DNA of 64,000 nucleotides from Desulfomarina profundi (GTDB lineage Bacteria; Desulfobacterota; Desulfobulbia; Desulfobulbales; Desulfocapsaceae). The position numbers and the translations under genes were made by a program. The stretch covers positions 1,694,501 through 1,758,500 of the forward strand of contig NZ_AP024086.1 of the NCBI RefSeq assembly GCF_019703855.1. The letters run 5' to 3'. The notes beneath the pieces are model-generated. The model had not been told where the DNA came from, made no database searches, and saw only the letters and a list, made by a program, of their open reading frames with translations. This document shows positions 1-64,000 of the stretch, one piece after another. Every line of letters begins with the position of its first letter. The first letter of the stretch is position 1.

Positions 1-17
1 AAGAAATGCGGGTTAGC
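1..17 (+). repeat. Repeat family 3, right-end fragment
   Basis: The first bases contain AAATGCGGGTTA (4-15), which matches the right terminal inverted repeat of the MITE-like element at 57266-57509. The rest of this copy lies outside the window. It is a short match and counts only because four other copies exist in the window. Confidence 0.45.
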
Positions 18-111
18 AGTTTCAGGTTGAGGCATGAAACCATGACTGCCTGGTGGTTTTATTTTGAGCATTAGATTTATAAACATCAAACATCTCCCCA
101 AATTATGTGCC

Positions 112-1665
112 ATGAACAAGAACGAGTTGCTTGAAAAAATCCTGAGTTCCGACCAGCTGCCGACACTGCCGACCGTCGCCTCAAAGCTCATTTCCCTCAC
201 CTCAAAAGAGGATACAACACTTGCTGATATTGCAAATCTTGTTTCCAAGGATATTGCTCTCTCTACGAAAATACTCAAAGTCTCAAATTCGGCTTTCTAC
301 AGTTTTCCCCAGCAGATCGGTACAATTAAACAGGCTGTTTCCATCCTTGGGACCAACGCCGTCCGCTCACTGGTACTTTCCTTTTCCTTTCTCTCAATGA
401 AAAAAGGTAAAGGTGAAACACGTTTTAATTTTGAAAAATTCTGGGAACGATCTCTTGCCTCCGCCGTGGCATCAAAACTGATTCTTGAAAAAGTGAAAGG
501 AGCCGACACCGAAGAAATTTTTGTCACCGGCCTGCTGCAGAATCTGGGAGAACTCATTCTGGCCTGTACATTTCCTGCCGAATACGACACCGTCCTGCAG
601 ACCATTGAAGAGAAACAATACGACAGTTTCGGTGTGGAAAAATCCACTTTTGGCGCCGATCATTCATTCATAGGAACGGAAGTTGTAAAAAGTTGGGGTT
701 TTCCGAATGTTCTTGTCCTGCCTATCCGATATCATCACGATCCGGAAAAATACACTGGCAAGGATAAAAAAATGCGTGACACCATTCGGGCCATTTATCT
801 CTCCGACCTTCTGATTCGCATCTTATATTCTGAAAAACCTGAAGAATACCACCGACAGTTCAGAAAAGAGGCCAAAAAACTACTCGGTCTGTCTGCCGGT
901 GATATTGAATCAATTTTTGAACAGGTACACTTCAAGGTACAGGAGGCGGGTAAATATTTTAACCTTAAAATCAAGTCAACAAAATCAGTACAGGAGATAC
1001 TCCAGGAGGCAAATATACGACTCAGTCTTTTGAACCTTGATTACGACCAGATGAATAAGCAACTTATAGAAACAAAAATACATCTGGAGAACCTCACCAG
1101 CGAACTTGAAGAAAAAAACCGCCTGCTTGATAATCTCGCTAATATTGATGGACTTACTGAAGTATACAATCACCGATATTTCCAGAACAGTCTTGACCAG
1201 GAAATCGACCGGGCCATCAGAAACGAATCTTTCCTCTCCCTTCTTCTTATAGATATAGATCATTTCAAAAAATTCAATGATACATATGGCCATCAGGCAG
1301 GTGATTTTGTCCTTAAATCATTTGCCGGTATATTGCAGGATAATATCAGAAAATATGATACACTTGCCAGGTATGGCGGAGAAGAATTCACTATTATTCT
1401 GCCAGAAACATCAGGAAAAGAAGCTCTTCATGTAGCTGAAAAACTGAGAAAGGCAATAGAGGAAGCAAGCTTTTTGAACGGCCCTGAAGAATACCATGTG
1501 ACCGCCAGTTTTGGCCAGGCCTGCTGCAAACCTGCCACCGAAGATGATTTCAGCAAAAACAAGCTCATAAGCATGGCCGACCAGGCACTATATGAAGCCA
1601 AGGAAAAGGGACGAAACCGGGTAGCCACCTATACTCCAAGAAAAAAATGGTTTTCTTTCAAATAG
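112..1665 (+). CDS. HDOD domain-GGDEF diguanylate cyclase
   Basis: A cytoplasmic signalling protein of 517 residues counted from the ATG at 112; an upstream TTG at 64 is less likely. Residues about 1-270 form an HDOD domain, a degenerate HD-type phosphohydrolase fold used for protein-protein signalling, starting with MNKNELLEKILSS and LPTLPTVASKL. A coiled-coil stretch follows (about 310-345). The C-terminal GGDEF domain carries the active-site variant GGEEF with the motif RKYD five residues before it, which fits an RxxD inhibitory site for c-di-GMP. It is therefore predicted to make cyclic di-GMP and to be product-inhibited. There is no membrane segment and no separate sensor domain, so the HDOD part probably receives the input. 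The gene stands alone, ahead of a hypothetical gene on the same strand. Its target is unknown. Confidence 0.9.
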   Translation: MNKNELLEKILSSDQLPTLPTVASKLISLTSKEDTTLADIANLVSKDIALSTKILKVSNSAFYSFPQQIGTIKQAVSILGTNAVRSLVLSFSFLSMKKGKGETRFNFEKFWERSLASAVASKLILEKVKGADTEEIFVTGLLQNLGELILACTFPAEYDTVLQTIEEKQYDSFGVEKSTFGADHSFIGTEVVKSWGFPNVLVLPIRYHHDPEKYTGKDKKMRDTIRAIYLSDLLIRILYSEKPEEYHRQFRKEAKKLLGLSAGDIESIFEQVHFKVQEAGKYFNLKIKSTKSVQEILQEANIRLSLLNLDYDQMNKQLIETKIHLENLTSELEEKNRLLDNLANIDGLTEVYNHRYFQNSLDQEIDRAIRNESFLSLLLIDIDHFKKFNDTYGHQAGDFVLKSFAGILQDNIRKYDTLARYGGEEFTIILPETSGKEALHVAEKLRKAIEEASFLNGPEEYHVTASFGQACCKPATEDDFSKNKLISMADQALYEAKEKGRNRVATYTPRKKWFSFK

Positions 1666-1735
1666 GATTCAGGTCCAGCATTGATACTTTAAATTCCATC
1701 TAATCTTTCGCAGTTACATACTTTTCTGAAATTAT

Positions 1736-2428
1736 ATGATACAAACCAGACGTGAATACAACTACTGTTTTATTTTTGAAGATGGAAGCAAAAAAAATTT
1801 CAAAGTAGTCCTGGACGGCAGATCGAGAATAATAAGAGAAACAAAGAAAGACCTGCCATCCTGGACACTGCTGTCTCACCATCAATGTCCACCATGTTCC
1901 CTGGATAATGAAACCCATAGCCATTGTCCTGTGGCCGTAAATATTGCTGAACTCGTTTCGACATTTATCCAGTCACCCTCCCATAAAAAATGCACTGTAT
2001 CCTGTAGTTCTCCGGAACGTCTGGTGAGCAAGGATACAACAGTCCAGAAAGGTCTTTCTTCAATTCTCGGGCTGCTTATGGCCACAAGCGGCTGTCCTGT
2101 CATGGATTTTCTCAGGCCTCTGGCCCGGTTTCACCTGCCCTTTGCAACGGTTGATGAATCAGTATTTCGATCCGTTGCTGCTTACCTGCTGCGTCAATAT
2201 TTTCTTAAAGATGAAGAACAGACGGCAGATTTTGAACTGAACAATATCCTTGGTCAATATGAAGTGGTAAAAAAAGTCAACAAGGGAATGCTGGAACGAA
2301 TCAGGGATATTAGTGTCCGTGATGCAGACCAGAATGCGATTGTCACCCTCAACAGCCTTGCCCAGATACTGGAAATAGAAATTGAAACCAATCTGGAATC
2401 ACTGCGCCATTATTTTGTTGAAGAATGA
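1736..2428 (+). CDS. Conserved hypothetical protein, cysteine-rich N-terminal half
   Basis: A 230-residue soluble protein. It opens with a beta-rich stretch around YNYCFIFEDGSKK, then has a cysteine/histidine cluster (HHQCPPCSLDNETHSHCP, residues about 48-65) and two further cysteine positions near CTVSCSS and SGCP. The second half is predicted helical. The pattern resembles a family seen in Desulfobacterota (possibly DUF6901), but I am not certain of that name. The cysteines could bind a metal; this is inferred from spacing only. It follows the HDOD-GGDEF gene by 70 bases on the same strand and is convergent with priA. No function can be given. Confidence 0.75.
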   Translation: MIQTRREYNYCFIFEDGSKKNFKVVLDGRSRIIRETKKDLPSWTLLSHHQCPPCSLDNETHSHCPVAVNIAELVSTFIQSPSHKKCTVSCSSPERLVSKDTTVQKGLSSILGLLMATSGCPVMDFLRPLARFHLPFATVDESVFRSVAAYLLRQYFLKDEEQTADFELNNILGQYEVVKKVNKGMLERIRDISVRDADQNAIVTLNSLAQILEIEIETNLESLRHYFVEE

Positions 2429-2502
2429 AGAATGGCCTGAACAGTGTGTAATTACCGACAATCCGACAGGTCACATCATATTCTCGGGATCAACATCTAT
2501 AA

Positions 2503-5001
2503 TCAGCCGACATCCCCCGAAAGCAGATCAGCCTTCTCCTTATCCAGGTGAACCACCATGTCATGGAGTTCATCACTGTTTTTCCCTTTGAGCAATAACT
2601 GCCAGCGATACCTGTCCTTTATCTTGTCAAGTGGTGCCGGAGCCGGTCCTAGAACAACCAGTCCTGTATTGTGTTTCTCTGCACCTGCTCTCAGGAAACG
2701 TCCGGTCATTATGGCTGTTTTCTGCACTTCCTGTTCCACCCTTCCCTCAATTCGAACAGCAACCAGGCGGACATGAGGTGGGAAGGCAGGAGAGCGCCGT
2801 AACTGCATCTCCTGCTGATACAGTAATTCATACTGGTGCTGTTGTGCATAAAGAATAGCATAATGATCTGGCCGCATGGTCTGGATAATAACTTCGCCGG
2901 ATTTTTTACCCCGACCCGCCCTGCCTGTAACCTGTGTTATCAGCTGGAATGTTTTTTCAGCGGCCCGGAAATCTGGCATGGACAGTCCACCATCAGCCCA
3001 GACGATACCAACCAGGGTCACTCCTGGAAAGTGATGGCCTTTGGCAACCATCTGGGTTCCAATAAGAATATCAATATCACCATCCTGCATTTTTCTCAGG
3101 AGTCTCAGGAATTGTCTTCTGTCTGCAGTTGTATCTGAATCGATACGGGCCACAACAGCTTCAGGAAACAGCCCCCTCACCTCCTCCTCGACCCTCTCAA
3201 TACCAAATCCTGCCGGAACAAGATCCATTGATCTGCACTCAAAACAGACGGTCTTTGCCGACAGGGAAAAACCGCAATAATGACAGAGCAGATGATCCCT
3301 GTTTTTATGAAGAGTCAATGATACATTGCAATGACTGCACTGAACCGGCGTTCCGCAATCCCTGCAGATAAGTGATGTGGAAAACCCTCTTCTGTTGAGC
3401 AGCAGGATGCTCTGGTTTTTCATTTGTAAATTCTGTTTCAGCCGCGCTCTCAGTTCCGATCGTATAATACCTTTTTTTCCTTTTTTCTTTCCGGTATCCC
3501 TGTTCAGATCAACAATGGTCACTTCGGGAAGAGGTTTGTCAGCCACTCTTTTTTTCATGCTCAGCAAGGTGTATTTCCCGGAAACGCTGTTGGCATAACT
3601 GGTAATGGAAGGAGTTGCCGATCCAAGAATAACCACTGCATCGTGGTTTCTGGCACGGACAACAGCCATATCTCTTCCGTGATATCGAAAACTGTCATCC
3701 TGTTTGAAGCCGGTATCATGTTCCTCGTCAACGACTATGAGTCCGGGATCCGGAAGAGGGGCAAAAAGAGCCGACCGGGCACCAACAACTATGCGTGCCT
3801 TTCCGGAAAGTGCCTTGTGATACTGATCAAATCTCTCCGCTTTGGTTAATCCGGAATGCTGCAGAACAACCTGATCGCCAAACCGGGAGACAAAATGTGC
3901 TTCAAGCTGGGTTGCCAGAGCAATTTCCGGCACAAGAACCAGCACATCCCTCCCCATAGCCAGAGTCTCTTCCGCTGCTCTCAGATACACCTCCGTTTTG
4001 CCGCAACCCGTCACACCATGTAAAAGGAAGGGAGTAAATTTTTTTGAACGGATCGAAGGAAGAAGTTGTTCAAGTACGCGGGATTGTTCAGAGGTGAGTT
4101 CGCCAGGGCGGGGGAAAAAACTGAGTTGTTCACCAAAGGGATTTCTGTAAACCCGCAAATCCGCCTTAATGACAATTCCATTGCCGACCAGGGATTTCAA
4201 CGGTCTGGCTGCCGAGGGATAATGCTTCTTGAGATCCCTGAAAGGAACCATTGTGTGATTGCTCTGCTTACAAAGTTTCTGAAGATAAAACAGTACCTTT
4301 GATTCCGAAAGTTTCAGAGTGATCCCAAGGGCAACACTGTATTGTTTTTGAAGCGAACCAAAGTCAGTCTCTTCCTCTGAAAACACCTGTTCAATTTTAT
4401 CTCTTGCAGCAGAGTCTATTTTACAACATGTTTCATATTTTTCCCTTATACTGTCCGTTTCCACAGTCTCCCTGACCAGTATTCTCTTTTTCCTGATATG
4501 TTTTCGAATCTCCCTCCCGGTTACCGTATCTTTAAGTAACTTTTTTGTTTCGGCCCCGCTGATCACTCCATTATCCAGTAATTCCCGGCCCCAGGATTCC
4601 AGTTGCTGGGAAATGGTTCTCAGTTCTGCCACATTTTTACCGGCAACAAGCTGTTTCACTGATTTCGGAGCAAGACCCGCAGGCAGAGCGGCCTTTATGA
4701 CCAGACCTGGAGGATAATGATAATATTCCGCAACCCATTTAAAAAAAGGAACCATGTTGGCGTGAAACAGTGGTTTCTCGTCAAGAAATTTTGTAATTCT
4801 TTTTACGACAAAATCCTTTTCTTCTTCCAGGCCAGTGGAAAGAACATACCCGGTCACTTTCCTTCTCCCCAGGGGGACCAACACTCTTCTGCCAATAAAA
4901 AAACTCCCGTCTTTTCCAGAGCCGGGAGTTTCGTCTTCAGCCGGACAGCTGTACGTCAGACTCCCCCGCAGGGGAGCCGCAACCGCTACTTCAATATGCA
5001 T
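2503..5001 (-). CDS. priA: Primosomal protein N' (replication restart helicase PriA)
   Basis: An 832-residue superfamily 2 3'-5' DNA helicase that recognises stalled or repaired forks and reloads the replicative helicase. The N-terminal 3'-DNA-binding region (about 1-110) has the family's GRRVLVPLGRRKVTGYV stretch. Walker A is GVTGCGKTEVY and the DEAH-type box is DEEHD. The zinc-binding insert has paired cysteines (CRDCGTPVQCSHC, CHYCG, CFECRS), followed by helicase motif V/VI material (GTQMVAKGHHFPGVTLV, QVTGRAGRG). Its length is a little above the E. coli protein. The start ATG overlaps the galU stop by one base (TAATG), so the two are translationally coupled. All key motifs are present. 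Confidence 0.97.
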   Translation of the reverse strand: MHIEVAVAAPLRGSLTYSCPAEDETPGSGKDGSFFIGRRVLVPLGRRKVTGYVLSTGLEEEKDFVVKRITKFLDEKPLFHANMVPFFKWVAEYYHYPPGLVIKAALPAGLAPKSVKQLVAGKNVAELRTISQQLESWGRELLDNGVISGAETKKLLKDTVTGREIRKHIRKKRILVRETVETDSIREKYETCCKIDSAARDKIEQVFSEEETDFGSLQKQYSVALGITLKLSESKVLFYLQKLCKQSNHTMVPFRDLKKHYPSAARPLKSLVGNGIVIKADLRVYRNPFGEQLSFFPRPGELTSEQSRVLEQLLPSIRSKKFTPFLLHGVTGCGKTEVYLRAAEETLAMGRDVLVLVPEIALATQLEAHFVSRFGDQVVLQHSGLTKAERFDQYHKALSGKARIVVGARSALFAPLPDPGLIVVDEEHDTGFKQDDSFRYHGRDMAVVRARNHDAVVILGSATPSITSYANSVSGKYTLLSMKKRVADKPLPEVTIVDLNRDTGKKKGKKGIIRSELRARLKQNLQMKNQSILLLNRRGFSTSLICRDCGTPVQCSHCNVSLTLHKNRDHLLCHYCGFSLSAKTVCFECRSMDLVPAGFGIERVEEEVRGLFPEAVVARIDSDTTADRRQFLRLLRKMQDGDIDILIGTQMVAKGHHFPGVTLVGIVWADGGLSMPDFRAAEKTFQLITQVTGRAGRGKKSGEVIIQTMRPDHYAILYAQQHQYELLYQQEMQLRRSPAFPPHVRLVAVRIEGRVEQEVQKTAIMTGRFLRAGAEKHNTGLVVLGPAPAPLDKIKDRYRWQLLLKGKNSDELHDMVVHLDKEKADLLSGDVG

Positions 5002-5873
5002 TATAGATCAGCCGCAACTTCAAGAATATGTTTTCTCAATGGACCACCAATGTCACGATGGCGCAACCCGTAAGCAATAATCGCCTTGAGATATCCCATT
5101 TTATCCCCTGCGTCATAACGGGTTCCATCAAATTCATAGGCATACATTGAACGTTTTTTCGTCAGGGCAAGTAACGCATCCGTCAATTGAATCTCCCCCC
5201 CATGCCCAGGAGTAGTTTTTGCCAGAATATCAAAAATATCCGGCATTAAAATATATCTGCCAATGATTGCCATATCGGAATCGGTTGTTCCCGGTGCCGG
5301 TTTTTCAACCATCCTGGTGACACGAAAGGTTTTACTGCGACCATTCTCTTCACCTTCAACGATACCATATTGATAGGTTTCATCCATGGGAACCCTCTGG
5401 ATAGCCACTATGGACTCCCCCACATCATCAAAGAGGTTGAGCATCTGTTTTGCACAGGGCTCATCACTGAGTACCATATCATCCCCCAGAAGGACCATAA
5501 ACGGTTCATCACCAATAACATGTCTTGCGGTCCATATGGCATGTCCGAGACCAAGCGGTTTTTTCTGTCTGACTGAAACAATGTCGATCAAATTTGAAAT
5601 ATTGTTCAGTTCTTCACCCAGGGCAATTTTGTTTTTTTCTCTCAGAACGGAATCAAGATGAAAATTATAATCGAAATGATTTTCTATAGCCGATTTTCCT
5701 TCACTGGTAATAAATATTATCTGGTCAATTCCGGACGCAACAACTTCTTCAACAATGTATTGAATGGTCGGTCGGTCAACAATGGTCAACATCTCTTTCG
5801 GTATGGCCTTGGTAGCCGGAAGAAATCGCGTCCCAAGACCGGCTACAGGAATGACAGCTTTACGTATTTTCAT
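5001..5873 (-). CDS. galU: UTP-glucose-1-phosphate uridylyltransferase
   Basis: A 290-residue cytosolic nucleotidyltransferase making UDP-glucose from UTP and glucose-1-phosphate, which feeds LPS, capsule and glycan synthesis. The N-terminal nucleotide-binding signature is AGLGTRFLPATKAIPKEML, followed by the family motifs LGDDM and VEKP. The length is normal for GalU. AGAGG stands seven bases before the ATG. It is the first gene of a two-gene unit with priA (one-base overlap). UDP-glucose is a likely donor for the glycosyltransferases at 21-24 kb, which is an inference from content only. Confidence 0.96.
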   Translation of the reverse strand: MKIRKAVIPVAGLGTRFLPATKAIPKEMLTIVDRPTIQYIVEEVVASGIDQIIFITSEGKSAIENHFDYNFHLDSVLREKNKIALGEELNNISNLIDIVSVRQKKPLGLGHAIWTARHVIGDEPFMVLLGDDMVLSDEPCAKQMLNLFDDVGESIVAIQRVPMDETYQYGIVEGEENGRSKTFRVTRMVEKPAPGTTDSDMAIIGRYILMPDIFDILAKTTPGHGGEIQLTDALLALTKKRSMYAYEFDGTRYDAGDKMGYLKAIIAYGLRHRDIGGPLRKHILEVAADL

Positions 5874-6259
5874 AGAAACCTCTATTTCTGAACACAGTCC
5901 AGATAATAATTATAAAAATTTTATTCACTCCGATTCTCCATGTTTAACATGAAAAATTCGGGCAGTATGGTATGTATTATGCGGCACAGGTGCTGCTCAT
6001 TGCCACCTGTTTCTTAGTTTTTTCAGCCGGCTGTTTCTGATATAGATTCAATCACGCAATTGGTTCACCGGAGATATGCTGACTCATTGATACAGATATG
6101 TTCAAATGCTTCAACTCATTGAAGACAGAACATATTCTATGGATCTACCAACACCGGTATGCAGGATTGAGATAAAATATACTCCAGCCGCTGTCAAGGC
6201 ATGTAGACATTTACCATACTTTATCAAGGACATCCATTTTTTTTAGTACTCTTTCCTCA
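5874..6259. other. Spacer between divergent galU and hrpA
   Basis: 386 bases with no credible gene. It holds a 7-bp perfect inverted repeat, ACAGGTG (5986-5992) and CACCTGT (6004-6010), followed on the plus strand by a T-rich stretch, so it could act as a terminator or attenuator. The promoters of galU and hrpA must lie here, but I see no clear -35/-10 pair for either. Confidence 0.5.
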
Positions 6260-9200
6260 ATGGCATCAAATTCCGAACAAAAGAACCCGAAAATGAACAG
6301 TTCCATCTCTTATCCGGCAGGGTTGCCGATCACGGCTCGTAAAGAGGATATAATCAACTCTCTTAAAACTAATCAAGTCACCGTTATTGCAGGAGAAACA
6401 GGGTCAGGAAAAACCACCCAGATACCCAAAATGTGTCTTGAGGCATTCCCCGACAATCACCGGTTGATCGGCTGTACTCAACCACGTAGAATCGCGGCCT
6501 CAACTGTGTCAGCCAGGGTCGCTGAAGAACTTGGTCGGGAAGAAGGATTTGTAGCTTACAAGGTTCGGTTCCATGATCATACCACCCGGTCAACCCGAAT
6601 AAAATTCATGACAGACGGTGTACTGCTCGCAGAAACCAGGCAGGACCCCGATCTCCTGAAATATGATGTTATCATTGTAGACGAAGCCCATGAACGCAGC
6701 CTGAACATTGATTTTCTCCTCGGTTATCTCAAAAACCTTCTTGCCAGACGGTCTGACCTGAAGCTTGTAATCACTTCGGCAACAATTGATACCCAGGCCT
6801 TTGCAGAACATTTTAACCATTGCCCGATCCTGAACATCGAGGGACAGACCTACCCCGTCAAGATTCGCTATTGCCCACTGCCGGCGGAAATCATTGAAGA
6901 AAGAGAGACCGTTCTTGAGCACTGCGTTGCAGTAATTCGTGATCTTTTCGTGAAAGAATTGCCTGGGGATATCCTTGTCTTTCTCCCGACGGAACGTGAT
7001 ATAAGAGAATGCTGCACTCTTCTTGAAAAATATATCAACTCCGCTGTTATTCTACCCATGTTTGGCAGGCTCCATGCAGCAGACCAGCGGAAGATATTTC
7101 AATCATTTAAAAAACCGAAAATCGTCGTTGCCACCAATGTGGCCGAAACGTCGATCACGGTTCCCGGAATCCGATATGTAATAGATTCAGGGTTGGCCAG
7201 AATTTCACGATACAACGTCCGCTCAAAGACGACCAGCCTTCCTGTAACAAAAATAAGCAGAGCCAGCTGCAACCAGAGGAAAGGCAGATGTGGCAGGATT
7301 GGACCGGGAATTTGTGTCCGTCTCTACTCGGAGGAGGATTATGAGGCAAGACCCCAGTATACACTTCCGGAAATACAACGTTCGAACCTTGCAGAAGTCA
7401 TCCTGCAGATGATTGCTCTCAGGCTTGGTCACCCTGCAGATTTCCCTTTTATTGATCCCCCCCACTCCAATGCTGTCAGGGAAGGGTACCGTCTCCTCCG
7501 AGAACTTGGAGCAATTGATGCGAAAAACCGCCTGACTGGAACAGGCCGGATTATGGCTGACCTTCCCATTGATCCCTGTATCTCTCGCATTATTATTGCT
7601 GCAAAAGAATCCAACTGTCTTCGTGAAATTAAAATTATCTCTGCCATTCTTGCTATCCAGGATCCGAGAATCCGTCCGGCGGAACGGGAACAGGATGCGG
7701 ATATTGCCCATAAAATCTTTGCCCATCCCCATTCTGATTTCATATCTCTTTTAAACATTTGGAACCAGTTTCAGATCTTCAGAGAAGAATCCAGATCATG
7801 GTCAAAACTTCGAAAGTTCTGCAAATTACATTATCTTTCCTTCCAGCGAATGCGGGAGTGGCTCGATCTTCACGATCAACTTGAGCGAATTCTGAATAAG
7901 CGAGAGGGGTTTGCCAATAACAGTGTCGATGCATCCTATGAACAGGTCCATAAGGCGCTTCTACCCGGCTTTCTGCGCAATATTGCCTGTAGAAAAGAAA
8001 AAAAAATCTACAAAAACACCCGGGAGCGGGAACTGATGATTTTTCCAGGTTCCCATCAGTTCAGCAGGAGTGGAGAATGGATTGTTGCGGCTTCTTTTAT
8101 TGAAACCAACAGGCTCTATGCCCTGACCATTGCAACCATTGAACCGGAATGGATTGAAACTGTCGCACCGGATATCTGTAAATATTCCTGGTCTCACCCG
8201 GCTTATCATAAAAAAAGCGGTTCTATCATGGCCCTGGAAAACGTATCCCTTTTCGGTCTGCGTATCATCTCAGGTAGAAAGGTAAACTTCGGCAGACGTC
8301 ATAGGAAAAACCGCAAAGAAGCCCGAGATATTTTTATCAACAGTGCCCTTGTGCAAGGGGAGCTTATTGGGAAATACGCTTTTCTCAAACATAACCTTAC
8401 CCTGGTCAAATCATGGGAAGAGACGGAAGAACGGTTGAGAACAAGAAACATTGTCGTCGATCCCCTGGTGTTACATGATTTTTATAATGAAAGGTTACCG
8501 GAATCAGTGTTTGACCGAAAAAGCCTGAATGGCTTTTTAAAACGTAAAAAAAACAAAACCTTTCTCTTTATGCGGGAAGAAGATATCCTCCTCAGAAAGC
8601 CGGGAGAAAACGAACTGGCAGATTACCCACATTCGGTAGCTGTCGGGAATATGACCATTCGCCTCGAATACAATTTTACGCCGGCTGCGATCAATGACGG
8701 TGTTACGTTCAGATTGCCGGCAGACTTTGCCCAAAATGTCTCCGAACATTTTTTTGAATGGCTGGTTCCGGGACTGCTTCATGAAAAACTCACCTTTCTT
8801 CTGAAAGGACTTCCGAAATCAATACGTAAACAACTGGTCCCGGTCAACAGAACTGTCGATACCATTCTGGATGATATCGATCTTTATCGCGGCTCCTTTT
8901 TGGGGCTGTCGAATCCTCCATACTCAAGCATTTCAGGCTACTGATACGTCGATCTGACTGGCCCTCGAATCTTCCTTCACATTTGAAGCCAGGATTTCTC
9001 CTCTTTGATGAAAAGGGAAATACTATTGCCAGGGGAAAAGATTTGAAGAAACTTCTTGAGGAAAAAATAATCCGGCCTGTCAATTCCTCAAAAATTCCCA
9101 CTGATCCCCAAATAACCGCACTGATAAAATCCTGGGAGGAAAAAGAATTTACAACCTGGGATTTTTCCGACCTTCCGAAAGCTCTACCTCTTTATACCAC

Positions 9201-10053
9201 CAGCGGTGATGGCCTCGGATTTCTTTTTCCCTTTCTTTATTTTGTCAAGGAAAAAGGTGTAATAAAGATCAAATTTGAGCGAAACAAGATCACAGCACAG
9301 GAAAAAAATCGCACAGGAATGCTGCACCTGTACAGGTTGCAGTTTCCGGGACAGTACAGATCTGTAAAAAAAATGTGCACAACAACCCTTTCCGGTCCCT
9401 CAGTTCTCAGTTTCTTCAGCCATGTCAAAAATCGGCAGGAAGTAGTCAAAGTTGTGCTCGATTTTATAATGCGTTCGCTGTTTGACAACCCCGATGGCGA
9501 AATTGAATCCCAAACTGTTTTCAGGGAGAAGGTAGCCCGCATTCAGGAAGAAGGTTTTTATCAGGCTGGTGGTGCGATCTGCAATGAATTGCTGAATCTT
9601 CTCAGGATTCGAAAAGAAGTTATGGATACAATAGATAAAACTTTTCCGGCGGGAAAAGGGAAAAACAGTTTTCAAAAAGAAAAAAACCTGTTTTTTACCC
9701 GACTCCTGGACGATATCTTCTCTCCCTCATTCCTGTTGACCGCTACAAACAAAGAAATTCAGGATCGTAAAAGATACCTTCAAAGTCTTAAAATCCGTGT
9801 TGAACGATTTTCAATCAATCCGGCGAAAGATGATGCCAAAGAAAAACAAATTCATCCACATATCATCAACATGCAACAATTAGAAACAAGGGAAAAAGAA
9901 TTATCAGGTGAAGGAAAAAAACTCCTGGAAGAATATCAGCGGATGGTCGCTGAATTCCGAATTTCTGTGTTTTCGCCCGAAATAAAAACCGCCATGGTTG
10001 TTTCGGAAAAAAGACTCCGTCACCTATGGCGGGAAATATCACAAACATGCTGA
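6260..10053 (+). CDS. hrpA: ATP-dependent RNA helicase HrpA (frame interrupted near 8897-8905)
   Basis: A DEAH-box RNA helicase acting on translation and mRNA. Upstream part: Walker A GETGSGKTTQIPK, DEAH box (VDEAHERSL), SAT, and motif VI around KGRCGR, then the OB-fold region and the start of the DUF3418 C-terminal domain. The frame stops at 8942-8944, but the next frame continues the same C-terminal domain (for example LKPGFLLFDEKGN through EKRLRHLWREISQTC) to 10053. The switch fits a single missing base in TTTTTGGGG (8897-8905). One added base gives about 1264 residues, close to the roughly 1300 of E. coli HrpA. Sequencing error is likeliest. A real frameshift or recoding would leave an 894-residue helicase lacking its C-terminus. 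A second ATG at 6293 could also be the start. Confidence 0.88.
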
Positions 10054-10060
10054 GGAAACA

Positions 10061-10198
10061 ATGAACAGGGTCTCTTTTGGGGTTCTTCTCTGCCTGTCCG
10101 CACTCATCTTACTGCACAACAACCATGCTTTCATCGGTGTACCCGTTTTTGTGGCCGGAATTATTCTCATGAACAGATGGACCCGTAGAAAAAAGTAG
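10061..10198 (+). CDS. Small hydrophobic protein, 45 residues
   Basis: The ATG at 10061 lies seven bases after the hrpA stop, with GAGGAAAC just upstream as a ribosome-binding site. The product has a hydrophobic first half (FGVLLCLSALILL), a second hydrophobic stretch (IGVPVFVAGIILM) and a basic tail RWTRRKK, so two short membrane segments with a cytoplasmic C-terminus are likely. The family is not recognised. Position and ribosome-binding site support a real gene co-transcribed with hrpA. Confidence 0.55.
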   Translation: MNRVSFGVLLCLSALILLHNNHAFIGVPVFVAGIILMNRWTRRKK

Positions 10199-10276
10199 TA
10201 ACCCGTATTTTCCGTGAATATTGTGTCCATTTTGATTTGATTTTATACACTCACAAAGTCAGTTGGGCAGGTATTG
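10199..10276 (+). repeat. Repeat family 3, left-end copy
   Basis: It begins with TAACCCGTATTTTCCGTGAA directly after the stop of the small gene. It matches the copies at 27377, 57093 and 57266 (consensus start TAACCCGCATTTTTCATGAA followed by ATTGTGTC). The right end with AAATGCGGGTTA is missing. A weak hairpin (GGCAGGT near 10268 and ACCTGCC near 10312) lies at its right edge, upstream of the convergent kinase gene's stop. Confidence 0.6.
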
Positions 10277-10363
10277 TTATCAAATAGATAAAATCCCAAC
10301 TGTGGCAAAACACCTGCCGAGGTGGGTTTATCAGATAGATCGATTACTGGGTCCACTCTCTGT

Positions 10364-12454
10364 TCAGGAATATATTGCTGATATAATGGCATGTTTGAGG
10401 GAATCCATGTTATATGGTTTGGGGAGGGCACCCATAAAGCCATGTTTTCTGCAATCCTCCATCACCGGGTCCAGAATAGTACCGCTGGTGGCTATGATTT
10501 TTAAATTCGGCTCAACTTCCAGCAAAAGTCTGCAGGTGTTTTCCGCGGCTCCTCCCTGCTCTACTGAAAGATCAAGGAGGACTACATGATGTCCCGCATA
10601 ACCTCTCTTCTTTTCCTCCCGAACGTATTCGAGTGCTTCCCGGCGTGTACCTGCTGTTTTAACAATCACTCCCAGGTGTTCAAGCATAATTTTGCCAATT
10701 TGAGCCATCTGCATGTCAGGTTCAACCATCAGCAACTGCAGACCATTGAGGATTTTTTCAACGGGAAGATCCAGTCTATCGGTTGATTGCAGTAATTCCG
10801 GGATATACAGTGAAACCATGGTACCTTCCGAAGGTGCCGAGTGCACAACAACATAGCCGCCATGGTTCCGCAAGGTCGCATACACAATGGTAAGGCCCAT
10901 GCCCATACCCTTCAGGGAACTCCTTTCCTTGGTGGAATAATATGGGTCAAAAACCCTGAACAGATTTTCCTTGTCAATTCCCCGGCCGCAATCCTTTATA
11001 TCAATTCTGGCATATCTCCCGGCGGGTACATATTGACCCTGAATCAACCGGCGCTGATCAGTTATTTCATGATCAACAACGATTCTGATGGCACTACCAT
11101 CAGTTGCTTCCAGCGCATTCTGCAATATTTTGCCTATTGCGCCCGCAATTTCCTCGGGATCAACATAAACAAAACAATGATCATGTTTCACTTCGAACTC
11201 ATAGTTAATCCGAGTATGTTTGGCGAATTCCTGCAAGGTATTCTCAATCAGTGTTCGAATAAGAACCTTTTCCCTGCTGACTATACCGAAATTGGAAAAA
11301 CAGGAAATCTGCCTCGTCAGATCTACTGCAACAAGAGCCGCTTTCTGGGCGTATTGAATCAGTTTTTCCCTCTCGGAAAAATCAAGAGTCTCTCCCCTGG
11401 CAACCACAATATCCAGATTTCCACAGATTACCGTAAGAAGATTGTTAAAATCATGGGCAACCCCACCGGCCATCAGGCTCATTGCATCCATTTTGGTAAT
11501 CAGCCTGACCGCGTTATCCAGTTCCCGCCTCTCTTTCTCAGCCTGGAACTGGCGGGTAATGTCCCTGAGAATACACAGGCCGAAAACATTTTCATTTATT
11601 TTTTGTTGCCGAGCTTTATTGTCCGGCCATGCCGGTTTATCCGATATCGCTACAAATGAAGCAGTGAGAATCCTGTCATTCAATTCAAGGGGATTCTTCT
11701 CAATAATTTCCAGAGATTCCAATCGACGGGCAACAAGATTTTTTTTAATCCAGTCATCAATATCTGCCTGAAAACTTCCCCATGAGCAAATTTCCGACAG
11801 GACGACACCGATAATTTTTTCTTCACCCAGATCAACAATTTCCAGAGCAGCTCTGTTAGCTGAAACAACTTTCCCCTCAACATTTAATTCGATAATACCT
11901 TCAACAAGATTATCTAGAATTTTATCGAGATGCCTTTTTTCCAGCAACAGTTCCGTTGTCACCTCAGAAGGTTTCAGTCCCTTGGGGATCCTGGCATCTC
12001 TTTCTATTTTCTCATTGTTCTTACTTTTTTTTCTGTTTTCACTCCTGTATTCTCTTAACGCATCCTGGAGATGGTTTCGTATCTCGTTCAGATTTCCTTT
12101 GGCTATGCAGAGGTCACAATCAGTTTCACTGAAAATTCTGTCACTGTCCTCCAGAACTGTCGCAGAAAGGACAACAATATATACATCTCTGTATTTTTTG
12201 GTTCTACGAAGTATTTTACAGAGCTGTTCACCGCTTACCTGGGGCATAATCAGGTCTGTAAAAACAATATCAGGATGAAATTCTTCCAGTATTTCTATAG
12301 CATGCAGCCCATTCTCTGCTGTTTTGACAACACAGTTTTCCCTATGCAGCAGTGTAGAAATCAATTTCAGTAAAACCGGATTGTTGTCAACTACCAGGGC
12401 ATTGATCTTCTTATCCATCCTTCCCAGCTCCAAGGCCATCCTCTGCACATCCAT
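10364..12454 (-). CDS. Hybrid histidine kinase (REC-PAS-HisKA-HATPase-REC)
   Basis: About 696 residues from the ATG at 12454; a TTG start at 12538 would overlap the upstream gene by 53 bases. An N-terminal receiver domain has its phospho-acceptor Asp in DIVFTDLIMP. A PAS domain follows (around LDKILDNLVEGIIELN). The dimerisation box holds the phospho-His in MAGGVAHDFNNLLTV. The ATPase domain has its N and G boxes around QNALEAT, DCGRGID and GMGMGLTIV. A second, C-terminal receiver-like domain (VVLLDLSVEQGG) ends the protein. There is no membrane segment, so it senses a cytoplasmic signal or works downstream of the neighbouring response regulator. It is the third gene of a minus-strand set after the CofD-like gene and a single-domain regulator. 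Confidence 0.9.
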   Translation of the reverse strand: MDVQRMALELGRMDKKINALVVDNNPVLLKLISTLLHRENCVVKTAENGLHAIEILEEFHPDIVFTDLIMPQVSGEQLCKILRRTKKYRDVYIVVLSATVLEDSDRIFSETDCDLCIAKGNLNEIRNHLQDALREYRSENRKKSKNNEKIERDARIPKGLKPSEVTTELLLEKRHLDKILDNLVEGIIELNVEGKVVSANRAALEIVDLGEEKIIGVVLSEICSWGSFQADIDDWIKKNLVARRLESLEIIEKNPLELNDRILTASFVAISDKPAWPDNKARQQKINENVFGLCILRDITRQFQAEKERRELDNAVRLITKMDAMSLMAGGVAHDFNNLLTVICGNLDIVVARGETLDFSEREKLIQYAQKAALVAVDLTRQISCFSNFGIVSREKVLIRTLIENTLQEFAKHTRINYEFEVKHDHCFVYVDPEEIAGAIGKILQNALEATDGSAIRIVVDHEITDQRRLIQGQYVPAGRYARIDIKDCGRGIDKENLFRVFDPYYSTKERSSLKGMGMGLTIVYATLRNHGGYVVVHSAPSEGTMVSLYIPELLQSTDRLDLPVEKILNGLQLLMVEPDMQMAQIGKIMLEHLGVIVKTAGTRREALEYVREEKKRGYAGHHVVLLDLSVEQGGAAENTCRLLLEVEPNLKIIATSGTILDPVMEDCRKHGFMGALPKPYNMDSLKHAIISAIYS

Positions 12455-12485
12455 CTTCCCTTCAGGTTCGGGATTCAGGGATAAA

Positions 12486-12881
12486 TCACTCCTGTTCAGA
12501 AGAATCTCCAACTCCACGATTGACTGTCCATTCTTCAATGTCTTTCATTAACTGTATCATATCCACAGGTTTTGTAAAAACTTTCCACGCCCCAAGATGT
12601 TCGGCTATAGTCAAATAAGACCCAGGAGCAATCTTCCCTCCTCCTGAAATGGCAATAATTCCAATCTCCGGAAATTTATCATTAAAGAGAGTAATGGTCT
12701 CAATCCCCTCCTGAACCGGCATAATCAGATCACAAATCAGCATGTCCACAGGGGTTTTCTCCTGGATCGCCATTCCTTCCCTTCCATCTGCGGCATCGTA
12801 GACTTCATACCCGGCACGTTCCAGCCACATGCGAAACAGTTCACGGATTATTTCATCATCATCAATTATCAATATTTTCAT
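12486..12881 (-). CDS. Single-domain response regulator (CheY-like)
   Basis: 131 residues from the ATG at 12881 (MKILIIDDDEIIREL); an upstream start at 12905 would overlap the previous gene. The acidic pocket is DDD near residue 8, the phospho-acceptor Asp lies in MLICDLIMP, and the conserved Lys is in FTKPVD. There is no output domain, so it acts by protein contact, most likely with the hybrid kinase encoded immediately downstream. It sits 20 bases after the CofD-like gene, so the three genes are probably one transcript. Confidence 0.9.
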   Translation of the reverse strand: MKILIIDDDEIIRELFRMWLERAGYEVYDAADGREGMAIQEKTPVDMLICDLIMPVQEGIETITLFNDKFPEIGIIAISGGGKIAPGSYLTIAEHLGAWKVFTKPVDMIQLMKDIEEWTVNRGVGDSSEQE

Positions 12882-12901
12882 ACTGCTCTTTCCACTCACA
12901 A

Positions 12902-15250
12902 TCACACCTGAATACTCTTCTCATACTCTTTGCCAAAAACCACGTCCCTGAAAAACATAATCATTCTTTTTCTTCTTTTAGACATCTTTAACTGTTCCGG
13001 TATCAAATCCGTGCTGCTTATCTTCATGACAGACATCTTGTACTCTATATGTGTCGCCAGCCTGTTATCCAGATACCATGCATACATCAGTCCCATCAGT
13101 AAACCGGGTGGTGTAAACCCCTCTCCCCGGTTCACCAGCCTGGTATAATGATTTTCGTCTCCTGTTGAACACATCCTGGCCAGTTTTAAAAATGCATCAA
13201 GCTGCATGGGATCGAAAAAACAACATCTCTCTTCTTCATGGCGAAGAAAAAGATGATAAGCACGACCTAAAAACAACCCGTCAACCTTAATATCCGCCAT
13301 TTCCTTTTCAGCCGCATAATTACCCAGCAGAGATTCTCCCAGGGCAATCATCAGGGCCACTTCAAACTTTGATTGGACGCCAAACTGATCTTCTCGAATT
13401 TTAATACAGCTATCTTCAGGATCATAGAAAGAAAAAACATTATCCCACCTCTGATCCCTGTTCCACTCTGACTTGTCAATGCAGTGCAATCCCTTTATAT
13501 ATTCAAGGTGAGCCAGAGGAATTACAGGATGACTCCACAGAATCTCGCAGGAATCTTCTTTCACCTGTCCAATATTTATATATTTTTCACAACCGACATG
13601 GGTAATTTCCAGACCGTCCAGCCAACCATTAATTGCACTGTAGCGCTGAAATGGAAAAGGCCTGCTACAGAAAACCCGACTTACCGGATTTCCATTGAAA
13701 ACCTGTTCCCGGTCTGAACTCTCTTCCCTGTTTTCTTCCCGACAATCCTTGGCAATATTATTTTTTCCAAAACAATTCCGGCCGTTAAACAATGCCAACA
13801 CAGCCTGTGCCAGGGTATCAGGATCATGTTGGATAACATTATCATTTTTCAGGGCATATCTTGAATACACGCCACATTCAATGGGATAATAGTGCTGACT
13901 GTTCAGGACCTCCCTGTCCAGGAATATGGGAATCTTTCCTTCCACGGCATAACGTTGCAAAATAGATGCCGGGATGTTTTCGAGAGAAACACAGATAACT
14001 TCATTGAATAGATCTTCAGTCCCTCCGGGTATGTTTTTTTCATAGGCTCTGATCATATCTGAAACATGAAATTTTCTTTCAGGATCAGCAATACTGTGAT
14101 CTGTCTCCCCGGCCTGTACCCACAGATTGGAAATAAGAATCTTGAGAGCCTTTCTGTTTCTCCTTACTGCATCCGCCATCCCGGCCACCTTGAAAACCGG
14201 GATGATTGAAGAATAAAGACTGCCCGGAGCAAGAATAATAATATCCGCACGGGCAATCTCCTCATAAACTTCTCTATGTACACGAACATCATCAAAAAAA
14301 CTAACATGGACACTCTCAACGGGCACTCCCCGCTCCGCCTTGCTCAACCTGTCCTCACCAACACTTTCCACTCCATTTGTATAGCGAACCTTTAATTCGG
14401 CCAGGGTTGTGGTACAAGGCATAACTGCACGTTCCCCCGCCCCCAGAAATTCCCCCATCAGATTCAGTCCGGAAAACAATGCCTTGTGAAGAAGACCTGG
14501 TCTATTTGCAAGCTCAGAATTGTCTATTTCCATATCAATTTCACGGTAAATGGCAGCAACAACGAGGAGATTTCCGAAACAGTGAGGACGTTTGAGAGTT
14601 TCGGCCAACCTGGTATCGGTAAAAAGATGTGACACCAGTTGCCGTATATAATTATTTAATAATGACGGCAGAAAATCGAGTCTGGCCAGAATGGCAACGA
14701 GATCCGAAAGTTCCAGCGATGTTTTCCCTGGAGAACGATAATTGAACAGTTGATGCAGTATTTTTGCGATTTCATCAGCCTGACCGTCAACAATCGAGTA
14801 TCTCTCTTTGAGTCTGCTCAGTTTTACGGAAGAAAGCAGGACATGACGGATATCACCAATTGCAATAAGAGGAAGGTCCTTCAACAGTTGTCCGGTAGAC
14901 CCGCCATCATCAGTCACACAGACAATGGAACTTGTATTTGGAAAAATCTCCTTCAAACCACAAAAGGGGTTCTTAATCCAGGTCGAACGCCGGCTGTCAC
15001 CCCCGATAAGATTGGAAAGACCTGTCCCTCCACCAAATACAACTACCCGGACATCTTCAACATTTTTACTGAGAAGTTCATTTCTCAAATCTGTCAGCAG
15101 TTTTTTCCCGGGGTTCTGCACATTTTCAGGGACACCACGAAGAACCAGATCTACCAGTTTTTCCCGAAGATCTCTCTGGGGAAGATAATCCATCGGTGAA
15201 AGCTGAACTTTTCTGATCTCGTTTAGTATACTTTTAACGTAATTGCTCAC
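12902..15250 (-). CDS. CofD/YvcK-like protein with long C-terminal extension
   Basis: A 782-residue cytosolic protein. After an N-terminal helical segment of about 65 residues, a CofD/YvcK (GlmR) fold follows: VVVFGGGTGLSNLI, then VTDDGGSTGQLLKDL, then LAPGSLYSSIIPV. CofD transfers phospholactate in F420 synthesis; YvcK relatives bind UDP-sugars and steer carbon toward cell-wall precursors. The family name does not settle which applies. Typical members are 300-450 residues, and here about 300 extra residues with no recognised motif follow. It heads a minus-strand set with a response regulator and a hybrid kinase, which suggests a regulatory rather than a biosynthetic role (inference). Confidence 0.8.
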   Translation of the reverse strand: MSNYVKSILNEIRKVQLSPMDYLPQRDLREKLVDLVLRGVPENVQNPGKKLLTDLRNELLSKNVEDVRVVVFGGGTGLSNLIGGDSRRSTWIKNPFCGLKEIFPNTSSIVCVTDDGGSTGQLLKDLPLIAIGDIRHVLLSSVKLSRLKERYSIVDGQADEIAKILHQLFNYRSPGKTSLELSDLVAILARLDFLPSLLNNYIRQLVSHLFTDTRLAETLKRPHCFGNLLVVAAIYREIDMEIDNSELANRPGLLHKALFSGLNLMGEFLGAGERAVMPCTTTLAELKVRYTNGVESVGEDRLSKAERGVPVESVHVSFFDDVRVHREVYEEIARADIIILAPGSLYSSIIPVFKVAGMADAVRRNRKALKILISNLWVQAGETDHSIADPERKFHVSDMIRAYEKNIPGGTEDLFNEVICVSLENIPASILQRYAVEGKIPIFLDREVLNSQHYYPIECGVYSRYALKNDNVIQHDPDTLAQAVLALFNGRNCFGKNNIAKDCREENREESSDREQVFNGNPVSRVFCSRPFPFQRYSAINGWLDGLEITHVGCEKYINIGQVKEDSCEILWSHPVIPLAHLEYIKGLHCIDKSEWNRDQRWDNVFSFYDPEDSCIKIREDQFGVQSKFEVALMIALGESLLGNYAAEKEMADIKVDGLFLGRAYHLFLRHEEERCCFFDPMQLDAFLKLARMCSTGDENHYTRLVNRGEGFTPPGLLMGLMYAWYLDNRLATHIEYKMSVMKISSTDLIPEQLKMSKRRKRMIMFFRDVVFGKEYEKSIQV

Positions 15251-15286
15251 AGGGCAGGCAACCTCGTTGTATCAATCATTGTATTT

Positions 15287-15347
15287 GTAACAGGTTACAG
15301 GATTTGTAACTCTGTGTTTTCATCTACCTTACCTCTGAACACTTACG
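15287..15347 (+). repeat. Repeat family 1, copy A
   Basis: The core of about 45 bases begins with GTAACAGGTTACAGGATTTG and continues through GTGTTTTCATCTACCTTACC. Four more copies lie at 16124, 17133, 27744 and 50073. The first twelve bases are a near-palindrome. In this copy the last codons and stop of the restored kdsB frame fall inside the repeat (stop at 15329-15331). Confidence 0.85.
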
Positions 15348-16104
15348 TTCTCTTCCTGCAACTGTTGCTCCACCCTTACAAGATCCTCAGGGTATCAACT
15401 TCTATGGAATCGTGTTTTGTGATGGTGACCTTTATCTTATATCCATATTCCAGAGCCCTCAACTGCTCCAGTTTTTCATAGCGCTCCCATTCTCCTTCCG
15501 GTAAGGCCACAAAAGACAGCAGAAAACCTTTGCGGTATGCATAAAATCCAAGATGTTTATAGTATGTCGGTTTTTCATCCATTTCTGGATTTCTCTGGAA
15601 AGGAATGGGAGACCTGGAAAAATAGAGCGCATTATTATCCCTGTCAAAGACGGTCTTAACATGATTTGGGTCTTCAATTTCTTCGGGTCTAATAATTTTA
15701 TAGATCAGTGTTGACATGGGTAAAGCGGGATCCTCAAGCAATGGCCCAGCCACCTGTTCTATGACCTCTGCTGCAAAAAGAGGTTGATCTCCCTGGATGT
15801 TCACCACAACATCATGCTCTGAAATTTCCAGTAGTTCTGCCGCTTCAGCCAGCCTGTCTGACCCGGAGACATGATCGTTACGAGTCATGACGACTTCTCC
15901 TGCAAACCCTCGAACACAATCGGCTATTCTTGTATCATCCGTTGCCACAACAACCCTGCTTAACAGCGATACCGCCTTTGCCCGTTCAACCACGTGTTGA
16001 ATCATAGGTTTGCCAGCAATAAGAGCAAGCGGTTTGCCTTTAAATCTGTTGGATTTGTATCTCGCAGGAATTATAGCTATAACTTCCGGTTTTGTCTGTG
16101 CCAT
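15329..16104 (-). CDS. kdsB: 3-deoxy-manno-octulosonate cytidylyltransferase (frame interrupted near 15390)
   Basis: CMP-KDO synthetase, which activates KDO for LPS inner-core synthesis. The N-terminal signature is IIPARYKSNRFKGKPL, then VVVATDD, VNIQGDQPL and YFSRSPIPF. The reading frame as written ends early at 15376 with VDTLRIL. In this family the end reads VDTPEDL. One extra base in the GGG at 15390-15392 (CCC on the coding strand) restores VDTPEDLVRVEQQL and a stop at 15329-15331, giving about 258 residues. A single missing base is therefore likely. The restored C-terminus runs into repeat family 1. The gene is divergent from rsmJ. Confidence 0.92.
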
Positions 16105-16123
16105 GGTAAAGTATCGGTAAATA

Positions 16124-16184
16124 GGTAAGTTATCAGGTTTAAGGTGTATGAAAACATAAAGTTACAAATACTGTAACCAGTTAC
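16124..16184 (-). repeat. Repeat family 1, copy B
   Basis: Read on the minus strand it begins GTAACTGGTTACAGTATTTG and continues through ATGTTTTCATACACCTT, ending near TAACTTACC. It lies between divergent kdsB and rsmJ, nine bases from a copy of repeat family 4. Confidence 0.8.
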
Positions 16185-16193
16185 GTTAAGAGT

Positions 16194-16305
16194 TTATCTG
16201 AAAATTCTACTACGGAAGGTGCTTTAGCCGCAGTAGGATTTTCATCTGGTTATTGCGCCGGAGGGTATAAATAATCGAACCATTTGATCCGGGCATGCCG
16301 GTTTT
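16194..16305 (+). repeat. Repeat family 4, copy a (two-hairpin element)
   Basis: 112 bases starting TTATCTGAAAAT. The first half can fold as a long stem: GAAAATTCTACT pairs with AGTAGGATTTTC around a loop near 16220-16230. The second half ends in a hairpin CCGGGCATGCCGG. Related copies lie at 21139, 30820 and 53922. It ends 28 bases before the rsmJ start. Confidence 0.75.
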
Positions 16306-16332
16306 TATCAATTTTCAGGAACAAGAATCATC

Positions 16333-17121
16333 GTGAACAGTTTTTTTCCAATATATGTTTCATCTACAATAAATTCTCCAACAATTCTACAAAAAGCAAA
16401 AGATCTGTCCCTTAATCTCGGAATTCCTTACCTTCCCTTTGCCGATCTACCACGCCAGGGAGTTATTTTAGCATATACTGAAATAGGATTACAGCTCCTT
16501 TCCTGTAAAAAATCAGGCAAAGACCAAACTCTTCTCCATGTCGATTTTATCAGGGGGAAAAACGGATACCGGCATACAAGAAATCTGACCACCAAACAAT
16601 CTCTTGCCAGGGCGGCAGGAATCAGACCAGGTGTACGTCCATCGGTCCTTGACGCAACGGCAGGTCTTGGAAGTGACAGCTTTGTCCTGGCCTGCCTGGG
16701 TTGCACCGTACATATGCTTGAAAGATCACTGGTTCTCCATGCACTTCTTGAAGACGGCCTGAAGCGCGCTGCACAGCACCCCAAGACAAAAACAATCGTT
16801 GAGAAAAAAATGCGCATCTTCCATAAAAACGCAATCTCATATCTGCAGAAAATGACTGCCGTATATGACACAATTTATCTTGACCCGATGTATCCACACC
16901 GCTCCGGAAAAGCCCTTAACAGGCAGACCATGCGGATAATACGTGACCTGGTTGGGAACGATGAGGACAGCAGTTTTCTGCTGGAGATTGCATGCACGAA
17001 GGCAAAAAAAAGAGTTGCCGTAAAAAGGCCAAAAGGTGCCGAATATCTGGCACAGAGTCCTCCTTCTTTTATGATAAAATCAAAAAACAGCAGGTATGAT
17101 ATATACCTGATGTCAACCTGA
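16333..17121 (+). CDS. rsmJ: 16S rRNA (guanine1516-N2)-methyltransferase RsmJ
   Basis: 262 residues. A Rossmann-type S-adenosylmethionine-binding domain is marked by DATAGLGSDSFVLACLGC, followed by MLERS and the catalytic-region motif YLDPMYPHR, all typical of RsmJ (YhiQ). It methylates the small-subunit rRNA in the decoding region. Length matches the family, and the start is the GTG or ATG close to 16333. It is flanked upstream by repeats B and 4a and downstream by repeat C, and is convergent with rlmH. Confidence 0.92.
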   Translation: MNSFFPIYVSSTINSPTILQKAKDLSLNLGIPYLPFADLPRQGVILAYTEIGLQLLSCKKSGKDQTLLHVDFIRGKNGYRHTRNLTTKQSLARAAGIRPGVRPSVLDATAGLGSDSFVLACLGCTVHMLERSLVLHALLEDGLKRAAQHPKTKTIVEKKMRIFHKNAISYLQKMTAVYDTIYLDPMYPHRSGKALNRQTMRIIRDLVGNDEDSSFLLEIACTKAKKRVAVKRPKGAEYLAQSPPSFMIKSKNSRYDIYLMST

Positions 17122-17132
17122 ACCGTTCAATG

Positions 17133-17192
17133 GTAACTGGTTACAGGATTTGTAACTCTATGTTTTCATCTACCTTGTGTCTGTAAGTGATC
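17133..17192 (+). repeat. Repeat family 1, copy C
   Basis: It begins GTAACTGGTTACAGGATTTG and carries ATGTTTTCATCTACCTT. Its end reads GTAAGTGATC, the reverse of the end in copies A, B and D. It lies between the convergent rsmJ and rlmH genes. Confidence 0.85.
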
Positions 17193-17211
17193 TGCAATAC
17201 CCCTGAAGATG

Positions 17212-17676
17212 TCACCTGTGATATTTTTCTCCCGCTTTTATCGTGTATGCCCTGTACAGCTGTTCCATCAGAAAAAGCCTGATCATATCATGGGGGAACG
17301 TCATTTTTGAAAAGGATAGAACCAGATCCGCCGCATCAATAATCTCATCCGAAAGCCCGTCAGGTCCACCGATAAGATAGACTGCATCTTTCACTCCCCG
17401 CATTTCCAGATCCATTATTTTTTTGGCAAATCCGGTGGAAGTGAACTGAGTGCCCCGGGAATCCAGGGCAATTTTGCAGGCACCGGCGGGCACTGCCTGC
17501 AGCAGAATTTTCCCCTGGTTTTTTTTTTGATTCCCTCCGGATTTCCGGCCCTTTTTCTCTTTCAGGATTTCAATGGATATAGAGGTATAGTGACGCAGAC
17601 GCAGACGATATTTCTCAATGCCCTGTTCAAGAAACATCTCTCCGGTCTTACCAAGGAAAAGCAGTTTATGGTTCAT
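17212..17676 (-). CDS. rlmH: 23S rRNA (pseudouridine1915-N3)-methyltransferase
   Basis: 154 residues, the usual size for this SPOUT-fold methyltransferase that modifies helix 69 of 23S rRNA. The conserved C-terminal region is intact: YLIGGPDGL, SFSKMTFPHDMIR and EQLYRAYTIKAGEKYHR, which contribute the S-adenosylmethionine-binding knot. The last gene of a minus-strand set: algH, cysteine-cluster gene, rlmH (26 bases after the previous stop). Confidence 0.96.
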   Translation of the reverse strand: MNHKLLFLGKTGEMFLEQGIEKYRLRLRHYTSISIEILKEKKGRKSGGNQKKNQGKILLQAVPAGACKIALDSRGTQFTSTGFAKKIMDLEMRGVKDAVYLIGGPDGLSDEIIDAADLVLSFSKMTFPHDMIRLFLMEQLYRAYTIKAGEKYHR

Positions 17677-17702
17677 ATTTTTTTATCCGTACAGCAAACA
17701 GG

Positions 17703-18101
17703 TCAGCACTGTACAAATCCATTCTCAATCAGTTTCCTGAAAATCTCACAGAATATATCATATCCCTTTTCTTTTTTAATTCCCGGACACGATTCAGAAA
17801 TAGCCATGAAATTGGCTTCATCGTCAAGAATTGAAGGGTGCAGGGGCCACTGGCCGCATCGCCATGGGCGCCCCTGGTGGACAGTACAACCTTCATCATA
17901 AAAAATACAATGCCCGTCAACTGTTTTCATCTGGACACAGTTCCCGGTTACACGCCAGAATTTCCTTTTCACCTTTTCTTCGTCCATTGAAAGAAAAGCT
18001 ACCATTCTTTCCCTGTCGTCAGCATCAAGGGAAACCGTTGTTTCTCCATGACAACAAAATCCGCACCTCGTGCAGACAAAAATATCCGATACATCAACCA
18101 C
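17703..18101 (-). CDS. YkgJ-type cysteine-cluster protein
   Basis: 132 residues from a GTG at 18101, chosen because AAGGAG stands six bases upstream; an ATG at 18155 would add a poorly conserved hydrophobic stretch. The conserved CTRCGFCCHG near the start, with further cysteines in NCVQM, HCIFYDEGCTVHQ, RCGQWPLHP and SCPGI, matches the CxxCxxCC family (YkgJ/UPF0153), probably a metal or Fe-S site. Biochemical function is unknown. It lies between algH and rlmH. Confidence 0.88.
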   Translation of the reverse strand: MVDVSDIFVCTRCGFCCHGETTVSLDADDRERMVAFLSMDEEKVKRKFWRVTGNCVQMKTVDGHCIFYDEGCTVHQGRPWRCGQWPLHPSILDDEANFMAISESCPGIKKEKGYDIFCEIFRKLIENGFVQC

Positions 18102-18173
18102 AACGTTCTCCTTGTAAAACGGGAAACAGAAAAGAAGAAAAATAAACCCGTTCAATCATTACCGATTTATTTG

Positions 18174-18746
18174 TCAGGCATACCCTATGACATCTTCAAA
18201 GGTTGTGATATCAATACCAAACTGCATGGCTGCAGCCTTCCACTTCATGGAATCCTCAAGAGAAAAAATAATGGAATCATCCCCCGGCACATTCAACCAA
18301 CCATTGGCGACAAGCTCATTCTCCAGCTGACCGGGGCCCCATCCGGTGTAGCCGAGTATAAAGAGATAATTGTCAGGCCCCCTGCCCCGGGAGATATCTT
18401 CCAGGACCCTGGTCTCACGGGTCAGTGAAACTGTCTCGCTGATTTCAAGTTTATGCTCTGTTTCATAATTTGATGAAAAAAGAATAAATGCTGATTCCAT
18501 CTCCACCGGCCCTCCAATGTAAACGGGCGGCAATTCCATATCGGGTATTTCCATCCCGGCCCCCTGCAGGATTTCCGGCAGGGTAAACAACGGATGTGGC
18601 TGATTTACTGCGACTCCCATTGCACCTTCACTGTTATGGGCACATATATATATCACATGTTCTTCAAACCGGGGATCCGGCATCTGCGGCGTGGATATAA
18701 GAAAGCTCCCCGTAAGAGAATCACCCTGAATAGAACTATTTTTCAT
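18174..18746 (-). CDS. YqgE/AlgH family protein (UPF0301)
   Basis: 190 residues with the family hallmarks: LTGSFLISTPQM at the start, VIYICAHNSEGAMGVAVN, VYIGGPVE and LGYTGWGPGQLENEL. AlgH was named for an alginate-regulation phenotype in Pseudomonas, but the molecular role of the family is not established. It is the first gene of the set with the cysteine-cluster gene and rlmH. Divergent from glgB. Confidence 0.93.
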   Translation of the reverse strand: MKNSSIQGDSLTGSFLISTPQMPDPRFEEHVIYICAHNSEGAMGVAVNQPHPLFTLPEILQGAGMEIPDMELPPVYIGGPVEMESAFILFSSNYETEHKLEISETVSLTRETRVLEDISRGRGPDNYLFILGYTGWGPGQLENELVANGWLNVPGDDSIIFSLEDSMKWKAAAMQFGIDITTFEDVIGYA

Positions 18747-18937
18747 AGTAAATCCAACATATTAGTCAAACATCTGTTTTATCGTTCTTTTCACTTTATA
18801 GTTTAGCAGACTGCAAGTATAATCGTCAAGGATCTCATTACTGCTCCGGCAAAAGCTCTTCTGTCCACGTCTGCATTCCGGCTGGATAGACGCATTTTGC
18901 CGGTCCCGACAATTCCACATGGAATAAAGATAATCAT

Positions 18938-21117
18938 ATGTCCGCTGATTTAAAGAAAATTCTTGAATGCTGTCACCATGACCCTTTTTCCTATCTTGGC
19001 GTCCATTTTTCTCAGCCGACCGTGGATCGTGTAACCATCAGAACCTTCCAGCCCCACGCATCAAGGGTGAGTCTTCTACTGTCAAATGATACATTTCCCA
19101 TGGGAAAAACTGCTCCCGAGGGAATTTTTGAACTGGTTCTGGAAAAAACACAGCTTTCCGACCCGGATCTCTCACCATTCAACTACCAGTATGAGATTGA
19201 ATATGAGAGTGGTGTCTCACTGAGAATCAATGATCCTTACAGGTTTCCCGTTCTACTGGGAGAAATGGATCGCTATCTCTTTAATGCCGGCAGGAATTAC
19301 AAACTCTACCATCATTTCGGCTGTCATCCCTGCACTGTTGAACATGTCTCCGGTTGCCTCTTCAGGGTCTGGGCACCAAACAGCATGGCTGTCTCCGTCA
19401 TTGGAGATTTCAATGGCTGGGATGGACGAGTCCATCAAATGAGATCCCTTGGTATTTCCGGGGTATGGGAACTGTTTATCCCCAATATCCATGAAAACGA
19501 ACGATACAGGTATCATATCAGGACAGGTTCCGGTGCAGTTCTGGAAAAATCAGACCCCTTTCAATTTTACGGTGAACTTCGGCCGGCAAATGCATCCATT
19601 ACAAGAAAACTTGATTGCTATCAGTGGAAAGATCAACACTGGCAGCAACAGAAAAAAACATCTTTTCCCTACACCTCCCCCATCTCCATTTATGAACTGC
19701 ACCCGGGCTCATGGAGACGGGACCCGAACAACCACGAACGTTTTCTCACTTTCAGGGAACTGGCATCCGAGCTGATCCCCTATGTAAAGGAACTTGGTTT
19801 CACACATGTTGAGCTTATGCCGGTCATGGAACACCCTCTTGATGAATCATGGGGATACCAGGTGACTGGTCCATTCAGTATAACTTCACGATACGGCACA
19901 CCCGAGGATTTCATGTTTTTTGTGGACTCGTGTCACCAAAACAACATAGGCGTCATCCTGGACTGGGTTCCTGCCCATTTCCCCAAGGATCCCCACAGTC
20001 TTGGCAGGTTCGACGGCACCCCGCTCTATGAGCATGAAGATGAAAGAAAGGGTAGTCATCCCGACTGGGGTACGTTTATCTACAATTATGGCCGTAATGA
20101 AGTCAGTAATTATCTCATTGCCAATGCACTGTTCTGGCTCGATGTCTACCATATTGACGGTCTGCGGGTTGATGCGGTAGCGTCAATGCTCTACCTGGAC
20201 TACTCAAGGCAGGATGGGGAGTGGATCCCCAATCAATACGGTGGACGGGAGAACCTTGAAGCAATAGAATTTATCCGACATCTGAATTCTATCCTCTATG
20301 ATTTCTATCCGGATTCGCTTCTTATTGCAGAGGAATCCACCAGCTTTCCGGGTGTTTCAAAACCTGCTGACAAGGGAGGTCTGGGCTTCGGGTTCAAGTG
20401 GGATATGGGGTGGATGAACGACACGTTATCCTATTTCTCAAAGGATCCCCTCTACAGAAAATTTCACCATGGCCAACTTACTTTCTCAATGATGTACGCC
20501 TATACTGAGAATTTTATTCTTCCCCTCTCCCATGACGAAGTCGTCCATGGCAAGCGTTCCCTCCTTGAAAAAATGCCGGGAGATGAATGGCAGCAATTTG
20601 CAAACCTGCGCCTGCTCTTTTTTTCACAATGGATGCATCCTGGAAAGAAACTGCTCTTTATGGGGGAGAATTCGGCCAGCGATCTGAATGGAACTGTAAA
20701 CAGAGCCTTGACTGGCACCTGGTCCAGGCAAACATCCTTCACGGTCAGTTACAGCATTTTATAGCAGCACTGAATCACATCTACAAAACGACTCCTGCGC
20801 TCTGGGAAAGAGACCACACAAGTGATGGTTTTCAGTGGCTCAATCTGAATGATGAGGATAATTCAATAATTGTCTATGGGAGGTTCGGTAACAACAGGAA
20901 AAAACATATCGTCTGTGTTTTTAACTATACTCCCCAGACCTTTAATCGTTACAGTATCAAAATGCCCTGTCCAGGTAACTACCGGATAATTTTCTGCACA
21001 GATGACAAAAAATTTGGAGGATCCGATTTTCTTAAAAGCGAAAATTTTCTGTCAAAAGAAATGGGGAAACAGGGCGAATACCAGGCAGAAATAGAAATAC
21101 CCCTCTTGGGGGCATGA
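18938..21117 (+). CDS. glgB: 1,4-alpha-glucan branching enzyme (frame interrupted near 20662-20666)
   Basis: A GH13 enzyme that makes alpha-1,6 branches in glycogen. The N-terminal carbohydrate-binding modules (about 1-220) are followed by the catalytic barrel: YELHPGSWRR, DWVPAHFPKD, the nucleophile region DGLRVDAVASMLYLDYSR, the acid ESTSFPGV and LSHDEVVHGKRSLL. The frame stops at 20762-20764, but the alternate frame continues GGEFGQRSEWNCKQSLDWHL to 21117, exactly the conserved GlgB C-terminus. One extra G in the G5 run at 20662-20666 gives about 726 residues, against 728 in E. coli. A single missing base is therefore very likely. malQ at 54 kb may serve the same glycogen metabolism. Confidence 0.94.
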
Positions 21118-21138
21118 TTTTACAACAAATTTCCGAAG

Positions 21139-21250
21139 AAACCAGCATTGCCGGACCAAATGGCCCAGCAATTTATGCCCTGTAGGTACAAAAAACAAAC
21201 AAAAATCCGACTGCAGCAAAAATACTTTCTGTGGCAGGATTTTCAGATAA
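21139..21250 (-). repeat. Repeat family 4, copy c
   Basis: Read on the minus strand it starts TTATCTGAAAATCCTGCC, carries TGCTGCAGTCGGATTTTT, and ends with the hairpin CCGGCAATGCTGG. It lies between glgB and a small gene, in the opposite orientation to both. Confidence 0.75.
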
Positions 21251-21279
21251 AAAATATAAATTCAATACCAGGTGACCAC

Positions 21280-21462
21280 ATGAGCAATTATTCGATTCAT
21301 CCTCCAGGCGATAAAGTAAAAAAGGCTATCAGAGAATTTTCTGAAAAAGTTCAAGAATTTCCCGATAAAACCCGCCAGGAAATTCTCCATGAAGTTGAAC
21401 TTAAATACGATCTTTCTCCCCAGGAGTGTGAATTTCTCAACAACCATTTCCAGAAAGAATAG
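21280..21462 (+). CDS. Small hypothetical protein, 60 residues
   Basis: From the ATG at 21280 it encodes MSNYSIHPPGDKVKKAIREF and a charged helical body ending LNNHFQKE. An in-frame start at 21148 would run through repeat family 4 and is less likely. No family is recognised and it has no membrane segment or cysteine motif. It is convergent with the glycosyltransferase genes, with 16 bases between the stops. Confidence 0.55.
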   Translation: MSNYSIHPPGDKVKKAIREFSEKVQEFPDKTRQEILHEVELKYDLSPQECEFLNNHFQKE

Positions 21463-21478
21463 TGCCGGACCGACTGTT

Positions 21479-22626
21479 TTATTCAATCCACTGCCTTTTA
21501 TTTCCCGTCCTGTTGCCTGTGGCGACAAGCAGTTCGAAATAAAAGGCCTCTGTCTCCTCGCACATTGCCTGGGCAGTGAACCGCTTTGTAACCCGTTTCT
21601 TCCCCTTCTCGCCCATCAGGTTCAGTTCTTCCCTTTCCATCGCCAGAGCTTTATTAATGGCCCGACCCAGGTCTTTTGCATCTGAAGGTTTGACCAGCCA
21701 GCCATTTTCACCATGAACTACAGTCTCCAGACTACCTCCATGGGCCGTGGCTATTACCGGTTTCCCCATGGCCATGGCTTCAACAGTCGTTCTGCCGAAC
21801 GCTTCAGGCTCAAGAGAGGATGTTGAAAGAACAATGTCGGCCAGCATAAAGGCTGCTGGCATATCACTGCAGTGACCGACCAGGGAAGCTTTTCCTTGGA
21901 GATTATTTTCAGACAGCAGCTTATTGAGCTCCTCAGTGTATCCTGGATTACCCAGTGTATCTCCCACTAGAACAGCCTGGTAATTTCTGTTTTTGACATA
22001 CCGAAGACTGTTGAGAAAAACCTCCTGACCCTTAAGTCTTGTCAGTCTTCCCGGCAGCATTAATATTTTTTTGTTTCGATCAAGTTGCCATTTTTCCTCA
22101 AGTTCTTTGACTCTTGCACCCGAAACCCTGCGAGGATCAAAATACTTGGAATCCACCCCTCTGAAAATAAGACGAACCCTTTTTCTCCTGCCATAATTGT
22201 TGAAAATATGTTCTTTAATACTTCTGGAAATGGCAATAACACCTTCCCCTTTAGTCATGATTGCGCTATAGGCATTGACCGAATAGAACCCGTGAAAAGT
22301 AGTCACCAGAACAGGACGTTTCCTTTTCGGGATGCTTTTCCAGGCCAGGTAACCGATCCAGGCAGGCATTCTTGACCGGAGATGCAGCACATCCACGTGT
22401 TTTTCCATCAACAATTTTCGTAATGGAAGAATATGAAAGAAAGCTGAAGGTGTTTTTGAACCAATTTTTTTTGTGATATGTTCACTCCCGTCTTTTTCAA
22501 GCTCTTCAACCAGCCTGCCTCCGGCAGAAAGCACAATGGAACGATGCCCTTCTGAACAAGATAACGCCCCATCTCCAGGGTTCCCCTCTCGACTCCACCG
22601 CTGTCCAGTTCCGGCAGCAACTGCAT
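21479..22626 (-). CDS. GT4 glycosyltransferase, second copy (frame interrupted near 22547-22549)
   Basis: A cytosolic GT-B glycosyltransferase, probably for LPS core or another surface glycan. The N-terminus ([20 protein letters not shown]) is in one frame and the rest in another, entered before [13 protein letters not shown]. One missing base in CCC at 22547-22549 explains the break; with it restored the reading is KGHRSIVLS, matching [10 protein letters not shown] of the first copy. Later motifs: [45 protein letters not shown] and the donor-site [19 protein letters not shown]. The start is uncertain: no stop separates it from the first copy, so the two may be one protein. Confidence 0.82.
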
Positions 22627-23798
22627 GACAGTCAGACGAGATAATTTTTCTTCCGTAATCTTATGACGATAAAGGTGACGATAAAGATCTACGGTTTTTT
22701 CACACATGCTGTCGGCAGTGAAATGGTTGTTAACCCACTGCAACCCGTTCTGTCCCAACTGCCCGGCCCTGTCAGGATCTGAAATGGCTTCTTTAATGGC
22801 AACAGCCATTTTTTTCGAATCCAATGGAGGAACAAGCCATCCCGTTTTACCCGGAAGTACTGTTTCGAGACTCCCCCGTGGGCCGTGGCTATTACCGGTT
22901 TTCCCATGGCCATCGCCTCGATCGCCACCTTACCGAAAGCTTCAGGCTGGGTTGAACTCGCAGAAACAACAACATCAGCCAGCAGCAGGGCTGCGGGCAT
23001 ATCAGAACAGTGACCAACAAGTTTCACCTGTTCTTCCAGACCATGGGCACGGATCTTATCTCGAAGCTTTTTAGTAAACGATGAATTTTCATTAGTATCA
23101 CCAATGCACAGGGCATAAAAGTCATGCTCTTTAATATGGGCGAGAGAGTCGATAAAAACCTCCTGCCCTTTCCACTGTGTCAATCTTCCTGGCAGCACAA
23201 CCACTGCCTTATTTTTATCTGAAAGTCCCCATCTCTGCCGAAGATCATCAACTCTTTTTCGGCTAACATGATCGGGAGAAAATTCCTGGACATCAAAGCC
23301 GCCATGGATCAAATTTATCCGTTTTTCATCTACCGGATAATTTTCCAGAATATGCTTTTTAATTGTTTCCGAAACTGCAACAACCCGCTCCCCTTTTGTC
23401 ATAATACAGGAGTAGGAATTAACAGAATAAAAACCGTGGAACGTGGTGATCAAACAGGGGCGCTGTTTCTCAGGAAGGAGTTTCCAGGCAAAATACCCGA
23501 CCCAGGCGGGCAATCGCGAACGCAGGTGAAGAATATCAACCTCTTCTTCAAGGAGAAACTTTCTCAGTTTCAGAACATATTGCAGACAACGTATGGATTT
23601 TTCACCGATATAGGGCCAGTGTACGTGAATTCCACCACTTTCCTTTAACAGGGGAACTAACCGTCCACCATCTGAAATAACAATTGATCTGTAACCGTTC
23701 TTGGCCAGGTAAACAGCGAGGTCAATGGTTTCTCCCTCCACGCCTCCTTCGTCCAGTTCCGGTAACAGCTGTACTATCGTGAGTTTCTTGACCACCAT
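22627..23798 (-). CDS. GT4 glycosyltransferase, first copy (frame interrupted near 22873-22877)
   Basis: It starts [20 protein letters not shown], with [64 protein letters not shown] and [20 protein letters not shown]. After ATAHGG the written frame is wrong. One extra base in the C5 run at 22873-22877 restores [21 protein letters not shown] and the usual C-terminal helix ([18 protein letters not shown]), after which the frame runs without a stop into the second copy. It is strongly similar to that copy throughout, so the pair arose by duplication. The start lies 25 bases inside the ELM1-family gene. Donor and acceptor sugars are unknown. Confidence 0.82.
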
Positions 23799-24742
23799 TT
23801 CTGCAAAATTATATCAGCACATCTCTGTGCTTCGTTGAAATTTTCATGAACAGACCATTCTTTTTTCCTCTTGGTCCAGCCCTCAAATGAAAGAACAAAA
23901 CCTTTATCTTCAAGAAATGCTATACTCTTTTTAAATTTGTTATTCTTTTTTTTCCATTGAACTGGAAGAACACCTACTTTGCAGCCGGCAGTGAGTGCTT
24001 CATGGATCATGGATACCGAATCTGCAGTAACCCAGACAACCGAGGCCCTATCGTATTGCTGCTCCACCCAACCCCGGGGTGTATCCTCAAACCTGAAAAA
24101 TGAAAGGCATGAATGGACGGCTGCGAGATCCTCTACCATTTTCACAGTTTTAACAGGTGTTCTTGGCGAGGAAGAAATAACCCACTTTATCGAATTGTCC
24201 CTTTCGAGAATTTTTTCAAGACAGGTAATAATCTTATCGTCCTCCCACCTGTGACTCTTTTCATCAATACCGCCAAGCAGGATCAGACCGTGTCCGGAAC
24301 AGTGTTTTCCCCTGTCAACAGAACAATTGGGCGGCCCAAGGGTTGTCACAATATTGCCTCCGTCCTTCAGTCCGTCATGGGCCGGAACAAAACAGAGATC
24401 AAAGCCCTTTCTGTAGATCCGATCCGGTGCCATACAGGTGATTGCCGGCACATTATATCGTTTTTTAAAAAGAAGGACGTGAAGGTGCGTTCCGCTTCCT
24501 GTTCCCATGACCAGGGCAGGCTTTAAATGGGTATCCGCGAGCAAACCAGCTTTTGAAAACAGTATCCTGAACAGGGCCGGAATCGTCCCAGGAGCCGACA
24601 GTCGGGAAACGGGAATCTCAGAGACCTGTACAGTTGCCTTTTCCCCCAGAGCCCGGAGTATTCCCCTGCTCTGCTTTTCATGGCCTGGTCGGCCATCCAG
24701 GAAGCAGACCACATGTATTTCGGCTTCACTGCTGGATTTCAT
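23774..24742 (-). CDS. ELM1/DUF1022 family protein, putative glycosyltransferase
   Basis: 322 residues. The N-terminus reads VVCFLDGRPGHEKQSRGILR, then VMGTGSGTHLHVLL, then ISSSPRTP, and the nucleotide-sugar-site-like WVTADSVSMIHEALTAGCKVGVLPV. This is the layout of the mitochondrial-fission ELM1 family, whose bacterial members occur in LPS/outer-core loci and look like GT-B transferases. It is the first gene of a minus-strand set with the two GT4 copies and overlaps the next by 25 bases, so surface glycan assembly is the likely process. The reaction is not known. Confidence 0.82.
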   Translation of the reverse strand: MKSSSEAEIHVVCFLDGRPGHEKQSRGILRALGEKATVQVSEIPVSRLSAPGTIPALFRILFSKAGLLADTHLKPALVMGTGSGTHLHVLLFKKRYNVPAITCMAPDRIYRKGFDLCFVPAHDGLKDGGNIVTTLGPPNCSVDRGKHCSGHGLILLGGIDEKSHRWEDDKIITCLEKILERDNSIKWVISSSPRTPVKTVKMVEDLAAVHSCLSFFRFEDTPRGWVEQQYDRASVVWVTADSVSMIHEALTAGCKVGVLPVQWKKKNNKFKKSIAFLEDKGFVLSFEGWTKRKKEWSVHENFNEAQRCADIILQKWWSRNSR

Positions 24743-24894
24743 AGGATTTCATCTTGGGAACAGCTGTTGCAGGAAAAACATAACCGAACAGGAATATGCA
24801 ACGTTATGGTGATACAGCTGGAACCGGTATTCGGTCACAGGTGCCTGAGATTTATACAGGCCTGTTCACTGCAGTCAGCCTGTTTATACATAAA

Positions 24895-27141
24895 CTATCT
24901 TCTTTTCTGCCCTGGAGCCGGCACACCACCGCTTCTTCTGCCTCCACCAGCCAATTTGACAATTATCTGATTGGATTTCTGCAGGCGAACGGTCATTGTC
25001 TTGAAGAGATGATTGGTGACATCCGGGTATTTCTCTATAATTTCATCTATTTTATCCCCGGGAAATCGTTTTACCGTACACCTTCCCTGGGACACAATGG
25101 AAGCTGTTCTATGTTCACCTGTGATTGCTGCCATTTCCCCGAAATATTCACCGGGTTCCGTCAATTCGGCAATTTTTTTACCTCCCTTTATGACGGTGAG
25201 AGAGCCCCGAATCAGTTTGAAGAAATCGATATCAGTATTACCTTCCCGAATAATAACATCCCCATCCTCATATTGTTCCTGATCCGGATTGACCAGATAG
25301 GCCGGCAGACTTTCCTTGTGAGCGACAGTTCGTCTCAGCGCTTCGTCTACACTGGTAATTCCTTCTCTTACCTTCTGCAAAGCTGCATCCCTGAGCGGTG
25401 TCATTCCCTCCTGGACTGCAATTTTCCTTAACTGGTCTTCTGGTACTTCGGCATTAATTGCCTTGGCCACTTCATCGGTAACCTCCATCAGCTCAAAAAA
25501 ACCGACACGCCCCCTGTAACCGAGACCATTGCACTCTGAACACCCTCCAGGACCATAGATCACGACCGTATCAACCTCGTCCTCATGAAATCCCATGGAC
25601 AACAGCTCATTTCTGTCATATTTGACCACTTTTTTACAGTCCGGACACAATCGTCGTCCCAGTCGCTGGGACAGTACCATGGTAACGGAGGAGGCCAGCA
25701 TATAGGCTGGAATACCGATGTCCACCAGACGACCAATCGTTGCAGCACTGTCATTGGTATGCAGGGTTGAAAAAACAAGATGACCGGTCATGGCTGCTTT
25801 GATGGCGATTTCAGCGGTGTCCATGTCTCGTATCTCACCGACCATGATAATATCCGGATCCTGTCGCAGAAATGCCTTCAGGGCTGCCGCAAAAGTCATT
25901 CCGACTTCAGTGTTGACGTTTACCTGATTTATTCCCTTGAAGTTGAATTCCACAGGATCCTCTGCCGTGAGGATTTTAATATCTTCACTGTTCATGGAAT
26001 TCAAGGCGGAATAGAGGGTAACCGTCTTACCCGAACCTGTAGGGCCGGTTACCAGAAGCAGACCCTGGGGCCTGTTGAGGCACCGTTTCAGCATTTCAAA
26101 GGTTTTTACCTCAAATCCCAGCTGAGTCAGATCAACATTCAGGGAACCTTTGTCAAGAATACGCAATACGACGGATTCGCCGAAAAGAGTTGGAAGAGAG
26201 GAAACTCGAAAATCAACAGAACGATTACGCCCCATTCTCATTTTGATACGCCCATCCTGGGGAACGCGCCGCTCGGTAATGTCAAGCCCAGCGAGGATTT
26301 TCATCCTGGCAACCAGTGCATTTTTGATGGTCAACGGCAGGTTCATGGTTTTAAAAAGAGATCCGTCTTTCCTGTACCTGACCTGCATGTTCTTTTCATA
26401 CGGTTCTATATGGATATCAGAAACCCCTTCCTGGACGGCCTTTACGAGTATACCATTTACAAGTTTGATAATAGGTGCATCAGAAGCAGCGTACTGATCG
26501 GCGATATCCTCTTCCTCATCACCCTCAATCTCAAAATCATCAGCGGCTTCGGCAACAATGGACCCGAAATCATCCACCTGGGTAATATCCAGATCTTCCT
26601 CCGCCTCCTCCTGCTCCCCGAAAAAGGATCTGGCCTCCTCATCATCGATTCCATAATATTTCCGGAAGGCTTCAACAATATCCTCTTCTGTGGAAACACA
26701 GACGGAAAGCTCCTTGTGAATCAGATCCTGCAATTCTTCCACTGCCGTCACATCGGACGGTTCAGCCATTGTTATCTGTAGAGTATTACCGGCAATTCTC
26801 AGGGGGAATGCCATATACTCCTTTGCCTTTTCATAGGGAAGGAGGTTTACAGCATCTTTGGATGGTGGTTCCTTTTTAATGACGACAGCCGGGTAATTGT
26901 GCTGCCTGCTTAAAAATGTAAAAACAGTATCATTATCGATGTACTCAAGCTGCCTGAGAATGGCACCCAGCCGACCTCCGTTTTTCTGCAGATGTTTTTT
27001 AGCTGTTTCCAGCTGACTGGGGGTGATATAGCCGGCCTTACTGAGAAGTTCACCTATTTTCAATTTCCCTGCTCCGGACTGATCCTTCACAGTCCTGCGC
27101 ATTGATGATTTTCTCATTACCTTGGTTCGTTGCAAAGCCAT
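24895..27141 (-). CDS. pilB: Type IV pilus assembly ATPase PilB with C-terminal cNMP-binding domain
   Basis: 748 residues. The N-terminal MshEN-type region (LLSKAGYITPSQLETAKKHL) is followed by a very acidic linker (about 165-220) and a GspE/PilB motor domain: Walker A GPTGSGKTVTLYS, Asp box AEDPVEF, Walker B IIMVGEIRD, His box TLHTNDSAATI. A tetracysteine zinc site (CPDC and CSEC) is typical of PilB/GspE. About 120 extra residues follow, with a cyclic-nucleotide-binding phosphate cassette FGEMAAITGEHRTASIV that retains Glu and Arg. The motor should power pilus extension (or type II secretion) at the inner membrane. The fused domain suggests nucleotide control. No other pilus genes are adjacent. 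Confidence 0.9.
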   Translation of the reverse strand: MALQRTKVMRKSSMRRTVKDQSGAGKLKIGELLSKAGYITPSQLETAKKHLQKNGGRLGAILRQLEYIDNDTVFTFLSRQHNYPAVVIKKEPPSKDAVNLLPYEKAKEYMAFPLRIAGNTLQITMAEPSDVTAVEELQDLIHKELSVCVSTEEDIVEAFRKYYGIDDEEARSFFGEQEEAEEDLDITQVDDFGSIVAEAADDFEIEGDEEEDIADQYAASDAPIIKLVNGILVKAVQEGVSDIHIEPYEKNMQVRYRKDGSLFKTMNLPLTIKNALVARMKILAGLDITERRVPQDGRIKMRMGRNRSVDFRVSSLPTLFGESVVLRILDKGSLNVDLTQLGFEVKTFEMLKRCLNRPQGLLLVTGPTGSGKTVTLYSALNSMNSEDIKILTAEDPVEFNFKGINQVNVNTEVGMTFAAALKAFLRQDPDIIMVGEIRDMDTAEIAIKAAMTGHLVFSTLHTNDSAATIGRLVDIGIPAYMLASSVTMVLSQRLGRRLCPDCKKVVKYDRNELLSMGFHEDEVDTVVIYGPGGCSECNGLGYRGRVGFFELMEVTDEVAKAINAEVPEDQLRKIAVQEGMTPLRDAALQKVREGITSVDEALRRTVAHKESLPAYLVNPDQEQYEDGDVIIREGNTDIDFFKLIRGSLTVIKGGKKIAELTEPGEYFGEMAAITGEHRTASIVSQGRCTVKRFPGDKIDEIIEKYPDVTNHLFKTMTVRLQKSNQIIVKLAGGGRRSGGVPAPGQKRR

Positions 27142-27164
27142 AGCGTTTTACCTGAAAAATTCAA

Positions 27165-27287
27165 TTAACACCCCACAAAGGGGTATAAGTGCCTTGAAAA
27201 TAAACCTAATCATCTAATTTCAAAAAACCTTCCCTGATTTCTTGTTTTTTATGACAGAAATTCAGGAGTAAGGCACTCAATCCAACT
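27165..27287 (+). repeat. Repeat family 2, copy a
   Basis: About 123 bases beginning TTAACACCCCACAAAGGGGT, clearly similar along its whole length to 42511-42635, including the shared TTTCTTGTTTTTTA and AATTCAGGAGTAA. It has an internal inverted pair, AGTGCCTT near its left end and AAGGCACT near its right end. Confidence 0.85.
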
Positions 27288-27376
27288 CACTGTCTCTGAT
27301 ATACAGGAAGTTTCCCCAAACAACTGAATCCAGAGCAGTTTCATAATAAAGTTCTTTTGTTTCTCTGCTGAAGATA

Positions 27377-27508
27377 TAACCCGAATTCCTCATGACCACC
27401 GTGCTAATATTTATATGATTTTATACATTCACAACTGTCAGCCAGGTAAGCACAGACTCCAAAACATATTTTCTTTACATCGCCTGAACTGAGAAGAATT
27501 GCGAGCTG
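27377..27508 (+). repeat. Repeat family 3, short diverged copy
   Basis: It begins TAACCCGAATTCCTCATGA, shares TTTTATACATTCACAA with the copy at 10199, and ends CGCCTGAACTGAGAAGAATT, matching the right end of the 57266-57509 element. About 130 bases, so shorter than that copy, with eroded terminal repeats. Confidence 0.65.
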
Positions 27509-27694
27509 AAGTATCAACACCTTAATACAATATCATCTGGACCCATGAATTACCAGTCTTGCCGAATAGATATCGTCACAATTATATCGGATAATCTAAA
27601 AATGAATAAGAGTTATTTCCAGATTTGTATATTTTTTATGCTTATTTTTCAACATATTGAGAGAGAATAATAGAAATTCCGTATTGTTTCCTGA

Positions 27695-27743
27695 AACAAA
27701 AAAATCTTCTCCTTTCACAGACAGTTGAAAGAGAGAAGATTTT
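27695..27743 (-). terminator. Rho-independent terminator downstream of thyX
   Basis: A strong hairpin: arms AAAATCTTCTCCTTTCA (27701-27717) and TTGAAAGAGAGAAGATTTT (27725-27743) pair over about 16 positions with a short bulge. On the minus strand a T7 run follows. It ends the nifU-nifS-thyX transcript. Confidence 0.85.
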
Positions 27744-27804
27744 CGTAAGTGATCTGTTTTTGTGTGGATAAAAACCCAGAGGTACAAATCCTGTGACCGG
27801 TTAC
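27744..27804 (-). repeat. Repeat family 1, copy D
   Basis: Read on the minus strand it begins GTAACCGGTCACAGGATTTG and ends ATCACTTACG. It directly abuts the thyX terminator hairpin and lies 39 bases downstream of the thyX stop. Confidence 0.75.
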
Positions 27805-27843
27805 AGATTTTCAGGTTCCCGGAAAATTACTGCAAGTTTACCC

Positions 27844-28770
27844 TCATATCATAGGATATCTCCTGGAAAATTCTTCTGCCAGAGGAACAATTATTTCTCG
27901 CATGGACGGCTCTGCTGCCTGGGATGTTCGCAATTTGAAAATATGCTGCCATTCAACCAGATTACAGTATACTATGATTTCAGTCTTACAGGAGTTCGGC
28001 AGAACAGTTCTGGCGGCCTGGGGTGAAGAAGTTTCAAGCAGTTTTAAATATTTCTCTTCCGTCAGTTCCATTGCTTCTTTCCAGACCTCGTACTCTTTGC
28101 TTCCCTCTTTATAAAACATCGGTTTTATAAAGGTCACCTGACCATCGAATTTATCCTGGCTGTATCGGCAGTACCTCTGACTTTCCTGAAGAAAGGAACA
28201 GGGTCGATGGCGAACCAGTTCATGAGTTACTGCCCTGTTGACGATAAATTTCACACCGACATACCGGTGTCGCATAAGAAGATCATCAGCAAGCTCATCG
28301 ACCTGTGCCAGGCTCATTTTTTCAATCTTCAGTGGGGAATCACTATCAACAGCTGCATCAGCATCATATACGTCTTCAAAAAGAAATGGTTCTTTTGCAG
28401 CCAGCAGAGAAACCATTCCAGCTATCAGCCTGTTCTCCGGATAGTTGACATAGAGTTCCCTGAAACTTCGAATTGAGCCTGTGACAAGCAGACCACCCTC
28501 TGTCCTGTCAACGACAAGGTATTTGGGTTGACAGGCAAAAAAATCTGCTACAAGATCGTCACCGCAGAAGAGTTTCAGGGTCACCACTGCAGTTTCAAGT
28601 ACGGAATTATGACCATGTTTTGCAATTTTTGTTACAAAAGGAACAGCTGAATCCTCCGTAATAAGATCTTCACTTTTGTAACAAATACGACCACATGCTT
28701 CCAATCTGACAGCCAGTGAACTTCTGTCAAGATCATCCTGAATCTCAAAATAAGGCTCAATTATTTTCAT
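27844..28770 (-). CDS. thyX: Flavin-dependent thymidylate synthase
   Basis: 308 residues from the ATG at 28770, preceded by AAAGGGAAC; the in-frame TTG at 28788 overlaps nifS. It makes dTMP from dUMP using methylene-folate and FADH2. The ThyX motif RHRPCSFLQES fits RHRx7S, followed by QRYCRYS. It is longer than the shortest ThyX proteins, but the C-terminal part (PQAARTVLPNSCKTEIIVY) is family-like. It follows nifS by three bases and is followed by a strong terminator. Confidence 0.94.
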   Translation of the reverse strand: MKIIEPYFEIQDDLDRSSLAVRLEACGRICYKSEDLITEDSAVPFVTKIAKHGHNSVLETAVVTLKLFCGDDLVADFFACQPKYLVVDRTEGGLLVTGSIRSFRELYVNYPENRLIAGMVSLLAAKEPFLFEDVYDADAAVDSDSPLKIEKMSLAQVDELADDLLMRHRYVGVKFIVNRAVTHELVRHRPCSFLQESQRYCRYSQDKFDGQVTFIKPMFYKEGSKEYEVWKEAMELTEEKYLKLLETSSPQAARTVLPNSCKTEIIVYCNLVEWQHIFKLRTSQAAEPSMREIIVPLAEEFSRRYPMI

Positions 28771-28772
28771 TT

Positions 28773-29957
28773 TCAGTTCCCTTTCCAAAATGGAGACATT
28801 TTTCTTAACGACTCTATTATAGCGGGCATTTTTTCCACTATATAATCAACTTCCTCGTCAGTATTATAGATGCTGAGAGAAAAGCGTATTGAACCATGAG
28901 CAGCTGTAAAAGGGACTCCCATTGCCCGAAGCACATGTGACGGTTCCAGGGAACCGGAAGTGCAGGCAGAACCGGAGGAGGCACAGATATTATAGCGATT
29001 CATATGGAGAAGAATTGCCTCTCCCTCCACATATTCAAAACTGATATTGGTTGTATTTGGCAGTCTTGCCGTCTTATGACCGTTCAGACGTGAGTTCGGG
29101 ATTCTGCTGAGCAGCTCTTTTTCCAACCTGTCCCTCAGCTTTTTCACCTTGGTGTTTTCCTCGTCCATTTTTTCAGCAGCCAGTTCGCAGGCTCTGCCAA
29201 GACCAACAATGGAAGCTACATTCTCTGTTCCACCGCGCCGACCGCTTTCCTGGTGACCGCCGGTGAGAAAAGGGACAAAAAGTGTCCCACGTTTCACATA
29301 GAGAACACCAATACCTTTCGGGGCATGGAGTTTATGCCCTGACAGAGAGAGAAAGTCTATATCAAGTTCTTTCAGGTTAATCGGTATCTTACCCACTGCC
29401 TGCACAGCATCAGTATGAAAGAGAATGCCTCTGGCCCTGGCCATCGTGGCCATTTTTTCAACAGGATAAATATTACCGGTTTCATTATTAGCCCACATCA
29501 CTGACACAATTGCTGTATCATCAGTCAATGCAGCCTCATATTCGGCCATATCAACCATTCCCTCTTCATCAACCTTCAGGCGGGTCACCTTGTATTTATG
29601 GCCTGTCAGTGTCTCAAGGTTTTCACACAGGCTCTTGACAGCCGGGTGCTCGACCCTGGTTGTCACCACATGTCTTTTTTCCGGGAATGTCCTCAATGCC
29701 GAAAGAATTGCCGTGGAATCACTTTCCGTTCCACAACTGGTGAACGTGATCTCTTCCGGCTGTGCTCCCAGCAGATCGGCAATCTTACTCCGGGCCTCTA
29801 CAACAGCCTGTCCCACCTGACCACCAAAGGTATGCATGCTGGACGGGTTACCGTACAACTCCTTCAGATACGGTAACATGGCATCAACAACTTCCGGAGC
29901 AACCTTGGTTGTTGCATTATTATCCATATAGACAATTTTATCATTCGTCTCTGCCAT
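28773..29957 (-). CDS. nifS: Cysteine desulfurase NifS
   Basis: 394 residues. A PLP enzyme that takes sulfur from cysteine and passes it to NifU for Fe-S cluster assembly. The PLP lysine lies in SLSGHKLHAPKGIGVLYV, the cofactor histidine region in TTRVEHPAV, and the persulfide cysteine in the loop SSGSACTSGSLEPSHVL. The start codon overlaps the nifU stop by one base (TAATG). No nitrogenase genes are in the window, so this is probably general Fe-S assembly for radical-SAM and respiratory enzymes; MqnC and MqnE here are examples of such clients. Confidence 0.96.
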   Translation of the reverse strand: MAETNDKIVYMDNNATTKVAPEVVDAMLPYLKELYGNPSSMHTFGGQVGQAVVEARSKIADLLGAQPEEITFTSCGTESDSTAILSALRTFPEKRHVVTTRVEHPAVKSLCENLETLTGHKYKVTRLKVDEEGMVDMAEYEAALTDDTAIVSVMWANNETGNIYPVEKMATMARARGILFHTDAVQAVGKIPINLKELDIDFLSLSGHKLHAPKGIGVLYVKRGTLFVPFLTGGHQESGRRGGTENVASIVGLGRACELAAEKMDEENTKVKKLRDRLEKELLSRIPNSRLNGHKTARLPNTTNISFEYVEGEAILLHMNRYNICASSGSACTSGSLEPSHVLRAMGVPFTAAHGSIRFSLSIYNTDEEVDYIVEKMPAIIESLRKMSPFWKGN

Positions 29958-30793
29958 TACTCTTCTTCCTCCACAATGAGAGTGTCCAGTACCAGCTCCC
30001 TCAGTTTCTTTTCAACATATTCCTTGATAGTTGTCTGCGACTTTTTGCAGCTCTTGCATGCTCCCCGTAATGATACAGTTACAAAGTCACCATCCACATC
30101 AATCAACTCAAGATCTCCTCCGTCCTTTCTGAGACCCGGCTTGATTTCCCGTTCGAGAACCTCTTCTATTTTTTTGATCTTCTGTAATGCCGTCATTTTC
30201 CTGGTTTTGGTCCCGGTGGCAGCGGCCTCCACTTTCTCACCTACGGTTTTTCGCAGAATTTCTCTTAACTTATCCTCACACTTGCCACAACCACCTCCGG
30301 CTTTTGTGAAATTTGTAATTTCTTCCACAGAGCGAAGGTTCGATTCATTTATCGCCCTGATGACCTCAAGATCCGTCACACCAAAACACTCGCAGACGAC
30401 TTCTCCTTCCGCCATGGGCAGGATCATGCCACGATAATCAGCAATGGCAGCTTCCAGAGCTTCACGTCCCATGACCGAACAGTGCATTTTTTCCTTAGGC
30501 AGGCCACCGAGAGCATTGGCAATATCCTCATTAGTAACCTTGGAAGCCTCTTCCACCGACATACCGATAACCATTTCAGTTAACACTGAAGATGATGCGA
30601 TAGCACTTGCACATCCGAAGGTTTTGAATTTGGCATCTGTAATTATTTCGTTCTCATCTATTTTTAAAGTCAGCTTCAATGCATCACCACAGGCAAGTGA
30701 ACCCACATCACCTGTACCATCAGCATTTTCAAGTTCACCGACATTTTGAGGGTTCAGAAAATGGTGTTGAACCTTATCAGTATATTCCCACAT
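29957..30793 (-). CDS. nifU: Fe-S cluster assembly scaffold NifU
   Basis: 278 residues with all three NifU modules. The N-terminal IscU-like scaffold has cysteines in SLACGD, FGCASAIASSS and MHCSVMG. The central BFD-like [2Fe-2S] domain is CECFGVTDLEV...GGGCGKC. The C-terminal Nfu domain has the CKSC motif in LRGACKSCKKS. It is the first gene of the nifU-nifS-thyX unit, with GGGAGAG ahead of the ATG. This full-length form is common in Epsilon- and Deltaproteobacteria as a housekeeping system. Confidence 0.96.
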   Translation of the reverse strand: MWEYTDKVQHHFLNPQNVGELENADGTGDVGSLACGDALKLTLKIDENEIITDAKFKTFGCASAIASSSVLTEMVIGMSVEEASKVTNEDIANALGGLPKEKMHCSVMGREALEAAIADYRGMILPMAEGEVVCECFGVTDLEVIRAINESNLRSVEEITNFTKAGGGCGKCEDKLREILRKTVGEKVEAAATGTKTRKMTALQKIKKIEEVLEREIKPGLRKDGGDLELIDVDGDFVTVSLRGACKSCKKSQTTIKEYVEKKLRELVLDTLIVEEEE

Positions 30794-30819
30794 AAATCTC
30801 TCCCGAAACTATTATAACT

Positions 30820-30914
30820 TTATCTGAAAATCCTGCCTCGACTAGTATTTCTGCCGCAGTCCGATCTTCATTTGCTTTCTGCCGCCGAGCCATTTGTTCC
30901 AGCCTTGCTGGCTT
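30820..30914 (+). repeat. Repeat family 4, copy b
   Basis: It starts TTATCTGAAAATCCTGCC, carries TTTCTGCCGCAGTCCGATC, and ends with the hairpin CCAGCCTTGCTGG. That hairpin has paired changes relative to CCGGGCATGCCGG of copy a. It lies between the phosphohexomutase stop and the nifU start, antisense to both. Confidence 0.75.
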
Positions 30915-30992
30915 ATTTTTCTGCTACAAGCTGACAATAATACCTGAAAAGCAAAATGCAACCACATTGTAGCCCTGTTAACAGCAGGATAT

Positions 30993-32747
30993 CTACAATA
31001 AACCGATTTCTTCCAGCATTTTCCCGGCTGTCTGAACAAGATCGCTGGTTCCGCTATCCGTTCGTGATTCGACATAAAACCGCACCTTCGGTTCCGTTCC
31101 CGATGGCCGTATCATTAACCAGGAACCGTCATCAAAAATCATCTTACGACCGTCTATTGTAATAACATCTACAATTTGCCTGGTGCGGCTGCCAACTGAA
31201 ACAGAACTTCCCACAGAGTATTTCTCAAGCCCCTTGAGAAGATTCAACAGCTCCTCTCCCTGTACACTGACCGCAATTCCATCACGTGCCGGGAAATAGC
31301 TACCGTACTCCTGCTCAAGATCCTGCAGATATTCTCCAAGATTTTTCCCCGTTGTCAACATCATTTCCAACGCCAGAAATAAACCAATATAGGCATCTTT
31401 TTCCGGAGTATGACCAATTATTGTAATACCGTCCGATTCCTCAAAACAGACCAGTGCTTTACCGATGACAGATTTAAAATTCTTAAACCCAACCGCAGGT
31501 TCAAAGACCTCCTCCCCAAGAATATCGGCTATCCGGTTTGCAAAATTCGATGTGGCAACCGTTTTGGCAACAATCCCCTTTTTCCCTTTATATTCGTGAA
31601 GAAAATGGAAGGCCATGGCACCGAACTGGTTCATACTGATCTCGAAATTTCCATCTGTAAAACGTATCCTGTCACCATCTGGATCGATAATACAACCAAG
31701 CCTGAATAATTCCTTTTTTTCCCGAAGCAGGTTAAACACTCCACGCATATTGGCAGAAGAAGGTTCCGGAGCTACTCCCCCGAATGTAACATCACTGTCC
31801 TCTCTCAGTACGGTGAGCGACTCCTTGGAAGTATTTTCAAAAAGCTCCCTTATATGAAGACGACTGGCACCATGTACACAGTCAACGGCAACGGCAACAT
31901 CCTTTTTCTGCAAAAACCTGGTTACACATTTTTTCAGGTCCAGACCATGAACAGTACTGTTCCTCTGCACCATTTTCTTCCATAACCCCAGGGAATCAAT
32001 GCATGTGACAGTATCCAAATCTATCTGCGCATGTATCTCATCTCCATTCCTGTAGAATGCAGAATCATCTTTTAAAATAATTCTGCTGGAGTTTTCTGTA
32101 ATTCTCTCTGTCAGTAGAGGTGCTGCAGGACCGGCATCCGCACCGTTAAACTTATAGCCCCCATATTCAAGAGGATTATGTGAAGGAGTCAGATTAATGG
32201 AAAAGGCTGCATCACATTCAAGAACTGCAGCAGAAAGAACTCCTGTTGTGGACTCGCCCGCATAATAGATTGTGAACCCGGCACCAGCCAGGATATGCAT
32301 TACACAGCCGGCAAGGTATTCACCTCCGAACCGGTTATCAAAACCAACGACACACCCACGCTTCAAGGCTTCAGAAAAACTGCTGACCCCAAGAAATGGA
32401 ATAAACTCTTTTTCCCTGTCAACAGCTTGGAAAAGCTCAACTATGGCCGCGGTAACGCAGCAGACGGAATGTGCAAACACATCTTTTCCAAGCCGTCCAC
32501 GCCACCCGGATGTCCCAAATTTTATTGTTTCTGCCGGGCTATTCCTGTTTTCCCTGATTTCCTGCGCCAGCAGGTCATAGGCCAGCTTTATCGGCTCCTC
32601 CCACCTCTCTCCCTCACTGTTTTTATTGGCAACAAGCTTTTTGATAAGGGTTAAATAATCACTTGCAACATGGTCTCCAGTGACGATATATTGTTCAAAC
32701 AATTCCCTGGCATGAGGCGGAATTCTCTGTTTTTGTGGTTTTGACAT
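30993..32747 (-). CDS. Phosphohexomutase (phosphoglucomutase/phosphomannomutase family)
   Basis: 584 residues of the alpha-D-phosphohexomutase superfamily, interconverting hexose 1- and 6-phosphates. The phosphoserine loop reads NLTPSHNPLEYGGYKFNG, the metal loop is DPDGDRIRF, the sugar loop region GGVAPEPS, and the phosphate-binding end RPSGTEPKVRFYVESR. The active-site loop has TPSHNP rather than the common TASHNP. Substrate (glucose or mannose) cannot be decided from the sequence. Glucose-1-phosphate would feed GalU and glycogen synthesis (inference). It lies 15 bases after the Trm112-like gene. Confidence 0.9.
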   Translation of the reverse strand: MSKPQKQRIPPHARELFEQYIVTGDHVASDYLTLIKKLVANKNSEGERWEEPIKLAYDLLAQEIRENRNSPAETIKFGTSGWRGRLGKDVFAHSVCCVTAAIVELFQAVDREKEFIPFLGVSSFSEALKRGCVVGFDNRFGGEYLAGCVMHILAGAGFTIYYAGESTTGVLSAAVLECDAAFSINLTPSHNPLEYGGYKFNGADAGPAAPLLTERITENSSRIILKDDSAFYRNGDEIHAQIDLDTVTCIDSLGLWKKMVQRNSTVHGLDLKKCVTRFLQKKDVAVAVDCVHGASRLHIRELFENTSKESLTVLREDSDVTFGGVAPEPSSANMRGVFNLLREKKELFRLGCIIDPDGDRIRFTDGNFEISMNQFGAMAFHFLHEYKGKKGIVAKTVATSNFANRIADILGEEVFEPAVGFKNFKSVIGKALVCFEESDGITIIGHTPEKDAYIGLFLALEMMLTTGKNLGEYLQDLEQEYGSYFPARDGIAVSVQGEELLNLLKGLEKYSVGSSVSVGSRTRQIVDVITIDGRKMIFDDGSWLMIRPSGTEPKVRFYVESRTDSGTSDLVQTAGKMLEEIGLL

Positions 32748-32762
32748 AAGAACCTTTTCCCT

Positions 32763-32939
32763 TTAATCCTGCTCAATGGTTTTTGCCTCATCAATCAGCA
32801 TGATCGGAATACCATCCCGTATTTCATAGAGGAGTTTACATTTTTCACACAAAATGCCTTCGTCCTCCTGTAATTTTACAGCACCCTTGCATTTGGGGCA
32901 TGCGAGAATTTCCAGTAAATCCTTGTTGATTGTTTCCAT
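32763..32939 (-). CDS. Trm112 family protein
   Basis: 58 residues from the ATG at 32939; an ATG at 32957 adds six residues. INKDLLEILACPKCKG and ILCEKCKLLYEIRDGIPIML give the two CxxC pairs and the fold of the Trm112/YcaR family, small zinc-binding partners of methyltransferases. In proteobacteria such genes commonly sit near kdsB/lpxK. Here it precedes a phosphohexomutase, and kdsB is 17 kb away. The partner is unknown. Confidence 0.9.
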   Translation of the reverse strand: METINKDLLEILACPKCKGAVKLQEDEGILCEKCKLLYEIRDGIPIMLIDEAKTIEQD

Positions 32940-33104
32940 AATATCCTGTCTATTCATAACAACCCGGTAAAAATGGTAAATTGCGGGGCTGCAGCTTAAT
33001 ATTGTTGTCTCTTTCCGACCAATCTGCTATGTACCAGAGTCCGGGCCCCGGCATCTGTTCCAAAAGGAATACTGTATCCGAAAATCGTTTGCAATAAGAA
33101 AGGT

Positions 33105-33952
33105 ATGTCTTCACATCAACCATTTAAAACAGAAACCAGATTGGCTCTTCATCGGGTCGGAATCATAACCAAGAAAAATGATACTCCGGCACGGGACTAT
33201 GCCTTAACCCTTACAACCTGGCTTGAAAAGAAACAAATCAGTGTAACGGTCAACCAGATTACACCAATTCTTGATCTTATAATTGTCCTTGGTGGAGATG
33301 GCACTCTGCTTCATATTGCGGAACAGGCCGCCAGATATTCTATTCCCGTGCTCGGTATAAACCTTGGTCATCTCGGATTTCTCACGGAATTGACGGAAAA
33401 TGAAACAGTTGATGCCCTCGAACACATCCTCTGTCATACGGTTATAATAGAAAACAGGCTCATGCTCAAATCAAGGCTTATCCGAAATGATATTGCGGAA
33501 AAATACAGATTCGCCCTCAACGAGGTGGTAGTCAACAAACAGGTCAACGACAGACTGCTCAACCTGTCAGCAACAGCGGATGGAGATTATATCGCCACCT
33601 ACAGGGCGGACGGCCTGATTTTTTCTTCACCAACCGGCTCAACCGCCTACAATCTTTCTGCGGGTGGCCCGCTCGTCCATCCTGAACTTGCTACCATCCT
33701 TGTCACCCCCATATGTCCCTTTATGCTTGGATCAAGACCCATCATACTTCCTGCGTCCAAGGTCATCCGCACACGTTTCGATGCCAGGAACGATGGTGAA
33801 AACGCCCAGGTGATCATTGATGGACAACCCGTGTGGGCCATGAAAAACAACGACATTCTGGAAATTGAAACAGCAGAACACCCCCTGAAACTGATAGTCT
33901 CCTCAAAACGAAACTATTTTACCATCCTCAGAAACAAGTTGAACTGGGGTAA
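33105..33952 (+). CDS. nadK: NAD kinase (stop lost to an apparent missing base at 33946-33949)
   Basis: Phosphorylates NAD to NADP. The catalytic GGDGT motif is in LGGDGTLLHIAEQ, then GINLGHLGFL, LNEVVV, and SPTGSTAYNLSAGGPLVHP. The family normally ends near LRNKLNWG at about 280 residues. As written the frame misses its stop and runs to 34337, antisense through the regulator gene. One extra G in the G4 run at 33946-33949 gives TGG GGG TAA, a stop at 33950-33952, and a 282-residue protein. The restored end sits in a terminator hairpin, which supports it. nadA, at the end of the window, is in the same cofactor pathway. Confidence 0.93.
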
Positions 33953-33974
33953 CCCCGGTTTATTTCTTCTTTTT
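33943..33974 (+). terminator. Terminator of nadK with the stop codon in its loop
   Basis: AACTGGGG and CCCCGGTT form an 8-bp stem (one G-T pair) around TAA, followed by TATTTCTTCTTTTTT. If the missing G of nadK is added, the loop becomes GTAA, a GNRA-type tetraloop, and the nadK stop lies within it. Confidence 0.75.
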
Positions 33975-35354
33975 TATACCGTACTTTTTCATTTTGTATT
34001 GAAGCAGACTCTTGGTAATGCCCAGTTTTTCTGCAGCCCGTGCCTGAATATTTTCGGTCTCCGCAAGGGCTCTCTTCAGCATCTTTTCCTCAATGGTGTA
34101 AAGCACTTCATTCAATGTCAGTTCATCAGGGATAAGCTGATTGATATCAACATCTTTTTCCCAGGCCGATTTTTTCTCCATGTAGAGGCTGTCCGGCTGC
34201 ACATCTTCCGCTTCAATCACGTCTCCGCTGCAGAGAATGGCCGCCCGTTCGATGGTATTTTCAAGCTCTCGGATATTACCCTCCCAGGGGAGTTTCATCA
34301 ACAGGGCCATTGCAGAGGGGGATATTTTCAACTCTGATCTGTTTAAGGATTTTTTGAATCTTTCCATAAAAAACTCCACCAGAAGTTTCATATCATCCAT
34401 CCGCTCCCTGAGAGCAGGGAGATTGACCGGGATGACATTCAGGCGATAAAACAGATCTTCACGGAACCGACCTGAAGCAACTTCTTCCCGGAGATCCCTG
34501 TTTGAAGCACTGAGGATACGTACATCGACTTCCAGGGTTTTCCCCCCACCAACCCTTTCAAATTTCCTTTCCTGAAGTACCCTGAGAAGTTTTGACTGCA
34601 GTGGCAGTGGAATTTCGCCCACTTCATCAAGAAAAAGTGTCCCCCGGTGTGCCAGTTCGAACCGACCTTTGCGCATGGCCACCGCTCCAGTGAAAGCACC
34701 CTTCTCGTGCCCGAACAACTCACTTTCCAGAAGACCCTCGGAGAGAGCCGCACAGTTTACGGCAATAAAAGGTTCGGCCTCCCTGGGGCTGTGCATATGA
34801 ATTGCCTTTGCCACCAATTCCTTGCCGGTGCCGCTTTCACCTGTGATGAGTACGGAGGCGTCGGTAGGAGCTACCTTTTCAATCAGTTTGTATACAGCAA
34901 GCATTTTGGGATTTTTACCAACCATACCACCAAACCCTGCCCGTCCCCTTATCTCATCACGGAGACGCGTATTTTCGCGAAGAATGGAATAGTGATGCGC
35001 TGCTTTACGCAGGTTGACAATAAGCTCATCATTGGAAAACGGTTTTGCCAGATAACTGAATGCACCAGCCTGCATCGCTTCAACCGCTCTGTCCACTTCG
35101 GCAAATGCAGTGACTACAATGACGGGCAGATTGGGCCGTTTCTCCTTGATTTTCAGCATGAACTGCAATCCGTTCATTCCGGGCATCTGCATGTCTGTCA
35201 CAACGACATCAAGATCAACGTCCTGAACAATTCCCAACCCCTCTTCACCGCCTGAACCTGTAAAAACCTCAAACCCCTCGTCCCGCAGCAACTCAGAAAG
35301 AACAACAAGATAATTCGGTTCATCATCAACAATAAGAATTGAATGCATACTCAT
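33960..35354 (-). CDS. Sigma-54-dependent response regulator (NtrC/AtoC type)
   Basis: 464 residues: a receiver domain with the acceptor Asp in DVVVTDMQMPGMNG, an AAA+ domain with Walker A GESGTGKELVAKAIH, the sigma-54 contact loop GAFTGA, Walker B LFLDEVGEIPL and R-finger region, and a Fis-type helix-turn-helix at the end (ARAAEKLGITKSLLQYKMKK). When phosphorylated it should open sigma-54 promoters by ATP hydrolysis. No partner kinase is adjacent, so the input is unknown. It is convergent with nadK, with only seven bases between stops. Confidence 0.95.
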   Translation of the reverse strand: MSMHSILIVDDEPNYLVVLSELLRDEGFEVFTGSGGEEGLGIVQDVDLDVVVTDMQMPGMNGLQFMLKIKEKRPNLPVIVVTAFAEVDRAVEAMQAGAFSYLAKPFSNDELIVNLRKAAHHYSILRENTRLRDEIRGRAGFGGMVGKNPKMLAVYKLIEKVAPTDASVLITGESGTGKELVAKAIHMHSPREAEPFIAVNCAALSEGLLESELFGHEKGAFTGAVAMRKGRFELAHRGTLFLDEVGEIPLPLQSKLLRVLQERKFERVGGGKTLEVDVRILSASNRDLREEVASGRFREDLFYRLNVIPVNLPALRERMDDMKLLVEFFMERFKKSLNRSELKISPSAMALLMKLPWEGNIRELENTIERAAILCSGDVIEAEDVQPDSLYMEKKSAWEKDVDINQLIPDELTLNEVLYTIEEKMLKRALAETENIQARAAEKLGITKSLLQYKMKKYGIKKKK

Positions 35355-35440
35355 ATCTACTTATCAAAGGTTATAAAAATTCTGGTTTTTTCCGTTAGTG
35401 TGAATCCATAACGACTGTATACTGCTCTGTGAACAGCGGT

Positions 35441-36283
35441 TCACCGATCCAGAATCCTTTTTTTCAATCCAGCCAGTACACTGGAGGGAACAGTTACATT
35501 TTTTCCACCTGCCAGGGTTGTACCGGGCCGCATATCTCCATGGTAGTCACTCCCACCACTGACCACCAGACTGTATCGCTCAACAAACTGTAAAAGGGTG
35601 GCTCGATTTTTTTTTGAATGGGTCGGATAGTACAGCTCCAGACCATCCAGCCCCTGGTCAACAAGCTTGCCGATGACAGAATTCAATTCCAGCCCCTTTT
35701 TGACAAGCTGCATGGGATGGGCAAGAACAGCAACCCCACCGGCCTGATGAATTAAATTCAGCACTTCGTCTGCGGAAAAAACAAACCGTCGGACATAGGC
35801 ACAGCCATCATCACCAAGATACCTGCCGAATGCCTCATCAATATTCGCCACCAGTCCCTTGTTTATCAGAACCTTTGCAATATGAGGCCTTCCGGTCTGG
35901 CCGATTTGTGAAACATCCGCAATTTCTTCTTCCTGGAGATGGATTCCTTGTTTCTCAAGAAGCTGTAGAATTTTTCTGTTCCTCTCGATCCTTGCCTTCT
36001 GCAACCTTTCAATTGCCCCAAGAAAAACTTCATTTTGCATATCAAAGAGGTATCCGAGGATATGAACAGTTGTTTTACCGTATATGGCACTGATTTCAAT
36101 TCCGGAAATGACTTCCAGATCAAGCTTTCGACCCAACCGGACAGCCTCTCTTACACCATCCACCGTGTCGTGATCCGTCAGCGCAACCGCCTCCAACCCC
36201 TTTTTCTTCGCATAAACAAGTAATTCCTCCGGACTCATTGTACCATCTGAATACCTGGAGTGTATATGTAGATCTATGGACAT
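35441..36283 (-). CDS. PHP-domain phosphoesterase (RNase AM/YciV type)
   Basis: 280 residues. The PHP metal motifs are DLHIHSRYSDGT, ALTDHDTVDG, the His in VAVLAHPMQL and GGSDYHGDMRPG. Relatives remove 3'-phosphates from 3',5'-bisphosphonucleotides or trim 5'-ends of structured RNA. The exact substrate here is not known. It stands alone, divergent from the lipoprotein gene at 36354. Confidence 0.9.
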   Translation of the reverse strand: MSIDLHIHSRYSDGTMSPEELLVYAKKKGLEAVALTDHDTVDGVREAVRLGRKLDLEVISGIEISAIYGKTTVHILGYLFDMQNEVFLGAIERLQKARIERNRKILQLLEKQGIHLQEEEIADVSQIGQTGRPHIAKVLINKGLVANIDEAFGRYLGDDGCAYVRRFVFSADEVLNLIHQAGGVAVLAHPMQLVKKGLELNSVIGKLVDQGLDGLELYYPTHSKKNRATLLQFVERYSLVVSGGSDYHGDMRPGTTLAGGKNVTVPSSVLAGLKKRILDR

Positions 36284-36353
36284 ATTTTTCTTTACTTTTC
36301 CCTTTTTTGTCCGATAAAGTGTTCATACAGTCTACACTCACCCGGAGAATTAT

Positions 36354-37094
36354 ATGCACTTTTGGCACGTTATTCTAATTTCGGTTCTGCTGTTTGCCGG
36401 TTGTTCCTCAAGAATTCCAGAACCCGTCGATTATCCTTACTCCCAGCAGCAAAAAATGCAGTCTTCCCAACACTGGGAAATTCTGGCCAGGGATCTTGCA
36501 AACAGAATCAACAACCAGCTGATCATTACCGACAATATCCAGAGCGCCGTCTATGTTGAACCCACCTGCGGTGACGAATCAACGCCCTGTGCCCCAAACG
36601 AAACAAGCAGCTTCAATGAAGCATTCCGTGACCTGCTCATAACCAATCTTTTTGACTATGGTATCCCAACCCGTAATCAAATGAAAGAGGATACTATTTC
36701 CATACAATATAAGGTACAGATTGTAAGGCACAACAGTGACAGGACCAGAACACTTCAACCGGGTGTGCTGACAGCAATTTCCTCCGCTATTGTTGTCCTC
36801 AGAAATGCACCGAGCAACCTGGTTTTGCTCGCTTCAGGAGTTGCAGCAGACATTGCCAATACTACTTTCACTACAAATGGTCACTATGAGATCATCATAA
36901 CGACATCAATGGTTAAAGATGAAAAATACCTGTTCAGAGCATCAGATATTTACTATATAAACGATGAAGATTTCTACCATTACCAGGAATCGAACGGTCT
37001 GAAGACAAAAATAATCCCTTTTTCCGGCACCACAAGGGAGCACAAACCTGAAACAGTCACCCCTGAAAACAGTTTAAACAAAAAAGAGACCTGA
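36354..37094 (+). CDS. Lipoprotein of unknown function
   Basis: 246 residues with a lipoprotein signal, hydrophobic stretch then LLFAGCSS, so Cys-16 is the predicted lipidated residue. The mature part has a region QHWEILARDLANRIN that resembles the start of FlgO-type domains (multi-gene OM lipoproteins), then a hydrophobic patch (SAIVVLRNAPSNLVLLASG) that may pack internally. It lies 110 bases before a second lipoprotein that has a recognisable FlgO-like domain, so the two probably work together at the outer membrane. The job is unknown. Confidence 0.8.
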   Translation: MHFWHVILISVLLFAGCSSRIPEPVDYPYSQQQKMQSSQHWEILARDLANRINNQLIITDNIQSAVYVEPTCGDESTPCAPNETSSFNEAFRDLLITNLFDYGIPTRNQMKEDTISIQYKVQIVRHNSDRTRTLQPGVLTAISSAIVVLRNAPSNLVLLASGVAADIANTTFTTNGHYEIIITTSMVKDEKYLFRASDIYYINDEDFYHYQESNGLKTKIIPFSGTTREHKPETVTPENSLNKKET

Positions 37095-37130
37095 TTACGT
37101 ATCAAAACCCTGTATGACACTTATGAGCTT

Positions 37131-37173
37131 GGAGATATGCATGTTTTACCGGGCATATCTCCAGCAAGGCTGG
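37131..37173 (+). other. Pair of hairpins between the two lipoprotein genes
   Basis: GGAGATATGC (37131-37140) and GCATATCTCC (37153-37162) form a perfect 10-bp inverted repeat with a 12-base loop, followed at once by CCAGCAAGGCTGG. The second hairpin resembles the terminal hairpin of repeat family 4. It could be an attenuator or RNA-stability element for the two-gene unit. Confidence 0.6.
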
Positions 37174-37204
37174 TTTTCATGGGCCATCGGAAAAAAGATA
37201 ATCA

Positions 37205-37900
37205 ATGTTTAAAAAAACTCAGATCAGCATGGAACATATAAGAGCCTGTTTCATCAATTCAGGCAGTCACCTCTGCAAACACTGGTTCTTTGTTTCCCTG
37301 ACACTGTTTTCTCTTATTTCTTTTATTACAGGCTGTTCTTCTTTTAATGGCACACCTCTTGAAAAATACCTTGGTGCCGACACCAACCTCATTACCTTTT
37401 CCTATACCATTGCCGATAATCTTGTTCAGCGGGCAAATCCTCCACTGGTCCCTCACCATCCGGATATGCCGGTTCTTGTCACGACTGTTGTGGATAACAA
37501 TAATCTCAAAAGAACATCCAGATTCGGCAGAATTCTCCAGGAACATATTGCCTCGAGATTCGTGCAGCGGGGATACACCGTAAAAGAAATAAAACTTGCC
37601 TCCACTCTGAAGATAATACCCGGCTCAGGTGAAACTATTCTCACCAGAAATCTATCCCTCCTGGAGGGGAGTAGCAGTGCTCAGGCCATCTTTGTCGGAA
37701 CATTTTCGTACACCCAAACAACCATGTATATATCAGTGCGGCTCATTAATCCCGTCAACAACAATATCATCGCTACAGACGACTACCAGCTTCCCATGGA
37801 TGACAATATTCTCGCCATGTTTGGTCTCCAGCGCCTTGATAGTCAGGATGACATGATTGAAGAACCCCCAAGACCTTTTTTAAATTCCGTTTTCAACTGA
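37205..37900 (+). CDS. FlgO-like outer-membrane lipoprotein
   Basis: 231 residues. A long signal segment ends in SFITGCSS, so Cys-44 is the predicted lipid site; a second ATG at 37229 is possible. The mature part (NLITFSYTIADNLVQRANP, then VLVTTVVDNNNLKRTSRFGR, FGRILQEHIASRFVQRGYTV and SAQAIFVGTFSYTQTTMYIS) follows the FlgO domain pattern. FlgO helps flagellar stability in Vibrio, but this domain is also used in non-flagellar settings, and no flagellar gene is present here. An inverted repeat follows the gene. Confidence 0.8.
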   Translation: MFKKTQISMEHIRACFINSGSHLCKHWFFVSLTLFSLISFITGCSSFNGTPLEKYLGADTNLITFSYTIADNLVQRANPPLVPHHPDMPVLVTTVVDNNNLKRTSRFGRILQEHIASRFVQRGYTVKEIKLASTLKIIPGSGETILTRNLSLLEGSSSAQAIFVGTFSYTQTTMYISVRLINPVNNNIIATDDYQLPMDDNILAMFGLQRLDSQDDMIEEPPRPFLNSVFN

Positions 37901-37914
37901 TTTTTTCCCGTTAA

Positions 37915-37950
37915 AAACTCAGCACAACAGTTCTTTCATCGGCTGAGTTT
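37915..37950 (+). terminator. Candidate terminator after the lipoprotein pair
   Basis: A perfect 9-bp inverted repeat, AAACTCAGC (37915-37923) and GCTGAGTTT (37942-37950), follows the stop by 15 bases. There is no long T run after it, so it may be a stability or attenuator hairpin rather than a full terminator. Confidence 0.5.
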
Positions 37951-37981
37951 CATACAATAAATTTATTAATTACATAGACCA

Positions 37982-38812
37982 ATGCGACTGCAAAATAAAT
38001 ATGCGCTTATTCCGGGTGCTTCACGACCGATAGGCCGGGCTGTGGCAAGAAAATTTGCCAAAGAAGGGGCCTTTCTCTTTTTGCCATATTATGACTGGCC
38101 GGATTCCACCCGCGAAATGGAAGAAGAATTTACTTCCGCCGGTTATTCATTTTTCTCCTGCCAGGTTGATCTGCGAAACATAAAAGAGGTGAAAAAACTC
38201 GTTTCAGAAATAAAAAAGAGAACAGCCACACTCGATTTTCTCATCAATAACATCGAAAGGGGTGGAATGCCGGTCGTCCACGGTAGTTATGACCGCCCCC
38301 ACAACAGTAATCAATGGGATACTGAGGTTGACACAACGCTTAAGGCAAAATGGCTGCTCTATCATCATTGCCTTCCACTTCTCCAGCACAGTTCATGTGG
38401 TTCTGTCCTCAATATCTCCTCAATAGCCGCCATAACCGGAAGAAGCGGGCCTGGAGGTCTTTTTTTTAATGACGGTTACAGTGCAGCTAATCATGCAATC
38501 GGTTCGTTAACCAAAACATGGGCCAGGGAGTTGAGTCCGAGGGGAAGAGTGAACGAACTGATGCTAGGACTAGTCGAATCCCGCCATGGGCCGGGTACAC
38601 GAGGATGGCAGGTATTGACGGAAGAGGAGCAAAACAACCTGAGAGAACATATTCTCCTTAATCGTTTCGGTACTCCTGAAGAAGTGGCTGAATTGGCTTT
38701 TTTTCTGGCAGTGGAAGCAACGTATTTAACCGGAACAATAATACCCATGGATGGTGGTTTTTCCCTGGGAGGAGATTCGATTCAGCCAATGCCTGAAGGA
38801 GTTCTTTCCTGA
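37982..38812 (+). CDS. Short-chain dehydrogenase/reductase family protein, catalytic Lys replaced
   Basis: 276 residues with an SDR Rossmann fold: GASRPIGRAVA cofactor loop, the NNIERG region, and the serine segment VLNISSIAAITG. Where active SDRs have YxxxK, this one reads YSAANHAIG, so the lysine is Asn. The C-terminal half (FGTPEEVAELAFFLAVEAT, GTIIPMDGGFSLGG) is family-like. It may be a non-catalytic or altered SDR, or a binding protein. It resembles FabG-type members in length. It is convergent with the HEAT-like gene. Confidence 0.85.
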   Translation: MRLQNKYALIPGASRPIGRAVARKFAKEGAFLFLPYYDWPDSTREMEEEFTSAGYSFFSCQVDLRNIKEVKKLVSEIKKRTATLDFLINNIERGGMPVVHGSYDRPHNSNQWDTEVDTTLKAKWLLYHHCLPLLQHSSCGSVLNISSIAAITGRSGPGGLFFNDGYSAANHAIGSLTKTWARELSPRGRVNELMLGLVESRHGPGTRGWQVLTEEEQNNLREHILLNRFGTPEEVAELAFFLAVEATYLTGTIIPMDGGFSLGGDSIQPMPEGVLS

Positions 38813-38859
38813 CAGAACAGGTATACCTCCCATCCAGCAGGTATTTCATAGATAGTCAG

Positions 38860-39558
38860 CTACGAGGATGTGTCTGTTTCTTCCAGCAATTTTTTAAGAG
38901 AAACATTTTCAAATCGCCCATTTCTATACAGTCTGATTGATTCAGTACTATTTTTCAACAGCCCCCTTTTCTTAATTCTATCTCCACATCCAAGAAGCCC
39001 AAGCGTCCATATTGCAAGAGCCACAACATGCGGATCCGTGGATTCAAGATATGGCGTGACATCATCAACTATTTTTTTTCGCGCCATTTCCTCCCCATGC
39101 AACTGACACAGTCTGGCAACCCCCCAGAGCAATCCCCGCTGCAACATAGGCAACTCCAGATAATTCCCGTCCTGGTGAAGCTCTTTACCGTCCTTCCTCA
39201 TGTAGGATATCAGCATATGAAGATACTCATCTCTCAGGAGAGGGGAGTAACACATGATTTCCGCCATTGCTTCCGGGCATCCCCAACCGATCCCTCCGGA
39301 TTCATCATTTAAGCTCCAGAGAAAACGTCTCATCACAACCCTGGCCTCTTCCGGATCCTCCTCTGCCAGACGGGGCACAATCCTGCCGAAACAGTGGACA
39401 CTGTTCCACCGTACCTGTTCGTCAGGGTGGCAGAGAGCCAGAAAAAGATAGTGGATAAGGATGTAAGCAGGTACTTCTTCTGAAAATCGAAAAATTTCTT
39501 CCGGACTCCCATGAGCAAGCAACGAAAAAACCAATGCTTTCAGCTTTCTTCTTCCCAT
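38860..39558 (-). CDS. DVU0298-type HEAT-like protein
   Basis: 232 residues, all-helical, with repeated helix pairs such as LCHPDEQVRWNSVHCFGRIV and STDPHVVALAIWTLGLLG, as in HEAT-repeat scaffolds. The layout (FSLLAHGSPEEIFRF at the start, GIGWGCPEAMAEIMCYSP in the middle) matches the DVU0298 family described in sulfate-reducing bacteria. It probably binds protein; no catalytic site is visible. It is downstream of the cNMP-binding gene, 28 bases away. Confidence 0.8.
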   Translation of the reverse strand: MGRRKLKALVFSLLAHGSPEEIFRFSEEVPAYILIHYLFLALCHPDEQVRWNSVHCFGRIVPRLAEEDPEEARVVMRRFLWSLNDESGGIGWGCPEAMAEIMCYSPLLRDEYLHMLISYMRKDGKELHQDGNYLELPMLQRGLLWGVARLCQLHGEEMARKKIVDDVTPYLESTDPHVVALAIWTLGLLGCGDRIKKRGLLKNSTESIRLYRNGRFENVSLKKLLEETDTSS

Positions 39559-39586
39559 TAATAACCTTCCACCACACCTGAAACCG

Positions 39587-40702
39587 TCATTCTTCCAGGA
39601 GATTATTCATTCTTCCGTAACCGGTTACCCGGTATCTCTTGTCATCCAGCTGTTTCATCCCTTCCATGAGCATGGCCATGAACCCACCGATTACATCCAG
39701 TTTTTCCTCTTTTTCCGACAAACCCTGGCTGAACTTGAACCGCCCATTATCAATGGATAAAATCTCGTAAAAAGCATCTTTTCCTTCGTGTTCATTCAGT
39801 TCAGCATGAACAAGTTCACCTTCATTGAAAAGGATTACAGCCCGTTTTTCTTCATATTCAAGATATAACCGACCTGTTTTCTGGTTGGAATTAATCATCT
39901 GACAGAGTTCCACCGGTGAAATATCAGACAATTGTCCCACCATCCCGGATGACAGCTCCTCCGCACGCTGGAGATTCATCTTGGTAATTCTGCTCACCAG
40001 TAATTTGTAGAAAAATACCTGAAGTGCTGGAAATCTGACAAGAATATGTCTGAAATTCTTATGGTTCATAACCGCAATTTTACATGGTTCGGCGGCCATG
40101 ATTGTCGTAGTGACTCTTTCCCCGGAGAGCAGGCTCATTTCTCCGAAAACTTCACCCTTTTCCAGTTCGGCAAGGGTGACTCCATGGTCATCAATTACTT
40201 CTGCCTTTCCGGAAATAATAATAAACAGACGATTTCCCGGGTCCCCCTTCTGGGTTATCGGAAACTGCCAGGGATATTCAGTCAGTTCAAGCAGAGTTGC
40301 GAGATCAAGCAGGTCATCATCAGACAACGTTGAAAACAATTCAATACTGCGCAGTAGCCCTGCGAAATGTGATACTTCCCTGATCTTCTCCCTTCTTTCA
40401 GTTGCGACAAGAAGTTTCATCTGCAGAGTTGCAAAACCCTTTTCCTTTTTATATTCAAAACGAATAATGCCGGTACAGCCACCACATTCAAATTTGTTTT
40501 TTTCAATACCGCTCTGACTGAATTTTTCATAACTCTCACCCTCTGAAGCTATTTCAATCAGTTCCCTGGCCAGGGTCAGACATGTGGCTTTTCCTGCGGG
40601 CATGGTCAGGTTCCCTTCACTGACATCCAGTTCTTCTCCCACATTATATAAGGGGCAATGACGTTCTTCAGTAATTATGAATATGCCGTTTCTAAACTGC
40701 AT
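39587..40702 (-). CDS. Cyclic-nucleotide-binding domain plus DUF4388 protein
   Basis: 371 residues. The N-terminal part (TEERHCPLYNVGEELDVSEG) has a cysteine pair in CGGCTG (near 95). A cNMP-binding domain follows (about 120-240), with FGEMSLLSGERVTTTIMA as its phosphate cassette. The C-terminal DUF4388/PATAN region (LSDISPVELCQMINSNQKTGRLYLEY, then VILFNEGELVHAEL) is found in many delta- and cyanobacterial signalling proteins. It therefore looks like a regulator that senses a cyclic nucleotide without a DNA-binding domain. It precedes the HEAT-like gene, and the two may be one unit. Confidence 0.85.
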   Translation of the reverse strand: MQFRNGIFIITEERHCPLYNVGEELDVSEGNLTMPAGKATCLTLARELIEIASEGESYEKFSQSGIEKNKFECGGCTGIIRFEYKKEKGFATLQMKLLVATERREKIREVSHFAGLLRSIELFSTLSDDDLLDLATLLELTEYPWQFPITQKGDPGNRLFIIISGKAEVIDDHGVTLAELEKGEVFGEMSLLSGERVTTTIMAAEPCKIAVMNHKNFRHILVRFPALQVFFYKLLVSRITKMNLQRAEELSSGMVGQLSDISPVELCQMINSNQKTGRLYLEYEEKRAVILFNEGELVHAELNEHEGKDAFYEILSIDNGRFKFSQGLSEKEEKLDVIGGFMAMLMEGMKQLDDKRYRVTGYGRMNNLLEE

Positions 40703-40819
40703 GACTCACCTGGTACACAACATGATTAACCTGAAAATACCACGTTCTCTTTCCTTCGGATTGATGAGTATTTACCAAAACTTGAAAAATTTATAATTTT
40801 CAAGTCTGCCTGGTGAGAG

Positions 40820-41149
40820 TCAGTCAGATCGCCCAAACAGGAGATAAATTATAAATCCGAGAACAACAGCTCCCCCGAAAATTACGGGTAAAATTTTGTC
40901 AATCTGGATCACCCCGTTGACCAGCAGGGAATTCATATACGGTGTTCCTGAAAACCACCAGACCGCAGTTAAAACGGAAAGGATAATAATATCCTTCCAT
41001 TTCTGTTTATACAGGTTGTAGAGAATAAACGAGCCAAAAGGAACAATAAACCAGGGATTGGTAAACAGGGCGACAATATCGACATTCTTTATCTGTTCCT
41101 GGAGATGTGTTGACTCAAGCCATTTTACAAAAGTATCTATGAATTCCAT
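40820..41149 (-). CDS. Small integral membrane protein
   Basis: 109 residues with three hydrophobic segments: WFIVPFGSFILYNLY, IIILSVLTAVWWFSG and ILPVIFGGAVVLGFIIYLLF, after a soluble 25-residue N-terminus. No conserved residue pattern is recognised. It stands alone on the minus strand between the cNMP-binding gene and the MFS gene. Confidence 0.65.
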   Translation of the reverse strand: MEFIDTFVKWLESTHLQEQIKNVDIVALFTNPWFIVPFGSFILYNLYKQKWKDIIILSVLTAVWWFSGTPYMNSLLVNGVIQIDKILPVIFGGAVVLGFIIYLLFGRSD

Positions 41150-41356
41150 CTTTTTCTTTTTTCTACTGTATTAAGTAAATGTAATGATTAGTATACCGTA
41201 TGTAAAAGATTACCCTTTAACAACGGACTTACCCGGAAGAATTTTGGTAAAAACAAGCATCGTGATACCATCGCCCGACTGTCCAGACAGGCATTCATGC
41301 TTATTATAGCATATGCTGTCTTTTTTGTCTGCCGACACCGCTGAATTGGAAGATAA

Positions 41357-42514
41357 ATGAATAATATTGTACAACATATCACAAACAGGCCCATGTATCT
41401 GTATATCCTGCTCCTCAGCATGTGTGCAACAGGAGGGCTTCAGGCCGCACGGATCCTTTTTGATAATTTTGCCGTCCATGTTGTGCATCTCAATGGTAAC
41501 CACATCGGCATGATTCAATCAATAAGAGAGATTCCCGGTTTTTTGTCTCTTTTTGTAATTTATATTCTTTTTATCATCAAAGAACACCGGCTCGCCTCCG
41601 TTTCTGTACTCATTCTGGGAGCCGGCATTGCACTTACAGGTTTTTTCCCGACTTATTACGGCCTGATCTTCACTACCCTTATTATGAGTTTCGGGTTCCA
41701 CTATTTTGAAACAACTAATCAATCCCTTACATTACAATATTTTGACAAAGACGAAGCTCCTCTTGTTTTCGGTAGATTACGCTCTCTTTCATCCGCATGC
41801 AACATCAGTATCAGTATCTTTTTTCTGGTCATAGGCCCTTTTTTCAGCTTCAACAGCCTCTATCTTTTTTTCGGTCTGACCATCATGATTCTTGCTCTTT
41901 CCACCTGGAGGCTTCACCCGGAAAAGAAAAATATTGTTCCCCAGCAAAGAAAAATGATTTTCAAAAAAAAATACTGGCTTTTTTATCTCCTCACATTTCT
42001 CGCTGGAGCACGACGTCAAATTTTTACCGCCTTTGCTGTGTTTCTTCTTGTTAAAAAATTTGATTTCAGTATCCAGGAAATCGCAATTTTGTTTCTGATC
42101 AACAATCTTGTGAATTATTTCCTCAGTCCTCTGATCGGCAGAAGTATCGTCAGGTATGGTGAGCAGAAAATTCTTTCTGTTGAGTATTTCGCCCTCCTCT
42201 TTGTATTCTGCGGTTATGCTCTGGTCTCTGATAAATACCTGGCTGGACTCCTGTACATTTTAGATCATGTCTTTTTTAACTTTTCCATTGCCATTCGGAC
42301 TTTTTTTCAGAAAATCGCAAACCCCGAAGATATCGCGCCAAGTATGGCCGTTGGTTTTACCATCAATCATATTGCCGCCGTTGTTCTTCCCGCGATTGGT
42401 GGGTTGTTGTGGCTGATAGATTACAGGATTCCTTTCCTGGCAGGGGCACTGCTCAGCTTTGTATCCCTTCTATCGGTTCAATCAATTCCAGCTCAACTGA
42501 AGCAAACAACTTAA
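41357..42514 (+). CDS. MFS transporter
   Basis: 385 residues with about 11-12 hydrophobic segments spread over the length, typical of the major facilitator superfamily (for example LYILLLSMCATGGLQAA at the start, LFVIYILFII, and the central charged loop HPEKKNIVPQQRKMIFKKK). Substrate is unknown. The stop lies at the left edge of a family 2 repeat. Confidence 0.85.
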   Translation: MNNIVQHITNRPMYLYILLLSMCATGGLQAARILFDNFAVHVVHLNGNHIGMIQSIREIPGFLSLFVIYILFIIKEHRLASVSVLILGAGIALTGFFPTYYGLIFTTLIMSFGFHYFETTNQSLTLQYFDKDEAPLVFGRLRSLSSACNISISIFFLVIGPFFSFNSLYLFFGLTIMILALSTWRLHPEKKNIVPQQRKMIFKKKYWLFYLLTFLAGARRQIFTAFAVFLLVKKFDFSIQEIAILFLINNLVNYFLSPLIGRSIVRYGEQKILSVEYFALLFVFCGYALVSDKYLAGLLYILDHVFFNFSIAIRTFFQKIANPEDIAPSMAVGFTINHIAAVVLPAIGGLLWLIDYRIPFLAGALLSFVSLLSVQSIPAQLKQTT

Positions 42515-42635
42515 CGCCCCACAAGGAAGTATAAGTACCTTGGAATTAAACCTGACCATGTAATTAAAAAACACCTTCCCTGGTTTCTTGTTTTTTACGA
42601 CAGGAATTCAGGAGTAAAGCACTAAACTCAATTTC
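42511..42635 (+). repeat. Repeat family 2, copy b
   Basis: Starts TTAACGCCCCACAAGGAAGT, overlapping the MFS stop, and ends just before the shikimate-kinase-like gene. About 125 bases, clearly similar throughout to 27165-27287 (same order of ACCTTCCCTG, TTTCTTGTTTTTTA and AATTCAGGAGTAA). Confidence 0.85.
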
Positions 42636-42647
42636 GCACTTCTGAAA

Positions 42648-43574
42648 ATGAAAAAACAACAATCATTACTCAAAGTCTCAAACTGCGAGAAAACAGACTG
42701 CCGCTCAAAAAGCTCTCATATTAAAAAAAATATTGTCCTTATCGGTATGCCCGGTTCCGGTAAAAGTACTGCAGGCGTGATCCTGGCCAAAATACTCGGG
42801 ATGCATTTTCTCGATACGGATATCCTGATCCAGGCTGACCAGCAGAGAACATTACAGGATATAGTTGATCAAGACGGACATATGTCCCTGAGGGAAATTG
42901 AAGAAAAAGTGTTGCTTGAAATCAACGTTGAGAACCATGTTATTGCAACTGGTGGCAGTGCGGCCTACAGCCACGCCGCGATGACTCACCTTCAGAAAGA
43001 CGGTATAATCATTTTTCTCCACGCTGACCTCAACGCGTTGAAAAGACGTATAAAAAACTATGAAACCCGGGGTCTTGCCAAACGCAGGGGTCAGAGCCTG
43101 GAGGACCTGTTCCATGAGCGGTTAACGCTATACCGGCGCTATGCTGATATTACAATAGAGAATTCATTTATCAGCCAGGAACAGGTCTGTGAACAGATTG
43201 TTTCGGCTATTGTGGACGGACAGCAACAACAGCTTTCCCCAAGGCTCAGAAGGGAACATGAAACCATCCAGGCGATGGTAGAAATTTATTGCAGAAAACA
43301 CCATCAATCTGAAAAAAAAGAGGTCTGCAATGATTGTGCAAAGCTCATCAAATATGCCAGGAAGAAACTCGAAAAATGCCCTTTTCAGGAAAATAAATCA
43401 ACCTGTGGAAAATGCACTATCCACTGCTATAAAAAGGACATGAAAGAAAAAGTGATTGCCATCATGCGATATTCCGGTCCGAAAATGATCAGGAAACACC
43501 CTGTAATGGCTTTCCGACACTTTCTGGACTCGAGAAAACCGGCACCACAACTCAAAAAAAGTGCGAAAAAATAA
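42648..43574 (+). CDS. Shikimate-kinase-like domain fused to a nitrous-oxide-stimulated-promoter domain
   Basis: 308 residues. Residues about 25-190 form a P-loop shikimate-kinase fold: GMPGSGKSTAG, LDTDILIQ, LREIEEKVL (with the substrate-type Arg) and VIATGGSAAY. The last motif is GGS where classical enzymes have GGG. About 100 extra residues then match the 'nitrous oxide-stimulated promoter' family by cysteines (CRKHHQ, CNDCAKLI, CPFQ, CGKCTIHCYKKDMK, RYSGPKM). The kinase may act in aromatic synthesis or have another small substrate. The role of the added domain is unknown. It overlaps or abuts the TIGR01777 gene. Confidence 0.82.
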   Translation: MKKQQSLLKVSNCEKTDCRSKSSHIKKNIVLIGMPGSGKSTAGVILAKILGMHFLDTDILIQADQQRTLQDIVDQDGHMSLREIEEKVLLEINVENHVIATGGSAAYSHAAMTHLQKDGIIIFLHADLNALKRRIKNYETRGLAKRRGQSLEDLFHERLTLYRRYADITIENSFISQEQVCEQIVSAIVDGQQQQLSPRLRREHETIQAMVEIYCRKHHQSEKKEVCNDCAKLIKYARKKLEKCPFQENKSTCGKCTIHCYKKDMKEKVIAIMRYSGPKMIRKHPVMAFRHFLDSRKPAPQLKKSAKK

Positions 43575-43602
43575 AATAACACAAATAAATCCGGTGAGCA
43601 AT

Positions 43603-44499
43603 ATGACTAAAACACTGATAACCGGTTGTTCAGGATTGATAGGCAGCGCCCTAGTGGAACATCTTTTCAACAGTGGACATTCCATCCAGTGCCTGCAACG
43701 CAATAAGAATTCAAAAAACAACGGGTTCTGGAAAACAGCCAGGCTCCAGACCAGCCATAAAACTCCTTTTGATACGGTTATTCATCTTGCCGGGGAAAAT
43801 GTCGCCCAGGGACGTTGGAGTAAGGTCAAAAAAGAAAAAATTCTTCAAAGCAGGGTCAGCGGAACAAGAGAACTGGTGGACTATATTTCCCACCTCCCCC
43901 AAAAACCCAGTACCTTTCTCTGCGCTTCCGCAGCAGGGTATTACGGAAACCGGGGTGCAGAAATAGTCGATGAAAAAAGCAGTCCGGGTGAAGGCTTTCT
44001 CGCCGAGGTCTGCCGAGAATGGGAAAAGGAAACAGAACGTCTGCCGGCCATGGGCATCAGGGTCGTCAACCTCAGGTTCGGCATGGTCCTGAGTCCGGAT
44101 GGTGGCGCACTGCACAAGGTGGTGCCACCGTTTCGCGCCGGACTGGGCGGGGTCATCGGCAATGGAGAGCAATATATCAGCTGGATCAGCATTCGTGATA
44201 TCTGTGAAATTGTCTCCTTTATCCTGGCCAGACCCCATATCAGAGGTCCTGTCAATGTGGTCAGCCCTGTCCAGACTACCAACAGAGAATTGTCAAAGAC
44301 CTTGGGAAAAATTCTTGATAAACCGGTTATCTTTCGCATTCCTGCTTTTGCTGCCAGAATAATCTTTGGCCGGATGGCCGATGAAATGCTTCTCACCTCC
44401 ACCAGAGTCACCCCGGCAATGCTGCTGAAAGAAGGATATGCATTCCGGGATCAATCACTGGAAACTGTACTCAGGTTCTGCACGGGAAAAGAACTCTGA
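43603..44499 (+). CDS. TIGR01777 family NAD(P)-dependent epimerase/oxidoreductase (YfcH-like)
   Basis: 298 residues from the ATG at 43603; an in-frame GTG at 43561 would overlap the previous gene. The Rossmann start is ITGCSGLIGSALVEHL, followed by IHLAGENVAQGRW and the catalytic-type segment SAAGYYGNRG. The C-terminal half (MLLTSTRVTPAMLLKEGYAF) is typical. Family members are NAD(P)-binding extended SDRs whose reaction is not settled. Probably co-transcribed with the kinase-like gene. Convergent with purC. Confidence 0.9.
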   Translation: MTKTLITGCSGLIGSALVEHLFNSGHSIQCLQRNKNSKNNGFWKTARLQTSHKTPFDTVIHLAGENVAQGRWSKVKKEKILQSRVSGTRELVDYISHLPQKPSTFLCASAAGYYGNRGAEIVDEKSSPGEGFLAEVCREWEKETERLPAMGIRVVNLRFGMVLSPDGGALHKVVPPFRAGLGGVIGNGEQYISWISIRDICEIVSFILARPHIRGPVNVVSPVQTTNRELSKTLGKILDKPVIFRIPAFAARIIFGRMADEMLLTSTRVTPAMLLKEGYAFRDQSLETVLRFCTGKEL

Positions 44500-44527
44500 G
44501 GACCTGAAAAAATAGAGTCCAGGTCCT
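44499..44527. terminator. Inverted repeat between convergent genes
   Basis: AGGACCTG (44499-44506) and CAGGTCCT (44520-44527) make a perfect 8-bp stem with a 13-base loop, between the TIGR01777 stop and purC stop. Symmetric, so it may stop both transcripts; no long T run is present. Confidence 0.5.
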
Positions 44528-44546
44528 GAGTGGTGATCCGCGTAAA

Positions 44547-45434
44547 TCAGCTTACGATTTTTCTGACAGCCTCTTCATATCGTACCCTTGTTTTTTCTAT
44601 TATTTCCCGGGGCAGTGGCGGTGCCGGAGCCTTTTTGTTCCAATCAAGACTGCTGAGGTAATCCCGCAGAAACTGTTTATCAAAACTTGGTTGGGGTTTT
44701 CCTAGCTCATACTTGTCTTCAGGCCAGAATCGGGAAGAGTCAGGTGTCAGAACTTCATCAATGAGGATCAGTTTCCCGTCAATTTCCCCCAGTTCAAATT
44801 TAGTATCAGCAATAATTATTCCCTTTGTTCCTGCAAATTCAGACGCTCTTTCATACAGAGCTATGCTGATATCAGCGATCTGCCGGGCCCGCTCTTCCCC
44901 GACGATTTCAGCCATTTGATCCAGGGATATGTTTTCATCATGATCCCCGATTTCCGCTTTGGTTGAGGGTGTAAAAAGAGGTTGAGAGAATTTTTCCGAT
45001 TCTTTCATTCCTGTCGGTAATTCAAAACCACAAACAGTAGTATTTTTCTGGTACGCTTTCCAGAATGAACCGGAAATATACCCGCGAACAATACACTCGA
45101 TAGTGAGGGGACGGGTTCTGCGCACCAGCATGGAACGGTCCTGCAGCTGCTCCCTGTACTGATGGCATATTTCCGGATATTCATCAACCACGGCACTGAT
45201 GAGATGATTGTCGACGATATCACCAAGCAGCTTGAACCAGAAAAGCGAGAGTTCTGTTAAAACTGCACCTTTGCCGGGAATGGCATCCTCCATCACCACA
45301 TCATAGGCAGAGATCCTGTCTGTAGCCACCATCAGCAGTTTGTCTCCGTGACCCGGAATACTGTACATATCACGTACTTTTCCCCTGTGCACCAGCTCCA
45401 GTTCCGGAAAACGAGTTGTTGTTACTGTAACCAT
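44547..45434 (-). CDS. purC: SAICAR synthase (phosphoribosylaminoimidazole-succinocarboxamide synthase)
   Basis: 295 residues. Joins aspartate to CAIR in purine synthesis. The signature stretches are intact: VHRGKVRDMY, TDRISAYDVVM, RTRPLTIECIVRGYISGSFW and LILIDEVLTPDSSRFW. GGAG precedes the ATG by seven bases. It is the last gene of the menaquinone transcript, 16 bases after the DUF3108 gene. Confidence 0.96.
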   Translation of the reverse strand: MVTVTTTRFPELELVHRGKVRDMYSIPGHGDKLLMVATDRISAYDVVMEDAIPGKGAVLTELSLFWFKLLGDIVDNHLISAVVDEYPEICHQYREQLQDRSMLVRRTRPLTIECIVRGYISGSFWKAYQKNTTVCGFELPTGMKESEKFSQPLFTPSTKAEIGDHDENISLDQMAEIVGEERARQIADISIALYERASEFAGTKGIIIADTKFELGEIDGKLILIDEVLTPDSSRFWPEDKYELGKPQPSFDKQFLRDYLSSLDWNKKAPAPPLPREIIEKTRVRYEEAVRKIVS

Positions 45435-45450
45435 CTGTATCTACTCCATT

Positions 45451-46304
45451 CTATCTTTTTTTTTTCACCTGCTTGTATCGGCTGCAGGCAGAATTTTCAT
45501 ATCCAACCAGCTCGGCGGTCAGTGAGCCTATGACGATCTTTGAATTGATAAGAACCGGAACACGGCACTCATCATCACTGTACCAGATAACCGTATCACC
45601 TTTTTTATCATACAACCCCTTGAACGTCATAACCGGCATGACTTCCAGAGCCTGAACCGGGCCGATAACAGTTTTCTTTAATTGTTTCTTTGTGATTGTA
45701 TTGACAACAACCTCAACTCTTTTTTTATCGGCAAAAGTCGGTACAATAATCTGTTCTCCAACAACAAGATTCATTAAACGACTGTTAAAAAAGGAGGAGA
45801 ATTCATTATTGACAATGCCCTTTACGTTGTACTCTCCTTCGGGTTTTTCATTCTTCCATAACTGGATCAGTCCACTCTGCTGATCATACTCGGTTATCCT
45901 GTGGGCTTTGTAACTGTATCCTTCATCCTGCCATACTTCGTATTTGAAAGGCAGTCTCCTCATCCCCCTCACCCAGGTGATATGAGTGTCATTTATCGGG
46001 TACACCCAGTGAACGGCTCCGCCTTTTGTGGAAATCTTCGCCTTTATTGTATAGACATCCCTTTCTTCTGGAGCTTTGCCTATCTCAAGCCGCAGTTCAC
46101 CAATTTTTATCCCCCGGTCCACGAAACGTCATAATCAAGAACCTCGCGGTCTGGATACCCATAAGGAATCAGGTTACGGTCAATTTTCCCAAGTGGTATT
46201 GTCTCGGTTTTCTCGTGCTCCTTCCCTGTTTCTCCAATTACAGCCTGCCCTTCAACAGCGAAGAAACAGAAAAGGACAACCATAAAAAAAGACATTAATT
46301 TCAT
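45451..46304 (-). CDS. DUF3108 secreted protein (frame interrupted near 46111-46115)
   Basis: About 284 residues when restored. The ATG at 46304 starts a signal peptide (hydrophobic LMSFFMVVLFCFFAVEG, cleavage near GQA). The frame ends at VSWTGG, and the rest (IKIGELRLEIGKAPEERDVY onward) lies in another frame. One extra base in the C5 run at 46111-46115 joins them into the DUF3108 pattern 'V-S-W-G-I-x-I-G-x-L'. The domain is periplasmic and of unknown function. It lies 10 bases after the prenyltransferase gene and just before purC, so it belongs to the menaquinone unit by position. Confidence 0.85.
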
Positions 46305-46313
46305 CAACAGGTC

Positions 46314-47192
46314 CTACCCGTCCAGGGTCATGAGAGAAAGCCAGGTCGCCGCAAACAGGGTCACACTTATAAATCCGTTCATGGAAAAAAAAGAAGCATG
46401 AATCCTGGAAAGATCCCCCGGTCGCACCAGCATATGCTGATACAGGAGCGCACCGGCAGTAAGAACCAGGCCAACGTAGTACCAGATGTTCAATCCAGCC
46501 TGGTATCCGGTGAGAGCAAAAAAGAAAAATGCAAAAACATGGAAAAGGGAGGCAAGCCTGAAGGCATTTTTTCTGCCGATCCGTGCCGGAAGAGAGTAAA
46601 GCCCGCGATCTCGATCAAAATCCGCATCAAGACACCCGTATATTGTATCAAAACCGGCAACCCAGAACAGCACTCCCAGGGACAGCACCCAGGGATAACC
46701 GGTAAAGCTTCCGCTTATGCCAACCCATCCTCCCAGGGGAGAAAAAGCAAGGGCCACGCCCAGTACAAGGTGACAGAGTGAAGTAAACCGCTTGGTATAG
46801 GAATAAAACAGGGTTGAAAAAAGAGCCAGTGGAGAGAGCTGCAGGGTCAGTGTATTCAGCCTGGAACAGGCAAGAAAGAAGATGAAAGCAGCTAAGATTA
46901 CCATCACCCATGCCTCTTTCAGGTTTACCTCTCCAGTGGGCAGTGCTCTTGTACTCGTCCGGGGGTTCTCACCATCAAAACGTCTGTCGACGATCCGGTT
47001 GAATCCCATGGCACAGGTTCGTGCACCAACCATTGCCACAATGATCCACAACAGAGCAGTGTATTGTGGAAACCCGCCGGATGCCAGAAAGGCACCGATA
47101 CAGGCAAAAGGAAGAGCAAAGATGGAGAGTTTAAACTTTATCATCTCCAGAAGAACTGAAATTCTCTCAATTAACCGTTGGTGTCTTTCCAT
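46314..47192 (-). CDS. UbiA-family prenyltransferase (probable MqnP)
   Basis: 292 residues with about eight membrane segments. The two Asp-rich motifs of UbiA enzymes are NRIVDRRFDGENPRT and GCLDADFDRDRG. It should attach the polyprenyl chain to an aromatic ring at the inner membrane. Its place in the mqn operon points to the futalosine pathway rather than ubiquinone. It overlaps the flavin prenyltransferase gene by 22 bases. Confidence 0.92.
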   Translation of the reverse strand: MERHQRLIERISVLLEMIKFKLSIFALPFACIGAFLASGGFPQYTALLWIIVAMVGARTCAMGFNRIVDRRFDGENPRTSTRALPTGEVNLKEAWVMVILAAFIFFLACSRLNTLTLQLSPLALFSTLFYSYTKRFTSLCHLVLGVALAFSPLGGWVGISGSFTGYPWVLSLGVLFWVAGFDTIYGCLDADFDRDRGLYSLPARIGRKNAFRLASLFHVFAFFFFALTGYQAGLNIWYYVGLVLTAGALLYQHMLVRPGDLSRIHASFFSMNGFISVTLFAATWLSLMTLDG

Positions 47193-47752
47193 CGTTTTCT
47201 ATCGTGTATTTCTATATCCAGCTGGTCCGCCAACCGCCAGGCATAGCTTAAAGCTGCTTCTTCCAGGGTAGCGGGTTTCAGGTAAAAGCTCGGCATTACC
47301 GGACAGATTATTCCTCCGGCATCATTCACCGCAAGCATATTCTGCAAATGAGTGCGATTAAATGGTGTCTCCCTCACGGAAAGCACAAGTTTGCGGCGCT
47401 CTTTCAATGTTACGTCGGCCGCCCTGTGGATGAGATTCATGCTCAGACCACCGGCAATGGCCGCCAGGGTCCCCATTGTGCACGGCAAAATAACCATGGC
47501 GTGATAATCCGAAGAACCGGAGGACGGGGCTGCATTGAAATCATCGATATCATACCATTTTGTGATCACCGGCAAGGCTGAAGGTGTTATTTCAAGCTCC
47601 GTCTGTAATACATCCTGCCCGGAAACGGAAATAACTGCGTGAAGTTCAACGGAAGCGGAACGCATTGTCTCAAGGAACGCTTTGACAAAAAACATTCCGC
47701 TCGCTCCGGTTATTCCTAAAAGGATTTTTCGTTTTCCGGTTTTAAAACCCAT
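47171..47752 (-). CDS. ubiX: Flavin prenyltransferase (UbiX-type)
   Basis: 193 residues from the ATG at 47752, with AGGAAAG upstream; a TTG at 47776 is weaker. GITGASGMFFVKAFLETM is the FMN-binding start, then ILPCTMGTLAAIAGG, and RKLVLSVRETPFNRTHLQNM. It makes prenylated FMN for a UbiD-type decarboxylase, here presumably the decarboxylase of the futalosine pathway; no ubiD is in the window. Fourth from the end of the operon. Confidence 0.93.
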   Translation of the reverse strand: MGFKTGKRKILLGITGASGMFFVKAFLETMRSASVELHAVISVSGQDVLQTELEITPSALPVITKWYDIDDFNAAPSSGSSDYHAMVILPCTMGTLAAIAGGLSMNLIHRAADVTLKERRKLVLSVRETPFNRTHLQNMLAVNDAGGIICPVMPSFYLKPATLEEAALSYAWRLADQLDIEIHDRKRWKDTNG

Positions 47753-47805
47753 ATTTTTGCTTTCCTGGAACCACAACGGTTATTCAGAATAAAGCCGGCC
47801 CGCGC

Positions 47806-48654
47806 TCAAAAAAGATTTGAATATATTTTCAACGGCAGGCAATTTTTGACGATATCCCCCCGCCTGATAAGGAACTCGAAATACGTTGTCAGAGCCTTCT
47901 GTTTCAGATCACCCAGATCATATTCAATACCCTGCAGGTATTCATAACAACTGGACACAGGCATCGGAATTCGGGAAGCCGTGATTTCACATACTTCTTT
48001 CAATGCTGTCTTCCCCTCATCCCTGCAACGGATAAATTCACGGTGAATCTCATCCAGTACTTCCTGGTGCTCAAAACAGAATTCCTCCCGTACCGCACAG
48101 ACGGCAAAAACAAATGGTAATCCCGTTTCCCGTTTCCAGATATCACCCAGATCAAATTGGTACAGATAAGTCGATTCAGCAACCAGCCTCAGAGCGTCAT
48201 CCCCGATTGCAAGTATAGCTTTAAACTCATCACCCACCTCGCCTGTTACATCACCGAAGGTATATGAAGGAGTGACACCATTGAATTCTTCAAAAATTAA
48301 TTTCACCAGGCCCACTGAAGTTTCAGACTGAGAAGTCAATAAAACAGGTGCCCTGTCAAGCTGGTCAAGAGGTACATGGGAAAAAAGGAACACAGAACCG
48401 ACGGGTCCGTTGGCACTGATTGAAAGACCTGACAGAATTTTGTACTTTTCCGGATGTGCCCCGTATTCAAAACTGGAAATAAAGCCGAGATCAAGCTCTC
48501 CATTTGCCAGTTTCCTGTTCAACCGGGTCGGTGCAGCCTCGACAATCTCCCATTCCTCCCTGACAACGGACTGCTTCCAGGTTTCATGGATTGGTGCCGT
48601 ATTGATATAATCCACCATACCAATTCTTGCTGTAATCTTCTTTGATGCATTCAT
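47806..48654 (-). CDS. mqnA: Chorismate dehydratase MqnA
   Basis: 282 residues with a periplasmic-binding-protein-like fold. ARIGMVDYINTAPIHETW at the start, LDLGFISSFEYGAHPEKY, GPVGSVFLFSHVPL and LAIGDDALR are typical of MqnA/MqnD proteins; the organisation and order in the operon favour MqnA. It turns chorismate into 3-enolpyruvyl-benzoate, the first step of the futalosine menaquinone route. 174 bases separate it from mqnX. Confidence 0.9.
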   Translation of the reverse strand: MNASKKITARIGMVDYINTAPIHETWKQSVVREEWEIVEAAPTRLNRKLANGELDLGFISSFEYGAHPEKYKILSGLSISANGPVGSVFLFSHVPLDQLDRAPVLLTSQSETSVGLVKLIFEEFNGVTPSYTFGDVTGEVGDEFKAILAIGDDALRLVAESTYLYQFDLGDIWKRETGLPFVFAVCAVREEFCFEHQEVLDEIHREFIRCRDEGKTALKEVCEITASRIPMPVSSCYEYLQGIEYDLGDLKQKALTTYFEFLIRRGDIVKNCLPLKIYSNLF

Positions 48655-48828
48655 AAAAACTGATCCTTAACTTTTACCTGAGTACGTGACGGTTTTACGT
48701 TTTTATTTGAATATACATTCCCGATAACATTTTATGATTACACCTGAACCTTGCCCTTCAACATGATTGCTGTTCCGCATCTCCGACGGGACATCAAAGA
48801 ATCCAAACCTGCCAATTGCGTGAATTTT

Positions 48829-50109
48829 TCAGACAATCCAGGAAATTTCGGCAGGTCTTCCCCCCGAAACTAACTCTTTTACCACTTCGTAACCATCTCT
48901 GCACTGTCTAAGTTCCGGAGAAGAGACCTGCAACAGTTTTACAAGGCGACCTGGCTCAATTATGCCAACCTGATCCTCATATCCCGGAATCATGACACCC
49001 CTGGTTGCCATATGAAGAATCTCCGCAGCGTGCAATTCCTCATACATTTCATGCAGAAGTCGCATTTCCTCCCAGAGATCAACTTTCGTATTGGAGGCAA
49101 ACGAGTCAGTACCAAGGACAAGCGGTATTCCCGCACGGACCATTTCCACCACCGGTGGTCGCCCCACATCGAGAAACCGGTTGCTTCCCGGACAAAGACA
49201 GACAATGGCCCCCCTTCTTCTGATAAGATCAATATCGTTTTCGGAGATATGGACACAATGTACAAGAAGGGTCCTCTCATCAAGAACATCGAGATAATCC
49301 AGGTATTCTATTACACTTGAAAATTTTCCTGCAGAGAAGTCAAGTGTGCCGTCCAGGCGGCCAAGTTGTTCAAGAAATGATCTGAACTCACCCTTGCCCG
49401 TTCTTACAAATTCAACCTCACTCTTTGACTCGGCCGTGTGAATAGAAAAAAGATGATTCTGTTCAAGACTGCGCTTTTTGAGCAGCTGTATTATTCTTGG
49501 AGATGTTGAATAAACAGCATGGGCCGTTGCGGGATTTATCCTGTTCTTGTTTTTATTTTTGTTCTTATGATTTTCTATCAGGGTAAAGAGGTCAGCTTCA
49601 ATTTCTTTTGTTGGAGCGATATATTCCACCAGTCGTAGAAGAAACGGACTTTGTCCCTCCATCTGTTTCCCGTGCAGATCCGGAACAATCGTATTTCCGG
49701 TATCTACTACTGCTCCTACTCCGGAGTTATACAGGTCACGGAGAACAGTTGAAAAAGCAGTACCATATTCCTCCTGGCCTGCTTCTCCTTTCTCCCCACG
49801 TTTTTTGATGAGTGCGCTTATCCAATCGGTAAATTTCCCATATTTACCCGGCTCCATTTTCCCTTTCAACCATGACAGTTCGAGATGAGTGTGACAATTA
49901 ACCAGGCCAGGCATCAAAACTGCACGGCAATAGAGCTCAATTCCGTCCGAAAACTGTTTCAGCAGAGTACATCGGGGACCAACGGCAAGAATTCTGCCCT
50001 TTTCCACGACCACGGCCCCATCAGCTATCACCTCTCCTGAAACCGGAACAACCCAGTCTGAAGAAAAAATTTGTAACTGGTCACAGGATTCGTAACTCTG
50101 TGTTTTCAT
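48829..50109 (-). CDS. mqnX: Aminofutalosine deaminase family amidohydrolase (MqnX-like)
   Basis: 426 residues of the metal-dependent amidohydrolase superfamily: VNCHTHLELSWLKGK gives the HxH metal motif, SIHTAESKSEVEF the next His, LVHCVHISEND another, and LVLGTDSFASNTKVDL the catalytic Asp. It should deaminate aminodeoxyfutalosine to futalosine. The start ATG (50107-50109) and the first dozen codons (MKTQSYESCDQLQIF) lie inside repeat family 1 copy E. No other in-frame start precedes the conserved part. It begins five bases after the mqnC stop. Confidence 0.9.
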   Translation of the reverse strand: MKTQSYESCDQLQIFSSDWVVPVSGEVIADGAVVVEKGRILAVGPRCTLLKQFSDGIELYCRAVLMPGLVNCHTHLELSWLKGKMEPGKYGKFTDWISALIKKRGEKGEAGQEEYGTAFSTVLRDLYNSGVGAVVDTGNTIVPDLHGKQMEGQSPFLLRLVEYIAPTKEIEADLFTLIENHKNKNKNKNRINPATAHAVYSTSPRIIQLLKKRSLEQNHLFSIHTAESKSEVEFVRTGKGEFRSFLEQLGRLDGTLDFSAGKFSSVIEYLDYLDVLDERTLLVHCVHISENDIDLIRRRGAIVCLCPGSNRFLDVGRPPVVEMVRAGIPLVLGTDSFASNTKVDLWEEMRLLHEMYEELHAAEILHMATRGVMIPGYEDQVGIIEPGRLVKLLQVSSPELRQCRDGYEVVKELVSGGRPAEISWIV

Positions 50110-50131
50110 CTACCTTACCCACGTAAGTGAT
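50073..50131 (+). repeat. Repeat family 1, copy E (spans the mqnC stop and mqnX start)
   Basis: It begins GTAACTGGTCACAGGATTCG and ends CGTAAGTGAT. On the minus strand it supplies the codons NHLRG and stop of mqnC and, six bases further, the ATG and first residues MKTQSYESC of mqnX, with TAAGG five bases ahead of that ATG. Confidence 0.85.
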
Positions 50132-51182
50132 TTACCAGGGAATAGTCCATCCTTCGCTGCCCTGGTTCAAATCCTGCTCCGGTTACCAAATTACAGATCT
50201 CTTTTTCTGAAAGAGCAAACCTGACTCCGGCCGCTGCAACAACATTTTCCTCAATCATGGTTGAACCGAAGTCATTGGCGCCAAAATGGAGTGAAAGCTG
50301 TGCAATTTTGGGACCCTGAGTGACCCACGATGCTTGAATATTATCAAAATTATCAAGATAAATCCGTGACAGGGCCACCATTCGCAGATACTCCAGACCA
50401 GAACTCTTCTCTATTTCCTCCAGACGTGTATAATCAGGTTGAAACGGCCAGGCAATAAATGCAGTGAATCCTCCGGTTCGGTCCTGTAACTCCCTTAATC
50501 TACGCAGGTGCTCAAGCCGTTCAACAACAGTCTCCACGTGGCCGAACATCATTGTCGCCGTTGTCCTCAACCCCTGTTTATGAGCCTCTTCCATCACCGC
50601 CAGCCACTCATCTGCACTGCATTTTCTCGGAGCAATCAGCTGTCTTACCCGGTCACTGAGTATTTCCGCTCCACCCCCCGGAATAGAACCAAGACCGGCG
50701 AGTTTCAATCTCCTGATGACCTCGCTTATACTTTTTCCACTGATATTGGAAAAGTGGACAATTTCAGGAGGTGAAAAGCCATGGATATGAATAGAGCGTG
50801 AGCGTATAAACTGCACCATTTCCTCATAAAATGAAAAGGGCAGGTCCGGGTGCAGTCCCCCCTGGAGAAGAACCTGCGTTCCCCCCAGTTCTTTTGTCTC
50901 CCGGATTTTTTCATCAAGCTCATCAAAACCGAGAACATAACCTTCTTTTTTTTCAGGTTTTTTAAAAAACGCACAAAACTTACAAGCGGAAATACAGATG
51001 TCCGTATAATTGATATTTCTGTCAATAACATATGTAACCAACTTATCGGGATGCTTTCTCGTGCGAACCAGATCTGCCAACATACCAAGCTGGTGGAGCC
51101 CTCCCTCTCTTTCAAGATAAAGAAACTCTTCATCTGTAAGTCGTTCTTTTGAAATTATTTTATCAATTATTTTCTCAATCAT
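50115..51182 (-). CDS. mqnC: Cyclic dehypoxanthinylfutalosine synthase MqnC
   Basis: 355 residues from the ATG at 51182, which overlaps the mqnE stop by eight bases. A radical-SAM enzyme: CISACKFCAFF is the CxxxCxxC cluster motif, with QVLLQGGLHPDLPF and GLGSIPGGGAEILSDRVR downstream. It closes the ring of dehypoxanthinylfutalosine. Length and motifs fit MqnC; MqnE is its paralogue next door. Its last codons come from repeat family 1. Confidence 0.95.
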   Translation of the reverse strand: MIEKIIDKIISKERLTDEEFLYLEREGGLHQLGMLADLVRTRKHPDKLVTYVIDRNINYTDICISACKFCAFFKKPEKKEGYVLGFDELDEKIRETKELGGTQVLLQGGLHPDLPFSFYEEMVQFIRSRSIHIHGFSPPEIVHFSNISGKSISEVIRRLKLAGLGSIPGGGAEILSDRVRQLIAPRKCSADEWLAVMEEAHKQGLRTTATMMFGHVETVVERLEHLRRLRELQDRTGGFTAFIAWPFQPDYTRLEEIEKSSGLEYLRMVALSRIYLDNFDNIQASWVTQGPKIAQLSLHFGANDFGSTMIEENVVAAAGVRFALSEKEICNLVTGAGFEPGQRRMDYSLVNHLRG

Positions 51183-52272
51183 GGATCTGCACCACATTAA
51201 AAAGCGTATCCCTCTCCACAGGAACTCTCCCTGCCTCCCTGATCAGCCTGATCAGGGTCCTGCTGCCGATAGCCTGATCCGTTGACGCTCCGGCCATATG
51301 GGTAATCACCTCTTCTTTCACGGTTCCATCCATATCATCCGCGCCAAAAGAGAGAGCTATCTGGGCCATTTTCGGGCCAATCATAACCCAGTATGCCTTG
51401 ATATGGGGAAAATTGTCGAGAAACAGGCGGGCCACTGCCACATTTTTAAGATCTTCAATGCCATTTGGACCGGAAAGTTCTGCCATGGCTGTATTGCGCG
51501 GATGAAAAGCAAGAGGGATAAATGTCATGAATCCCCCTGTTTCATCCTGGACTTCCCGCAGATTATAGAGATGCTCCAGTCGCTCCTCATCAGTCTCAAT
51601 ATGACCATACAGCATGGTCGCATTACTTTTCAAACCAATCCCATGCGCAATTTTAGCAATTTCCAGCCACTCGTTTCCGGATATTTTCTTCTCACAGGTA
51701 ATTTTTCTTACCCTGGGGCTGAAAACCTCCGCGCCACCACCCGGGAGAGAGCCAAGCCCCGCCTCCACCAGCTTTTCCAATGTCTTTTCCACATTCATGC
51801 CCGCCAGTTCAGCAAGATGAGCAATTTCCACACAGGTAAAGGCCTGAATATGTACATCAGGCCTCACGTCCTTGATACCTTTCAGTAATTCAAGATAATA
51901 TGAAAATGGCAGATCAGGATGAATTCCCCCCACCATATGTATCTCCCTGATCGGCTCCGACAACCGCTCACGGACTTTTTCTTTCACATCTTCCACACTC
52001 ATTTCATAGGCAAGATCTGAATCTTTTTCCCGGCCGAAGGCACAGAATTTACAGAGATTACTGCAGATATTTGAATAGTTTACATGCTGATTATAAATAA
52101 AATATGCGTCATTACCGTTCAACCGGTTCCTGACTATATCGGCAAGAAAGCCAAGTGCAAGAATGTTGGTACTTTTATAAAGATTAAGACCATCTTCCAG
52201 ATCTAAACGTTCTCCGGCCTGAACCTTTTCAAGAATGCTTCCAAAGCCTGCTTCATGTATGTATTTATCCAT
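51175..52272 (-). CDS. mqnE: Aminodeoxyfutalosine synthase MqnE
   Basis: 365 residues, radical-SAM: NICSNLCKFCAFGREKD gives the cluster motif, then MVGGIHPDLPFSYY and GLGSLPGGGAEVFSPRVR. It joins enolpyruvyl-benzoate and SAM to make aminodeoxyfutalosine. It heads the operon and is separated from the sigma-factor gene by a strong terminator, so its own promoter must lie in or just after 52273-52376, where I cannot identify core elements. Confidence 0.95.
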   Translation of the reverse strand: MDKYIHEAGFGSILEKVQAGERLDLEDGLNLYKSTNILALGFLADIVRNRLNGNDAYFIYNQHVNYSNICSNLCKFCAFGREKDSDLAYEMSVEDVKEKVRERLSEPIREIHMVGGIHPDLPFSYYLELLKGIKDVRPDVHIQAFTCVEIAHLAELAGMNVEKTLEKLVEAGLGSLPGGGAEVFSPRVRKITCEKKISGNEWLEIAKIAHGIGLKSNATMLYGHIETDEERLEHLYNLREVQDETGGFMTFIPLAFHPRNTAMAELSGPNGIEDLKNVAVARLFLDNFPHIKAYWVMIGPKMAQIALSFGADDMDGTVKEEVITHMAGASTDQAIGSRTLIRLIREAGRVPVERDTLFNVVQIHD

Positions 52273-52289
52273 CAGTTTTCCTTGTATGA

Positions 52290-52325
52290 TAAAAGAAAAA
52301 AGGCCGGGTTATCCACCCGGCCTTC
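52290..52325 (-). terminator. Rho-independent terminator of the sigma-factor gene
   Basis: GGCCGGGT (52302-52309) and ACCCGGCC (52315-52322) form a perfect 8-bp GC-rich stem with a 5-base loop. On the minus strand a T6 run follows. It separates the sigma-factor gene from mqnE. Confidence 0.95.
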
Positions 52326-52376
52326 ATATCACTTTTCCATGCTCCTTTCAGTACCCACTCGCAGCGGCCCGAAGAA

Positions 52377-53702
52377 TCAGTCTATAAAAAACTTCAGCTT
52401 TTCCCGACGGCTGGAATGCCTCAATCTGTTCAGAGCCTTCTTTTCAATCTGCCTGATTCGTTCCCTGGAAACATTAAATCTCTTACCGATTTCTTCCAGA
52501 GTATACTCTGCTTTTTCACCAATACCGAAACGTAAACGAATGATTTTTTCTTCCCTCTCACTCAAGGTTCCAAGAATATCATTAACCCTGCCGGAAAGTT
52601 CTCTCGTCTGCACAGCATCATAGGGCGACTGGGATTCCTGGTTTTCAAGAAAATCACCCAGGGTTGAATCATCATCTCCTACCGGAGTTTCAAGGGAAAT
52701 CGGCTCTCTGGATGCCTCAAGAATAGACAGGATTTTGTCCATTGGCAGGTTGATGGATTTTGAAATTTCCAGGGGAGTTGGTTCCCTGCCCAGTTCTTTG
52801 AAAAGGGCATAAAATGCCTTGAAAAACTGACTGCGTAATTCAAGAAAATGTACAGGAAGACGAATTGTCCGCGTCTTGTCCAGAATTGCCCGCGTAATAG
52901 CCTGACGAATCCACCAGCTGGCGTAAGTGGAAAATTTATTTCCCTTGGTGTAATCAAAACGAAAAACAGCCCGCATCAGGCCGAGATTACCCTCCTGGAT
53001 AAGATCAGCCAGAGTCAGCCCCTGATGCATATATCGTTTGGCAATGGAAACGACAAGCCGCAGGTTGGCACGGATCATCGTGTCTTTTGCCACCTCTATG
53101 GACCGGCTGTAAGCTTCAAGTTTCGCCTGCAGCTCAAACAGTTCCCTTTTGTCGGGATATCTCTTGGCCGCACTGATTACAGAATAGCGCATGAAATTGA
53201 GCTGCTGCTTCTTGGGTTTAAGAGTCGGATCCCTCTTCTCCCACAGGTCAATTCTTTCACAGAGAACTTTCATATCGGGAGTGCCGGAACTGTCTTCCCG
53301 TATGGCCTTTATTATGGATTCGAACCCCTGCCTGATGGTTTTGCTGTATTTAGCCTCTTCTTCAGGAGTAAGGAGATCAAACCGGCCCATTTCCCGCAGG
53401 TAGGTGGTTGTTGTTTCCTCTCCCTCGTGGGAATCCTCTTCCGTTATAGGAAGCTCTTTTGCCTCCAGCTCATCGGCGCCTTCTTTTTTCTTTTCCCAGA
53501 GCTCACCCGACAGTGTTCTTTTCTCACCGTTTTTTTCAACCGTCACTATCTCAATAGCATGGGCACCGAGAAAATTAAAAATATTCTCTATTGCATTGGG
53601 ATCCCTGATTTCATCCGGCAAGAGTTCGTTCAATGTATCAAAACTGATACAGCCTTCTTCTTTTCCAGCTTTGAGAAGATTTTCTTTAAGTTCAGGTAAC
53701 AC
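52377..53702 (-). CDS. rpoD: RpoD/SigA-family RNA polymerase sigma factor
   Basis: 441 residues from a GTG at 53700-53702 with GGAG twelve bases upstream. Region 1.1-like helices (EEGCISFDTLNELLPDEI) precede region 1.2 (YLREMGRFDLLTPEEEAKYS), region 2 (NLRLVVSIAKRYMHQGLTLADL, GNKFSTYASWWIRQAI), region 3 and region 4 (YTLEEIGKRFNVSRERIRQ). The non-conserved stretch between 1.2 and 2 is short compared with the usual 600-residue primary factors, so a group 2 factor is possible. Region 1.1 and the intact 2.4/4.2 helices favour the primary factor. A strong terminator follows. Confidence 0.85.
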   Translation of the reverse strand: MLPELKENLLKAGKEEGCISFDTLNELLPDEIRDPNAIENIFNFLGAHAIEIVTVEKNGEKRTLSGELWEKKKEGADELEAKELPITEEDSHEGEETTTTYLREMGRFDLLTPEEEAKYSKTIRQGFESIIKAIREDSSGTPDMKVLCERIDLWEKRDPTLKPKKQQLNFMRYSVISAAKRYPDKRELFELQAKLEAYSRSIEVAKDTMIRANLRLVVSIAKRYMHQGLTLADLIQEGNLGLMRAVFRFDYTKGNKFSTYASWWIRQAITRAILDKTRTIRLPVHFLELRSQFFKAFYALFKELGREPTPLEISKSINLPMDKILSILEASREPISLETPVGDDDSTLGDFLENQESQSPYDAVQTRELSGRVNDILGTLSEREEKIIRLRFGIGEKAEYTLEEIGKRFNVSRERIRQIEKKALNRLRHSSRREKLKFFID

Positions 53703-54222
53703 CTGTGAACCACTCCATCGCTTGAATTTTAGAGACTATCCTGTACAATAACTCGTACAATTCACAGAACAGTCATGGGAAAACCGAAGAAACCCCCGGT
53801 AATTTTTGACAAAAAAAAAGCCGGCGAGGAAGATCTCGCAAGCGTGTAGTATTTTAAAAAGAGCATATTCATACTTCACTTATCCTTAAAAAGCAATATA
53901 AAAATACAGATCAACTCAACTAACCAGTATGGCTTCCGAGAAGGTTCAGCCATTTTATGCCCTTTTGAGTTCAACAGACACTGTAAACCCCTATTGTTGC
54001 AGAAACACCTTTAATGGCAGGATTTTCAGATCAAAAAACACTCGCCGGACATCTCCAAGAAAATGCTTATGCTGAATATGAAACACTTGAGAATAATCCG
54101 GCAGTTGTTCTGCAAACTTATATTATAGCATCGAATTGCTCAGTTTCAAGGCAGTGATTGATCTTTTCATACCATTCTTTCTGCAGGCAGGGTCGAAAAA
54201 TATATACATACAGGACACTACC
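53703..54222. other. Spacer between the sigma-factor gene and malQ
   Basis: 520 bases without a credible gene. It contains a family 4 repeat (53922-54033) and AT-rich sequence; malQ could in principle start further up at 54136, but the conserved part begins at 54223. The promoters of both divergent genes should be here; none is clear to me. Confidence 0.6.
53922..54033 (-). repeat. Repeat family 4, copy d
   Basis: Read on the minus strand it shares ATCTGAAAATCCTGCC, AAAGGTGTTTCTGC and the terminal GGGCATAA...CTGGTTA with copy a. It is the most diverged of the four copies. Confidence 0.55.
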
Positions 54223-55752
54223 ATGACAAAAACGCGATCCAGCGGCATTCTTGCCCATATCAGTTCTCTTCCCTCCCCTTTCGGAATTGGTGATATTGGT
54301 CCGTCCAGTTTTCAGTTTATCGACTTTCTGGTGGCATGCAACCAGTCGTACTGGCAATTTCTTCCAATCGGGCCCACCAATTCCTTTTTTGGTGATTCCC
54401 CTTACATGGGTATTTCGGCATTTGCCGGATCTCCCCTGCTTATTTCCCCTGAGCTGCTTGAACAATCAGGCCTGATATCAAGAAAAGAACGTGACAACCA
54501 CCCGGAATTTTCGCCATACATGACAGATTTTCCAGCAGTGTCCCAATATAAGAAGCAACTCCTCCAACTGAGTTATAAAAATTTTTCCGGCCACTCTTCG
54601 ACCAAATACAAAAGTTTCCTCAAAAAACACAGTTTCTGGCTTGATGACTATGCTTTATTTATGACATTTCGAATAAAACACCATGAACAGGAATGGTCCA
54701 GATGGCCTTCCCCCGCCCGAAATCGTGATGAAAGTGCCATGGCTGCCCTGTATGAAAATGAGTTTGACACGATCAATTATTTCATATTTGAGCAGTTTAT
54801 TTTTCATACGCAGTGGGAGGAGCTGCGCAGTTATGCACAAAAAAACAATATCCGCCTCTTTGGGGATTTACCCATATATGTTGGTTATGACAGTGTCGAT
54901 GTCTGGGCAAACAGGGAACTGTTCACTCTTAACAGAAAAACCCTGAAACCGGACCCGGTTGCCGGTGTTCCTCCTGACTATTTCAGCCCCACAGGCCAGC
55001 GCTGGGGAAACCCTCTTTACAACTGGCATCATAGGGACGCGACAACCCGGGAAACTCTCTTCCAGTGGTGGAAACACAGACTGCAGAATGTTTTTTCCCT
55101 GGTTGACACTGTCAGAATTGATCACTTTCGCGGTTTCGAATCCTATTGGGCCATCCCGGGAAATGAACCTACAGCCGAAAATGGAGAATGGAAAAAAGGC
55201 CCGGGAAAAATCTTTTTCAACAGAATATTCAGAGAACTCGGTCAACTGGATATCATAGCCGAAGATCTCGGCATCATTACACCGGAGGTTGAAAAATTGC
55301 GTGATGATCTTGGTTTTCCAGGGATGAAAGTCCTGCAGTTCGCCTTTGATGACAATCCTGAAAACAATCACCTGCCGCATAATTATACCACACCAAACTG
55401 CGTCGTTTATACGGGCACCCACGACAATGATACTGCAGTGGGCTGGTTTCTCAGTAACCAGCTCAACGAAGGCCAGAGAGAAACCCTTAAAAAAATGGTA
55501 AACAGAGATATCCACGACAACAGCCCGGTGCACAGGGACCTTATCCACCTCGCCCAATCATCCATTGCCAGGCTCAGTATTTATCCCCTCCAGGATATCC
55601 TCGGCTTTGGAAGCGACTGCAGAATGAACGTCCCGGGAGTGGCCGATGGAAACTGGAAATGGCGATGCAGCCGGGAATTCCTCACAGAAGAAATTGCACG
55701 GTATCTCTCAGAAACAACACAACTGTTCGGCCGCGGAAGAAAAGAAAAATAA
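54223..55752 (+). CDS. malQ: 4-alpha-glucanotransferase
   Basis: 509 residues from the ATG at 54223; a start at 54136 would add a hydrophobic stretch without family match. The GH77 start is RSSGILAHISSLPSPFGIGD, then LPIGPTNSFFGDSPYMG, and the catalytic barrel: LFGDLPIYVGYDSVDVW, VDTVRIDHFRGFESYW (nucleophile Asp), IIAEDLGIITPEVEKL (acid) and YTGTHDNDT. It transfers glucan segments in maltodextrin/glycogen metabolism and would work with GlgB at 19 kb. Confidence 0.95.
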   Translation: MTKTRSSGILAHISSLPSPFGIGDIGPSSFQFIDFLVACNQSYWQFLPIGPTNSFFGDSPYMGISAFAGSPLLISPELLEQSGLISRKERDNHPEFSPYMTDFPAVSQYKKQLLQLSYKNFSGHSSTKYKSFLKKHSFWLDDYALFMTFRIKHHEQEWSRWPSPARNRDESAMAALYENEFDTINYFIFEQFIFHTQWEELRSYAQKNNIRLFGDLPIYVGYDSVDVWANRELFTLNRKTLKPDPVAGVPPDYFSPTGQRWGNPLYNWHHRDATTRETLFQWWKHRLQNVFSLVDTVRIDHFRGFESYWAIPGNEPTAENGEWKKGPGKIFFNRIFRELGQLDIIAEDLGIITPEVEKLRDDLGFPGMKVLQFAFDDNPENNHLPHNYTTPNCVVYTGTHDNDTAVGWFLSNQLNEGQRETLKKMVNRDIHDNSPVHRDLIHLAQSSIARLSIYPLQDILGFGSDCRMNVPGVADGNWKWRCSREFLTEEIARYLSETTQLFGRGRKEK

Positions 55753-55767
55753 TAGAGGGTAAATATA

Positions 55768-55796
55768 TTGACAACCCCTTGCCAGTCAGTTATAAA
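55768..55796 (+). promoter_or_regulatory. Sigma-70-type promoter of tRNA-Glu
   Basis: TTGACA (55768-55773) and TATAAA (55791-55796) are separated by exactly 17 bases and end 10 bases before the tRNA, so transcription should start right at or just before its 5' end. A near-consensus stable-RNA promoter. Confidence 0.9.
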
Positions 55797-55806
55797 GCAC
55801 CACACT

Positions 55807-55882
55807 GGCCCCATCGTCTAGTGGCCTAGGACACCGGCCTCTCACGCCGGGAACAGGGGTTCGAGTCCCCTTGGGGTCACCA
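55807..55882 (+). tRNA. tRNA-Glu (anticodon CTC)
   Basis: 76 bases that fold as a full cloverleaf. The 7-bp acceptor GGCCCCA pairs with TGGGGTC, the anticodon stem CCGGC/GCCGG closes the loop CTCTCAC with anticodon CTC, and the T arm is AGGGG-TTCGAGT-CCCCT. The 3' CCA is encoded. It reads GAG codons. Confidence 0.97.
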
Positions 55883-55890
55883 GGTTTCAA

Positions 55891-55940
55891 TCCAGCAAAT
55901 TCAACAGGTCTCATGTTGTTTTTGTTGGATTTTTTTTTGT
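55891..55940 (+). terminator. Rho-independent terminator of tRNA-Glu
   Basis: TCCAGCAAA (55891-55899) pairs with TTTGTTGGA (55921-55929), and the inner CAACA/TGTTG pair extends the stem. A run of nine T follows. It ends the tRNA transcript. Confidence 0.85.
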
Positions 55941-56192
55941 TTTTTGTATTATACACTCTCCCCTCTTCGTTGCTGATTCTGTTACAGCGTGATTGCCTTG
56001 AGCATCTGACAACAAGATATCAAACAGGAATTCCAACTCAAGCTCACCTTGACCTTCAGACGCTGTAATCACCCTGAATATAAAATTCTAACATCCCCGG
56101 GGTTGAATTCACAATTGACCTTCACTTTTTCCCTAAAATCGATTATATGTGGCACGAGTTCTCATATTAAACCTAGACTTATGGATATTCTC
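55941..56192. other. Spacer before the outer-membrane protein gene
   Basis: With the tRNA terminator, about 310 bases without a gene (55883-56192). A possible -35 (TTGACC near 56114) precedes the gene, but no well-spaced -10 is evident. An in-frame reading from 56049 exists upstream of the signal peptide but carries no family-like sequence. Confidence 0.4.
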
Positions 56193-57095
56193 ATGAAAAT
56201 CAAATCGTTACATAACAAATGGCTTACATCCGGCTTCATTGTCTCAACTGCAATACTGATGGGTTCCAACGCCAGTCTGGGTGCAGGTACAACCAGCCAG
56301 ACCACCACTGAAGAATCCGCAGTTCAATCCATGGAAGCAAACGTTGAGGATACTGAAGCCACGGGCGAAACCACCGAAGAAACTGAAAGCGAGTTTTACA
56401 AAAACTACATCAAAGGTAAACTTTCCATCGGTACCCGAATTGTTTACCGCAGCCTGACCGATGGCGATTCAGGTGCCAAAGGCGGCCTGCAGGGCAGTGG
56501 TACATTTCTCGGCACTATCTACGCCCTGGATGAGGAGCAGAATTACGCACCGACAAAAATTTTCCTCGGTTACGATTTTACCAAATATTTTGGGATCGAA
56601 TTGGCCTGGGATTCTATGGAAGCCTCCACGAAGGCGACCTCAATCTACAGCAGTGAAATTAAGAGTGATGGTGAAGTATCCCTTTACGGCCCTACACTCT
56701 CCCTGCTCGTCAAAATCCCAAACAAGACCCAGTTTACCCCCTATGGCGGTTTGGGAATCGGTTTTTTCTCAGCAGATTTTGACGAATCTGCTGACTGGGC
56801 TCTCGGCTACCAGGGTCCTTCGCATTATGAAAGCCTGGGATCCCCATCTACCCCTTTTAATGGCCATACCCGCTCAATGGAGGTTGACTCAACCACTGCA
56901 TTCCTCCTGACCATTGGCGTTAGCTGGTTCCCGACCGAGAACTGGTTTCTGGATCTTTCCGGCCAGTATGTCAAAGCCGACACGGATGCAACTTTTACCA
57001 GTTTTCAGGACGGGGTACAGACCGGCACTCCCCAGACAGGAAACTTTCCAATGGACAACTTTGCAGTCCGCTTTGGAATCGGCTACAGGTTCTAA
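56193..57095 (+). CDS. Outer-membrane beta-barrel protein (OmpW/OmpX-like)
   Basis: 300 residues from the ATG at 56193 (GGA eight bases upstream; ATG at 56181 also possible). A signal peptide (LTSGFIVSTAILMGSNASLG, cleavage near GAG) is followed by a Thr/Glu-rich acidic linker (TTTEESAVQSMEANVEDTEA). Then alternating amphipathic strands begin at GKLSIGTRIVYRSLTDG and include YGGLGIGFFSADFD and WFPTENWFLDLSGQY. The last residue is Phe (FGIGYRF), as barrel assembly requires. The stop codon is the left base of a family 3 repeat. Substrate or role unknown. Confidence 0.85.
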   Translation: MKIKSLHNKWLTSGFIVSTAILMGSNASLGAGTTSQTTTEESAVQSMEANVEDTEATGETTEETESEFYKNYIKGKLSIGTRIVYRSLTDGDSGAKGGLQGSGTFLGTIYALDEEQNYAPTKIFLGYDFTKYFGIELAWDSMEASTKATSIYSSEIKSDGEVSLYGPTLSLLVKIPNKTQFTPYGGLGIGFFSADFDESADWALGYQGPSHYESLGSPSTPFNGHTRSMEVDSTTAFLLTIGVSWFPTENWFLDLSGQYVKADTDATFTSFQDGVQTGTPQTGNFPMDNFAVRFGIGYRF

Positions 57096-57153
57096 CCCTC
57101 ATTTTTCATGAACATTGTGTCAATTTTGACAATAATTGCAGAACACAAACAGT
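57093..57153 (+). repeat. Repeat family 3, left-end copy
   Basis: TAACCCTCATTTTTCATGAA at the barrel gene's stop, followed by CATTGTGTCAATTTTGACAA, is nearly the same as the first 60 bases of the element at 57266. It lacks a right end of its own unless both left ends share the one at 57497. Confidence 0.7.
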
Positions 57154-57194
57154 GAGAGTCCGGGCAACAAATCATGCTCCCTGGATTCTCACTG
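57150..57194 (+). terminator. Candidate terminator of the barrel gene
   Basis: CAGTGAGAGTCC (57150-57161) pairs with GGATTCTCACTG (57183-57194), 12 bp with one mismatch. No long T run follows. It is the only hairpin close to the gene's 3' end. Confidence 0.5.
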
Positions 57195-57265
57195 TTCCGC
57201 TGTCAACCTCACTCATTCCTCTCATCACTCTTCTTTACGATTGTTCAACCACTCACATAAAATAT

Positions 57266-57509
57266 TTAACCCGCATTTTTCATGAACATTGTGTCAATTT
57301 TGACAATAACTGCAGAATACAAACAATCAGTCAACTCTCAGTAATTGAGCAAATTTTACACAATGGTCACCCAGGGTCAGTCCTGCCAATGCCATTTTCC
57401 GCACTATTTCTCCTGTAAATCCAGGTCACTGCAATTCACTGCCAGGCAAGCAAAAACTTCTGACATTTTGAAGCTGACACCGCCTGAACTGATGAGAAAT
57501 GCGGGTTAA
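57266..57509 (+). mobile_element. MITE-like element, repeat family 3 full copy
   Basis: 244 bases bounded by terminal inverted repeats of 18 bp with one mismatch (TTAACCCGCATTT... at 57266-57283 and its reverse at 57492-57509). It has no coding capacity. Fragments of the left end occur at 10199, 27377 and 57093, and of the right end at 1 and 27508. No clear target-site duplication is visible, and the partner transposase is not in the window. Confidence 0.7.
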
Positions 57510-57615
57510 TTTGTATTGAAAAATTTGATCATCCATATAAATTTAAATTCTTAATTCTAAAAGGAGAAAACTGGTTCCACCGAAAGAAGAAAAAACGGTT
57601 AAGCTGGGGGATACA
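57510..57615. other. Spacer before the lipase gene
   Basis: With 57096-57265 and the MITE, this makes a 520-base gene-free stretch that is mostly repeat family 3. The 106 bases here hold an AGGAG-like site (AAAGGAGAAAAC near 57560) too far from the ATG at 57616 to be its ribosome-binding site; GGGGGATACA just before the ATG is the likelier one. Confidence 0.45.
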
Positions 57616-60600
57616 ATGTATAGGCCACTGAATTTACAGAAATATATTTGTACAATACTGTTATTTTTAATCTGTTTGGGCAACAATAATACGTCTTGGT
57701 CCAATGACATGAATAGCACAGGACTGCATGACCCACAGGAAATGACCATAAAACATGTTTTGACAGAAACTGGAACTGCGTTTGGCATTGGACCTGGATC
57801 TCACTGCACTTATGCATCGTACCAGGGCAATACTTTCTGTGTGGAAATAATTGGCCCAGAAAGGGGGGAAAAGGGGGCCATTCGTTATGGCCTGAATTAT
57901 CCACTCCTTGATAAGCGTGGGTATTGCACAGGAAAAAACCTGGCCTGGATTTATGCGTGGAACTCTGAAGCTGCAGCAAAAGCGGATATGCTTCAACAAA
58001 TTAAATTATGGGGAGCCAATTCCAAGCGAACTTTCCATGGAAAAATGGCCTTTGGTATAGGTTCCGGAAAAACTATTGACGCCTGGCAGGCAGGACGCTT
58101 CACTTTTATGGTTAACAACCCGCAACCGGACTTACCGACTCCTTCCAAAATGGAATTTGCCGAGGAACTTTATAGAAACGGGGCAATTTCAGGTCTATTC
58201 ACCGATACAGGAAATGTCGTCCATGATACTGACAGGGATGGCGTTCCCAATGAAAGAGATAAATGCCCCGGAACAGCTCCGGGTACAACTGTCGATGCCA
58301 ACGGCTGCATAAAAAGAGACATCTGGATTTCTGTTTCACCTGATCATTTTTCCCGGACAGGAGATATAGCCCAGATCGAAGTCAGGCTTGTGGGTGACAG
58401 CACCGAAAATTTTTCGGGAAAAACTGTACTCCTCGAGAACGGGAAAGAGAAACAGGGAAAAGTGACAGACTCATCCGGTTTAGTCAAATTTACTGTGAAA
58501 CACAGTGACAAAAACCGTGCATCCTATTCATATAGAATACGAACTGAGAGATTCACTCGTACTATAACAATTCCCGTTATACAACTGGAAGCTGCTCTCG
58601 AAAAGAATCCATTGACTGGGAAACCATATACCGGAATTATCGCGGACGGAAAAACAGGAATTAAAATTATTATAAATACTACCGGGGTGTACAAGGGGCT
58701 GTTAATGGTCAAAAAACCTTCCCTTGGAACCATTCAATGTAACGGTTCTACTGCTCAATGTGGCACAATCCCCCTGACTGGCAGCAAACAGATAATCCTC
58801 AACTACTTTCCTCCAGCCTATCTGGCGAAATCGTATCTTAAAGAAAAAATTATACCCGGCAAGGAGACCCGGCAGATTGTAACTGATGCCATAAACACAG
58901 GAACCTACTACCTCAATTCCGGAAGACCGCCATTGGCAACCCGGGTACCTGTTGAGTTCACCTGTAAATATCCGGACGGTCGCACTTCAACTTTCGCAGT
59001 GAATATACTGCTCACCCGCCCACCAGTTCTGCTTGTCCATGGATTTACCGGCGGTAGAACTACCTGGGGGAAACTCCAGACCTATCTGGGCGGCGAAAAG
59101 TTTGATCCCGTCATTGATACTTATTATTCCGGTAACCAGGGGATCCATGCTCAGTCAAAATCTTTATCGATAAATATTAAACGTGAACTCAAACGATACA
59201 GGTCTATGGGATTAAAAGGTACCCGGGTCGATGTTATTGGACACAGTATGGGGGGCTTATTACCCGAAATTATATTCAGGGGTACCCACGTTTCCAGGGG
59301 GATATCCGAAAGCTGATCATGGTGGGCACTCCAAACCACGGTGTCAGTTATACAGATTATGCGGCAGGTGTCTTTGTCAGCGACTTTCTGGGGAAACATC
59401 GCCTAGCCGCCACCCAGCTTTACGCCAACAGCGCATTCATGAAAGTGCTTAACCAAGGTGAAGAAGCAGGGAGACATTTACGAACGGGTGTCCAGTATGG
59501 CAATATTTTTGGTAGCACGAACGATTATGTTGTTCCAATGGCATCTGCATTTTTAAATGGAGTCAATTTCAAGACAATCAGACACGTCACCCATTCTCCA
59601 GCTGTTCCTTTACCCGGTGTTCCCATAACAGAATCAAAACAGGTCTGGGACTGGATAAAAACCTTTCTGACCCATGATATACCACGTGGCACGTTGAAAA
59701 ACATGCAGATCGAAATCGCCTCAGGAAGCGGAAACGTATTCAAACGTACTCTGGTGCCGAAAAACGGGACGTTCCTGGAACAATATGATAAAGTCAAAAC
59801 CTATCCGACCAGCGTGCTTCCCTGGGAAGATATCGGTTGTGGTCCCAACAGTCAAACCCTGCTTCATCTGAAAATCGGTGGTTACCAGTGGGGGAGCATT
59901 CAACTCAGTGAAAACAGCCTGATAGAGCTGGGGTTTCTTTCACCTCAATCCGTAACTGTTCGTGTTCGAAAAGGAAAAGCCAGATTTGTCAGCATTGTAC
60001 GAAAAGGTGGAGGTCATTTTACCGTAACGATCGGCCCTGAAAATTCAGGTCAATGGTTTACTTTTCACCCTAACGCAAAAATTGTAGGCCTTGACACTGA
60101 TTTTGTTGTTACCGTTCGCTCTGACAGGAGTGTCAGAGTGGAAACCCTGCAGGGTAGAATACGGATAGAAAACAGCGCGGACAACTCGAACAGGAGCGAC
60201 CTTATCGCGCAGGGACAGACTGTTGAAATATCTGACAGCGGAAAGATCAGACCAGGGGGTATTTTACCACAACCCACTCAAAACAAACCAAACCTTCCAA
60301 ATGATCAGCAACCACCTGTTTCCTCTGATAAAATTTTTCACTTTGCTGCTGACAACTGGCAACCACATTCCCTTACCGAGGGTCGATGCACCAGTCAGGG
60401 AAACCAACTCTGCATTGATGCAATGCACCCCGGAGGCGCATGGTTCACGATACGTCGACCTTATGAATTTGCAAACGATTATACCGTCCGTTTTGATGTT
60501 AAACTGAATACAGCGGATAATCACTTTCCCATACTGTACAGCGACGGTTTTGTTTATGTGATGATTGACTGGGGAACAAGGTTGGGGCATTATCAACCAG

Positions 60601-61958
60601 GCCGATCATATAATCTAAAGGATATAGTCAATCTTCAACAGGGACGATGGTACAAAATACGTATTGAGGCACACCCATCTCAAAAAACTTTTGATCTGTA
60701 CCTGGATAACAGGCTCATCAGCACAGCAACAGGCATCATCCCTTTTAAAAATTATCATACCACAAGCCCACAGATAACAGACAGTGGAGTTATCTGGCTG
60801 GGTGATGCCGATTCTGTTGCCTACAGGGGAGGGAGATATAATCGAGGCAGTCTCTGTTGGAAAAACATAACTGTAACACAAGGAAAACACTCTGCAAATA
60901 CTCACGGAAACACTCCCCATAAAGCGAAAGAATATGTCTGGGTTTTGAATAACAGTCGCCAGATATACCGCTGGAATGGAGCAAACTGGGATCATATTCC
61001 CGGACAAGCAACGGATATCGGAGTCGGTGCCAATGGAACCGTATGGATCATCGGCAATAACCCTGTGACTTATGGTCATTCTATTTTCCGCTGGATGGAC
61101 AATATCCAGGCTTTTGTCACGGTCCCGGGAGAAGCAGTCCGGGTTGATGTTAATCACTTTGGCATCCCATGGGTAGTCAACAATTCCGGTGATATCTACC
61201 GCTGGAAAAAACGCCAATGGGAACATGTTCCCGGCAAAGCGACAGATATTGGAATCGGTCCTGATGGCAGTGTCTTTGTCCTTGGAATAAACCAAATTCA
61301 GGGCAATTATGAGATATATCACTGGAACGGTTCAGGGTGGGATCTTTTCCCAGGCAGGGGCATTCGTATTGACGTGGACGCTTCCGGCAATCCCTGGGTT
61401 GTCAATAGTGCAGGAAATATCTACCGTTGGACAGGAACGAAATGGGAACTTTTGCCAGGACTGGCTACCGATATCTCCATCGGCAAAGTAACCGCCTGGG
61501 TCACCGGAACAGACAATGTATCAGGTGGACACGGAGTTTACCGATGGAACAGTCAGTCAAGAAACTGGAATCGAATCCCCGGTGGTGCTGTCGCCATTTC
61601 TGTCGGAGCCCCTCCTGCTGCAAAAGAAATGCTACCGCATCTTACAAGCGGTATTTATCGGGTTGATGCTCAAGTCGGTGGGACAGTCTACCATTCGACC
61701 TGGAAACTCAATGTGATGAATGATCAGATCAGTGGAACATCAGAATGGATCTGCTGTCCACACAAACGTACCGATCCGATGACCGGCAGAATTACCGGTA
61801 ATTCTATTACAATCAAACGGAACTGTACAGGGCAGGGATATAACAGACCATGCGAGCAAACATACAGAGGGAACATCATCAATAGACGTATTGAAGGAGA
61901 CGCAATCGGCACCGGCTTGGAGATGAAAAACCACTGGGTGTTATATCTTGATAAATAA
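57616..61958 (+). CDS. Large secreted multidomain lipase-like protein (frame interrupted near 59297-59301)
   Basis: About 1447 residues when restored. A signal peptide (ICTILLFLICLG) leads to an unrecognised domain. A thrombospondin type-3 calcium repeat follows (DTDRDGVPNERDKCPGTAPG, near 205-225), then a beta domain, then an alpha/beta-hydrolase: LLVHGFTGGRTTWGKL and the nucleophile elbow GHSMGG. The frame then stops at 59314-59316. One extra G in the G5 at 59297-59301 continues RKLIMVGTPNHGVSYTDYAA. Next come a FecR-like beta domain, a lectin/LamG-like domain and a six-or-so-bladed tectonin-type propeller (repeats such as NSGDIYRWKKRQWEHVPGKA). A lipocalin-like end closes it. Likely a surface or secreted esterase; the substrate is unknown. 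Confidence 0.82.
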
Positions 61959-62023
61959 AATCCGGATTACCCACAGAACTCAGTTTGATACGTGGTTCCC
62001 AACCTGGCGAGGTTTCTCAGGGA

Positions 62024-62069
62024 GTGTCTGTCCTTAAATGGCCTTTTCGCCCGATTTCTGGACAGACAC
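62024..62069 (+). other. Perfect 10-bp inverted repeat after the lipase gene
   Basis: GTGTCTGTCC (62024-62033) and GGACAGACAC (62060-62069) flank a 26-base loop, 65 bases after the lipase stop. It could end that transcript or be a small repeat or transposon end; there is no T run. Confidence 0.5.
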
Positions 62070-62117
62070 CAGGGGACAAAAATAAAAATGGCAGTTCAAT
62101 CCACATGAAAAAAATTC

Positions 62118-62336
62118 ATGAAAAATTATTGTAATCGCTTTAGAGGATATATCCTGTTGAGCATGTCTCTTGCCCTGATCCTGGGCCCTTTCAAAGGTAA
62201 CCTGTTCATGGATTTCAGCTTTTCCCGGGCCAACATTTTCAAATATGTCATTGCAGTGCTCTTTATACTGGGAGGCATTATACTGATGCGCAACACCAAC
62301 AAAGCTGTTAAAGGAATTCCTCTTAACCCCCGTTGA
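62118..62336 (+). CDS. Small membrane protein, 72 residues
   Basis: Two hydrophobic segments: ILLSMSLALILGPF and IFKYVIAVLFILGGIILM, with a polar end NTNKAVKGIPLNPR. No family is recognised. It is followed 30 bases later by another membrane protein on the same strand. Confidence 0.6.
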   Translation: MKNYCNRFRGYILLSMSLALILGPFKGNLFMDFSFSRANIFKYVIAVLFILGGIILMRNTNKAVKGIPLNPR

Positions 62337-62366
62337 TCTCAATTCATCGGAGACTGTATTATAATA

Positions 62367-62824
62367 ATGTTTTTAAGTACGTTGGCCTATGGTTTATGTT
62401 CTTACGGTGTTAACAAAATCACCACCATTACTCCGTATCTGTACGACCCCATAGCAATGGGATTGAGGACAATTACCTATCTGCCTGTAACAGCGCTGTT
62501 TGCTGCCTTGTCCTTTCAATTTGGACAGAGCATTGAAGTAAGTAAAAATGAAATACTCATTCATTCTGCCGGAAAAACTCAACGGTTTCACTGGAGAGAA
62601 ATCCTCGGTTTTGAGCTGAAAAACACATATATCATTGCTATAAATACTGCTTTTTCAGCTCCCAGAAAAATGCAGACTAAACTGGTTATTCATACTCGAA
62701 AAAAAAGATTGAACTCATTGAGCCCGGTTCTAAAAAAACAAAAAAACGACTCATCCGGGAACTGACAAAAAACGCTCCAGATCACTTAAAAACAAATATT
62801 GTACAGTTATCAGGTACATGGTGA
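62367..62824 (+). CDS. Membrane-anchored hypothetical protein (frame interrupted near 62699-62706)
   Basis: As written it ends at 62765 with a low-quality tail. One extra A in the A8 run at 62699-62706 (CGA AAA AAA AAG ATT) gives IELIEPGSKKTKKRLIREL and a stop at 62822-62824, 152 residues. Two hydrophobic segments (LAYGLCSYGVNKITTI and ITYLPVTALFAALSF) precede a beta-rich cytoplasmic part (EVSKNEILIHSAGKTQRFHW), which resembles PH-like small membrane proteins. Function unknown. Confidence 0.6.
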
Positions 62825-62865
62825 AAAGATACAGCCTGCAACTAGCCTGAAAAAAACCTGGATTG

Positions 62866-62952
62866 TTATTTGATTGCCAGTAACAACCCGGTGAATGCCA
62901 GCCGAGCCAGATAGACCAGAGAGCCAGACACGAAGTAAGGAAACAGGGTCAT
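62866..62952 (-). other. Possible small hydrophobic peptide, 28 residues
   Basis: ATG at 62952 to TAA at 62866 encodes MTLFPYFVSGSLVYLARLAF plus a short hydrophobic end. It sits in a 219-base gap and has no clear ribosome-binding site. Noted because of its composition; may be chance. Confidence 0.2.
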
Positions 62953-63043
62953 CTTGAGTATATGATAAAAAACTGTTTTCAGAAGAATTAATCCTGTTAT
63001 AGTTGGCCATTCAATGCTCAATTTTTACAAGACTTTTGTTGTT

Positions 63044-63439
63044 ATGGGACAAAAAAAAGATACCACCAGTTCCACAGAAAAATTCAAGATATATTCCCCG
63101 GAAGAGGCTTTTCAACACCTCACCCAAATACGATCCGAAGAAGAACAACAGCTTTATGTGGCAACAGATGAGATCCTTTTTCATGTATGGGACGCACTCT
63201 GTATTTCCATTGACAAAAAATGCAGGGATGAATACCTGCCCTACCTGCCCCACGTTTTTGACCTTCTGAAAAACACCAGTGATGGCCGTGAGATATACGA
63301 ATACCTGATTTATATCGAAGAACGGCTTGGTACACCCCCGGGAGACAATCTTGCCCCGAGGCGTGCCAATCGCACAGTTGATATTCTTCTGAAATACCGC
63401 ACTGCCATTCTCAGGTCATCAAGTCGCGAAGAGGAGTAA
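63044..63439 (+). CDS. Conserved-looking hypothetical protein
   Basis: 131 residues from the ATG at 63044 (MGQKKDTTSS); an ATG at 63014 would add ten. A soluble helical protein: EEAFQHLTQIRSEEEQQLYV, FHVWDALCISIDKKCRDEYL, then IYEYLIYIEERLGTPPGDN. No motif is recognised. It lies 212 bases ahead of nadA on the same strand. Confidence 0.65.
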   Translation: MGQKKDTTSSTEKFKIYSPEEAFQHLTQIRSEEEQQLYVATDEILFHVWDALCISIDKKCRDEYLPYLPHVFDLLKNTSDGREIYEYLIYIEERLGTPPGDNLAPRRANRTVDILLKYRTAILRSSSREEE

Positions 63440-63592
63440 CCACTTCTTTGAAAAAGGTACATTTTTGGTTTCATTATTTCTTCAATAGACTTATATTCTC
63501 ATGCAAAAGAATCATTTTCATTCCTGATTTTTTTCAATATCCAATACAGGGTGCTTTGGGAAAAGATTTGTTTTTTTCGCTACGACCTAATA

Positions 63593-63618
63593 ATTGAAAA
63601 AAACATCAATTTTTCAAT
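63593..63618 (+). promoter_or_regulatory. 9-bp inverted repeat upstream of nadA
   Basis: ATTGAAAAA (63593-63601) and TTTTTCAAT (63610-63618) are a perfect inverted pair with an 8-base spacer, 33 bases ahead of the nadA start. A possible operator for an NAD-synthesis repressor; the repressor family cannot be told from the site. Confidence 0.4.
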
Positions 63619-63651
63619 GTTGCCTGAAAATTTGAGGCGTAAAGTGCGACA

Positions 63652-64000
63652 ATGACGACACAAGGTACTGATCCGGAACAGCTATCACTTCCCAAAATCG
63701 TGGTGCCCCCACATCCAGTCTGGCCGGAACTGAATGAAAAAGAAACGAGAGCTCTCAAGGATAGAATTAAAAAACTGCTGAAAGAGCAGAATGGTGTCCT
63801 TGTTGCTCATTATTATACCAGTGGTGCCCTGCAGGATCTTGCAGAAGAGACCGGCGGCTGCGTCGCTGACTCCCTTGAAATGGCAAGATTCGGTACTGAG
63901 CATAAGGCAGAAACCCTTGTGGTCGCCGGAGTTCGTTTCATGGGTGAAACTTCCAAAATTCTAAACAATGAAAAACGGGTACTCATGCCCGATCTGGCGG
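63652..64000 (+). CDS. nadA: Quinolinate synthase NadA (partial, runs off the window)
   Basis: 116 codons of the N-terminal part. [20 protein letters not shown] and [14 protein letters not shown] match the NadA start, followed by [15 protein letters not shown]. NadA makes quinolinate from iminoaspartate and DHAP with a [4Fe-4S] cluster; the cluster cysteines lie further on, outside the window. The start ATG is at 63652. Confidence 0.93.

Follow-up and report, generated by a model that had tools for sequence, protein, structure and literature searches.

The 64,000-nucleotide window of the Desulfomarina profundi genome contains two overlapping reading frames that an earlier note had joined into one 1447-residue secreted lipase, which raises the question of whether they form a single gene, what its many parts would do and with what it would work. 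The lipase gene is real, and it is broken as assembled. The reading that we favour, at a probability of about one half, is that it belongs to a decaying two-gene surface unit, in which a glycan-binding exported lipase would act together with a dedicated membrane helper.

The first frame, an ORF at 57616-59316 on the + strand, ends with the TGA at 59314-59316, at the stop already pointed out in the earlier note, and the second frame runs to 61958. Read-through translation bore out the 1447-residue protein across both frames, a length that is the same when the frame change is placed at 59297-59301. Three-frame translation showed both frames to be open over 59187-59313, so that any position in this overlap, the formerly proposed site 59297-59301 included, could in principle be the site of the change. 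With the change at a G6 run about 47 bases further upstream, within the codons of the nucleophile elbow GHSMGG, eight hydrolase families passed their Pfam cut-offs, as against two at 59297-59301, in a comparison run on a stretch shorter than the full read-through protein. Because six families pass only there, the frame change most likely sits in this run. The parts of the lipase and its downstream neighbour are the following.

57616-57702, + strand: gene start, signal-peptide-like (residues 1-29; by eye from the translation)
57733-58215, + strand: N-terminal domain without family assignment (residues ~40-200; no Pfam match)
58225-58314, + strand: single TSP3-like D-x-D-x-D-G linker (residues 204-233; Pfam TSP_3 18.3 bits, cut-off 25)
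58318-58995, + strand: Ig/macroglobulin-like stretch before the hydrolase (residues ~235-460; weak, MG4 14.4 bits, cut-off 24.7)
59011-59684, + strand: alpha/beta-hydrolase (lipase) domain, split by the frame change (residues 466-690; Pfam, PDB)
59250-59255, + strand: G6 run, likeliest site of the frame change (three-frame translation, Pfam comparison of two placements, run list)
59994-60233, + strand: FecR-like part (residues 794-873; Pfam FecR, PF04773, 15.3 bits, cut-off 24)
60288-60881, + strand: LamG/concanavalin-like part (residues 892-1089; 41% identical to a segment of a 329-aa protein at locus L050, genome G079)
60933-61604, + strand: tectonin propeller (residues 1107-1330; Pfam Tectonin, PF19193, 89.5 bits, cut-off 30)
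61641-61955, + strand: C-terminal module A4, lipocalin-like by eye (residues 1343-1447; module identity)
62118-62824, + strand: decayed membrane-partner gene (tblastn to an intact 309-aa paralogue)

Once read through, the hydrolase exceeded the Pfam cut-off in seven families (Palm_thioest, 39.1 bits; PGAP1, 38.7; Abhydrolase_1, 29.7; Lipase_2, 26.1; DUF7379; DUF915; DUF676), which makes the earlier alpha/beta-hydrolase call firm; with the ORFs left unjoined, every hydrolase family fell under its cut-off. The PDB lipases 1ys1 and 1oil, which we take to be family I bacterial lipases (Pseudomonas/Burkholderia), match residues 463-594, across the frame junction, with an E value of 9e-7. HGFTGG, GHSMGG (S544), D637 and H657/H660 were located by position and motif only, and S544, D637 and H657 or H660 are candidates for a Ser-Asp-His triad. 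The lipase resembles family I enzymes in its hydrolase core and its GHSMGG elbow, whereas their chains have about 320 residues and it has about 1,000 more. Matches in PHROGs were weak, the best being phrog_789, an esterase/lipase, with the first frame (E 0.0086).

Ahead of the hydrolase, no 19-residue stretch of the 1447-residue lipase reaches a mean hydropathy of 1.6, and residues 1-235 matched nothing in Pfam besides TSP_3 at 204-221. The D-x-D-x-D-G linker behind the thrombospondin type-3 repeat of the earlier note is present, but scores below the TSP_3 cut-off; similar linkers occur in many genomes, at up to 68% identity. For residues 1-178, none of the matches listed lies outside the lipase's own genome, either in 58 relatives or in 395 genomes of the phylum, the latter search scoring at most two candidates per genome. 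Comparison of the N-terminal domain with the proteins of two other loci, L056 and L060, gave a best blastp E value of 2.2 and no phmmer match.

In the C-terminal half, the tectonin-type propeller is firm: besides the Pfam score, Tectonin 2 (PDB 5fsb) matches residues 1107-1311 with an E value of 6.7e-14. 5fsb is a stand-alone lectin, whereas the tectonin here is one part of a multi-domain enzyme. Tectonins are described as binding O-alkylated sugars (PMC5238581), and a human tectonin as binding bacterial LPS (PMC2707011); judged by its family, glycan binding by this part is a reasonable expectation. The FecR-like fold stays below its Pfam cut-off, but residues 794-873 are matched by a profile of the FecR parts of two Bacteroidota proteins (L059, L060), with an i-E value of 2.2e-6 against one target and 0.0047 in a wider scan. 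The role in signalling or multimerisation once suggested for it found no support, FecR being present also in those two proteins, which have no Pfam enzyme. As to the LamG-like fold, no LamG model matched the region itself, which gave only Polysacc_lyase (16.1 bits, cut-off 29.9); its 41%-identical relative at L050 reaches Laminin_G_3 at 17.9 bits, also below the cut-off (27.6), and the profile of this part (A7) had no PDB match at E <= 1. The end called lipocalin-like retains that likeness by eye and matched no Pfam family. Its module A4 is 53-54% identical to modules at L047 (genome G170) and at L019, a second locus in the same genome as the lipase. The predicted structure of the second frame alone (59256-61955) had a mean pLDDT of 36, unusable for fold assignment.

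Contrary to the earlier statement that no secretion partner or chaperone is adjacent, a decayed membrane-protein gene lies directly downstream; upstream, the lipase gene is flanked by that of an outer-membrane barrel. The remnant shows 40% identity over 175 residues to the intact 309-aa paralogue at L019 (tblastn, E 2e-38), and is interrupted by a TGA at 62334-62336 and a second frame change near 62708-62747, with a shortened part after the first span; the family profile also matches it, with the stop inside. At L019 the intact partner is accompanied by about 75 residues of an A4 remnant, beside a transposase-like gene. The partner is probably a membrane protein of about four spans whose bacterial-PH-like domain would face the cytoplasm. 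The model of the L060 partner shows PH-like folds at Z 6-7 (VIA-align list of families), and bPH_6 (PF10756, cut-off 22) scores 21.9 bits in L057 and 18.7 in L056, with no match in the partners of L019, L058 or L059. In Pfam, L058 and L059 gave no family and L019 gave DUF6529 only, weakly. In the L019 partner the last spans alone pass the hydropathy threshold, and a Foldseek search of the PDB with the partner model returned no match at E <= 0.001.

The partner family is rare, with seven loci in a collection of 84,980 genomes; within the phylum, 6 of 395 genomes carry it (own genome included), and 3 of 295 do so in the order to which one Bacteroidota carrier belongs, one of the three weak. It thus extends to Bacteroidota, and remnants occur in two further lineages. 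This rarity together with the crossing of phyla suggests horizontal spread of the two-gene unit. At 7 of 11 loci, the end of a frame with A4, A5, A6 or tectonin lies no more than 400 bases from the partner. This count is partly circular, since the A5 model was built from L058 and L060 and the A6 model from L059, L060 and L052; independent of the models are the tectonin end at L057, two A5 remnants at L059 and the A4 remnant at L019, to which the lipase and not the partner had led. At L058 the A5 module ends 660 bases before the partner and its frame 378 bases before; at L059 the upstream gene ends 636 bases before, with module remnants between. Neither a terminal module nor tectonin was found at the remaining four loci: at L056, other proteins downstream contain Ig/MG2-like parts, and L061, L062 and L078 are remnants or a truncated copy, or lie close to the end of a contig. 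Profile comparisons of A4 with A5, A4 with A6 and A5 with A6 gave nothing significant.

The broken state could be artificial: a sequencing or assembly error would account for the lipase frame change, perhaps also for the changes in the partner, and the intact 1447-residue protein would be made. A G6 run is the best place for the lipase break and an A-rich stretch contains one of the partner breaks; such stretches are the usual sites of indel errors, and the catalytic motifs and other lipase domains are preserved. Nevertheless, the 43 other long ORFs of the window contain 70 runs (at least six G/C or at least seven A/T) and are still long, although this is a weak control, long ORFs having been preselected. 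Moreover, the partner has an in-frame TGA where the paralogue has W, as well as the shortened part, and a homopolymer error explains neither; the L057 partner is also short there, and the shortening may be natural. We consider this account possible but doubtful. The G run also stands in register as a slippery heptamer, G GGG GGC, in the first frame, and programmed -1 frameshifting at it would yield a short secreted 566-residue protein besides the full lipase. This is very improbable: shuffled sequences fold about as well as the RNA downstream (z 0.05 and 0.54), no relative sharing the site was found, and the neighbouring partner gene has decayed too.

It is also conceivable that the two genes are an antibacterial effector and its immunity protein, the lipase attacking other bacteria and the membrane protein protecting the producer. 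The adjacency of a membrane gene, the rarity and cross-phylum spread, the survival at L019 of an intact orphan partner next to an exported gene that is destroyed, the module remnants between gene and partner at L059 and the variation of terminal modules beside the partner are all in line with such a pair. However, Pfam shows no catalytic domain in the L059 and L060 proteins upstream of the partner, the catalytic domain of the lipase is internal instead of a C-terminal toxin, no toxin domain was recognised in the terminal modules, and the PADLOC defence library gave a single weak match (PDC-M64B, E 0.0042, L060 partner). We regard this pairing as unlikely.

In the favoured reading, the decaying surface unit, the product of the first gene would be exported, a lipase/esterase of 1447 residues whose hydrolase domain is internal and which was probably held on a glycan-coated surface by its tectonin, LamG-like and terminal modules. 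The second would encode a membrane protein, most likely a helper dedicated to exporting, displaying or sensing its exported neighbour. Both genes are broken in the window copy as assembled; in the second copy the membrane gene is intact and of the exported protein about 75 residues of the last module are left. The secreted lipase with surface-binding parts foreseen in the earlier note remains the best reading as a predicted function, its hydrolase and tectonin being confirmed. The copy at 57616-61958 looks decayed; its annotation as a working lipase should wait for new reads.

In family I lipases the gene of a membrane-anchored foldase lies beside that of the lipase; among the relatives of the downstream partner, on the other hand, none matched a Pfam family of lipase chaperones. 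Type II secretion substrates are described as including secreted enzymes that have membrane-associated chaperones (PMC4713064), and the present case is similar in that an exported enzyme would work with a membrane protein; it differs in the partner, with about four spans and a PH-like domain, and no sequence relation was found. Another likeness is offered by the Bacteroidota proteins of L059 and L060, in which FecR, CBM96 and terminal modules lie upstream of the same partner family, on the same strand; these proteins have neither hydrolase nor tectonin, and carry A5/A6 in place of the A4 of the lipase. We propose, tentatively and at less than even odds, an undescribed cross-phylum two-gene surface system, in which exported proteins with exchangeable enzyme, lectin and FecR parts and a terminal module would each be read or supported by a membrane protein with a cytoplasmic PH-like domain. 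It is seldom known how bacteria keep large multi-domain secreted enzymes at their surface; a membrane partner shared by the Desulfobacterota lipase and the Bacteroidota FecR/CBM96 proteins would be a handle on surface retention and a marker by which such systems could be found.

The whole order of domains was found in no other genome searched (58 relatives, the 84,980-genome collection and the 395 phylum genomes). A scan of the 84,980 genomes with the first frame gave no relative among 31 pattern matches; the tally counts it as matched in 10 of the 58 relatives, where the matches listed outside the own genome cover no more than the TSP3-like linker or a short piece of the hydrolase, and the second frame matched its own genome alone. 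Titles and abstract openings of the papers listed named no bacterial enzyme joining tectonin and lipase. No paper on tectonin together with FecR was found; for extracellular FecR and lipocalin proteins, the sole related item in the records retrieved concerns iron in Bacteroidetes, and for bacterial PH domain, transmembrane and secreted lipase the best 8 of 182 records held nothing relevant. Large hydrolase relatives at L054 and L055 carry other accessory parts (by eye). Large tectonin-matching proteins of two genomes (four in G210, one in G092) contain no lipase but parts such as papain, VWA or Lcl_C. Since two of those in G210 score as FG-GAP and not as Tectonin, the count of tectonin genomes, 11 of 380 in the phylum, may include propellers of another kind. 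Modules also occur without the partner, as A4 at L047, the LamG-like part at L050 and tectonin at L053. Nine of the tectonin genomes lack the partner, and in the other two, the own genome and G170, it lies adjacent to the tectonin.

The lipase, a putative secreted protein, is encoded in two forward frames:

57616-59316, + strand, frame 1, 566 aa, TGA at 59314
59319-61958 as listed, + strand, frame 2, 879 aa, open already from 59187

Read-through of both frames yields 1447 aa, in agreement with the length proposed in the earlier note. As frame 2 is open from 59187, the frame change could sit anywhere up to 59313. Two placements were compared by Pfam scores on a 240-residue stretch: the G6 run 59250-59255, which lies within the GHSMGG codons of frame 1 and immediately 3' of which frame 2 reads LITRNYIQGYPRFQGDIRKLIMVGTPNHG, and 59297-59301, the site favoured in that note. 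With the G6 placement, eight hydrolase families exceeded the cut-off (PGAP1 42.0 bits, Palm_thioest 41.3, DUF7379 37.0, Abhydrolase_1 32.2, Lipase_2 28.8, Abhydrolase_6 26.7, DUF915 25.0 and DUF676 25.0). With the change at 59297-59301, PGAP1 (40.8 bits) was the sole family above it, and Palm_thioest decreased to 24.1, Abhydrolase_1 to 17.3 and Lipase_2 to 17.8 bits. Between these two placements, seven families pass solely with the G6 run.

Hydrolase families stay below the Pfam cut-offs in each split frame, and seven are above in the read-through stretch. Residues 463-594, spanning residue 547, match Pseudomonas/Burkholderia lipases (E 9e-7), and S544, D637 and H657 or H660 are, by position alone, compatible with a serine-hydrolase triad. 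The predicted tectonin part is a firm assignment. The FecR part is below the Pfam cut-off, and residues 794-873 are matched by a profile made from the clear FecR parts of two partner loci (L059 and L060). The LamG-like part shares 41% identity with a portion of a protein of genome G079, which itself matches Laminin_G_3 below the cut-off. The last 105 residues form module A4, 53-54% identical to copies in genome G170 and in a remnant in the own genome. Residues 1-178 had no match outside the own genome among the matches listed (58 relatives; 395 phylum genomes). The GC3 of the two frames (0.42 and 0.44, against 0.38-0.51 in 25 other ORFs measured) is like that of the other ORFs, thus composition gives no sign of foreign origin.

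The earlier note saw no partner adjacent to the lipase. A decayed membrane-protein gene (62118-62824) nevertheless comes directly after it, with E 2e-38 to a 309-aa paralogue. This gene carries a TGA at the position of a tryptophan of the paralogue and a second frame change near 62708-62747; the part after its first span is shortened, as in the partner of L057. The own genome holds a second copy, L019:

G000:C1:2637535-2637756, A4 module cut to ~75 residues, own genome

The intact 309-aa membrane protein lies beside this A4 remnant, together with a transposase that we take, by eye, to be IS3-like. Considering this A4 remnant with its intact paralogue, and the partner remnant after the window lipase, the lipase-partner unit is present twice in the genome and is damaged both times.

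The in-frame stop in the window partner argues for decay. That the break in the lipase alone is a sequencing error is possible, though less likely than decay. The 43 other long ORFs stay long although they contain 70 homopolymer runs (6 or more G/C, 7 or more A/T); as a control this is weak, the ORFs having been chosen for their length. Programmed frameshifting in the lipase, for which no supporting RNA structure was found, is highly improbable. Four neighbouring minus-strand ORFs at 47856-51926 together contain seven runs of C6 (read as G6 on their coding strand), compared with four C runs of that length or longer in the remaining ORFs of this count.

Of seven genomes of the same genus, four, own included, contain the gene that follows 63652 (nadA, by eye). 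In the three of these other than the own (L084, L085 and L086, the last with ~1.4 kb upstream alone), the sequence around the nadA-like gene contains no lipase or partner; next to it, L085 retains an ORF related to the small ORF 63014-63439. The lipase-partner unit may have been inserted specifically in this lineage.

Scanned with a profile, 84,980 genomes yielded seven loci of the partner family (L056 to L062). The family occurs in 6 of 395 genomes of the window's phylum, own included, two of them truncated, and in 3 of 295 genomes of the order of the L060 genome, one weakly (G593, L079). Neighbourhoods were examined at 11 loci, each place once; A5 and A6 are terminal modules of proteins beside partner relatives.

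Partner loci and their neighbourhoods
Window: A4 and tectonin near partner
L019, own genome: A4 remnant near partner
L052: A6, convergent; partner truncated
L056, Deltaproteobacteria MAG: partner; PKD/MG2-like proteins downstream, phosphoesterase upstream
L057 (one locus with L048), Thermodesulfobacteriota MAG: partner; tectonin nearby, cut by contig end
L058, Candidatus Tharpella MAG: partner; A5 in frame cut by contig end, weak tectonin-like frame (15.9 bits) in between
L059, Prolixibacteraceae: FecR+CBM96+A6 protein ending 636 bases away, then two A5 remnants, then partner
L060, Bacteroidetes MAG: FecR+CBM96+A6+A5 near partner
L061, Aminicenantes MAG: partner remnant
L062, Thiotrichaceae MAG: partner remnant
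L078: no A4, A5, A6 or tectonin near partner, as in L061 and L062

At 7 of the 11 loci a frame with A4, A5, A6 or tectonin ends at most 400 bases from the partner, a count that is partly circular because L058 and L060 were the source of the A5 model, and L059, L060 and L052 that of the A6 model. The L057 tectonin end, the L059 A5 remnants and the L019 A4 remnant (found from the lipase) are independent of model building. A5 is common to L058 and L060 (57% identity) and A6 to L052 and L060 (39%), across phyla in both cases, and this recurrence in itself points to an association with the partner. Pairwise profile comparisons of A4, A5 and A6 gave no significant relationship. Tectonin is present in 11 of 380 phylum genomes: the own genome and G170 also have the partner, adjacent in both, and the other nine are not among the six partner genomes of the phylum. 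Modules also occur without partner on the same stretch (A4 in L047, LamG-like in L050, tectonin in L053).

In L047 of G170 (56-5849), whose contig has no partner, a 1312-aa protein carries A4 near its start (frame residues 191-293) and is preceded by a 407-aa protein and by a gene that, by eye, resembles L,D-transpeptidases. The two broken A5 modules at L059:8713-9213, between FecR gene and partner, give the impression of a former C-terminal end that was displaced. At L061:1278-3380, 44 residues from the end of the partner persist as a remnant (64% identity), right behind transposase-like frames (by eye). A 749-aa partner neighbour with PKD/MG2-like parts (L056:2757-5003) shows a C-terminal HG...AC pattern like a caspase-type peptidase (by eye).

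The 423-aa L060 partner was modelled from five sequences (pLDDT 73, pTM 0.52); its helices 3-22, 224-244, 258-288 and 297-321 fall on hydrophobic stretches, and in the L019 partner, region 145-211 alone passes the same hydropathy threshold. The model resembles PH-like domains (Z 6-7, below the level of a decisive match; aligned ends within 249-422), and Foldseek returned no match at E <= 0.001. For bPH_6 (cut-off 22 bits), the L057 and L056 partners score 21.9 and 18.7; the L058 and L059 partners have no Pfam match, and L019 matches DUF6529 alone, weakly. Positive residues near the spans suggest that the PH-like part is inside.

Firm domains, partner homology and, within their limits, neighbourhood counts are what we observe. 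From these we propose that the lipase would be exported, would be attached by its tectonin and LamG-like parts and would perform lipolysis, the partner probably acting as helper of the adjacent protein. Tectonin family members are described as binding O-alkylated sugars (PMC5238581), a human tectonin protein as binding bacterial LPS (PMC2707011), and type II secretion with membrane-associated chaperones has been reported (PMC4713064). Polymorphic toxins are likewise described (PMC3482391), and lipase and partner could be an effector-immunity pair; this is rather unlikely, since in L059 and L060 no catalytic domain is recognised in the proteins encoded upstream of the partner, and since FecR parts and terminal modules recur. 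For these reasons we prefer, on sequence grounds, the helper reading. A literature search by titles and abstracts found no description of a lipase-tectonin-FecR protein.

Several repeats surround the lipase gene. Between lipase and decayed partner, an inverted repeat GTGTCTGTCC.../...GGACAGACAC at 62024-62069 resembles, by eye, the end of a small mobile element. The interval from the outer-membrane barrel gene to the lipase contains a 64-base direct repeat, 92% identical with spacing 174 (57093-57156 / 57267-57330), and an inverted copy of the start of this repeat at 57492-57509. A tRNA-Glu (ctc) at 55807-55882 is located between a 4-alpha-glucanotransferase-like gene (by eye) and the barrel gene.
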